Part shown: positions 1-30,281 of the stretch, in pieces
Layout: the number at the start of each line of letters is the position of its first letter
How positions within the stretch are numbered: the first letter of the stretch is position 1
IMG/VR virus record: IMGVR_UViG_3300042890_000093
Location: 1 to 30,281 of that record
Strand: one strand, 5' to 3'
DNA: 30,281 nucleotides
Origin: a virus
Position numbers and translations under genes: made by a program
The notes under the pieces: model-generated
Databases searched by the model: none
Told to the model about the DNA's origin: nothing
What the model saw: only the letters and a program-made list of their open reading frames with translations

Positions 1-1
1 C

Positions 2-22
2 GTATGGTTAAGGACTGCATAA
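2..22 (+). CDS. Tail fibre gene, 3' fragment (cut by window edge)
   Basis: The last six codons and TAA stop of a fibre gene, identical to the end of the complete collagen-like fibre gene at 14470-15498. The rest lies outside the window. The stop overlaps the ATG of the next gene (TAATG), as it does in the internal copy. Confidence 0.85.
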   Translation, partial: VWLRTA

Positions 23-123
23 TGGAAAAGATGATTACCTACGGCATAGGCGGCTATGACCCAACCAAGCCAAATAACAACATCGTTGAAATCAAAGACA
101 TCCCAGATACGGAGACAGAATGA
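22..123 (+). CDS. Small 33-aa protein after the fibre gene, unknown function
   Basis: A 33-residue frame starting [11 protein letters not shown], polar and acidic at the C terminus (ending DTETE). It overlaps the fibre stop by one base and the next gene by four (ATGA), so it is probably translated by coupling. The gene at 15498-15599 is identical. I recognise no domain. Its place between the fibre and a holin-like gene fits a short tail-tip or lysis-cassette accessory protein, but that is only positional. The tight overlaps on both sides and presence in both copies support it being real. Confidence 0.6.
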   Translation: MEKMITYGIGGYDPTKPNNNIVEIKDIPDTETE

Positions 124-263
124 ACATGAAGCACCCAGCAGTAATAGCACTCGGAGCATTCCTCGCAGTATGGGGAACTACATCGAACTTCTCACTCGAC
201 TATCGCGCCATCCTTGGATCAATCGTTGCCGGACTCTTCGGCTACGCGAGCCCTAAAAAGTAA
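120..263 (+). CDS. Small holin-like membrane protein, phage A (47 aa)
   Basis: A 47-residue protein beginning MNMKHPAVIALG, with two short hydrophobic stretches (about residues 5-18 and 31-43) and a lysine-rich tail (PKK). Size, hydrophobicity and position after the fibre fit a phage holin or lysis accessory protein of the inner membrane. The start ATG overlaps the upstream TGA, and the stop overlaps the next ATG (TAATG). Only its first 8 bases are shared with B; the B gene at the same place (15596-15778) is a different holin-like sequence. The call rests on position and composition, not on a family match. Confidence 0.55.
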   Translation: MNMKHPAVIALGAFLAVWGTTSNFSLDYRAILGSIVAGLFGYASPKK

Positions 264-460
264 TGGACGCGGTAGATATTGCGGCAGTCGCCGTAGGAAT
301 AGTTACAGTCCTTGGCGGAGTAGCTGCTTATCTACAATTCTTGGTTAAGCATTACCTAAATGAACTTAAGCCTAACGGCGGCTCATCGATCAAGGATCAA
401 GTTAATCGACTAGAAGCGCGTGTCGATACCATCATCGAATTATTAGGTAAGTCACACTAA
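263..460 (+). CDS. Small membrane protein with coiled-coil tail (holin-like), phage A
   Basis: A 65-residue protein with one strongly hydrophobic N-terminal segment (about residues 4-26, rich in V, A and G), then a charged helical region with heptad character (about 43-62, including VNRLEARVDTIIELL). One membrane anchor plus a cytoplasmic coiled coil is typical of small actinophage membrane proteins found in lysis cassettes. It directly follows the 47-aa gene with a one-base overlap, so the two may act together in lysis. A holin role is inferred from topology and context. Confidence 0.55.
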   Translation: MDAVDIAAVAVGIVTVLGGVAAYLQFLVKHYLNELKPNGGSSIKDQVNRLEARVDTIIELLGKSH

Positions 461-464
461 TTCC

Positions 465-686
465 ATGGCACGAAAGAAAGTCATCGATCTCGATACTTAC
501 TCACAGCTAGACGCGTGGGCTATTAGCCTGCATGAAATGTATCGCGCACTTAGGCGAGCAGGTTTTGCCGTTGATCTATGTTTAGCAATTATCGCTGATC
601 GAGACGCTTACCCAGACTGGATCTTGCCATCGATCCCCGACCGAGTGGATCGCATACCCTACGAGGATGATGACGACGAGGATTAA
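465..686 (+). CDS. Hypothetical 73-aa protein with acidic tail, phage A
   Basis: A soluble-looking 73-residue protein starting MARKKVIDLD and ending in a run of Asp/Glu. It has an amphipathic middle (YRALRRAGFAVDLCLAIIAD). Proteins of this form commonly sit beside the metallophosphoesterase in small actinobacterial phages, but I know no function. The stop is immediately followed by the start of the phosphoesterase gene, so the two are probably cotranslated. No good Shine-Dalgarno is visible before the ATG. B has no counterpart here. The frame holds six GATC sites in 222 bases. Confidence 0.6.
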   Translation: MARKKVIDLDTYSQLDAWAISLHEMYRALRRAGFAVDLCLAIIADRDAYPDWILPSIPDRVDRIPYEDDDDED

Positions 687-1433
687 ATGAAGCGAATAGT
701 CATAGTGAGCGACCTACAGGTTCCGTTCCACGATAGACACGCAGTTAAGAATCTAGCCAGTTTTATCAGTAAGTTTAAACCGCATGAAGTAGTGACAATA
801 GGTGACGAGATTGATTTCAACACAATTAGCAAGTGGGCAGAAGGAACCCCAGAAGCCTATGAACAGACTCTTGGAGAAGATCGCGATGAAGCTGTTCAGG
901 TACTTTACGATCTCCAAGTAACTCAAATGATCAGGTCTAATCACACAGACCGCCTTTACAATCAAATTATGAGGAAGATTCCATCGTTCCTATCCTTGCC
1001 AGAGCTTCGATTCGAGAAGTTCATGCAGTTAGACGAATTGGGCATTACCTTCCATCGCAAGCCTTACAACATCGCACCGGGCTGGATAGCAGTACATGGC
1101 GATCACACCCCTATCAAGTCACAAGGGGGCTTATCAGCCCTAGAAGCAGCCCGTAGGCATGGCAAGAGCGTCATCTCAGGACATACTCACAGGGCAGGGC
1201 GATCGTCCTTCTCAGAGGCCTCTGGAGGCCGTATAGGGCGTATCCTGCATGGCGTAGAAGTAGGCAATCTCATGGACTTTAGCAAGGCGTCATATACCAA
1301 GGGATCAGCCAACTGGCAACAGGCATTCGCCATCATGTACGTCGATGGCAAGAACGTCCAAGTCGATCTCATCTACCTGGAGAAGGATGGCACATTCATA
1401 GTCTCAGGCAAGCGCTATGGACGACCTAGATAA
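687..1433 (+). CDS. Calcineurin-like metallophosphoesterase, phage A
   Basis: A 248-residue protein with the metal-binding motif order of the calcineurin-like phosphoesterase family: SDLQ (D9; the usual DxH is DxQ), GDEID (39-43), RSNHTDR (N85 and H86, a variant of GNHD), VHGDH (H137) and SGHTHR (H166, H168). Such enzymes use two metals to hydrolyse phosphomono- or phosphodiesters. In phages the substrate is rarely known; nucleotides or DNA ends are plausible. It starts directly after the 73-aa gene and its 3' end overlaps a tiny acidic frame. Phage B lacks it, so it is accessory. The Q in motif I is worth noting, but the remaining ligands look intact. Confidence 0.85.
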   Translation: MKRIVIVSDLQVPFHDRHAVKNLASFISKFKPHEVVTIGDEIDFNTISKWAEGTPEAYEQTLGEDRDEAVQVLYDLQVTQMIRSNHTDRLYNQIMRKIPSFLSLPELRFEKFMQLDELGITFHRKPYNIAPGWIAVHGDHTPIKSQGGLSALEAARRHGKSVISGHTHRAGRSSFSEASGGRIGRILHGVEVGNLMDFSKASYTKGSANWQQAFAIMYVDGKNVQVDLIYLEKDGTFIVSGKRYGRPR

Positions 1434-1518
1434 CGAGCTTGATCGGGACATTGATGACCATATCGATGACGCAGAATCGTTACCATTTCGTTATCAAAAT
1501 CTTATTGACCTAGCCTAG
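1417..1518 (+). CDS. Possible 33-aa acidic protein, phage A
   Basis: A short frame starting MDDLDNELDRDIDD that overlaps the 3' end of the phosphoesterase gene by 17 bases. It is very acidic, with a hydrophobic end (NLIDLA). No strong ribosome site is visible, and the candidate promoter of the next operon lies inside it. It could be real, as small overlapping genes are usual here, or chance. I recognise no family. Confidence 0.3.
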   Translation: MDDLDNELDRDIDDHIDDAESLPFRYQNLIDLA

Positions 1519-1532
1519 CGATCTGGCATTCT
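1505..1532 (+). promoter_or_regulatory. Candidate early promoter, phage A
   Basis: TTGACC at 1505-1510, a 16-base spacer, then CATTCT at 1527-1532, just before the hairpin leader of the 51-aa membrane protein gene. The second half is a weak -10 that keeps only the A at position 2 and T at position 6. Phage B has TTGACC-N17-CATGCT at the matching place (16255-16283), which raises interest despite the weak consensus. Confidence 0.3.
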
Positions 1533-1534
1533 TA

Positions 1535-1563
1535 TCCCGTCGGGCCAACCAACCGACAAGGGA
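1535..1563 (+). promoter_or_regulatory. Hairpin overlapping the ribosome site of the 51-aa gene, phage A
   Basis: TCCC plus GTCGG (1535-1543) can pair with CCGAC (1553-1557) and GGGA (1560-1563), with loop GCCAACCAA and a two-base AA bulge. The GGGA arm is part of the Shine-Dalgarno (GGGAGC) of the ATG at 1570, so folding would hide the ribosome site. If transcription starts from the candidate promoter, the outermost TCCC might not be in the RNA and only the 5-bp core would form. The short gene-free gap 1519-1569 holds nothing else visible. Confidence 0.4.
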
Positions 1564-1569
1564 GCAAAG

Positions 1570-1725
1570 ATGTTCGATCCATCATTAGGTGATTTCCTAG
1601 TCATGATTGTAATGGCTGTGCTGTATTTCCACATTGGCCGCATTGTCGGCATGAGGGTAGGGTATCTCCAAGGGCGTAAAGCCGTTCGAGAATACTACGA
1701 AGCAAAAGAGAAGGTGCGAGTGTGA
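1570..1725 (+). CDS. Small single-span membrane protein (51 aa), phage A
   Basis: A 51-residue protein with a hydrophobic N-terminal segment (about residues 8-28, GDFLVMIVMAVLYFHIGRIV), then a basic, helical cytoplasmic tail containing G-Y-x-x-G-R-K. Phage B has a same-length protein at the same place (16360-16515) with an N-terminal span and a similar G-rich basic tail, so the pair are likely homologues. Role unknown. As first gene of the early DNA module it might tether replication to the membrane or act on the host, but that is speculation. A clear GGGAGC ribosome site precedes the ATG and lies in a hairpin. Confidence 0.65.
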   Translation: MFDPSLGDFLVMIVMAVLYFHIGRIVGMRVGYLQGRKAVREYYEAKEKVRV

Positions 1726-2000
1726 AAGCAAATGAAGTCCTATTATCAGCTACTGACATCATTGGAGACCGAGGACGAATATATGGTCATCCTCGTATCA
1801 ATCAGACTCGAATCGCATTACGACTCCAGCAAATGCTCGAAACTCCAATCTCAGACCATCAAGCATGTCTGGCGATGGTCGAAGTTAAACTTGCCAGATT
1901 ACAAGAAACAGCAGATCACATTGATTCCTATATCGACGCATGTGCTTACCTTGCACTAGCTTGCGAACTCATCACAGAAAAGGACGAGCAATATGTTTAA
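1722..2000 (+). CDS. DUF6378-like protein, phage A
   Basis: A 92-residue protein with GTG start overlapping the upstream stop (GTGTGA). The signature GDRGRIYGHP (about residues 16-25), a following NQTRIA, an alanine-rich VKLARL helix and DSYIDACAYLALA match my recollection of the DUF6378 phage family, whose members carry GDR-x-x-YGHP, K-[IL]-AR and a D-x-x-x-D-x-x-x-Y helix. The all-helical pattern resembles MazG-type nucleotide pyrophosphohydrolases, but no catalysis is established to my knowledge. It lies in the early DNA module, so a nucleotide-related role is possible. Phage B lacks it: there the 51-aa gene is followed directly by the ERF-like gene. Confidence 0.65.
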   Translation: MKANEVLLSATDIIGDRGRIYGHPRINQTRIALRLQQMLETPISDHQACLAMVEVKLARLQETADHIDSYIDACAYLALACELITEKDEQYV

Positions 2001-2688
2001 TCTTGAAGATTATGAAACAGTCGAAGAACGTCTAATTAAGTTTTGGAAGGAGCATCCAGATGGACAGATTCACACGAAGTTACTTGATTCAACCAGCGGC
2101 CGTTTTATTGTTGAGGCTTCTATATATCGCACAGAGGCAGATGTTCGGCCTTGGACAACAGGGCTGGCAGAAGAGACTATTCAGGGACGCGGCGTCAATG
2201 CGACAAGCGCGCTGGAGAATTGTGAGACGAGTGCTATCGGTCGAGCGCTTGCTAACGCAGGATATGCAACAAAAGGAAAGCGAGCGTCACGAGAGGAAAT
2301 GGGCAAAGTCATTAAGTCGAGTGAAGTAAAAGCTACGATCGATGAAGTAAAGGCTAAGATGGCCGACACATCTGGCACTTACATCCCAGTAGTTAAAGAG
2401 GAGGATCCATGGACTATCAAGCCAGCGACTATGCCGCCCACAATGGGGGAAGCTGTATCGATGGTGAAAGAGATAATTGGCGGCCAGACAGAGAAGGACA
2501 TTCCGAAATGCGCCCATGGGGACATGATCTGGCGTACAGGAGAGAGTAAGGGTAAGCCATGGGGTCACTTCAAGTGTCCTTATGCTGTAACTGGTGAACT
2601 TACTCGATGCCCATCACCTAACGATGTAATCTGGTACGAGATCAACAAAGAAACAGGCGCATGGCAACGACAGAAGGCGAGAGCATAA
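1993..2688 (+). CDS. ERF/Rad52-like single-strand DNA annealing protein with zinc-finger tail, phage A
   Basis: A 231-residue protein. The N-terminal half contains GRFIVEASIYR (about 37-47) and then ENCETSAIGRALANAGY (about 76-92), a helix motif seen in phage recombination proteins of the ERF/Rad52-like type. A Pro-rich acidic linker follows. The C-terminal part has C-x-H, a K-G-K-P-W-G turn and further Cys residues (KCAHGD, FKCPY, TRCPS), a likely zinc-binding domain. The expected role is binding and annealing ssDNA during replication or concatemer formation. B has a recognisable homologue (16516-17142). It overlaps both neighbours. The ERF assignment is from motif likeness only. Confidence 0.55.
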   Translation: MFNLEDYETVEERLIKFWKEHPDGQIHTKLLDSTSGRFIVEASIYRTEADVRPWTTGLAEETIQGRGVNATSALENCETSAIGRALANAGYATKGKRASREEMGKVIKSSEVKATIDEVKAKMADTSGTYIPVVKEEDPWTIKPATMPPTMGEAVSMVKEIIGGQTEKDIPKCAHGDMIWRTGESKGKPWGHFKCPYAVTGELTRCPSPNDVIWYEINKETGAWQRQKARA

Positions 2689-2918
2689 TGGGACGTTTAC
2701 AATTCCAGAACCAAGATGGTGAATGGGAGTCATTCCCAACCGAGGATGAGATTCATCGATCGAAAGAAGTCATAGCGATCCTTGAGGAGTTTACATTTAC
2801 GACTAGATGCTGCTTATGCAATGACGCAATACCTTACAAAGATATCAAGGTAAATCTGGCTAATAAGAGCTGGTCATGTTCTAAATGCCACGCGGTCAAT
2901 GGCCTCACAAAGCCGTAA
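2688..2918 (+). CDS. Small zinc-ribbon protein, phage A (76 aa)
   Basis: Starts MGRLQFQ at an ATG overlapping the previous stop (TAATG), preferred over an upstream in-frame ATG at 2661 inside the previous gene. Two Cys pairs, RCCLCN (about residues 49-54) and WSCSKCH (about 67-72), suggest a zinc ribbon. The middle is acidic and helical. Phage B has a shorter Cys-pair protein at the same place (17142-17342). Function unknown; DNA or protein binding within the early DNA module is plausible. Confidence 0.65.
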   Translation: MGRLQFQNQDGEWESFPTEDEIHRSKEVIAILEEFTFTTRCCLCNDAIPYKDIKVNLANKSWSCSKCHAVNGLTKP

Positions 2919-3339
2919 ATACCGGGGATTCTCGACTGAGCGAGTGGTCGCTAGGTTCCTATCGGAATGGTGGCCACATGCAGATATCGGTCGAGGGGCT
3001 GGAAAAGATATAACACATGTCCCGTTCGACATGGAAGTTAAAGCTAGATCGGCGTTCCAGCCAAAAGCGTGGATCGATCAGGTAACTAAAAGAGCTGCTA
3101 AAACTGGTGGGCTACCTCTAGTAGTTGCTCGCTTGAATGGTCAAGGGGAGAAGAGTCCACAGGACTACCTTGCGTTCATGAGATTGGGCGACCTGGTCGA
3201 TCTATTGCTTAAAGCAGGTTACGGGGATTTCAGCGATGATCTTGCTAAACTAGAGCCTATGAGATGCAAGATGTGTGGCGCATGGGCGTTCACCGAAACA
3301 TGCAGAACATGTCAGGTGGATCCAGATGCCAACTTATGA
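2899..3339 (+). CDS. PD-(D/E)XK nuclease, Holliday-junction-resolvase-like, phage A
   Basis: A 146-residue protein with the core of a small PD-(D/E)XK nuclease: E14 in GFSTERVVA, GAGKDITH (D37) and FDMEVKAR (E46-x-K48), followed by a long helix (WIDQVTKRAA) and a LPLVVARL strand. This layout is common in actinobacteriophage proteins labelled Holliday junction resolvases, which would cut branched DNA from recombination or packaging. The C terminus carries CKMCG and CRTCQ, an added zinc ribbon. B has a diverged nuclease at the same position (17345-17839). Fold fairly sure, substrate less so. The start lies inside the previous gene (20-base overlap). Confidence 0.7.
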   Translation: MASQSRKYRGFSTERVVARFLSEWWPHADIGRGAGKDITHVPFDMEVKARSAFQPKAWIDQVTKRAAKTGGLPLVVARLNGQGEKSPQDYLAFMRLGDLVDLLLKAGYGDFSDDLAKLEPMRCKMCGAWAFTETCRTCQVDPDANL

Positions 3340-3514
3340 GTTCGAGTGCGATAACGAGAACTGCGAGTCCAATGCTCGAATAGAACAATGGTACTCAGTC
3401 AATGAACCACATGATCTTATATGTCCTTATTGCCAATCATCGATGCACAAGGTTTACAGCTCTGTAGGGGTCTCATTCAAGGGATCAGGATTCTATTCAA
3501 CCGACAACCGATAA
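3326..3514 (+). CDS. FmdB-family zinc-ribbon protein, phage A (62 aa)
   Basis: Begins MPTYEFECDNENC and contains CPYCQ (residues 33-37), then a C-terminal GSGFYSTDNR. The MPxYE-C-x(n)-C...C-x-x-C pattern ending in GxGFYxTD is characteristic of FmdB-type putative regulatory zinc ribbons. These occur in bacteria and phages; in phages no role is established. The start was chosen at the ATG giving the family's MPTYE N terminus, inside the end of the nuclease gene. B has a smaller Cys protein here (17814-17969). Confidence 0.75.
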   Translation: MPTYEFECDNENCESNARIEQWYSVNEPHDLICPYCQSSMHKVYSSVGVSFKGSGFYSTDNR

Positions 3515-3541
3515 CAAAACACCGCTCTGAACAGGACTTTT

Positions 3542-3991
3542 ATGAATGTATTTGACACGCATGGTACTCTCAGGGCTAGAGCCCATCAGGGGCTCAAGGC
3601 GGCCCCGGTAGGGAGAGGCCGCAAGGTAGCCATCGCTATTGGGATATCTCTATCTATGGCAATGCCCCTAGATGCACAGGCGTCAAACCTTGCAATCAAA
3701 TACGTTAAAGAATTAGCAAAGTATCAGCTCACAGATAAACAAGAGTTATGCCATCATGAGATTATCTATAGAGAAAGTCGATGGAATCTAAGAGCTGTTG
3801 GTAATAAGAATGGCACTAAACAAACCTATGGCTTCTATCAGATCAAGAGTGATTCAATGCGTACTGCATCAGCAGTAAAGCAATTCTGGACTTATTGGCA
3901 TTATGTAATGCATCGTTATGGAGTAACAGAGTACGATGAGCCTAATTACTGTAATGCACTACATCATCTAAAGACTAAGGGTTGGCAATGA
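3542..3991 (+). CDS. Exported lytic-transglycosylase-like protein, phage A
   Basis: A 149-residue protein with a long basic N-region, a hydrophobic core (about residues 29-42, VAIAIGISLSMAMP) and a signal-peptidase-like site (AQA, after residue 47). The mature part has YRESRWNLRAVG (candidate catalytic E78), then YGFYQI, the E-S-x-W-N...Y-G-x-x-Q pattern of Slt/lysozyme-fold lytic transglycosylases, which cleave the peptidoglycan glycan backbone. The mature domain is short (about 100 residues), so it may be a minimal version. It sits before HNH and terminase, away from the endolysin, and B has the same arrangement. The start is uncertain: the ribosome site is weak and the signal region is hairpin-rich at DNA level. 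Confidence 0.65.
   Translation: MNVFDTHGTLRARAHQGLKAAPVGRGRKVAIAIGISLSMAMPLDAQASNLAIKYVKELAKYQLTDKQELCHHEIIYRESRWNLRAVGNKNGTKQTYGFYQIKSDSMRTASAVKQFWTYWHYVMHRYGVTEYDEPNYCNALHHLKTKGWQ
3579..3622 (+). other. Two GC-rich inverted repeats within the signal-peptide region, phage A
   Basis: GAGCCC (3579-3584) pairs with GGGCTC (3590-3595) around a 5-base loop, and GCGGCC (3599-3604) pairs with GGCCGC (3617-3622) around a 12-base loop. TTGACA lies just upstream at 3552-3557. Phage B also has a hairpin and a TTGACA at the matching place, with different sequence. They could be an RNA leader or an early/late boundary element; no function is shown. Confidence 0.35.
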
Positions 3992-4296
3992 GTAAGCGAT
4001 CAGCACTAAGGTCTAATGGTTCGACTACTCAATGGCGTAAGCTAAGAGAGATCGTTATTCGTAGAGATGGTGGTGCATGCCAGATGTGCGGTCAAGAAGG
4101 CAACCATGTCGATCATATTGTTCCACGCAAGTTAGGTGGGGATGACAGTCTTTTAAATTTACAATTACTGTGTGCTCAATGCAATTTACAGAAGGGGGGT
4201 AGGTTTTTTGATAAGCCTAGAACACCCATGACCCTCCTTGGTTCTTTTTACCCGAAAAACGCCTCAATAAGCCACTATCAGGATGATTCCGAGTGA
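3988..4296 (+). CDS. HNH endonuclease, phage A
   Basis: A 102-residue protein from an ATG overlapping the previous stop (ATGA). It shows the HNH/His-Me layout: CQMC (C31, C34), HVDHIVP (catalytic-type D42-H43), an N in LLNLQLLC, and C-x-x-C-N (C62, C65, N66). The two Cys pairs bind structural zinc. Directly upstream of the large terminase, as in many siphoviruses, HNH proteins assist terminase cleavage in cos-type packaging (known for HK97-like phages); that role is inferred here. B has the same gene at 18432-18761. Confidence 0.9.
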   Translation: MSKRSALRSNGSTTQWRKLREIVIRRDGGACQMCGQEGNHVDHIVPRKLGGDDSLLNLQLLCAQCNLQKGGRFFDKPRTPMTLLGSFYPKNASISHYQDDSE

Positions 4297-5750
4297 ATAT
4301 ACCTAATCAGGCTGAAACAGGCTCAGAAGGGCCTCAGACGGCTTACCGAGGTGTGACAGAACCCCGAATATGGACTAAATCCCCAGATTTGCCCTCTTAC
4401 GGCATCGATTTTATCGAATGGTGCGAGTCAATAGGTTACCTTTTGCTACCTTGGCAACAATTCTTAGCCCATGAAATCTGCAAAGTCACCGAGGACGACA
4501 AGTGGTATTTCAAAGAAGTGGGGGTCATTATCAGTCGCCAGAATGGTAAATCTACCTTCATGCAGCTCATGATTCTATGGAGAATGTTCGCTCTGGGGCA
4601 GAAGTTACAAGTCCACACAGCTCACAAACTGACTACATCGAGTGAGATATTCTGGAAGATCGATGACACGATCCAGAGCCATGCAAAATTAGTAGATGAC
4701 TTCGGCAAGAAGTACGAGTCCAAGGGATCGCAGGAGATCAAGTTAAAGTCCGGGGGCCGTTACTTGGTGCGAGCCAATAACTCAGCATCTCGTGGTATCG
4801 CTGCGCCAGATACGATCTACATGGATGAGGTTCGAGAGTTCCATGACGATGAAGTCTGGTCATCGCTTCGATATACCCAGATGGCTACTCCTAACCCACA
4901 GACTTTGATCTTCTCCAATGCCGGGGATCAACATTCGATAGTCCTTAATCGATTGAGAGAACGTGGACTAGCTGCGGCCGCTGGTGCAGATGATCGCATC
5001 GGTTGGTTCGAGTGGAGTGCGGAGCCAGGGTGCGACATCCGAGATAAGAACGCTTGGATGCAGGCCAACCCGTCCGCTGGCTACACAATCAGCCTGGACA
5101 ATCTCGAAGCGGCCATGTCCGATGAAGAGTCTATCGTCAGAACAGAACTTCTATGCCAATGGGTATCAGTAGTTAATCCAGCGATCAATCCAAGTAACTG
5201 GAATGCAGGCGCAAAGAAAGACCTCAAGTTAGATCGAGAAGCTCTCACATGGATGGCGATCGATCTCAGTCCGAACAGGCAAGAAGGCTCACTCGTAGCA
5301 GCCCAACAAGAAGGAGACAACATCAATGTCGTTCTACTCCAAACGTGGACGAACCCAATCAACCTCGATGCTAAACAAATTGCAAACGACGTCGCGGATT
5401 GGGTACGCAAATACCAGACAGAGACGGTTGCTTATAGTCGCCAGACATCCGGGGCTATTGCCGCTTTACTATCGCCAGCAGGTATCTCTACTACGGCTAT
5501 CGATGGCAGCGTATATGGTCAAGCTTGCGACGAGATGCTTACCGCGATCACTTCAGGACGACTTTTCCATCCAGAGCAAGATGAGTTCACAAGACAAGTC
5601 CTCTCAGCTGTAAAACTTCCGTTTAAGGATGGTGGCTGGTATCTAGGACGCAAGGTATCTAATGCCACAATCTGCGCGGCCGTTGCTATGGCAATGGTCT
5701 GCCACTTCGCGACTCGCGGAGAAGCGGAGTACGACATCGTGGTCGGATAA
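4293..5750 (+). CDS. terL: Terminase large subunit, phage A
   Basis: A 485-residue protein with GTG start overlapping the HNH stop. The ATPase domain has SRQNGKST (81-88, Walker A type) and TIYMDEVREF (Walker B, D178-E179). The nuclease domain begins with WMAIDLSPNR (D324). It pumps DNA into the prohead and cuts concatemers. The RQNGKST form is typical of HK97-like and actinophage terminases. No small-terminase candidate is evident upstream; the HNH protein or a Cys protein may substitute, or the small subunit may be unrecognisable. B carries a diverged homologue of 502 residues. Confidence 0.95.
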   Translation: MNIPNQAETGSEGPQTAYRGVTEPRIWTKSPDLPSYGIDFIEWCESIGYLLLPWQQFLAHEICKVTEDDKWYFKEVGVIISRQNGKSTFMQLMILWRMFALGQKLQVHTAHKLTTSSEIFWKIDDTIQSHAKLVDDFGKKYESKGSQEIKLKSGGRYLVRANNSASRGIAAPDTIYMDEVREFHDDEVWSSLRYTQMATPNPQTLIFSNAGDQHSIVLNRLRERGLAAAAGADDRIGWFEWSAEPGCDIRDKNAWMQANPSAGYTISLDNLEAAMSDEESIVRTELLCQWVSVVNPAINPSNWNAGAKKDLKLDREALTWMAIDLSPNRQEGSLVAAQQEGDNINVVLLQTWTNPINLDAKQIANDVADWVRKYQTETVAYSRQTSGAIAALLSPAGISTTAIDGSVYGQACDEMLTAITSGRLFHPEQDEFTRQVLSAVKLPFKDGGWYLGRKVSNATICAAVAMAMVCHFATRGEAEYDIVVG

Positions 5751-5763
5751 ATCGGACATAGTG

Positions 5764-5777
5764 TACAATATGCACTA
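5764..5777 (+). promoter_or_regulatory. Candidate leaderless -10 element before the portal gene, phage A
   Basis: TACAAT at 5764-5769 lies 8 bases before the portal ATG at 5778. No Shine-Dalgarno is present in the 27-base gap. That spacing would start a transcript at or next to the ATG, as in leaderless mRNAs common in Actinobacteria. No good -35 is visible 17 bases upstream, so support is modest. Confidence 0.3.
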
Positions 5778-6881
5778 ATGGGACTAAAAGATTTCTTCTT
5801 AGGGGCTCCACCTGTGGCTGAAAAGCACACAGATGTAGAAGCCTCACTTCAGCCATTCAATCTTTCAACTTCTGTCTATGGATTGCTTAATGCTCCTACC
5901 ACAGTTGATCGCGCATCTGCTATGTCGGTTCCTGCGGTCGCTCGCGCCCGTAACATCATCTGCGGAACTATCGGATCGCTTCCGCTTGAGCAATACAACA
6001 AGTTTACTGGCGCACACATCGAGCCTTTAAGAGTCATCAATCAACCAGACCCACGCGTTTCAGGATTCGTGGTTTACAACTGGCTGGCTGAAGACATCTG
6101 GCTATACGGCGTTGGGTTCGGATTAGTCCTCGATGCTTATGCTGAAGATGGCCGCGTTCGCTCCTGGACTCGCATCGATCCTAAGCGCGTCAATCCTAAA
6201 TACAATCTAGCGATGAACGAGATCGAAGGCTATGAAGTAGATGGTAGACTTGCTCCTATCGCTGGCGTCGGCTCTGTAATCCGTTTCGATGGCGCAGATG
6301 AAGGCTTAATTAATCGCGCAGGTCGCACAATCGTTGCAGCAATCGAACTAGAAAAGGCTGCGCTTCAATACGCAAAAGAACCAGTCCCATCAATGGTTCT
6401 TAAGAGCAACGGAACTAATTTAACTTCAGAGCGCATCGCTAAACTTCTCGAAGCATGGCGCAATTCTCGCGCTACTCGATCAACAGCGTTCCTCAATGCA
6501 GATGTTGAAATGCAGTCAGTCGGATTCGACCCCCGTTCGCTTCAACTCGTAGAAGGTCGTCAATATGTGGCGTTGGAGATAGCAAGAGCTTCAGGCATCC
6601 CTGCTTACTTCCTTTCAGCAGAAACTACCTCTATGACCTACTCCAACGCTACTTCAGAACGTCGTTCATTGGTGGACTTCTCGCTTCGCCCAATCTTGGC
6701 TGCGATCGAGAGCAGACTTTCACTCCCGGACATCTGCCCTAGCACTTCACAGATTCGCTTCGACTTAGACGACTTCCTTCGTGGAAATCCTTACGAGCGC
6801 GCTCAGGTTTATCAGATACTCAACTCGATCGGCGCGATGAGCGTTGAACAAATCCAAGAAGAGGAGGACTTGATCCGATGA
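5778..6881 (+). CDS. Portal protein (HK97 family), phage A
   Basis: A 367-residue protein matching the HK97-type portal family in length and motifs: an early AMSVPAVARARNIICGTIGSLP (about 48-69), INQPDPR, YGVGFGLVLDAY, and the C-terminal FDLDDFLRGNPYERAQVYQ. Twelve copies form the DNA entry vertex, docking terminase and then the connector. The start MGLKDFF matches MGLFDRL of the B homologue (20298). It follows terminase by 27 bases and overlaps the protease-capsid gene by four (ATGA). Confidence 0.93.
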   Translation: MGLKDFFLGAPPVAEKHTDVEASLQPFNLSTSVYGLLNAPTTVDRASAMSVPAVARARNIICGTIGSLPLEQYNKFTGAHIEPLRVINQPDPRVSGFVVYNWLAEDIWLYGVGFGLVLDAYAEDGRVRSWTRIDPKRVNPKYNLAMNEIEGYEVDGRLAPIAGVGSVIRFDGADEGLINRAGRTIVAAIELEKAALQYAKEPVPSMVLKSNGTNLTSERIAKLLEAWRNSRATRSTAFLNADVEMQSVGFDPRSLQLVEGRQYVALEIARASGIPAYFLSAETTSMTYSNATSERRSLVDFSLRPILAAIESRLSLPDICPSTSQIRFDLDDFLRGNPYERAQVYQILNSIGAMSVEQIQEEEDLIR

Positions 6882-8416
6882 AGATTGAAGTCCCAATTAC
6901 ACTAACAGCTGCGGATTCACAATCTCGCACAATCTCTGGCCAGATCGTTACATGGGGCGAGCAGGGCAACACTTCTGCTGGTCCAACTATCTTCGCTTCA
7001 GATTCAATCAAATTTAACAAGAACATCAAACTGCTCCTAGAGCATGATCGCACACGTCCGATCGGCAAACTGATCGCACACGAGATCACCGATTCAGGCA
7101 TCGTAGCAACATTCAAGATCGCTGAAACAGCGGCAGGAAATGACAGCCTTATCGAAGCATCAACTGGATTACGCGATGGATTCTCAGTCGGCGTTAAGGT
7201 CGATGCATGGGACAACCAAGATGGCGTCATGGTCATCAGCAAGTCATCGATCGTCGAGACTTCACTCGTCACCGATCCAGCAATCGATTCAGCGCGTGTT
7301 GCTGAAGTCGCTGCATCAGAAGATTCTGCTCCTGAAGAGGTAGCAGATGCAACCCAACCAACAGAAGGAGAACAAGTGTCAGACACTACCGTTCCAGAAG
7401 CTCCTGCCGTAACTGAAGCGGTAGAAGCGACAAGAGTAGAGGCTGCTGCTCCAAAGCCAGCATTCTACGCAACTCCACGCATCAACACTAACCTCACAGC
7501 AGGTCAGTTCCTTGAGGCGAACATCAAGGCATCAATGGGCGATGACGAAGCACGCATGATCGTCAAGGCTACAAACGATACTTCAACAAACACAGGACTT
7601 ACACTCGCTCCACACCTAAACGAGTTCGTAACAACTTCAATCGATGGCCGTCCAGCCGTAGATGCAGTTTCTCGTGGCAACCTAGTCGAAAGCGGAATGT
7701 CATTCACAATTCCTAAGCTTTCAACTGCTCCAACAATCGATTCATCTTCAACAGAAGGCGAAGCACTTGCTGGAACTGAAATGGCAAGCTCATACATCAC
7801 GGTTGATGTTAAGAAGGCGGCCGGACTTCAGACCATAAGCTGGGAGCTCCTCGACAGAAGCTCACCTGCGTTCTACGATGAACTTATCAAGGAACTCAAC
7901 TACGCTTACGCTAAGGCAACAGATCAGGCTGTAGTAGCAGCTCTCGTTGCTGGTGGAACACAGGCAACATCACAAGCGACAACAATCGCAGGCTTTAAGT
8001 CATTCGTTGGCAAAGAAGTTCCAGCGGCTTACGCAGCAGCAGGAAAGTTCGCTAAGAACATCATCGCTAACACAGCATGGTGGGAGACAATCATCTCAGC
8101 AGAGGACACCACAAATCGTCCACTCTTCACAGCGGCTCAGCCATCAAATGCTCCAGGAAACGTTGGAGTAAACTCAATCACAGGAAACGTCATGGGTCTT
8201 AACCTATTCGTCGATCCTCACATGTCAGTAACAACTCTCATCGACGATTCAGCATTCTTAGTCGTTCCAGAGGCAGTTACATTCTACGAGGCTCCAAAGA
8301 CCCAAGTTCAGGTTCAGGCTCTCGCAAATGGTCGCCTACAGGTGGCCGTCTATGGTTACTACGCAATCGGCACCAAGGTGGGTGCTGGTATCCGTCGTTA
8401 CAACATGACTGCATAG
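6878..8416 (+). CDS. Prohead protease-major capsid protein fusion, phage A
   Basis: A 512-residue fusion. Residues 1-150 form an S78-type prohead protease with candidate catalytic His56 (LLLEHDRTRPIG) and Ser103 (LRDGFSVG). An acidic, low-complexity linker (about 145-195) follows. The rest is an HK97-fold major capsid protein with WELLDRSSPAFYDELIKEL, AWWETI and a YGYYAIGTKVG end. The protease removes scaffold-like sequence during maturation. An in-frame AAGGAG-N5-GTG at 7365-7378 would also yield a free capsid protein of about 346 residues. Protease-capsid fusions are known in small actinophages; the internal start is my observation and is repeated in B. Confidence 0.92.
   Translation: MKIEVPITLTAADSQSRTISGQIVTWGEQGNTSAGPTIFASDSIKFNKNIKLLLEHDRTRPIGKLIAHEITDSGIVATFKIAETAAGNDSLIEASTGLRDGFSVGVKVDAWDNQDGVMVISKSSIVETSLVTDPAIDSARVAEVAASEDSAPEEVADATQPTEGEQVSDTTVPEAPAVTEAVEATRVEAAAPKPAFYATPRINTNLTAGQFLEANIKASMGDDEARMIVKATNDTSTNTGLTLAPHLNEFVTTSIDGRPAVDAVSRGNLVESGMSFTIPKLSTAPTIDSSSTEGEALAGTEMASSYITVDVKKAAGLQTISWELLDRSSPAFYDELIKELNYAYAKATDQAVVAALVAGGTQATSQATTIAGFKSFVGKEVPAAYAAAGKFAKNIIANTAWWETIISAEDTTNRPLFTAAQPSNAPGNVGVNSITGNVMGLNLFVDPHMSVTTLIDDSAFLVVPEAVTFYEAPKTQVQVQALANGRLQVAVYGYYAIGTKVGAGIRRYNMTA
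7365..7378 (+). promoter_or_regulatory. Internal ribosome site and GTG start for free capsid protein, phage A
   Basis: AAGGAG (7365-7370), a 5-base spacer and in-frame GTG (7376-7378) lie in the linker between protease and capsid domains, at codon 167. Starting here gives a 346-residue capsid protein. B has the same motif and spacing at its codon 172 (345 residues). Confidence 0.6.
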
Positions 8417-8433
8417 TCAAACAAACTAATCAT

Positions 8434-8463
8434 GGGGGGGCGGTTGCTCCCGATCGCCTCCCC
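8434..8463 (+). terminator. Hairpin after the capsid gene, phage A
   Basis: GGGGGGGCG (8434-8442) pairs with CGCCTCCCC (8455-8463), nine pairs with one G-T, around a 12-base loop containing TTGCTCCCG. No T run follows, so it may be a partial terminator, an mRNA-stabilising element for the highly expressed capsid message, or a regulator. B has a hairpin with the same GCTCCCG core at the same place. Together with the next gene's ribosome site (GAGAGGAAAG) it fills the 70-base gap. Confidence 0.5.
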
Positions 8464-8486
8464 AGTCGTTTACCGAGAGGAAAGAA

Positions 8487-9059
8487 ATGCCAACAATTAT
8501 CACGGCTTCCGAGCTTAGATCAACGCTTGGCGTTTCTTCCTCTCTGTATTCGGACGCAGTTCTATCAGATATTATCGATAGTGCAGAGGCGATCATCCTG
8601 CCAATGCTCGTGACTTATTCAGTCGCCATCGATGCAGTCTCGCTTAACAATAACGTCGCTTACTTCTCAACAGTTCAGATGAACCCATTCGGAGAAGGTC
8701 AATCCGTAGTTATCAGCGGATGCGGTAGCCCTTTCAATGGCACTCGAACAATTACCACAGACTTACTCGATGACGATTCATTTTCAGCGGCCATTACTAA
8801 CGCTGACATCATCTCTAAGAACATCATCCCATCAGGGTTGGCTACCCTTACTGGTGCATCGACTTATGTCGGAAATAGCGCAGTAGAATCAGCCGTCCTA
8901 GTCGTCTCTGTCGAAATCTTCCAGAGTCGCACAGCAGCAGGTGGCCAGATCGAAGGCGTGGACTTTAGTCCAAGTCCGTTCAGGATGGGTCGCTCACTCT
9001 ACAATCGCTGCGTAGGTCTCTTAGGTTCACTCGTCGATGTCGGAACGATCGCCCAGTAA
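8487..9059 (+). CDS. Head-tail connector (adaptor) protein, phage A
   Basis: A 190-residue protein starting MPTIITASELRSTLGVSSSLYSD, with the N-terminal helix pair (DAVLSDIIDSAEAIILPML) typical of gp6-like adaptors that bind the portal from outside. An inserted beta-rich domain (about 55-125) precedes a conserved C-terminal helix region containing VEIFQSRTAAGGQIEGVDFSP and PFRMGRSL. B's copy (22995-23570) is nearly the same length and keeps these motifs. It is the first gene after the capsid hairpin and has a good ribosome site. Confidence 0.75.
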   Translation: MPTIITASELRSTLGVSSSLYSDAVLSDIIDSAEAIILPMLVTYSVAIDAVSLNNNVAYFSTVQMNPFGEGQSVVISGCGSPFNGTRTITTDLLDDDSFSAAITNADIISKNIIPSGLATLTGASTYVGNSAVESAVLVVSVEIFQSRTAAGGQIEGVDFSPSPFRMGRSLYNRCVGLLGSLVDVGTIAQ

Positions 9060-9448
9060 TGCCAGCCTCAACTATTCTTTCAGCCGTCCGCACTCCACTT
9101 GCCACAGCACTTGGATCAGTCGCAGCTAACGTCTTTTCATACGTACCAGAAAACGTACCAGTCCCGGCGGTCGTCCTGGTTCCATCTTCACCATATATGG
9201 AGTTCGACACGATCGGTAACAATACCTTTAAGTGCAAACTCAACTTCACTATATCTTGCTGTGTGGCTTACTCAAGCAATCCAGCATCGCTCGACAACAT
9301 CGAGCAACTCATCGAAAGCGTTGTCCTCGCCATTCCAGCAGGTTATGAAGTGAGCGATGTCCAACGTCCAACCGTCACACAAGTAGGCGCGAGCAATCTG
9401 CTAGTAGCCGATATCGTCGTTAGTACCCACTACACGCGAACAGTCTAA
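9059..9448 (+). CDS. Head-tail joining / tail terminator-like protein, phage A
   Basis: A 129-residue protein between the adaptor and tail tube genes, where small siphoviruses encode head-closure or tail-terminator proteins. It has an N-terminal amphipathic helix (ILSAVRTPLATALG), beta strands around AVVLVPSSPYMEF, and the conserved SLDNIEQLIESVVLAIPAG helix, a pattern seen in tail-terminator folds. B's homologue (23570-23956) keeps VPSSPY, LDNIEQL and IGASDIL. The exact role (neck or tail terminator) is uncertain. It overlaps the adaptor stop by one base. Confidence 0.6.
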   Translation: MPASTILSAVRTPLATALGSVAANVFSYVPENVPVPAVVLVPSSPYMEFDTIGNNTFKCKLNFTISCCVAYSSNPASLDNIEQLIESVVLAIPAGYEVSDVQRPTVTQVGASNLLVADIVVSTHYTRTV

Positions 9449-9457
9449 GGAGACAAA

Positions 9458-9859
9458 ATGCCAACAACAGTCATCACAGGTCGCGACATCTCGCTAACAA
9501 TCGATAGCAAGGCGTACGGCGATCAAACAACTTCAACAACACTAGCAACAGCACTAGAGCGCAACGCCTACGAGACAATCGATGGCAAAGTGTTCTTCGC
9601 GCTAGACACAACTGCAACCCTTTCAATCACCATGCTTGCTGACTGGGGCGCAACTAACTCACTCTGCGAGGCTATGTGGACTGCTGCATCATCAGCACCA
9701 AACACTTCACTTGCTTACACCTTCACAGCTGCCACAGGCGCAGTCTTCACAGGTAACGTTCTTCCAGTATTCCCAGATGCTTCTGGAACTGGTAAGGATG
9801 CTCAGGAAATCACATTCGTTCTACAGGGAACAGCAAAGCCAACCCTAACAATTTCGTAA
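9458..9859 (+). CDS. Major tail tube protein, phage A
   Basis: A 133-residue, Thr/Ser/Ala-rich beta protein starting MPTTVITGRDISLTID, with LADWGATNSLCEAMWTAA and TGAVFTGNVLPVFPDASGTGKDAQ. Composition, size and place just before the frameshifted tail chaperone identify it as the tail tube subunit. Phage B's protein is exactly the same length (133) and keeps MPTTVITGRD, LADWG and VLPVFP. A clear AAGGAGA ribosome site precedes it. Confidence 0.8.
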   Translation: MPTTVITGRDISLTIDSKAYGDQTTSTTLATALERNAYETIDGKVFFALDTTATLSITMLADWGATNSLCEAMWTAASSAPNTSLAYTFTAATGAVFTGNVLPVFPDASGTGKDAQEITFVLQGTAKPTLTIS

Positions 9860-9879
9860 TCTAACCAACGGGAGCAAAG

Positions 9880-10158
9880 ATGAAAAAAGCAATCACAATT
9901 AAATACCAGTCGGGGGATCAGGCTACTTATGTGGCCTATCCACCGGACTTCGCCAAATGGGAAGTGGCTACCAAGAAATCCATATCGGACTTCTCGGGAA
10001 TGTGGGACATCTTATTCGTAGCTCATAGCGCGATGAAGCGAGAAGCGGCAGGACAACCAGTCAAGCCACTCGAAGCATGGATGGAAAGCATCGAGGATGT
10101 AGACGTGGATGCTGATAGCCCAAAAGCCATAGCCGAGGAAGTATCAGCAGACTCTTAG
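9880..10158 (+). CDS. Tail assembly chaperone, zero-frame product (gpG-like), phage A
   Basis: A 92-residue protein with TYVAYPPDFAKWE and AHSAMKREAAGQPVKPLEAW, located between tail tube and tape measure genes where tail chaperones lie. The C-terminal part contains a slippery heptamer C CCA AAA (10119-10125), where a -1 shift adds a second domain. The ribosome site CGGGAGCAA (9869-9877) is complementary over nine bases to the loop of the hairpin after the capsid gene. B's short product is also 92 residues. Chaperones coat the tape measure during tail assembly. Confidence 0.8.
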   Translation: MKKAITIKYQSGDQATYVAYPPDFAKWEVATKKSISDFSGMWDILFVAHSAMKREAAGQPVKPLEAWMESIEDVDVDADSPKAIAEEVSADS

Positions 10159-10268
10159 TCGAGTTAGCCATCGCGACCCATATCCCTATGAGGGAGTGGG
10201 AATCGGCGGAAGATATTTTAACGGCGATCGAGATATTAGAGGAGCGTAATGGATCAGGCACAGGTTGA
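10119..10268 (+). CDS. Tail chaperone -1 frameshift extension (gpGT-like), phage A
   Basis: The -1 frame is closed by TAG at 10116-10118, opens exactly at the slippery CCCAAAA and runs to TGA at 10266-10268. It encodes VELAIATHIPMREWESAEDI and then LTAIEILEERNG, closely matching B's extension (VELAIATQIPMSEWQTAEQI...). Shifting after zero-frame residue 82 gives a 129-residue fusion. This is the gpG-gpGT arrangement conserved in siphoviruses. The extension has no start codon of its own near the slip. Confidence 0.85.
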   Translation, partial: PKSHSRGSISRLLVELAIATHIPMREWESAEDILTAIEILEERNGSGTG

Positions 10269-10710
10269 TGCTTACAATCGGAAAGAAATCCGAGAAGTAA
10301 TCAGAGCCTTTAAGGCCATGGACGAGAAGGCCGTCGAGGAAGCCAAGAAGGTTTCTGGCGCTCTCGCCGATTATGCTCTAGGTCAAATCCAGAAGGCTTC
10401 TGGTACTCGAACTGTGGCTACTAAAGTGGCAGTCCGTATTGCTCAAGGCGGCAAGGTTTCTAAGTCCTCTAAGGTCGGTGAGATCAGCCTGGGATTCGCT
10501 TCTCAGAGATTCTCTGGTGGAGCAAATACTAAGCAGCTCTGGGGTGGCATGGAGTTCGGCTCGAACAGGTTTAAGCAGTTCCCAGCTAGAACCCCACGAT
10601 TCAAGTCTGGTAACTATGGCTACTTCATCTATCCAACACTCAAGGCTATTCAGCCTTACATCATTAACGAATGGCAAGGCGCCTTCTCAAAGATACTTAA
10701 GGAGTTCTAA
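10249..10710 (+). CDS. Tail/neck protein between chaperone and tape measure, phage A
   Basis: A 153-residue protein with a charged helical N terminus (REVIRAFKAMDEKAVEEAKKV) and a C-terminal region with LWGGMEFGS and GYFIYPTL. Phage B's homologue (24764-25294) keeps WGSEYGS and GYWINP. The WG-x-EFGS motif resembles HK97 gp10-like neck proteins, although those usually lie before the tail tube gene. I would call it a neck or tail protein of unclear role. It starts inside the chaperone frameshift frame and overlaps the tape measure start by one base. Confidence 0.55.
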   Translation: MDQAQVDAYNRKEIREVIRAFKAMDEKAVEEAKKVSGALADYALGQIQKASGTRTVATKVAVRIAQGGKVSKSSKVGEISLGFASQRFSGGANTKQLWGGMEFGSNRFKQFPARTPRFKSGNYGYFIYPTLKAIQPYIINEWQGAFSKILKEF

Positions 10711-12074
10711 TGGCTGGAGATAGCAGAACCCTTAAACTCGCGATCCTTGGTGAAGTCAAAGACCTAAGCGCAAGCCTTACTAAAGGCTCTAAAGAGGTCA
10801 GCACATTCGGAGATAAGATCGGCAAGTTCGGCAAGATCGCTGGAGCCGCCTTCGCAGCTGCTGGCGTTGCCGCAGTCGCTTACGCTGGCAAGTTAGCCAT
10901 CGATGGAGTCAAGGCCGCGATCGAGGATGAGGCTGCACAGATACGCCTAGCAACATCCTTAAAGAACGTCACAGGGGCAACAGAAGCGCAGATAAGCGCA
11001 ACAGAGGATTACATCCTTAAGACTTCTCTGGCTAAAGGCGTCACAGACGATGAGCTTCGTCCGAGTTTAGATCGTCTAGTCAAAGCAACTAAAGATGTCG
11101 AAGCAGCCCAGAAGTTACAGACCATCGCCATTGATGTCGCGGCTGGTAGTGGTAAGAGTTTAGAAGCCGTCACTAATGCGATGGCTCGCGCAGCTGAGGG
11201 CAATACTGCATCGCTTGGTCGTTTAGGTATTGGTCTCTCCAAGGCTGAGTTAGCCTCAATGAGCATGGAAGAAATTACTGCCAAACTCGCACAGACATTC
11301 GAGGGGCAAGCCTCAAAGCAAGCCGATACATTCCAAGGCAAGATGGGTCGCCTCAAGATCGCCTTCGATGAAGGTAAGGAGACAGTCGGTTCATTCATTC
11401 TCGATGCCATTACTCCCATGGTTGATTTCATCGTCCAGAAGGTAGTACCGGGCGTCCAGAAGTTTATCGACTCAATCGGCGGCAAAGAGGGAATAGGCAA
11501 CGCGCTTACCAACTTCATCACAGTAGCCAAGTCAATCTTCATCCCAGTCTTCCAAGGTATCCAGTCAGCATTTAAGAACATCAAGAGCGCTGTAGAAGAT
11601 AACAAAGAGGAGTTTCAAGCCCTATTCGAGTTCCTCGGTAAGTACGTCGCTCCATTCTTAGGCGGAGTTCTCAAGATCGCGGTTCAAGGTTTAGGCATTG
11701 CCATTGGTATAGTGGTCGATTCAGTCGGAGCACTCATTCGTGGATTCCAGACACTCATCAGTCTAGGATCAAAGATCGGTGGTGCTATCGGTGGAATGTT
11801 CGGCGGTGGTCGAGCCGCTGGTGGCCCAGTCATGGGCGGTACAACTTATCTCGTAGGCGAGAAAGGCCCAGAACTATTTACGCCTTCAAGCTCAGGCAAG
11901 ATCATTCCTAATAATGCCTTAGGTGGATCCTCAGGCAATACAATCAACATTACAGTTAATGGGGCTATCGATCCTATCTCCACAGCTCGACAGATCACCC
12001 AGATTCTCAATCGTGAGGCAACACTCTCAGGCACGTTTAACAAGGTCGGAGCCTCGCTACTGGTGGGCGCATGA
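10710..12074 (+). CDS. Tape measure protein, phage A
   Basis: A 454-residue protein: a hydrophobic Ala/Gly segment near the N terminus (about 38-60), a helical region with SLEAVTNAMARAAEGNTASLGRLG, a hydrophobic mid-section, then a Gly-rich stretch and the hallmark YLVGEKGPELFTPSSSGKI motif near the C terminus. It sets tail length. It is short for the family; at about 0.15 nm per residue it suggests a tail near 70 nm (family rule, not measured). B's is 486 residues and retains the same domains. Confidence 0.9.
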   Translation: MAGDSRTLKLAILGEVKDLSASLTKGSKEVSTFGDKIGKFGKIAGAAFAAAGVAAVAYAGKLAIDGVKAAIEDEAAQIRLATSLKNVTGATEAQISATEDYILKTSLAKGVTDDELRPSLDRLVKATKDVEAAQKLQTIAIDVAAGSGKSLEAVTNAMARAAEGNTASLGRLGIGLSKAELASMSMEEITAKLAQTFEGQASKQADTFQGKMGRLKIAFDEGKETVGSFILDAITPMVDFIVQKVVPGVQKFIDSIGGKEGIGNALTNFITVAKSIFIPVFQGIQSAFKNIKSAVEDNKEEFQALFEFLGKYVAPFLGGVLKIAVQGLGIAIGIVVDSVGALIRGFQTLISLGSKIGGAIGGMFGGGRAAGGPVMGGTTYLVGEKGPELFTPSSSGKIIPNNALGGSSGNTINITVNGAIDPISTARQITQILNREATLSGTFNKVGASLLVGA

Positions 12075-13222
12075 CCTGGACTCCTAGGGCAACCATCTCG
12101 ATAAACGGAACTGATCGCAAGTCGATCACACTTTCAGATGTCCAGATATCTTATGGCAGAAGTTCAGTCTGGGAACAGGCTCGATCTTCCTATGCTCGTA
12201 TTTCAATTCTAAATACTGCTGGCACAGACTATGGCTTCGAGATGAACCAAGTGGTAGCCATCAAAGTTAAGAACGTTGCAAACGCAGACGTCACAATCTT
12301 TACAGGCAAGATCACTAGCGTCGATAACAACCTCGCAGGCTCAGGCACAATCGGGACTAATGCAGTTCAGACCATCACAGCCGTTGGCCCGTTCTCCCAG
12401 ATGTCTCGCAAGATCATTGGAGCATCAAACTGGTCTAAGGAGTTCGACACAGATCGCATGACTCGAATCTTCACAGATGCCGGGCAAACCATCGATGTCG
12501 TCGATAGCCCAGCGATCTATGAGTTCGCGGCTCGATCAGGCGAGCGAGCAGATGCCTATTCACTCGCAGCTTCATTCGCCCAGCAAGCCTTCGGATACAT
12601 CTATGAAACCAATCTAGGCAAGGTCGGCTTCGCCAATGAGTCTCGCAGAACCAATGATGCCAAGGCCAACGGATACACAGTCATCCCTAATGGTCACATT
12701 CTCTGGGGCAACGTATCAAGCCAGAAAACTCTGGCAGACATCCTTAATAACCTAATCTTTACTTATGACTCTGGCACAAAGACAGCCACAGATGCAACGA
12801 GTATCTCAGACTTCGGGCAGGTAGATGGATCGATTTCTACATCCTTGCACGATGGTGCAGATGCCCAACTCCAGGCTGATCGCTATGTAACCCTTCGAGC
12901 CTACCCAAGAACTTCTCTCAGCTCATTCACCATCCCAATCAACTCAACTAACGTCTCAGATGTTCTACGAGACTTCTATATCTCGATGAGCATGGGCGAG
13001 CCAATCGAGATCACAGCACTTCCAATCGCACTAAAGAACACGACTTATCGAGGCTTCGTCGAGGGCTATACCTTCTCGATCAATCAGTACGAGATGATCC
13101 TGACTCTCAATACAACCGACTATACCTACAGCTTCACACCTACTCGCTGGCAAGATGTCTCAGCCTCGCTTACATGGGCTACAGTCGGCGCTACGGTACA
13201 ATGGAACACTTACGATGACTAG
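12071..13222 (+). CDS. Minor tail protein (tail-tip/baseplate hub type), phage A
   Basis: A 383-residue protein overlapping the tape measure stop by four bases. The N terminus (WTPRATISINGTDRKSITL) and repeated beta segments resemble tail-tip hub proteins that follow the tape measure in siphoviruses. It contains VTIFTGKITSVDNN and a C-terminal PTRWQDVSASLTWATVG. B's homologue (26751-27992, 413 residues) keeps the W-T-P start and the Trp-rich end. It probably forms part of the tip complex that carries the fibres. Confidence 0.7.
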   Translation: MTWTPRATISINGTDRKSITLSDVQISYGRSSVWEQARSSYARISILNTAGTDYGFEMNQVVAIKVKNVANADVTIFTGKITSVDNNLAGSGTIGTNAVQTITAVGPFSQMSRKIIGASNWSKEFDTDRMTRIFTDAGQTIDVVDSPAIYEFAARSGERADAYSLAASFAQQAFGYIYETNLGKVGFANESRRTNDAKANGYTVIPNGHILWGNVSSQKTLADILNNLIFTYDSGTKTATDATSISDFGQVDGSISTSLHDGADAQLQADRYVTLRAYPRTSLSSFTIPINSTNVSDVLRDFYISMSMGEPIEITALPIALKNTTYRGFVEGYTFSINQYEMILTLNTTDYTYSFTPTRWQDVSASLTWATVGATVQWNTYDD

Positions 13223-13230
13223 GGGCAACA

Positions 13231-13788
13231 ATGGCAACAACGACTAACTTCGGCTGGACTACGCCTGATAACACAGGCTATGTCAAAGATGGCGCTCTGG
13301 CTATCCGTACCCTTGGTTCCGCCATTGACTCAACCCTTTACGACTTAGACCGGGTCGGGCAGGTGGTTCAGACTGTGACTTCTACTTTAACAGGTTCAAC
13401 TTCTAGCACTTATGCAGATGCTACAGATATGTCGGCAACGATCACTCCCACTAAAACGTCAAGCAAAGTTTTAATTACTATGAATTTTAATTGTCAAATC
13501 GATGGCAGAATCGATGACGGAGTGGCTTGGGCGAAGTTTAGAATTAACAAAGGAGCGACCCAACTTTATCAATTAAGCAACTTTGGAAATTATGCTACCT
13601 TCTCAACTGGCGCATTTTCATCATATATTGTAAATGGAAATAATACTTTAATTTATTTAGATTCCCCGGCAACAACATCTGCAACTACATATAAACTGCA
13701 ATTTGGACGATCTGGATCACTTGGTACTATTTCAATCAACGGCACTAATCAAGAAGGAACAGTCACATTACAAGAGGTGATCGTATGA
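13231..13788 (+). CDS. Minor tail / receptor-binding protein, phage A
   Basis: A 185-residue protein. The first ~45 residues (MATTTNFGWTTPDNTGYVKD, then GALAIRTLGSAIDSTLYDLD) form a module shared with B's 279-residue protein at 28002 and with many actinophage tail proteins. The remainder is unrelated to B and beta-rich. The 3' part (about 13440-13780) is visibly AT-richer than its surroundings, suggesting an acquired receptor-binding domain on a conserved anchor. Its place between tail tip and lysin supports an adhesion role. Confidence 0.65.
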   Translation: MATTTNFGWTTPDNTGYVKDGALAIRTLGSAIDSTLYDLDRVGQVVQTVTSTLTGSTSSTYADATDMSATITPTKTSSKVLITMNFNCQIDGRIDDGVAWAKFRINKGATQLYQLSNFGNYATFSTGAFSSYIVNGNNTLIYLDSPATTSATTYKLQFGRSGSLGTISINGTNQEGTVTLQEVIV

Positions 13789-14045
13789 TTAACATGAAAG
13801 CAATTCGATACTTACGCCCAGATGCAGAGTTCATCATGACTGACGATGATCCAAGCACGATCGTCTGGCACACAGAAGGCGTAACTACTCCTACAGCCAA
13901 GCAGATCAAAGATGCAATCAAAGCTATGGAAGCAGAAGAGGCAACTCTCATCGCCGCTAAAGCAGCTGCTAAGGCTTCGGCTATCGCTAAACTTGAGGCA
14001 CTTGGACTCAACCTCGATGAAGCACAGGCGATCATCGGACAATGA
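13785..14045 (+). CDS. Small tail-associated helical protein, phage A (86 aa)
   Basis: An 86-residue protein: a short N-terminal beta part (AIRYLRPDAEFIMTDDDPST), then an Ala/Lys/Glu-rich helix (KDAIKAMEAEEATLIAAKAAAKASA) and a final LEALGLNLDEAQAIIG helix. B's 69-residue counterpart (28841-29050) ends similarly with LLDRLGITADEAKLLL. Proteins of this kind often follow tail fibre genes and may be assembly chaperones or small tip components; function unproven. The start overlaps the previous stop. Confidence 0.6.
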   Translation: MINMKAIRYLRPDAEFIMTDDDPSTIVWHTEGVTTPTAKQIKDAIKAMEAEEATLIAAKAAAKASAIAKLEALGLNLDEAQAIIGQ

Positions 14046-14470
14046 AACCTATTCTATGCAAGGCTGGCCAACAATTAAGGGAACAGTTCGATGACTCCTT
14101 CCCTGATCGTGATAGGCGTTCCGATGGTTGGATCGGCGATCTCCGTCATTCAGCGCGTCCTTCTGACCACAATCCTGATCGAGAGACTGGAATTGTTAGA
14201 GCCATCGATGTCGATCGAGATGTCCATAAGTCAGGCAAGCCCGACCTCATGCCAGATATTGCAGATCAGATTCGACTCGCGGCCAAGGCTGGAGAAAAGC
14301 GAATTGCTTACATCATCTTCGCAGGACGAATTGCATCGTCTCGCATGGGCTGGCGCTGGAGACCTTACAAGGGATCTAATCCGCATAATGCCCATCTGCA
14401 TTGTTCTTTCACTAAAGCGGGCGATACAGATGGTTCGTTCTTTAATATCCCGATGCTAGGTGGTAAGTAA
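14042..14470 (+). CDS. Endolysin, M15-type peptidase, phage A
   Basis: A 142-residue protein with the zinc ligands of the M15 (VanY/L-alanyl-D-glutamate peptidase-like) family: SDHNPD (H43), AIDVD (D56) and HNAHLH (H118 or H120, the H-x-H). [11 protein letters not shown] is typical of actinophage members. It would cut peptide cross-links or stem peptides of peptidoglycan. It has no signal peptide and no recognisable cell-wall-binding domain, so it likely needs a holin. B has a CHAP-type enzyme at this position instead. Overlaps neighbours on both sides. Confidence 0.8.
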
Positions 14471-15498
14471 TGGGTCGCGTAACTATAAGCTCTAATAACC
14501 TATTCCCCGGTCCTAAAGGCGAAAAGGGAGATCAGGGAGATCCAGGTGGCCCACCTGGTCCACAGGGTCCAGAAGGTCCACAGGGGCCACAAGGTCCTCA
14601 AGGCCCACAAGGTATTCAAGGCACTCAAGGAAACCCAGGCGCACAAGGCGCAGAAGGCCCAATCGGTTCAACTGGACTAAAGGGCGATAAGGGCGACAAA
14701 GGCGATACTGGAGCAACAGGCGCGACTGGTGCTAAAGGCGACACAGGAGATACTGGAGCGCAAGGCCCATCTGGCGTAGTCACAGTCAATGCTCCACTTA
14801 CCAATGCTGGAACTTCTAGTGCTGCCAATCTTTCAATCTCAGCTGGTACTACTTCTGCCGCTGGTGCGTTGCAACTGACCGACTCAGTAGCCTCGACATC
14901 GACGACTACTGCTGCGACTCCTAATGCGGTCAAGACTGCTTATGACTTTGCAGCAACACGTCAGCCAATAGTTAAAAGAAACTCAGGAGGATATTTTAGA
15001 AGCCCTATAAGCACTTACGCTACTTTTACAGTCACAAATAATAGAATGTATTTATCGCCCATTTTTGTAGATCAATCAACTACTTTTGATCGAATTGCTT
15101 GTAGAGCAGACACAGGGTTTTCAGGCTCATCAACTGTAAGGCTTGGAATCTACGATAGCGATGCAAATAACCAGCCAAGCACTTTAGTCCTTGATGCTGG
15201 AACCGTTGCATTTACTGGCGTCGCAAGCCAGGAAATTACAATTAGTCAGACTTTATCTACAGGACTTTATTGGTTAGCATTCTGCCAACAAGGAACAGCA
15301 CCTACTACGGCGACCTATAGTGGAAATAGTGGTTCTGCAACAATTTTTAATTACTTAATTCCTTTTTCTGGTGGTGGTTCTCTAAACGCAAGCAACATTA
15401 TTGCTTACACATCAAATCCGCACACTGGTGCATTTCCTAGCACAATCACTTCTGGTGTGGCATCGGCCACTGCTTTCGTATGGTTAAGGACTGCATAA
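14470..15498 (+). CDS. Collagen-like tail fibre, phage A
   Basis: A 342-residue protein with a short N terminus, about 29 G-X-Y triplets (residues 14-100), a linker ([20 protein letters not shown] and onward) and a beta-rich C-terminal domain from about residue 162. Collagen-like stalks trimerise and present a receptor-binding tip. The linker is nearly identical in protein to B's fibre, and from 14953 the DNA is identical as far as B can be read. The tip (15000-15480) is AT-richer than the stalk. The stop overlaps the next ATG. Confidence 0.85.
14509..14772 (+). repeat. Collagen-like G-X-Y coding repeat
   Basis: Short 9-base units such as ggtccacag, ggtccagaa and ggcgataag encode Gly-X-Y triplets, early ones rich in GPQ, later ones in GDK, GAT and GDT. 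Such tracts expand and contract by slippage. The B fibre has only a few triplets (about 30004-30054). Confidence 0.85.
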
Positions 15499-15603
15499 TG
15501 GAAAAGATGATTACCTACGGCATAGGCGGCTATGACCCAACCAAGCCAAATAACAACATCGTTGAAATCAAAGACATCCCAGATACGGAGACAGAATGAA
15601 CAT
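14953..15603. repeat. Shared segment linking phage A to phage B (fibre tip, 33-aa gene, holin start)
   Basis: The left edge (14953-14999) is identical to 30235-30281 and the right edge (15477-15603) to 1-127. The 651-bp segment covers the fibre tip, the 33-aa gene and the first 8 bases of the holin-like gene. The middle (15000-15476) is seen only once in the window, so its presence in both phages is inferred. Upstream of 14953 the two copies differ mostly at third codon positions. Confidence 0.85.
15498..15599 (+). CDS. Small 33-aa protein after the fibre gene, second copy
   Basis: Identical to 22-123 and in the same setting: one-base overlap with the fibre stop and four-base overlap with a holin-like gene. 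No recognisable domain. Identity at DNA level, against strong divergence of all other A/B gene pairs, means it was exchanged recently together with the fibre tip, or is one physical locus shared in assembly. Confidence 0.6.
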   Translation: MEKMITYGIGGYDPTKPNNNIVEIKDIPDTETE

Positions 15604-15778
15604 CAAAGCAATGGCAGCAAGCTGGGCTCGCTCATTTATGGCGGCAGCCCTAGCTCTTTACATGGCAGGCGAGACAGATCCAAAGACACTAGCAATGGCA
15701 GGCGCAGCTGCCGTCGCTCCAGTGATCTTGCGCTGGCTCAATCCAAAAGATCAAGCTTTCGGGTTATTGGGGAAGTGA
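15596..15778 (+). CDS. Holin-like membrane protein, phage B
   Basis: A 60-residue protein with two hydrophobic helices (about 14-24, FMAAALALYMA; and 31-46, LAMAGAAAVAPVILRW) separated by GETDPKT, then a W-L-N-P-K-D tail. The short turn and the R-W-L-[ND]-P-x-D ending are common in small phage membrane proteins annotated as holins. It follows the 33-aa gene by an ATGA overlap and is followed by a lipoprotein gene with similar overlap, so the three form a lysis-type cassette. The first 8 bases belong to the shared segment; sequence then departs from A. Confidence 0.65.
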   Translation: MNIKAMAASWARSFMAAALALYMAGETDPKTLAMAGAAAVAPVILRWLNPKDQAFGLLGK

Positions 15779-15993
15779 CTCGGAAGCTACTGTCGGCAGC
15801 TCTAGGGTTATCGCTTTCGCTAGGGCTGTCGGCATGTGGCTATCAGGGTTGGACGCGGTATGAATGCCAAGAATTCGACAACTGGCAAAAGCCTAAGTGC
15901 AATCCGCCGCAATGTAAGGCTCAGGGAACATGTACTGAAGACATATTTGGAGAGGATCCCAGTGGCTTCACATCAAAGAAGGCTGACAAATGA
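15775..15993 (+). CDS. Small lipoprotein, phage B
   Basis: A 72-residue protein from GTG (GTGA overlap with the holin-like stop). The N terminus (MTRKLLSAALGLSLSLGLSAC with GTG read as Met) is a lipoprotein signal with lipobox L-S-A-C. The mature part is Cys/Pro-rich (YECQEFDNWQKPKCNPPQC, then CTEDIFG), a pattern I associate with small phage lipoproteins near lysis genes in aquatic phages. It would be anchored outside the inner membrane. A spanin-like, lysis or superinfection-exclusion role is possible; none is shown. Phage A has no equivalent. Confidence 0.6.
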   Translation: MTRKLLSAALGLSLSLGLSACGYQGWTRYECQEFDNWQKPKCNPPQCKAQGTCTEDIFGEDPSGFTSKKADK

Positions 15994-16258
15994 GCAGCTC
16001 AAAGCTCGGCTCATCGTATTCATCGGCGTATGTCTTGCGCTCACTTTTGCATTCTCTGTCGCTGGGATGCTGTACGCGCTGATCTTTGTGACTCAGCCGC
16101 TTGGCGATCAAGCTCCCAATGATCGAGCATTCATCGAGCTTCTTTCGACTCTGACAATCTTCTTGACTGGCGCACTTGGATCAGTCTTGGCATCAAATGG
16201 ATTGAAAGACAAGCCAAGATCATCGGCAGACACGCCGAAAGACACGCAGGATTCTTGA
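15962..16258 (+). CDS. Two-span membrane protein (holin-like), phage B
   Basis: A 98-residue protein from GTG, preceded by GGAGAGGA. It has two clear membrane segments (about residues 17-42, RLIVFIGVCLALTFAFSVAG onward; and 58-78, FIELLSTLTIFLTGALGSVL) joined by TQPLGDQAPNDRA, and a polar, charged C-terminal tail. This topology and the LT-x-FLTG motif recur in phage membrane proteins near lysis genes. Longer upstream in-frame starts run through the lipoprotein gene and are less likely. It may be a second holin or pinholin; unproven. Confidence 0.6.
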   Translation: MASHQRRLTNEQLKARLIVFIGVCLALTFAFSVAGMLYALIFVTQPLGDQAPNDRAFIELLSTLTIFLTGALGSVLASNGLKDKPRSSADTPKDTQDS

Positions 16259-16283
16259 CCTTGTCAGAGTCTTGCTTCATGCT
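16255..16283 (+). promoter_or_regulatory. Candidate early promoter, phage B
   Basis: TTGACC (16255-16260), a 17-base spacer and CATGCT (16278-16283). A start about 7 bases downstream would begin the RNA at the GGGAGCGAGCC arm of the leader hairpin (16291). Phage A has TTGACC-N16-CATTCT at the same position. The -10 is weak. Confidence 0.3.
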
Positions 16284-16290
16284 CTTACTT

Positions 16291-16356
16291 GGGAGCGAGC
16301 CTTGCCACGGGTCAGGCGAAATGCAGGGCTTGCTCCCCTAACAGAATCGGGAGCAA
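16291..16356 (+). promoter_or_regulatory. Leader with two mutually exclusive hairpins covering a ribosome site, phage B
   Basis: Hairpin 1: GGGAGCGAGCC (16291-16301) with GGCTTGCTCCC (16327-16337), 11 pairs with one G-T. Hairpin 2: TTGCTCCC (16330-16337) with GGGAGCAA (16349-16356), 8 perfect pairs around an 11-base loop. The second hairpin hides the Shine-Dalgarno of the ATG at 16360; the first would free it because both use the same middle strand. This is the layout of a translational RNA switch or attenuator. I recognise no known riboswitch class in it. Confidence 0.5.
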
Positions 16357-16359
16357 CAA

Positions 16360-16515
16360 ATGGCAATTGAGCAAATCATCGGCTTTGCGGTACTCGCACA
16401 GCTAGCAATCTCCACTCTTTTGTATTCAATGGGATACAGGGATGGCAAGTCGGTCGGATACCATCATGGCCGATCTGTCGGCATGGCAATGGGCAAGAAT
16501 AAGGCGGTCAAATAA
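16360..16515 (+). CDS. Small single-span membrane protein (51 aa), phage B
   Basis: A 51-residue protein starting MAIEQIIGFAVLAQLAISTL with a hydrophobic N-terminal span (about 5-24), then a basic, Gly-rich tail (RDGKSVGYHHGRSVGMAMGK). It has the same length and design as A's 1570-1725 and is also the first gene of the early DNA module. The two-turn G-x-x-x-G-x-x-x-G spacing in the tail is notable. Function unknown. Translation may be controlled by the alternative hairpins just upstream. The stop abuts the next start (TAAATG). Confidence 0.65.
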   Translation: MAIEQIIGFAVLAQLAISTLLYSMGYRDGKSVGYHHGRSVGMAMGKNKAVK

Positions 16516-17142
16516 ATGGCCGGATTCTTGGATGGATATGAAGATGTCGCAGCTCGCATCAAAAGACTGCATTCTACTTTTCCGACAAATCGAGTCGAGA
16601 CATCGATCGTCGATTTCAATGCTCAAGCCGGATACATCCTCATCGAGTGCCGGATATTTCGTGAATATGAAGATGAAAAGCCATCAGCGATTGATTACGC
16701 ATTCGGACGGGTTGAATCTTACAATCCCAGCATGAAGCGATGGTTTGTCGAAGATACAGTCACATCAGCAATCGGACGCTGTGCCGGACTATTGCTCGGA
16801 TCTGAGACAAGGCCGACCAAGCAAAACATGGAGCAAGTCGAGACCATGCCAGCGGCATTTGTGAGCAAGATCGAGGATGATCCATGGTCAAAGCCATTCA
16901 CTGAAGATGGATTTGCTACAGCTGGCAGCACCATTGAGGAGATTGCTTCACAGCTTGGCGATGAGCTCATCGGAGAAGCTCCGATCTGTAAACATGGGCA
17001 TCGGCTACTCAAAGAAGGCACAAGTCCAAAGACGGGCAAGCCATATCGAGGACATGTCTGCATCGAAAAGGTCAAGGCAAATCAATGTCCGGCAATTTGG
17101 TACAACCTCACAGCTGATGGCAAATGGAAGGCTCATGACTGA
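16516..17142 (+). CDS. ERF/Rad52-like single-strand DNA annealing protein with zinc-finger tail, phage B
   Basis: A 208-residue homologue of A's 1993-2688. It keeps YEDVAARIKRLHSTFP at the N terminus, AGYILIECRIFREY, and DTVTSAIGRCAGLLL where A has CETSAIGRALANAG. The C terminus keeps CKHGHRLLKEGTSPKTGKPY, GHVCIE and QCPAIWYN, a likely zinc-binding domain with the G-K-P-[YW] turn. Likely role: ssDNA binding or annealing in phage replication and recombination. The assignment rests on motif likeness, and pairwise identity with A is modest outside these motifs. Confidence 0.55.
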   Translation: MAGFLDGYEDVAARIKRLHSTFPTNRVETSIVDFNAQAGYILIECRIFREYEDEKPSAIDYAFGRVESYNPSMKRWFVEDTVTSAIGRCAGLLLGSETRPTKQNMEQVETMPAAFVSKIEDDPWSKPFTEDGFATAGSTIEEIASQLGDELIGEAPICKHGHRLLKEGTSPKTGKPYRGHVCIEKVKANQCPAIWYNLTADGKWKAHD

Positions 17143-17342
17143 TGGCAGACATGGAGATGATCAAGATCGCCACAGGCGAGCGCACACGATTCATGTCTGA
17201 TGGATCAATCGTCAAAGATCAAGTCGCTCCACCAAAGATTGAATGGTGCGATCGATGCGAGACATTCAAGCGATTTGATGGCGGTCGATATGACACAGTC
17301 ATGGGATCACCTGAGCTGTGGTATTGCGAGCTCTGCAAGTGA
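17142..17342 (+). CDS. Small zinc-ribbon protein, phage B (66 aa)
   Basis: A 66-residue protein with WCDRCETF (about residues 35-42) and a C-terminal WYCELCK, two Cys pairs about 27 residues apart that would form a zinc ribbon. The first half contains ATGERTRFMSDGSIV. It takes the place of A's 2688-2918 protein between the ERF-like and nuclease genes, so the two are probably functionally equivalent. The start overlaps the upstream stop (TGATGG). Function unknown. Confidence 0.65.
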   Translation: MADMEMIKIATGERTRFMSDGSIVKDQVAPPKIEWCDRCETFKRFDGGRYDTVMGSPELWYCELCK

Positions 17343-17344
17343 AG

Positions 17345-17839
17345 ATGAAAGTCTCGTACGATGAGATGCTCAAATCGCTATATGTAGCAATTGAGCGAAT
17401 CAAAGCCATTGATGGTCGTCCAGATCATTCATCGAGGTACGACAAAAGTCTGTCATTTCACGAATATGTCTGCCAGATCGCAGAATCGATCTGCGCTGAA
17501 ATGGTCGTGGCACGATACTTTGGCAATGACAAATTCGAGCCGACGATCAACACATTTAAGACACAAGCTGATGTCGGATCAAGGCTTGAAGTCAAGTGGA
17601 CGAAATATGACTCAGGGGCATTGATCATCAGTGAGAGCGATCGCAATACTGACATCGCTGTGCTCGTCACAGGCAGATCGCCAGTCTATGAAATCAAGGG
17701 ATGGATACCGGTATCGATCGCCAAAGATCAACGCTGGAAGAGACGCGAGAAGCCATCCTTTTGGGTTGAACAGTACAATCTACATCCAATCGAGAATCTG
17801 AAAAGGAGCTCCCATGGAGATGCTGCGCTTTCAATGTAG
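17345..17839 (+). CDS. PD-(D/E)XK-type nuclease, phage B
   Basis: A 164-residue protein starting MKVSYDEMLK. Candidate catalytic residues follow the PD-(D/E)XK order: a helix with E52 (SICAEMVVARYFG), D76 in TQADVGSR, then RLEVKW (E82-x-K84), and a following strand (DIAVLVTG). It occupies the resolvase position of A but is strongly diverged and lacks the C-terminal zinc ribbon. Likely cuts branched or phage-replication DNA; substrate unknown. A GTG at 17339 overlapping the previous stop is an alternative start. Its 3' end overlaps the next gene by 26 bases. Confidence 0.6.
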   Translation: MKVSYDEMLKSLYVAIERIKAIDGRPDHSSRYDKSLSFHEYVCQIAESICAEMVVARYFGNDKFEPTINTFKTQADVGSRLEVKWTKYDSGALIISESDRNTDIAVLVTGRSPVYEIKGWIPVSIAKDQRWKRREKPSFWVEQYNLHPIENLKRSSHGDAALSM

Positions 17840-17969
17840 GGTCGAAAAGAAGGTCACAAATCATGGCGTGATGCTGGATCAAGTCAAGCTTGGCGACAAT
17901 ATGGTGCTCGTCCAATGTCTTGGATGTGGCGTCATGGGCGTCATGGACAGAATTGATGCCTGTGGATAA
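17814..17969 (+). CDS. Small Cys-pair protein, phage B (51 aa)
   Basis: A 51-residue protein starting MEMLRFQCRVEKK, with QCLGCGVMG (C-x-x-C) near residue 35 and another Cys at 8 and near the end. A strong AAAAGGAG ribosome site precedes it. It occupies the FmdB-like position of A, and may be a reduced zinc-binding protein. Its last codons and stop (TGT GGA TAA) form a perfect DnaA box on the minus strand, so coding and origin sequence overlap here. Confidence 0.6.
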   Translation: MEMLRFQCRVEKKVTNHGVMLDQVKLGDNMVLVQCLGCGVMGVMDRIDACG

Positions 17970-18010
17970 CCTGTGGACGACACGCAGGAGACGCGCTCAA
18001 CTTATCCACA
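17961..18010. other. Candidate replication origin: cluster of DnaA boxes, phage B
   Basis: TGTGGATAA (17961-17969) and TTATCCACA (18002-18010) are perfect consensus DnaA boxes in opposite orientation, and TGTGGACGA (17972-17980) is a near match in between. All lie within 50 bases at the early/late gene boundary. With no phage replication initiator or polymerase seen, recruitment of host DnaA is a reasonable reading. No clear AT-rich unwinding region is next to it, which weakens the case. Phage A shows no such cluster at the matching site. Confidence 0.5.
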
Positions 18011-18030
18011 TTCTTGACTCATCCTTGACA

Positions 18031-18432
18031 GTGCCGCTACCGTCCTGCTCTGCAAGCGAGCGGCTGAAGCCGTATAGCTCGCTAAGGAGACAGGCGGTTA
18101 GGGGAGCTCTTTGCCTATTGGTAGGCTCGATTGTCTTACAGATGCAACCCGTACACGCAGCAACACAAGCTGATCAATATCGTCTATATGCTCATTCAAG
18201 GATCATTGATTGGAAGCAATTTAATTGCTTTGCCAAGATCATTCACAAAGAATCCAGATGGAATCCAAAGGCTCGCAATGGCTCACACTTTGGGTTAGGT
18301 CAGATGAGATCACAGTGGTATCGCAATCTTGATCCATATCGTCAGATTGATCAGACAATCAAATACATCACAATTCGTTATCAAACGCCATGCAAGGCTT
18401 GGGCATTTCATGAGCGTAAGGGTTGGTACTGA
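18031..18432 (+). CDS. Exported lytic-transglycosylase-like protein, phage B
   Basis: Read from GTG at 18031, a 133-residue protein with a basic N-region (RLKPYSSLRRQAVR), hydrophobic core (GALCLLVGSIVLQM) and a V-H-A-A cleavage site near residue 43. The mature part has HKESRWNPKARNG (candidate catalytic E74), FGLGQMR and a C-terminal W-A-F-H-E-R-K-G-W, matching Slt-type lytic transglycosylases and A's 3542-3991. The start is uncertain: a TTG at 18118 is an alternative, and in-frame codons also extend further upstream. It lies before HNH and terminase, not with the endolysin. Confidence 0.65.
   Translation: MPLPSCSASERLKPYSSLRRQAVRGALCLLVGSIVLQMQPVHAATQADQYRLYAHSRIIDWKQFNCFAKIIHKESRWNPKARNGSHFGLGQMRSQWYRNLDPYRQIDQTIKYITIRYQTPCKAWAFHERKGWY
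18055..18083 (+). other. Nested hairpin in the signal-peptide region, phage B
   Basis: AGCGAGC (18055-18061) pairs perfectly with GCTCGCT (18077-18083), and inside it GGC-TGAA-GCC (18062-18071) forms a second stem. AAGGAGA follows at once (18084-18090) and TTGACA lies upstream (18025-18030). Phage A has different hairpins at the equivalent place. Possibly a structured leader; function unknown. Confidence 0.35.
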
Positions 18433-18761
18433 TGAGCCTGCACTCACAGCGTAAGAGCAACAGCGCACAGTGGAAGAAGATACGCTTGAGGATACTGACA
18501 AGAGATGGGCGTGAATGCTATTGGTGCGGCATGGATGCAGACACAGTCGATCACATCATCCCAGTGGCAAAGGGTGGACTGGACATCGATGACAATCTTG
18601 TGGCAGCTTGTCGCAAATGCAATTTCAGTAAGCGTGACAAGTTACCGGATGAGTTCATCATGGAGCGCATGAGACGGGGTAGTCTTTTTCCTGAGACTGA
18701 TTCCACCCAACCCATCCTCCGAGGTTTTAATTCACCACCAAACGACTCAAGAAGGCATTGA
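18432..18761 (+). CDS. HNH endonuclease, phage B
   Basis: A 109-residue protein from an ATG overlapping the previous stop. It has the HNH layout: CYWC (C29, C32), TVDHIIP (D40-H41), an N in IDDNLVAAC, and C-x-x-C-N (C60, C63, N64). The Cys pairs would hold a structural zinc. Position directly before the large terminase repeats phage A and points to a role in terminase DNA cutting (known for HK97-like phages, inferred here). Confidence 0.9.
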   Translation: MSLHSQRKSNSAQWKKIRLRILTRDGRECYWCGMDADTVDHIIPVAKGGLDIDDNLVAACRKCNFSKRDKLPDEFIMERMRRGSLFPETDSTQPILRGFNSPPNDSRRH

Positions 18762-18762
18762 A

Positions 18763-20271
18763 ATGGATCAAGAAGGCACAAGAAGGCTCAGACTGGTTCA
18801 AGATGGCTCAGATCGGCTCACAGAGCCTGTGGAGACTATTCCTGAGAAGCTTTATGGCAACCCAATGCCCAGAATCCACTCAAAGTTGCATCCTGAGCTG
18901 CCTACGCGTGGCCAAGAGCTGATCGATTTCAGCAATTCAATTGGATTCCCATTGCTCCCATGGCAGGAATGGCTGGCTTTGGAATCGCATCGCTACAAAA
19001 GTGACGGCCGTTGGCTAAACCCATTGGTCCAGTTGGTGGTCGCTAGGCAACAAGGAAAGACGACATTCATGAAGCAAAGAATCCTCATGGGATTATTTGA
19101 GTGGAATCAAGGATTGCAAATCGGTACAGCTCATCGATTGACCACATCGCTGGAGACATTCAGGGATCTTGTGCAGGCGATCGAGAGCAATGACGGACTG
19201 GCCAAGCAAGTCAAGCGCATTCGCTGGGCTCACGGATCTGAGGAGATCGAGACTTTGTCCGGCAATCGGTACATGGTCAAGGCTGGCGCATCAGCTGCGC
19301 GTGGTATCTCAAAGCCTGCGACTGTCCACATCGATGAGACCCGAGAGCTCAAGGATGAATCTACATGGGCATCCTTGCGATACACGATGATGGCGGCTGA
19401 AAATCCACAGCTCTGGTCATATTCCAATGCTGGTGATCAGCATTCATTGGTGCTCAATCAGCTGCGAGAGCGTGGCTTGGCAGCGGCATCCGGTGCGGCC
19501 GATGACATTGGATATTTTGAGTGGTCGAGCGATTATGACTTAATAGACGATTCCCCTAAATTTTGGGCAGGGGCAGCGATGGCAAATCCTGCGCTCGGTC
19601 ACACTGTCCACATCGACAATCTTAGAGCTGTGATGAATGATCCACCGGATGTCGTGCGTACCGAAGTCTTGTGCCGTTGGGTTCAGACAATTGATTCGGC
19701 GATTCCAGCTGGAGAATGGGCAGAATGTGCGACCGATGATTTAGATTTAGACTTGGAGAAAACTGTCTGGCTCGGGCTCGATTGTTCACCGGATAGGCGC
19801 GACGCGGCTTTGGTCGCAGCTCAGCGCATTGATGATGATCAATTCGTCGTCAAGCTACTGCACACATGGCACAATGCAATCTCACTCGATGACAAGGCCA
19901 TCGCAAATGATGTCGCCGATTACTATCGCGACATGCTTGTCGAAGTCGTGGCATTCAGTAAGCGCACATCGTCAGCTGTGGCCAGTAGGCTTGTGCCAGC
20001 TGGCATCCCAATCATGGACATCGATGGAGCTTTGTACGGGCAAGCCTGTGATGAATTTCTAGGAGCGGTCACATCGAAGAGACTCAGACACATCAATCAA
20101 CCCGAATTGACGAAGCAAGTCTTGTCAGCGGCCAAGCTGAAATTTGGGGATGGTGGATGGACTATCGGACGCAGAGCATCACAGAGCACTGTCTGCGCGA
20201 CGGTTGCATGTGCGCTGGTCACGCATTTCGCGACACGCCAAGAGACGGATCTTGACATCATGGTCTTTTGA
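18763..20271 (+). CDS. terL: Terminase large subunit, phage B
   Basis: A 502-residue protein with ATPase motifs VARQQGKTT (Walker A type, about 93-101) and TVHIDETREL (Walker B), and nuclease-domain LGLDCSPDRRDAAL. It aligns along its length with A's terminase: shared LLPWQ, TAHRLTTS/TAHKLTTS, SNAGDQHS and LRERGLAAA. It powers DNA packaging and makes the genome-end cuts. No small terminase is recognisable nearby. Confidence 0.95.
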   Translation: MDQEGTRRLRLVQDGSDRLTEPVETIPEKLYGNPMPRIHSKLHPELPTRGQELIDFSNSIGFPLLPWQEWLALESHRYKSDGRWLNPLVQLVVARQQGKTTFMKQRILMGLFEWNQGLQIGTAHRLTTSLETFRDLVQAIESNDGLAKQVKRIRWAHGSEEIETLSGNRYMVKAGASAARGISKPATVHIDETRELKDESTWASLRYTMMAAENPQLWSYSNAGDQHSLVLNQLRERGLAAASGAADDIGYFEWSSDYDLIDDSPKFWAGAAMANPALGHTVHIDNLRAVMNDPPDVVRTEVLCRWVQTIDSAIPAGEWAECATDDLDLDLEKTVWLGLDCSPDRRDAALVAAQRIDDDQFVVKLLHTWHNAISLDDKAIANDVADYYRDMLVEVVAFSKRTSSAVASRLVPAGIPIMDIDGALYGQACDEFLGAVTSKRLRHINQPELTKQVLSAAKLKFGDGGWTIGRRASQSTVCATVACALVTHFATRQETDLDIMVF

Positions 20272-20285
20272 TTGTAACGCTGGGG

Positions 20286-20297
20286 CAAAATTGGCGC
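20286..20297 (+). promoter_or_regulatory. Weak leaderless -10 candidate before the portal gene, phage B
   Basis: CAAAAT (20286-20291) lies 6 bases before the portal ATG at 20298, and the 26-base gap has no Shine-Dalgarno. This mirrors TACAAT before A's portal. The only nearby TTGACA (20252-20257) is too far upstream for standard spacing, so support is low. Confidence 0.2.
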
Positions 20298-21383
20298 ATG
20301 GGATTATTTGATCGACTCACTGCAGCCAAGCCGATTGATAACATCGTCGATGCGTCTTTGGCTCCGGTCAATTCACTGGATTCAATTGGTGCGCCATATT
20401 TCGGCGGCATCCAATCAGCATCTCGATCTGAGGCAATGGGCGTGCCGGTAATCGCACGCGCTCGCGGAATCATTTGCTCCACTGTAGCGTCATTGCCATT
20501 GGAGACAAAAAACAAATCCACAAGAGAGACAGTCTCATCAGCTCGCGTGATCAATCAGCCTGATCCACGAATCACGGGCGCAGAATTTTGGGCATGGATC
20601 GCTGAGGATTTGCTATTTCGTCCAGCGGCCTATGCAGTCGTGACACAGAGATATGCAGACACTGGACGCATTCAAGCAATGGAGCGTGTTGCACCTGAGC
20701 GTGTAGGCGTCTTTACAAATGCCAATGGCACACAAATCGAAAGCTACACAGTCGATGGAATTACAATCGCCCCTGAGCAGCTTGTGGTCTTTGGCAACAT
20801 GCAAGAAGGATTGCTTAATCGCGCAGGCCGTACAGTAAGAGCTGCACACGCTTTGGAGCGCGCCGCTTACGATTTCGCATTGAATCCTGCGCCACAAATG
20901 GTCGTGAAAACAAATGGCACAAACTTGCCGAAGGAGCGACTCCAGGCACTCAAAGAAACATTCTTGAATCGCACATCAAAGTCAGTCACAGTGCTCAATG
21001 CAGATGTATCGCTAGAGACTGTCGGATTTGATCCAAAGCAATTGCAGATGAACGAAGCGAGACAGTATTTGGCTTTGGAGCTTTGCAGAGCGATCGGATT
21101 ACCGGCATGGTTCGCATCAGCTGATCCATCGAGCACGACTTATTCCAACGCTGTAAATCAGAGGCGTGACCTCATCGATTTCTCGATTCGTCCGATCCTC
21201 ACAATCATTGAACAAAGGCTCTCACTTACGGATTTCACCCCAGCCTCAGAATATGTGCGTTTTGATTTGGACGATTTCTTGCGCGGCAATCCACTTGAAA
21301 GAGCGCAAGTGTACGAAATCCTGAATCGCATTGGCGCAATGACAATTGAAGAAATCAGAGAAGAAGAGGACATCATCGGATGA
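20298..21383 (+). CDS. Portal protein (HK97 family), phage B
   Basis: A 361-residue protein homologous to A's portal: EAMGVPVIARARGIICSTVA, VINQPDPRI, EGLLNRAGRTVRAAHALERA, and C-terminal FDLDDFLRGNPLERAQVYEI. The start MGLFDRL at 20298 is chosen over an in-frame ATG at 20268 because it aligns with A's MGLKDFF and the earlier one lies in the terminase stop region. Forms the dodecameric DNA gate. Overlaps the protease-capsid gene by four bases. Confidence 0.93.
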   Translation: MGLFDRLTAAKPIDNIVDASLAPVNSLDSIGAPYFGGIQSASRSEAMGVPVIARARGIICSTVASLPLETKNKSTRETVSSARVINQPDPRITGAEFWAWIAEDLLFRPAAYAVVTQRYADTGRIQAMERVAPERVGVFTNANGTQIESYTVDGITIAPEQLVVFGNMQEGLLNRAGRTVRAAHALERAAYDFALNPAPQMVVKTNGTNLPKERLQALKETFLNRTSKSVTVLNADVSLETVGFDPKQLQMNEARQYLALELCRAIGLPAWFASADPSSTTYSNAVNQRRDLIDFSIRPILTIIEQRLSLTDFTPASEYVRFDLDDFLRGNPLERAQVYEILNRIGAMTIEEIREEEDIIG

Positions 21384-22930
21384 AGCTAACAACACCAATC
21401 ACGATCACTGCAGCCGATTCAGAATCGCGCACGATCTCAGGCCGCATCGTTGCATTCGATGAGCCTGCAAACGCAAGCACAGGCAAAGTCGTATTTGCTA
21501 AAGGCTCAATTGATCCAGCTCCGGTATTTCTTAACCTAGAGCACGATCGCACACGCAGAATTGGCAAGAGCATGGAGATGTCAATGGATGGCGATAGCGC
21601 GATCAATGCGACATTCAAGATCAGCACCACACAAGCTGGCAATGATGCACTCATCGAAGCAATGGATGGTCTGCGCGATGGATTTAGCGTGGAGCTTGCC
21701 GTCGAGGATTATGTGCAGGAAAAGGGATACATGAAAGTCTTGAAGGCCGAGCTCACAGGAGTTGCGCTTGTCTCAGAGCCTGCAGTGCGATCAGCTCGCG
21801 TTGCAGAAGTCGCAGCGACAGAAGACGATGAAGATTCCGAATCCACACCGGATGAGGATGCAACACCAACACCAACAACAGAAGGAGACGAAGTGGAAAA
21901 CACCGTCACAGACGCGGCAGCCGTTACAGAGACGGTTGAAGCCGCACAGTCAGTCACAGCCGCCAGCACCACTGGCGTATTCACAGCAAAGCCACGCTTA
22001 GATTTCTCAGCTACAAAGCAGCTTGAGATGACAATCAAGGCAGCAATGGGATCTGAAGATGCACGCGCTTATGTACGCGCAGCAGCAGACACCACAGACA
22101 ATGCGGGCTTGGTGCCAACACGCCAGCTCACCACCGTGATCAACGGGCTTGCAAATGCAACACGCAGCAACATCGATGCAATCAGCCGTGGCACATTGCC
22201 TGACGCTGGCATGACATTCGAGATCCCAAAGATCACACAGCTCCCATCAGTAACCGAAGAAGCCGAAGGCGGCACAGTTGCAGATGTCGATCAAAACTCA
22301 GAATTTTTGAGTGTAACTGTGAAGAAGTACAGCGGATCTCAGACATTCTCCGTTGAGCTTTTCGATCGCTCTTCACCACTCTTTGTGGACGAGCTCATGA
22401 GAAATATGGCTGCACAGTACGCAAAGGTCACAGACACTGCAGTGAATGCAGCATTGATCTCAGGTGCATCAGCTGACGCAACAACAACCACAACATATCC
22501 AACAGCTGCCGAATTACTCGGAATCGTTGCTCGCGGCGCTGCATCAGTTTATTCAGGCACACAAGGATTTGCTCGCAATATCATCATGAACACATCCCAA
22601 TGGGCAAATGTCATGACACTGAATGATTCAGGCCGTCCAATCTACAATGCTGCACAGCCACAAAATGCTGGCGGCGCAGTGCGTCCAGATTCAATCCGCG
22701 GCAATGTCGCTGGTCTTGATCTTTATGTCACAGCCAACACAGCTGCAACAACAGACGCAGATGGATCAATCTTGATCGTCAATCCTGATGCATACACATG
22801 GTATGAGTCACCAACATTCCAGTTGCGCGCAGATGTAATTGCAACCGGACAAATCTCAATCATGATGTATGGCTATGGAGCCATCGCCACGAAAATTGGC
22901 TCAGGAGCGTTCAAGAATAACAAGGCGTAA
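21380..22930 (+). CDS. Prohead protease-major capsid protein fusion, phage B
   Basis: A 516-residue fusion like A's. The protease part has candidate catalytic His55 (LNLEHDRTRRIG) and Ser103 (LRDGFSVE). A long acidic linker rich in D, E, T and P follows (about 145-180). The capsid part has FSVELFDRSSPLFVDELMRN, an N-terminal PRLDFSATKQLEM region and ends MMYGYGAIATKIG. An internal AAGGAG-N5-GTG at codon 172 (21882-21895) could give a 345-residue capsid protein. The linker is the least conserved part, yet the ribosome site inside it is kept. Confidence 0.92.
   Translation: MKLTTPITITAADSESRTISGRIVAFDEPANASTGKVVFAKGSIDPAPVFLNLEHDRTRRIGKSMEMSMDGDSAINATFKISTTQAGNDALIEAMDGLRDGFSVELAVEDYVQEKGYMKVLKAELTGVALVSEPAVRSARVAEVAATEDDEDSESTPDEDATPTPTTEGDEVENTVTDAAAVTETVEAAQSVTAASTTGVFTAKPRLDFSATKQLEMTIKAAMGSEDARAYVRAAADTTDNAGLVPTRQLTTVINGLANATRSNIDAISRGTLPDAGMTFEIPKITQLPSVTEEAEGGTVADVDQNSEFLSVTVKKYSGSQTFSVELFDRSSPLFVDELMRNMAAQYAKVTDTAVNAALISGASADATTTTTYPTAAELLGIVARGAASVYSGTQGFARNIIMNTSQWANVMTLNDSGRPIYNAAQPQNAGGAVRPDSIRGNVAGLDLYVTANTAATTDADGSILIVNPDAYTWYESPTFQLRADVIATGQISIMMYGYGAIATKIGSGAFKNNKA
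21882..21895 (+). promoter_or_regulatory. Internal ribosome site and GTG start for free capsid protein, phage B
   Basis: AAGGAG (21882-21887), a 5-base spacer and in-frame GTG (21893-21895), in the linker between protease and capsid domains. Motif, spacing and resulting product length (345 residues) match A (346), although the surrounding linker has diverged. Confidence 0.6.
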
Positions 22931-22950
22931 TCGCCTGACTTAGACATCGG

Positions 22951-22970
22951 CCGCTTCGCTCCCGAGGCGG
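22951..22970 (+). terminator. Hairpin after the capsid gene, phage B
   Basis: CCGCTTCG (22951-22958) pairs with CGAGGCGG (22963-22970), eight pairs with one T-G, around CTCC. The apical GCTCCCGA is complementary to TCGGGAGC just before the tail chaperone ATG (24375-24382). No T run follows. It occupies the same post-capsid gap as A's hairpin with a different stem, which suggests the structure, not the sequence, is kept. Confidence 0.5.
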
Positions 22971-22994
22971 TCGAGCAGATGAAGGGATGGACTC

Positions 22995-23570
22995 ATGGCA
23001 GCAATAGTCACAGCGTCACAGCTGAGATCAATTCTTGGCGTGAGTTCATCCCTGTATTCTGATGCATATCTGGACGACATCATTGACACGGCCGAAGGCG
23101 TGATCCTGCCAATCCTTGTGCAGAACACCACAGCCATCATCGAATACAAGCTCGTCTCAAATGTTGCGTATTTCTACACACGGGAGCCACACACTTTTGC
23201 AGTAGGCCAATCGGTTGTCGTCACAAAGATGCCATCGCCATTTACTGCCACATTTACAGTCACAAAGGCTGAGGATCTATATTTCACGGCCGCACTAACA
23301 AATGCAGATGTCTCGATCCGTCAGATCATTCCGAACGGCACTGCAACCTTATCCGGCTATGGTGCGGCCACTTATTACATCGGCAATCCAAATGTCGAAA
23401 GCGCAATCCTTGCAGTAGCGGTTGAAGTATTCCAAAGCCGCACAGCTGCAGGCGGTCAGATCGAAGGCGTGGACTTTAGCCCAACGCCATTCAGAATGGG
23501 TCGGAGCTTGACCAATCGATGCATCGGGTTGCTTGGTGATTTGGTCGATACTCGATCGATGGTGAGCTGA
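22995..23570 (+). CDS. Head-tail connector (adaptor) protein, phage B
   Basis: A 191-residue homologue of A's 8487-9059: it starts MAAIVTASQLRSILGVSSSL, has the DDIIDTAEGVILPIL helix, a beta-rich insertion, and the conserved FQSRTAAGGQIEGVDFSP and PFRMGRSL stretch. It would bind beneath the portal. The next gene starts at its stop codon (TGATGG). A GAAGGGATGG ribosome-site-like stretch precedes the ATG. Confidence 0.75.
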   Translation: MAAIVTASQLRSILGVSSSLYSDAYLDDIIDTAEGVILPILVQNTTAIIEYKLVSNVAYFYTREPHTFAVGQSVVVTKMPSPFTATFTVTKAEDLYFTAALTNADVSIRQIIPNGTATLSGYGAATYYIGNPNVESAILAVAVEVFQSRTAAGGQIEGVDFSPTPFRMGRSLTNRCIGLLGDLVDTRSMVS

Positions 23571-23956
23571 TGGCCGCATCAACAATCGCTACAAGCGTCC
23601 GAGGCGCAATCAAAACAGCAATCGCAGGCGTCGCCGCTAACACCTATGACTCAGTTCCAGAATCTCCGATCGTGCCATTTGCTGCCGTCGTACCATCATC
23701 GCCATATCTTGAAGCCAATCTGATTGGCACATCAACGCGTGTCAAAGTCAATCTTGTCATCACTGTCGGCGTTGCAATGTACTCAAACGCCGCCGCGCTC
23801 GACAACATCGAGCAGCTAGTCATGAGCATTCTGGCGGTTATCCCGTCAGGTTACACAGTCGGCTCTGTGTCTAATCCAATGCCAGTTTCAATCGGAGCAT
23901 CCGACATTCTCGCTTGTGAGATTGAAATATCAACCCAATACACACAAACTAACTAG
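23570..23956 (+). CDS. Head-tail joining / tail terminator-like protein, phage B
   Basis: A 128-residue homologue of A's 9059-9448 with AAVVPSSPYLEANLIG, ALDNIEQLVMSILAVIPSGY and SIGASDILACEIEIST. Length differs by one residue from A. Position between adaptor and tail tube fits a neck or tail-terminator protein; which of the two is not settled by sequence. Confidence 0.6.
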   Translation: MAASTIATSVRGAIKTAIAGVAANTYDSVPESPIVPFAAVVPSSPYLEANLIGTSTRVKVNLVITVGVAMYSNAAALDNIEQLVMSILAVIPSGYTVGSVSNPMPVSIGASDILACEIEISTQYTQTN

Positions 23957-23964
23957 GAGTAATT

Positions 23965-24366
23965 ATGCCAACGACCGTCATCACCGGACGCGATCTAGTA
24001 TTGACGATCGCTACCGTAAATTACGACGCACAAGCAACATCAGTCACACTTACAAATGAGCACACCATCGAGACATATCAGACACTTGATGGCCGCGCAT
24101 ACAAAGCGATCGATGATTCATGGACACTTGATGTCGAAATGCTTGCAGACTGGGGCGTCGCCTCATCGCTCTGTGAGTCACTCTGGACAGCGTGCGAGAC
24201 TGCACCAAATACCGTTTTGGCAGTTTCACTAACAGCTACTACTGGCGCAGTATTCACATGCAATGTGTTGCCAGTATTCCCATCCGTCGGCGGTTCAGCA
24301 CCGGATGCCCAGACTGTGTCACTATCATTCCAAGTGGTCGGCACACCTGCCGAAAACTTCAGCTAA
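23965..24366 (+). CDS. Major tail tube protein, phage B
   Basis: A 133-residue beta-rich protein starting MPTTVITGRDLVLTI, with LADWGVASSLCESLWTACE and TGAVFTCNVLPVFPSVGG. Same length as A's tube protein and same motifs. AGGAG six bases before the ATG gives strong initiation, as expected for an abundant structural protein. Confidence 0.8.
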   Translation: MPTTVITGRDLVLTIATVNYDAQATSVTLTNEHTIETYQTLDGRAYKAIDDSWTLDVEMLADWGVASSLCESLWTACETAPNTVLAVSLTATTGAVFTCNVLPVFPSVGGSAPDAQTVSLSFQVVGTPAENFS

Positions 24367-24382
24367 AAAGGAGATCGGGAGC

Positions 24383-24661
24383 ATGAAAACAAAAATCACA
24401 ATTGAATACACATCGGGCGAGGTTGCCACTTATGTGGCAGCTCCGCCTGAGTGGTGCAAATGGGAAAACAAGACAGGCCACACCATCACACAAGCTGCAG
24501 ACAAAATTGGGATCTCTGATCTACTTTTCTTGGCATATCACGCCATGAAGCGTGAAGCAGCTGGCAAACCTGTCAAGCCTTATGAAGCATGGATCGAGAC
24601 AGTCTCGGACATCACGACTGAGGAGCCTGAAAACCCAAAAGCTACGCCGTCGGAAGCCTAA
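24383..24661 (+). CDS. Tail assembly chaperone, zero-frame product (gpG-like), phage B
   Basis: A 92-residue protein (same length as A's) with ATYVAAPPEWCKWE and AYHAMKREAAGKPVKPYEAW. The start MKTKITIEY matches A's MKKAITIKY; upstream in-frame codons run back through the tail tube gene and are rejected. The slippery C CCA AAA lies at 24634-24640. The ribosome region combines AAGGAG and TCGGGAGC, the latter complementary to the post-capsid hairpin loop. Confidence 0.8.
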   Translation: MKTKITIEYTSGEVATYVAAPPEWCKWENKTGHTITQAADKIGISDLLFLAYHAMKREAAGKPVKPYEAWIETVSDITTEEPENPKATPSEA

Positions 24662-24771
24662 ATCGCACAATCGTGGAACTGGCAATAGCCACGCAAATCC
24701 CGATGAGTGAATGGCAAACGGCGGAGCAGATATACACAGCGATCGAGATTCTGGAGAAACGGAATGGCTAA
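24634..24771 (+). CDS. Tail chaperone -1 frameshift extension (gpGT-like), phage B
   Basis: From the slippery heptamer the -1 frame encodes SYAVGSLNRT, then VELAIATQIPMSEWQTAEQI and YTAIEILEKRNG, ending at TAA 24769-24771. Zero-frame residues 1-86 plus 43 extension residues give 129, exactly A's fusion length. The extension domain is conserved between A and B despite lacking its own start codon, which supports frameshifting in vivo. Confidence 0.85.
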   Translation, partial: PKSYAVGSLNRTIVELAIATQIPMSEWQTAEQIYTAIEILEKRNG

Positions 24772-25294
24772 AACAGGCAAAGGCACGATGGCCATAACTG
24801 TCGAGCCTACTGAATTCCGAAATCTCATTAGATTGCTCGGATCATTGCCTGCCGAATCTCAGCAAGAGATCCGCGATCGAGCATTGCCACTGTCACAAAG
24901 ATTTGCCGGACAATTGCTTATGTTCGCACAAGCATCGAGGACGCCAGTAGCGGTCAAGGTTGCTGAATCATTGGTCGCCAAGCGAGATCGATTGATCCGC
25001 GTCGATGTCGGTGGTACAAAGAAAGTCGGTCGCAAATACGGCGGCGAAAAGCGCGCAGGCGGCAAAGTCGTCAAGCAAGGTCAAGCGGTTGCAGGCGCAT
25101 TGCTTTGGGGATCTGAATACGGATCGCATCGCGGCGTCGATCGTCGTGGTCGTGCCTACACTGACAGATTCAAGGCTCCATATAACAAAGCCGGATATTG
25201 GATCAATCCTGCAATGGATTATTATTTGCCCATAATTGCAAGAGAATATGCACAGATGGTGCAGGATGTAGTGAAGAAGGCAGGGATGGACTGA
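24764..25294 (+). CDS. Tail/neck protein between chaperone and tape measure, phage B
   Basis: A 176-residue protein starting MAKTGKGTMAI at an ATG inside the end of the chaperone extension frame. It is basic in the middle (KKVGRKYGGEKRAGGKVVK) and has LLWGSEYGSHRGVDRRG and GYWINPAMDYY. It aligns with A's 10249-10710 at W-G-x-E-[FY]-G-S and G-Y-[FW]-I-x-P. A gp10-like neck role is possible; location after the chaperone is unusual for that family. Confidence 0.55.
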   Translation: MAKTGKGTMAITVEPTEFRNLIRLLGSLPAESQQEIRDRALPLSQRFAGQLLMFAQASRTPVAVKVAESLVAKRDRLIRVDVGGTKKVGRKYGGEKRAGGKVVKQGQAVAGALLWGSEYGSHRGVDRRGRAYTDRFKAPYNKAGYWINPAMDYYLPIIAREYAQMVQDVVKKAGMD

Positions 25295-26754
25295 TGGCGA
25301 TTCCAAAGGTCAAAATAACTTTTGACGCCGATCTCGATGGCTTACGCAAAGGCGTCAATGGTGCATCCAATGAAGTACAAGGCTTTGGCGACAGGGTTGC
25401 AAAATTTGGCAAGATGGCAGGCGCGGCATTTGCTGCAGCTGGCGTCGCTGCCGCTGCCTACGCTGGCAAATTGCTGGTCGATGGCGTCAAGTCTGCAATC
25501 GCTGATGAAGCTGCACAGGCCAAGCTCGCAACCACTTTGGAGAATGTAACTGGCGCGACCAATGCTCAGATCGCAGCTGTCGAATCTCAAATCACCAAGA
25601 CATCCTTGCTGACTGGTCTGACTGATGATGAATTGCGTCCAAGCTTTGAGCGATTTGTGCGTGCTACAAAAGACGCAGATCAAGCTCTCAAATTGCAGGC
25701 CGTCGCCATCGATGTCGCCGCTGGATCTGGTAAGTCTCTCGAAGCTGTAACGAATGCAATGAGCAAAGCCGCCGAAGGCAATGCCGGATCACTGGCCAAG
25801 CTAGGCGTCGGACTTACTGCCGCGCAGCTCAAGACGATGTCAATGGAAGAAATCACGGCTCAACTTGCTGCCACATTTGGCGGTCAAGCATCCCAACAGG
25901 CTGACACATTCCAAGGCAAGATGCAGCGGCTCCAAGTCGCATTTGATGAAGGCAAAGAAAGCGTCGGATCTTTCGTACTTGATGCCATCACGCCGATGGT
26001 CTCAGGCTTTGTCAATTCAGTCATCCCAGCTGTGCAGAAATTGGCTGAGGAATTAGGGCCAAAGCTAACTCCAATCTTTGCAGCTTTGACTATTTACATT
26101 CGAGACACTGTAATCCCAACATTCAAGGCTATTTGGTCTTTCATTACTCAATTTCTTATCCCAGCCATAAGCAGTGTGCTCACACCAATCATCAATGGAC
26201 TACGATCAGCATTTGAAAAAGTCACAGCTAAGATTCAAGAAAATGAAGCCAATCTCAAGCCATTGAAAACTTTATTGGAGACAATTGCAAAAGTCATCCG
26301 TGATGTTGTCGCTCCAGTAATTGGCACGATTCTTGGCAACGCATTTGATGTGCTAGGCACAGCCATCAGCTTTGTGATTGGCCTATTTGCCAACCTTGTC
26401 AGCGTGGTCAATGGCGCATTCAATGCCATCAAAAACATCGTCAATTTTATTAAGAATAATCCAGTAACACAGGCAGTCGGCGGAGCAATTGACAATATCT
26501 TTGGCGGCGGTCGCGCCAATGGTGGCCCAGTCTCATCAGGCAAAAGCTATGTGGTCGGCGAGCGCGGCCCAGAATTATTCGTGCCAAATACATCAGGCAA
26601 GATCATTCCAAATGGCAGCTCAGCTGGCGGTTCAACAATAAATGTTACAGTCAATGGCGCGATCGATGCTGAAGGTACAGCTCGCACCATCGTCGATGTG
26701 CTCAATCGATCTTTCAGTCGCGGCACACTTGGATCGTTAAACTTTCAGTCATGA
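25294..26754 (+). CDS. Tape measure protein, phage B
   Basis: A 486-residue protein starting MAIPKVKITFDADLDG at an ATG overlapping the upstream stop. It has an Ala-rich hydrophobic segment (MAGAAFAAAGVAAAAYAGKL), SLEAVTNAMSKAAEGNAGSL, several hydrophobic helices in the second half, and YVVGERGPELFVPNTSGKI near the C terminus. It is 32 residues longer than A's, so the tail should be slightly longer if the family length rule holds. Confidence 0.9.
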   Translation: MAIPKVKITFDADLDGLRKGVNGASNEVQGFGDRVAKFGKMAGAAFAAAGVAAAAYAGKLLVDGVKSAIADEAAQAKLATTLENVTGATNAQIAAVESQITKTSLLTGLTDDELRPSFERFVRATKDADQALKLQAVAIDVAAGSGKSLEAVTNAMSKAAEGNAGSLAKLGVGLTAAQLKTMSMEEITAQLAATFGGQASQQADTFQGKMQRLQVAFDEGKESVGSFVLDAITPMVSGFVNSVIPAVQKLAEELGPKLTPIFAALTIYIRDTVIPTFKAIWSFITQFLIPAISSVLTPIINGLRSAFEKVTAKIQENEANLKPLKTLLETIAKVIRDVVAPVIGTILGNAFDVLGTAISFVIGLFANLVSVVNGAFNAIKNIVNFIKNNPVTQAVGGAIDNIFGGGRANGGPVSSGKSYVVGERGPELFVPNTSGKIIPNGSSAGGSTINVTVNGAIDAEGTARTIVDVLNRSFSRGTLGSLNFQS

Positions 26755-27992
26755 GTATTTGGACGCCTGATTGGACGCTGACTGTCGGTGGCGTCTCGTA
26801 TGCAAATTTGACTTTGGCTGATGTGACAATCACATCTGGTCGAACAGACATTTACAGCCAAGCCACTGCCGGATACGCAAGCTTTACCATCCTAAATTTT
26901 GATGACACGCCAGTCTCAATTGATGTAAATGCTCAAGTCAATATCAAGGTCAAGGATTCAGCTGGCGTTGATGTCAATCTATTTGGCGGCTATGTCACCG
27001 ATCTCGATCTTGAAGTCAAGTCATCCGGCACTGGCGGCCTTGTGCAGAATATGAGAATAATTGCTCTCGGTGCTCTCTCAAAGCTGCCAAAGTCGCTCAC
27101 CGAAGGCGTACTGGCAAAAGACTTTGACGGCGATCAAATTTACACAATCCTTTCGGCTTTGCTATTTGACTCATGGAATGAAGTGCCAGCCGCCGAAACT
27201 TGGGCTGGATACGATCCGACGATCACATGGGCAAATGCTGAGAATTCAGGGCTTGGCGAAATTGATCAGCCAGGTGATTATGAGCTGACAGCTCGATCAT
27301 CCGATGTCACTGATGTATATTCGCTGGTCGCAGCCTTGGCCAATTCTGGGCTCGGTTATTTGTATGAAGATAATCAAGGCCGGATTTGTTACGCCGACAG
27401 CACTCATCGCAACACTTATTTGACGACTTATGGATACACAAGCGTCTCAGGCAATACAGCACTGGCCAATGGAATCAAGACATCGCTGAAATCTGGAGAC
27501 ATCCGAAATGCCGTGACTCTTACATATAAAAACAGCCAGACAGTCTCAGCTCAGGATGATTCATCGATTGCGCTCTTTGGCTACCAAGCCCAGTCAATTT
27601 CCACCACTTTGGAGCATGGCGCGGATGCCACATCACAGGCCAATTTCTATCTCGACATTCGAGCATTTCCCGAAGCGCAATTTCGCTCGATTACTTTTCC
27701 GCTAGGCAATCCAGAGATTGACGACAGCGATCGAGATGCCTTGCTCAATGCATTCATGGGCTTACCAATTGACATCACCGACTTGCCTGCCAATATCGGC
27801 GACGGCCGCTTTCAAGGCTTTGTCGAAGGCTGGACATTTAGCGCGTCGTACAATGGACTGGCAATCACTCTGACTGTCTCGCCTACGGCTTACAGCTTGC
27901 AAGCCGTTCGATGGAATGGCGTGAGTGTTGCCGAGACTTGGAATTCCCTATCGAATACACTTACATGGAATCAAGCCACTGTGGTGGCATAA
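26751..27992 (+). CDS. Minor tail protein (tail-tip/baseplate hub type), phage B
   Basis: A 413-residue protein overlapping the tape measure stop by four bases. It begins MSIWTPDWTLTVGGVSY, with repeated beta segments, GDYELTARSSDVTDVYSLVA, GYLYEDNQGRICYA and a Trp-rich end (RWNGVSVAETWNSLSNTLTW). It corresponds to A's 12071-13222 (shared FEFAARSG/YELTARSS-type and GYIYE/GYLYE segments). Likely a tip component connecting the tube to fibres. Confidence 0.7.
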   Translation: MSIWTPDWTLTVGGVSYANLTLADVTITSGRTDIYSQATAGYASFTILNFDDTPVSIDVNAQVNIKVKDSAGVDVNLFGGYVTDLDLEVKSSGTGGLVQNMRIIALGALSKLPKSLTEGVLAKDFDGDQIYTILSALLFDSWNEVPAAETWAGYDPTITWANAENSGLGEIDQPGDYELTARSSDVTDVYSLVAALANSGLGYLYEDNQGRICYADSTHRNTYLTTYGYTSVSGNTALANGIKTSLKSGDIRNAVTLTYKNSQTVSAQDDSSIALFGYQAQSISTTLEHGADATSQANFYLDIRAFPEAQFRSITFPLGNPEIDDSDRDALLNAFMGLPIDITDLPANIGDGRFQGFVEGWTFSASYNGLAITLTVSPTAYSLQAVRWNGVSVAETWNSLSNTLTWNQATVVA

Positions 27993-28001
27993 GGAGAGAA
28001 A

Positions 28002-28841
28002 ATGGCGACGACAACCAATTTTGGCTGGGTAACACCGGACGACACTAGCCTTGTCAAAGATGGCGCAGCTGCCATCCGAACACTTGGCCAATCAATCGAT
28101 ACATCGATGATGGATCTCGAAGGTGGCACGACTGGTCAAGTCTTATCCAAAGCATCAAATGCTGACATGGATTTCACTTGGGTCACATCAGATGACGCTA
28201 ATGCAATCCAAAATGCAATCGTCGATGCAAAGGGTGATTTGATCACAGCCACAGGCGCAGACACACCGGCTCGATTGGCAGTCGGCAGCAATGATCAGGT
28301 ATTGATTGCCGATTCATCGACGGCGACTGGACTCAAATGGGGAACACCATCAAGCGGCGGATGGACTTCACTTGCAACTGGCAATCTGAGCGGCACTTCA
28401 ACCACAGTCAGCATCACAACCACAGGCTACAAAGAATTGGTCATTTTCCAGAAGGATACAGTCTGCACTAGCGATTATTATCACCAGTTAAGATTAAATG
28501 GCGACACTGGTTCTAATTATGTAATGATCGCGGCATATCAGACAAGCACGACCGCGATGACAACTAAAATTATCAATGATACAAGTTTTTATACCGAGGC
28601 CACATACGAAGCCACTGACCAAGATACTTTTGCATATTGGACTATTGCTGATCCAGCAAATACGACAACTAAAAAGATTGTCAATGGCTTCATCGCAGGC
28701 AAAGACAACAACAACACTTATAGAAGCATCGCGACCATCAATGGCCAATACTTTGGAACAACAGGGGCAATAACAAGTGTGACTTTTATTCCTGCTTCCA
28801 CTTATTCATCAGGCACCTACGAGATCTATGGAGTCAAATAA
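28002..28841 (+). CDS. Minor tail / receptor-binding protein, phage B
   Basis: A 279-residue protein. The N-terminal anchor (MATTTNFGWVTPDDTSLVKD and GAAAIRTLGQSIDTSMMDLE) matches A's protein at 13231. A GLKWGTPSSGGWTSLATGNL junction then leads to a C-terminal beta domain with no likeness to A's, ending in TYSSGTYEIYGVK. VDAKGDLITATGADTPARLA in the middle is a widespread fibre-linker motif. Conserved anchor plus unrelated tip indicates domain exchange of an adhesin. Confidence 0.7.
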   Translation: MATTTNFGWVTPDDTSLVKDGAAAIRTLGQSIDTSMMDLEGGTTGQVLSKASNADMDFTWVTSDDANAIQNAIVDAKGDLITATGADTPARLAVGSNDQVLIADSSTATGLKWGTPSSGGWTSLATGNLSGTSTTVSITTTGYKELVIFQKDTVCTSDYYHQLRLNGDTGSNYVMIAAYQTSTTAMTTKIINDTSFYTEATYEATDQDTFAYWTIADPANTTTKKIVNGFIAGKDNNNTYRSIATINGQYFGTTGAITSVTFIPASTYSSGTYEIYGVK

Positions 28842-29050
28842 TGAGCCGTCCAACTATTGCAATTCATAACGCCGACACTGGCGAGATTATTGAACGCGAA
28901 TTGAATGATGCTGAATTGGCGCAGCATGAAGCGGATCTTGCAGCTGCAGCCGTTCGCAAGGCTGACTTGGTTGCCAAAGAAAATGCCAAAGCTGCATTGC
29001 TCGATCGGTTAGGTATAACAGCTGACGAAGCGAAACTTTTGCTGCAATGA
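28841..29050 (+). CDS. Small tail-associated helical protein, phage B (69 aa)
   Basis: A 69-residue protein: TIAIHNADTGEIIERELNDA at the N terminus, then an Ala-rich helix and LLDRLGITADEAKLLLQ. The C-terminal helix matches A's 13785-14045. It sits between the receptor-binding-type gene and the endolysin with one- and four-base overlaps. Possibly a fibre assembly helper; unproven. Confidence 0.6.
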   Translation: MSRPTIAIHNADTGEIIERELNDAELAQHEADLAAAAVRKADLVAKENAKAALLDRLGITADEAKLLLQ

Positions 29051-29586
29051 GTTATCCAAAGGCTACAGCTGCACATGCCATTGAAATCGCCAAGGGCGAA
29101 ATCGGCTATGTAGAGACACCGGAGAACATCACCAAATACGGCGAATTTACAAAGGCCAACGGATTGCCATGGTGCGGATCTTTCTGCAATTGGGTATTGG
29201 CACAAGCTGGCGTCAAGGTTCACTCAGTCGTCAGCACAGCTGTCGGAGCTCATAAGTTCAAGGAGATTGGCCGATGGCATGAAGTGCCTGCAATCGGCGA
29301 TTTAGCATTTATGGACTTTCCACATGACGGCGTCGATCGCATCAGTCACATCGGCATCGTCGTCGCCATCGATGGCAAGACAGTGACCTGCATCGAAGGC
29401 AACACATCAGGCACAGGCGATCAGCGCAATGGCGGCATGGTCATGGTCAAGCAGCGCACAATCGGCAAAGAAGTCGTCGGCTTTGGTCGTCCAAAGTATG
29501 TGCCTTACAAGGGAGAATTTCCAAATGTTGAAGTCACTGAGCCAAAGAAAATTGCAAAGGTATTGAAGGGGAAGAAAAATGGCTGA
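29047..29586 (+). CDS. Endolysin, CHAP-domain hydrolase, phage B
   Basis: A 179-residue protein with CHAP-type catalytic residues: WCGSFCNWV (C43), RISHIGIVV (H101) and TCIEGNT (E117), giving a Cys-His-Glu site that would cleave peptidoglycan amide bonds. GDLAFMDF before the His motif is typical. The C-terminal 30 residues are Lys-rich (EPKKIAKVLKGKKNG) and could bind the wall; no signal peptide. It replaces A's M15 enzyme at the same locus. Overlaps the next gene by eight bases. Confidence 0.85.
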   Translation: MSYPKATAAHAIEIAKGEIGYVETPENITKYGEFTKANGLPWCGSFCNWVLAQAGVKVHSVVSTAVGAHKFKEIGRWHEVPAIGDLAFMDFPHDGVDRISHIGIVVAIDGKTVTCIEGNTSGTGDQRNGGMVMVKQRTIGKEVVGFGRPKYVPYKGEFPNVEVTEPKKIAKVLKGKKNG

Positions 29587-29920
29587 AACATATAATTATA
29601 CGATCGATCAAGGAGCGGATTGGTTCTTATCGATTCAATATAAAGACAGTGCCGGAGCAGCCATCAACCTCACCGGATATACGGCTGCAATGCAATTTCG
29701 TCCTGTGGCATCAAATGTCACATCGCTGAATTTGACATCATCATCGGGTATTACAATCACAGCTGCAACTGGCACGCTGGCAATTCGTATCACGGCCGTT
29801 CAATCAGCGGCTTTGTTAGCCACTCAATATGAATATGAGCTTGAAATTACATCAGGCAGTGGAGTCGTCACACGATTGATTCAAGGTCTGGCGGCGGTCG
29901 ATGGGCAGCTTACGCCATGA
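29579..29920 (+). CDS. Tail-fibre-associated beta protein, phage B
   Basis: A 113-residue protein starting MAETYNYTIDQGADWFLSIQ, with INLTGYTAAMQFRP, Thr/Ser-rich strands and LAATQYEYELEI-like segments. The D-Q-G-x-D-[WY] opening and L-T-G-Y-x-A strand are typical of small phage proteins of BppU-N/immunoglobulin-like type found next to fibre genes. It lies between endolysin and fibre and overlaps the fibre start by four bases. Phage A has no counterpart. A fibre attachment role is plausible. Confidence 0.6.
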   Translation: MAETYNYTIDQGADWFLSIQYKDSAGAAINLTGYTAAMQFRPVASNVTSLNLTSSSGITITAATGTLAIRITAVQSAALLATQYEYELEITSGSGVVTRLIQGLAAVDGQLTP

Positions 29921-30281
29921 GCGACACAATAATTGTTCAACCGGTCGTCAATGAAATCACGGTCACCGAGGATGTCAATCAAGTAGTTGTCTCATCTGTC
30001 GGCGTTCAAGGCCCAGCAGGCGCAACAGGCGCAACTGGAGCCACAGGTTCATCTGGCGTAGTCACAGTCAATGCTCCACTGACCAACGCTGGAACTTCTA
30101 GTGCCGCCAATCTTTCAATATCGGCTGGATCAACTTCTGCCGCTGGTGCATTGCAACTAACCGACTCAGTATCCTCAACATCGACGACAACAGCTGCGAC
30201 TCCAAATGCCGTTAAAACTGCCTATGATTTTGCTGCAACACGTCAGCCAATAGTTAAAAGAAACTCAGGAGGATATTTTAG
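29917..30281 (+). CDS. Tail fibre, phage B (5' part, cut by window end)
   Basis: Starts MSDTIIVQPVVNEITVTEDV, a different N terminus from A's fibre, then a very short collagen-like tract ([19 protein letters not shown]) and the same linker as A ([12 protein letters not shown] onward). Over the 59 linker codons before the identity boundary I count 21 base differences but only two amino acid changes, then exact identity to the window end. The tip is presumably that of 15000-15498. Confidence 0.8.
   Translation, partial: MSDTIIVQPVVNEITVTEDVNQVVVSSVGVQGPAGATGATGATGSSGVVTVNAPLTNAGTSSAANLSISAGSTSAAGALQLTDSVSSTSTTTAATPNAVKTAYDFAATRQPIVKRNSGGYF
30235..30281. repeat. Direct repeat, right edge of the window
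   Basis: These 47 bases are identical to 14953-14999; the base just before differs (t here, a at 14952). They mark where phage B re-enters the shared segment. If the match continues for the full shared segment, phage B closes on itself at 15,282 bp. Confidence 0.9.

Follow-up and report, generated by a model that had tools for sequence, protein, structure and literature searches.

Fused protease–capsid genes in the window

The window, that is, the whole stretch of 30,281 nucleotides that was analysed, carries 2 fused prohead protease–major capsid genes on the plus strand, one belonging to phage A (6878–8416; 512 residues) and the other to phage B (21380–22930; 516 residues). Gene A was identified from its open reading frame (ORF), Pfam and phrog_2263, and gene B from its ORF, phrog_2263 and its 46% identity to A over the length of the protein. 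Both proteins match phrog_2263, a major head protein family (E 1.2e-69 and 1.5e-62). The Pfam scan placed Peptidase_S78 at residues 18–146 (E 3.6e-8) and Phage_capsid at residues 260–455 (E 2.7e-10) of A, and gave no match of its own for the B fusion protein. The S78-type protease domain of A, as delimited by Pfam, alignment and AlphaFold2, comprises residues 15–146 (6920–7315, plus strand). Residues H56 and S103, which we take to be the catalytic residues of the S78 protease, are invariant in all 33 aligned fusion sequences, B included. In the AlphaFold2 model (33 sequences; mean pLDDT 69.7), the protease domain is followed by a disordered linker of residues 147–201 (7316–7480, plus strand; pLDDT <50) and then by the capsid domain, which Foldseek matched to HK97 and actinophage capsids (best E 2.5e-12). 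A sequence search of the PDB returned no match for the fusions of A, Decurro or Circum, and only chance-level matches for those of BrokMonster and BlueFeather.

The 2 genes have the make-up of the phrog_2263 fusion class: an N-terminal Peptidase_S78 domain, recognised in A by Pfam and in B by its identity to A and by H56/S103, and a C-terminal, in-frame HK97-fold capsid in both. Genomes of this class are siphoviruses of ~15–17 kb with the portal gene beside the fusion; phage A, in a window that is a joined record, measures ~15.5 kb between repeats, and the ATG of its fusion gene overlaps the portal stop codon. The window itself is probably either a product of assembly that joined co-occurring phages or a concatemer. 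It also contains a tail fibre gene (14470–15498) with collagen-like Gly-X-Y repeats (Pfam Collagen, E 2e-12; Phage_fiber_2).

A tblastn search with the A fusion returned 82 records of all kinds, the cultured relatives being small actinophages annotated with a “major capsid and protease fusion protein”. The main texts of PMC5513430 and PMC7302621 describe protease–capsid fusions as an unusual feature common to the smallest siphoviruses, and report them in clusters AN, AM, AU, EE, AX, FE, CW, DM and EL and in RRH1. The genes of this group have the same architecture as A and B, and the cultured relatives of A and B fall within it. Several annotations and extensions in this group deserve mention: (i) gene 5 of CabbageMan is annotated as a “minor capsid and protease fusion protein”, its relatives as “major capsid”; (ii) the Emperor and EricDab fusions have ~120 extra N-terminal residues with no Pfam match, and carry AAAGGA-ATG at codons 121 and 117, respectively, upstream of the protease domain and not after it; (iii) the fusions of Rahul, RRH1 and Jeanie have 657–689 residues, the added sequence being N-terminal to the protease, and the extra pieces of Rahul and RRH1 have no Pfam match; and (iv) the record of Pseudomonas phage Hadban (OR067381.1) has the same match coordinates and identity as Arthrobacter phage Adaia, so its host label may be wrong. 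A scan of viral contigs based on Rahul found nothing. Moraxella phage Mcat12, considered as a fusion relative, was rejected, its protease and capsid genes being separate.

Start-like signals in the linker and their conservation

In A, the Shine–Dalgarno (SD) motif AAGGAG (7365–7370, plus strand) precedes a GTG at codon 167 (7376–7378, plus strand), which falls inside the low-pLDDT stretch of the linker; in B, the same motif (21882–21887, plus strand) precedes a GTG at codon 172 (21893–21895, plus strand). The spacer is AACAA in A and ACGAA in B. The SDs were located by motif search and the GTGs in the sequence itself, and both were examined in relatives and in a codon alignment. The sequence confirms the earlier observation that AAGGAG-N5-GTG stands in frame in both genes and leaves 346 and 345 residues. 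Translation from these codons would give free capsid products beginning VSDTT in A (7376–8416, plus strand; HK97 fold by Foldseek) and VENTV in B (21893–22930, plus strand). When both strands were searched, the window contained 2 matches to AAGGAGNNNNNGTG, exactly the A and B sites, against 0.18 expected, and 2 matches were reached in 1 of 100 dinucleotide shuffles of the window. Of 20,000 codon shuffles per gene that preserved the protein, 283 for A (1.4%) and 949 for B (4.7%) gave a linker that contained a 6-nt SD with an NTG. At these rates the motif in either gene alone is only mildly surprising, and the decision lies with the relatives.

The close relatives were 160 IMG/VR loci, 80 fetched with the A query and 80 with the B query, and every one of them has a GTG or TTG start codon with an SD-like stretch at the site. 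In 148 of the 160, codons 164–181 include an in-frame NTG that is preceded by 5 nt or more of AAGGAGGT, with few other such places in the gene; the 12 that fall short are L104 and the 11 loci of one clade described below. When the longer actinobacterial anti-SD complement is used, 158 pass. L079 fails the longer-tail test only because its contig begins near the site, the 6-nt motif being present, and L104 has only a 4-nt GGAG as SD. Exact matches show that 16S rRNA tails ending in CCTCCTTTCT occur in Microbacterium, Gordonia and Rhodococcus, as well as in many other phyla. Eleven of the 160 loci, a clade lying between L066 and L078, share ACAGAAAGCGAG followed by GTG or TTG, the AGAAAG of which matches the longer anti-SD tail; that this clade has only a signal of this type, whose strength is uncertain, counts against the internal start. 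Further sets of 80 and 10 loci were inspected at the site in part, 15 loci being read, 3 of which are within the 160.

The signal persists where the protein changes. In L086, EGDEV has become EKDDEV and AAGGA is retained in another reading frame; in L060, L064 and L158, the SD-to-start spacing is shifted and the signal is retained; and in six loci (L078, L205, L206, L207, L208 and L245), Val is replaced by Leu through GTG to TTG.

Codon usage was analysed in 152 of 162 genes (A, B and the 160 loci), after removal of incomplete genes and of those containing N. At the site, 73 of 74 A genes and all 78 B genes have GTG as the start codon, and the remaining gene has TTG; these counts come from a script that sought GTG/TTG near the SD and found one in every gene, and the columns of the codon alignment agree. 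GTG is a minority valine codon, with 217 of 2601 in the A genes and 493 of 2906 in the B genes (8–17%). Among the 25 conserved Val columns of the B genes, only the start-site column has a single codon; in the A genes, the neighbouring valine at codon 172 is likewise fixed for one codon. Synonymous diversity was calculated from non-redundant genes (63 of 74 for A and 72 of 78 for B, sequences >97% identical being removed). In both clades, the lowest 5-codon synonymous diversity of the whole gene is at the internal start site, where the ratio of observed to expected diversity is 0.014 (A) and 0.024 (B) versus gene-wide values of 0.70 and 0.82. The linker, which the sequence-only reading had called poorly conserved, is disordered and varies in length, yet conservation is strong over the 48 nt that surround the start, of which the 152 sequences show only 42 distinct versions. 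Judged from this conservation, the start-like signals are under selection.

Selection at the protein level would provide a different account, in which EGD/EEV is a cleavage or assembly motif, the SD and GTG are a by-product of its codons, and the capsid is freed by self-cleavage only. Proteases of the HK97 type do cleave capsid N-termini, and TEGDEVE and TEGEQVS are conserved across most of both clades. However, selection on residues does not account for a single fixed codon, GTG in 78 of 78 and GGA in 71 of 71 B genes, when almost every other Val or Gly column contains a mixture of codons; the residues vary (EKDDEV, EGETLV, SEPTV, SETVL), yet the start codon persists; and distant relatives carry Met at the site amid unrelated flanks. 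We consider this account very unlikely.

The synonymous constraint runs ~10 codons beyond the start (windows 7376–7411 and 21893–21928), for example, 51 of 78 B genes share GCG at codon +7. Since this exceeds the apparent need of a start site, selection may also act on another feature here, such as RNA structure. A hidden overlapping ORF was considered and rejected, the +1 and +2 frames closing within 0–5 codons downstream in some relatives, which leaves no conserved second frame.

Folding predictions place the GTG in a possible hairpin in both phages (A, 7370–7394, plus strand, with GAAC/GUUC outer and GUGUC/GACAC inner pairing; B, 21887–21907, plus strand, with GACG/CGUC outer and GUG/CAC inner pairing). 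For 38 of the 42 distinct windows the predicted fold has the GTG paired, and the registers of the A-type (GAAC/GUUC) and B-type (GACG/CGUC) pairings are shifted relative to each other. Covariation of the hairpin pairs across these 42 windows was not above that of shuffles and is not significant for either hairpin. The accessibility of the site is modest, with a mean within-gene percentile of 0.67 in A and 0.83 in B (11 genes each), and the mean z-scores for structure, taken against synonymous resampling, give a mixed picture along the site. A hairpin that may hold the GTG is treated as a lead only. The downstream constraint and the paired GTG would also suit a start that is used but yields a minor or regulatory short form, or selection for the surrounding RNA element rather than for capsid dosage. 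We regard this as unlikely: pair covariation is no higher than in shuffles, the predicted short form is a complete capsid domain, and the capsid subunit is needed in hundreds of copies.

Candidate internal starts in cultured actinophages and in a separate fusion family

For the cultured phages, ranking in-frame NTGs by anti-SD duplex energy was abandoned; it was noisy in GC-rich phages because spacing was ignored and G–U pairs were allowed, and the linker start often did not come first. SDs were instead called as contiguous Watson–Crick matches with spacing limits. Under a strict rule (in-frame linker ATG with an SD of at least 4 nt), 21 of 24 cultured fusion genes have a linker start, the rule missing Idaho, CabbageMan and Emperor; with the longer anti-SD tail, Idaho (AGAAAG, GTG) and CabbageMan pass. 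In the fusion of Gordonia phage Emperor, neither the strict rule nor the longer tail finds an SD-start in the linker, and the sole candidate of EricDab, a 4-nt SD at the linker edge, is doubtful. By our reading, a candidate linker start is thus present in 22 of the 24 cultured fusions, with Emperor lacking one and EricDab doubtful. The linker SD of Atraxa, Barebow, BonaeVitae, BrokMonster and Whytu is of 4 nt only, which counts against the start. A fusion kept with the SD–start pair lost, which the sequence-only reading had named as a refuting outcome, is seen among the 24 cultured phages only in Emperor and probably in EricDab, and the exact AAGGAG/GTG form is not universal: relatives have AGAAAG, AAGGA or GAGGA as SD, and most cultured phages have ATG as the start.

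Among the cultured fusions, 28 of the 48 ATGs that lie in frame in the linker are preceded by an SD, against 29 of 142 for in-frame ATGs elsewhere (p 1.7e-6) and 2 of 23 for out-of-frame linker ATGs (p 4.7e-5). When the longer tail was used, with a match of 5 nt or more required and GTG accepted as well as ATG, the counts were 18 of 83 in frame in the linker, versus 17 of 532 elsewhere (p 2.7e-8) and 1 of 42 out of frame (p 0.0025); these Fisher tests take kin phages as independent. The same counts bear on the idea that the SD pauses elongating ribosomes at the domain boundary and so aids folding, without initiation. SD-like sequences within genes have been proposed to pause ribosomes, a contested proposal, and the site does lie in a linker that separates 2 folded domains in the AlphaFold2 model. 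Pausing would not require a start codon, whereas an in-frame GTG, TTG or ATG is retained at a spacing typical of starts, and the SD is rare at out-of-frame linker ATGs (the 2 of 23 above), which leaves pausing alone hardly probable.

A second fusion type is common to Circum, Gordon, LibertyBell, Crocheter, Damascus, Uzumaki and Lactococcus phage P118; Circum and Gordon belong both to this 7-gene family and to the 24 cultured fusions. The main text of PMC5513430 describes the fusion of clusters AM and AU (Circum, Gordon) as resembling the cluster AN gene little or not at all in sequence. All 7 genes have GAAGG followed 10 nt later by ATG (TTG in P118; 13 nt in Uzumaki) at one aligned place. This start lies directly before the capsid domain and leaves 413–475 residues in the stretches read, the P118 gene being cut at its end. 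A second candidate start is present in Circum at codon 165. With the Circum fusion as query, tblastn matched 2 places in most of the records listed (457 places across 255 records), which suggests that these genomes contain a second, related stretch.

The start could also be a relic of a pre-fusion capsid gene, now unused. It is located where a capsid gene would begin, and the gene order in unfused phages is portal, protease, capsid (for example in Mcat12, as its annotation reads). A relic would be expected to decay, but the site has the lowest synonymous diversity of the gene in 2 clades, persists across distant fusions and was not seen to be lost in most relatives, and we find a relic extremely improbable. 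The sequence elements and the domain boundaries are seen directly. The earlier proposal of a conserved in-frame internal start is supported by conservation at the nucleotide level, the exchange of GTG, TTG and ATG, an SD that is kept through amino-acid changes, and recurrence in distant and in separate fusion families.

Proposed two-product expression and related systems

We think it likely that nested starts on one mRNA let the fused gene yield both the fusion and free capsid, whose co-assembly would limit the protease dose before the arms are cleaved. Ribosomes initiating at the upstream ATG, which overlaps the portal stop, would make the S78 prohead protease, the disordered linker and the HK97-fold capsid subunit as one chain. 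Other ribosomes would bind the linker SD and start at the GTG (ATG or TTG in relatives), producing the capsid subunit alone with a short N-terminal arm. The fusion would then co-assemble with free subunits, giving a limited dose of protease per prohead, and the protease would finally cleave away the arms and itself. Initiation at the site, the product ratio, co-assembly and cleavage are what we infer from the signals and domains above; the predicted ratio, with few fusions and free capsid subunits in large numbers, is plausible.

The nearest known device is phage lambda C/Nu3, in which an in-frame internal start within the prohead protease gene gives a second head protein without the protease. 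The lambda system differs in that its short product serves as the scaffold, the capsid has a gene of its own and the protease is from another family. A and B share the nested start, having a conserved in-frame start with a ribosome binding site inside a longer gene, but their predicted short product is the whole capsid domain, that is, the major capsid protein. The A/B arrangement would thus work like C/Nu3 without being a member of that class, since its short product is a capsid domain and not a scaffold. In HK97, the gp4 protease and gp5 capsid come from 2 separate genes; A and B combine the same S78 protease and HK97-fold capsid in one gene with nested starts. Gifsy-2 likewise has protease and capsid in one gene, a tripartite protease–scaffold–capsid gene whose protease is ClpP-like.

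Lambda scaffold–protease fusions are mentioned in the main text of PMC5513430. In PMC5513430 and PMC7302621, the actinophage fusion alone is described; the internal start proposed here was not found in their main texts, which contain no word beginning with “internal”. A search of the open-licence literature in PubMed Central yielded no paper that reports an internal start for these fusions, and the GenBank records fetched for the cultured fusions annotate one product.

A broader proposal, for which we see about an even chance, is that nested initiation is a general solution to capsid dosage in protease–capsid fusions of tailed phages, with at least 2 separate S78–capsid families (in actinobacterial and lactococcal phages) keeping a dedicated start at the capsid boundary and the A/B start being also tuned by a hairpin. 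If two-product expression holds, these “fusion” genes are really two-product genes. A one-to-one fusion would mean that one protease is packed per shell subunit, a puzzle that the conserved internal start would remove. The internal start would also show how a 15-kb phage saves a gene, would mean that a product is missing from the fusion-gene annotations of many deposited phage genomes, and gives a simple, testable prediction in Arthrobacter phages.

Follow-up and report, generated by a model that had tools for sequence, protein, structure and literature searches.

A 30-kb virus record as a probable assembly chimera of two ~15-kb miniphages sharing a fibre-tip block

Introduction

Exchange of the receptor-binding tip of tail fibres is a well-known kind of event. 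Modular exchange of this type has been described among the Caudoviricetes, for example in the Alteromonas phages (PMC10579305), and recent domain shuffling has been documented for receptor-binding proteins (PMC10684548). Regions common to different genomes are also the places where de Bruijn assemblers break contigs, leaving end sequences that are maxK long (PMC10914622). Among freshwater phages, a genome length of ~15 kb forms a marked size peak (PMC6802176).

The IMG/VR record IMGVR_UViG_3300042890_000093, which is classed as linear, is analysed here over its entire 30,281 bases (the window), and a search for its own genome returned no further contigs. The original prediction held that two otherwise diverged phages in this DNA share a fibre tip with sharp identity boundaries, acquired together with a gene of 33 amino acids by recent exchange and placing both phages on the same host receptor. 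In the following, these proposals are compared with the record and with related loci (labelled L).

Two phage gene sets in one record

The record contains two co-linear siphophage gene sets lying head to tail, A at 1–15603 and B at 15477–30281. In both sets the order is terminase, portal, capsid-protease fusion, tail genes, tape measure, fibre-like genes, lysin, fibre, and then the holin-like and small genes. When the two halves of the record were compared, the identity between A and B was ~25% to 70% at the protein level and 66–84% in DNA where matches exist, except for the fibre linker (88%) and the exact blocks described below.

1 to 15603, +: genome unit of phage A, opened downstream of the tip (gene families; linkage in L005, L022 and L037)
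1 to ~4239, +: A-right, with holin-like, metallo-phosphoesterase and RusA-like genes
~4240 to 15603, +: A-left, with terminase, portal, capsid-protease fusion, tail and fibre genes
15604 to 30281, +: phage B genome unit without the tip body (co-linear with A; L058 runs from B-left through another tip to B-right)
15604 to 18706, +: B-right
18721 to 30281, +: B-left
18707 to 18720, +: probable B cos overhang of 14 bases, a 3′-overhang (CCAACCCATCCTCC), from the contig ends of B-type relatives

The relatives of A and B are units of 14–16 kb, and three of them, all B-type, are closed circularly at 14.6–14.7 kb (L069, L088 and L161). L005, L022 and L037 lead from A-left across the tip to window position 1 and onward, L005 being A-like and ~83–93% identical in most parts. 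The closest relative of B, L058, goes from B-left (~90% identical) through a different tip into B-right. The record is most likely two complete, distantly related ~15-kb phages and not one 30-kb virus. In another relative, L025 (2–12366), the matches to the A right arm run forward and then inverted within one contig, which resembles a palindromic assembly artefact.

Eleven listed B-type contig ends fall exactly at 18706 and represent at least nine distinct contigs, since L067 and L140 are one contig and L095 and L164 are another; L164 starts at 18721. The window and L004, a separate record, both cross the probable cos site without a break, which suggests that the assembled DNA was ligated or replicating rather than only that of packaged virions.

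The fibre genes and the edges of the shared block

14470 to 15498, +: phage A tail-fibre gene, 342 aa, with a collagen-like stalk, a Phage_fiber_2 repeat (residues 127–164) and a C-terminal tip (Pfam and PHROG tail-fibre families)
14776 to 14952, +: A fibre linker, differing from that of B at 21 of 177 bases and 2 residues
14953 to 15495, +: fibre tip, 181 aa, a predicted beta-sandwich (AlphaFold2, Foldseek); 15000–15476 is present once
15499 to 15600, +: 33-aa gene, conserved right-hand anchor, with homologues after the tip in 27 loci (strict motif)
15596 to 15778, +: B holin-like gene, an open reading frame of 60 aa, 100% identical to L058
29579 to 29920, +: gene preceding the B fibre, 113 aa, of the PHROG 1084 / L-shaped tail fibre assembly family; missing upstream of the A fibre
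29917 to 30281, +: B fibre gene, open at the record end, with a short collagen-like stalk unlike that of A
30058 to 30234, +: B fibre linker
30235 to 30281, +: start of the A-type tip (47 bases) on the B fibre, where the record ends
1 to 127, +: contig start, the last 127 bases of the shared block (fibre gene end, 33-aa gene and first 8 bases of the holin-like gene), an assembler end overlap
14953 to 14958, +: putative left crossover interval, identical in A, B and L058
15573 to 15603, +: putative right crossover interval, 31 bases identical in A, B and L058

The A fibre exceeds the gathering scores of both PF01391 (E 2e-12, 47.1 bits, cut-off 27.2) and PF03406 (E 3.5e-11, 42.9 bits, cut-off 22), placing it among Phage_fiber_2 / collagen-like tail fibres. 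The sequence comparisons behind the original prediction were reproduced. Over the 59 linker codons (14776–14952 against 30058–30234), A and B differ at 21 bases and two residues, and from 14953 the identity becomes exact, 14953–14999 being equal to 30235–30281 over 47 bases. Such a run would be expected ~0.2% of the time if the 88% linker identity simply continued. Over the same 47-base stretch, the 18 pairs of relatives in which the linkers are at least 85% alike and the tips differ average 40–60% identity, and L058 is 48.9% identical to B over 30235–30281. A and B differ at 14952, and B and L058 at 14959 (= 30241), which bounds the left crossover interval.

At the right end, 15477–15603 is equal to 1–127, with C against G at the next base, as had been described. 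The step at 15603/15604 is real as the first difference between A and B; the length of 127 bases comes from the assembler, at the side of the contig start. Furthermore, position 15603 is not supported as a breakpoint, since it limits the crossover from one side and the comparison with L058 allows any position in 15573–15603. Immediately before 15573, the 33-aa gene of L058 is a different one (NNNIVEELDIPD against NNNIVEIKDIPD), and immediately past 15603 it is A that diverges. The right 127 bases carry the A-type signature EIKDIPD, which is absent from L058. The A alternative of the holin-like gene starts at window position 120. A family search with the B holin-like gene gave no match, and the 33-aa peptide had no match in named phages.

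From 15573 to 17885, 6 of 2,313 bases differ between B-right and L058, all of them within 15849–15895. With the left arm at ~90% and the right arm at 99.7% identity, the arms on either side of the B tip differ in history as judged from L058.

Evidence for an assembly chimera

Within the 30,281 bases, a single 127-mer occurs twice (positions 1 and 15477), and every 128-mer is unique. Exact end overlaps of similar length are carried by the related circular contigs (127 bases in L088 and 123 each in L069 and L161). Given how de Bruijn assemblers end contigs, this single repeat identifies base 1 as the place where the right arm of A exits the block shared with B. The record thus has an exact end overlap of length k, and its arms are joined differently in relatives, in L005, L022 and L037 for A and in L058 for B. 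We consider it likely that this record combines two complete ~15-kb miniphages in an assembly chimera, in which the shared block most likely derives from recent homologous exchange.

The chimera would have formed if A and B were present together in the sample and near-identical over 14953–15603, from the linker end to the 8th base of the holin-like gene. A de Bruijn assembler with k=127 would have entered the shared block from A and exited into B, and the other arm of A would have been left starting with a 127-base overlap. The overlap at the left end is 47 bases, stopping at the contig end 30281, and not 127, and the simple k=127 picture does not account for this stop. Two tips in the B population, giving a branch at base 30282, would explain a record that ends 47 bases into the block. 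Exact scans found no other record with the B-left end (30188–30220 region) or the A-right start, so the B-left/tip and tip/A-right joins of this sample are not visible.

Tip swapping among the relatives

Across 35 sequences (595 pairs), linker identity and tip identity are uncorrelated (r = -0.08); the history of the tip is independent of that of its neighbour. Where the linkers of a pair are at least 85% alike and the tips no more than 65% (18 pairs), identity drops at 14948–14971 from 83–93% to 40–51%, with the step at 14948–14959, coinciding with the end of the Phage_fiber_2 repeat. In 500 pairs with low tip identity it climbs again from 15476, to 66–89%. All these pairs belong to related loci and do not count as independent events. 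On both sides of the tip, the conserved flanks show identity steps that recur in the family. The lack of correlation, together with the step recurring at the linker end, indicates from sequence comparison that these freshwater-type miniphages swap tips habitually. L033 and L034 were considered as a second case like A and B and were rejected, as their backbones are also ~95–98% alike and only the linker differs.

In 75 B-type loci (a few being two cuts of one contig), the fibre and the 33-aa gene are missing, and the lysin leads directly to the holin (29047–30281, 15579–15625). Within the B lineage the fibre module is carried by L058 and also, judging by the 33-aa motif, by L095/L164. The module is an optional insert in the B lineage. 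A tentative extension is that the tip is a dedicated swap cassette, in which the Phage_fiber_2 linker and the 33-aa gene/holin ribosome-binding site would serve as paired homology arms, so that the tip may be exchanged across lineages and the whole fibre module gained or lost between lysin and holin.

Proposed recent exchange of the tip, and alternatives

That the tip is common to the two phages holds for its edges, both of which are exact (47 and 127 bases); the interval 15000–15476 occurs once only, and the tip body of B is missing from the record. Because the record is best read as a chimera through the shared block, it is not evidence that both copies are identical throughout. The proposed recent exchange of the tip and the 33-aa gene between diverged backbones is nevertheless probably supported, as L058 has another tip and 33-aa gene and L005 has those of A-type. 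Compared with A, the tip and the 33-aa gene are 93.4% and 99% identical in L005, against 57% and 83% in L058. A and L006 represent a natural, uncollapsed case, with tips 85% and lysins ~59% identical, the L006 lysin and stalk being unrelated.

In the proposed mechanism, an A-type tip and 33-aa gene would have taken the place of an L058-like tip in the lineage of B by homologous exchange, with crossovers inside 14953–14958, in the conserved Phage_fiber_2 linker, and inside 15573–15603, in the conserved 33-aa gene/holin ribosome-binding site. Accordingly framed, B would carry the whole A tip. A is favoured as the donor side, with L005 carrying the A-type tip and 33-aa gene; as an A-type tip is found in L006 too, a different phage may have been the actual donor.

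The chimera might also have arisen with no full exchange of the tip, if B shares only the first 47 and the last 127 bases with A as conserved anchors and has a tip body of its own. The single copy of the tip body is compatible with this, as is a right anchor conserved family-wide at 66–89% identity, and a polymorphism in B at 30282 would explain the stop of the record. However, the right 127 bases are exact and include the EIKDIPD signature that L058 lacks, and the left 47 bases extend beyond the usual family step, into a stretch where unrelated tips are ~40% identical. Furthermore, B with its own tip body would have assembled beyond 30281. We regard this explanation as unlikely.

Alternatively, the record could be a real molecule, either a natural co-integrate of A and B or a hybrid phage with the left arm of A and the right arm of B. 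The record L004 (5,559 bases, dataset 3300042894) is 100% identical to 13508–19066 and has the same A-left/tip/B-right join; being assembled in another dataset, this join is a caution against the chimera reading, and the differing histories of the two arms in L058 could likewise be taken to favour a hybrid. On the other hand, the relatives are single units of 14–16 kb, three of them circular, and no packaged double genome of 30 kb with two cos sites would be expected. A hybrid is disfavoured because B-right, in the window and in L004, runs across the probable cos into the terminase start of B itself and not into that of A. A natural hybrid combined with a chimera at cos was rejected, as the longest exact match between A and B in the cos region is 11 bases. 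A real molecule is accordingly improbable. It is hardly credible that no recent exchange took place and that strong purifying selection held the tip in both lineages, for although the linker differences are nearly all synonymous (19 of 21 leaving the residue unchanged or nearly so, with 2 residue changes), such selection leaves synonymous changes, of which the 47 and 127 bases have none, and tips are the most variable part in the relatives, 41–92% identical to that of A in a 35-tip alignment.

The tip fold and the host receptor

13231 to 13788, +: second fibre-like gene of A (PHROG tail fibre); relatives match its N-terminus only (to ~13328)
28002 to 28841, +: second fibre-like gene of B; matches of relatives break at ~28181–28346

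The AlphaFold2 model of the tip, made from a 35-row alignment, has a mean pLDDT of 90.3 and a pTM of 0.87. Its best Foldseek matches among solved structures are a virion protein of cyanophage A4 (9jwb_Z) and the tail tip of mycobacteriophage Bxb1 (9d93_Pa); weaker matches include carbohydrate-binding modules such as CBM36, and the viral library returned collagen-repeat phage proteins. On the predicted fold, binding of the tip to a glycan on the host surface is plausible. A contig of 92,665 bases from Lake Pavin (L207), binned as a Propionibacteriales MAG, has a relative of the tip (42%) close to its end, which may belong to a prophage or to a misbinned virus.

The suggestion that the shared tip places A and B on the same host receptor is not borne out, as the second fibre-like genes differ between A and B and vary among the relatives, and 75 B-type loci lack the fibre. 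With their conserved N-termini and variable C-termini, these genes (13231–13788 and 28002–28841) form a second likely site of receptor-binding swaps.

Comparison with known systems

The analysis corrects a public virus record, in that one 30-kb "virus" becomes two 15-kb ones. It also illustrates how a genuine gene exchange may lead to a misassembly in which one of the two copies is lost from view. Furthermore, it points to a family of abundant small phages in which the swapping of fibre tips, with narrow crossover intervals, can be traced across many samples.

Compared to tip exchange in other Caudoviricetes, the locus has the same conserved stalk or linker, the same exchangeable C-terminal tip, and a near-identical tip on distantly related backbones. 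It differs in three respects. First, the phages are actinophage-like miniphages of ~15 kb. Second, the segment exchanged has a conserved 33-aa gene at its end. Third, the B copy is only partly visible.

Compared to de Bruijn contigs broken at shared regions (PMC10914622), the record has the same exact k-length end overlap and a break at the shared region, whereas here the wrong arms are joined into a double-genome record and the left overlap is 47 bases, not k. A and B resemble the freshwater "miniphages" (PMC6802176) in their size of ~15 kb and their environmental metagenome source, a membership that is assigned by size and gene content. Arthrobacter phage Decurro and its relatives (Decurrovirus, 15.5 kb) are similar in size and have the same gene order, with terminase, portal, capsid-protease fusion, tail, lysins, holin and an HNH gene at the end. 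The identity is low, the capsid N-terminus being ~42% identical over ~28% of the protein, and, unlike A and B, Decurro has no annotated collagen fibre or 33-aa gene between lysin and holin.
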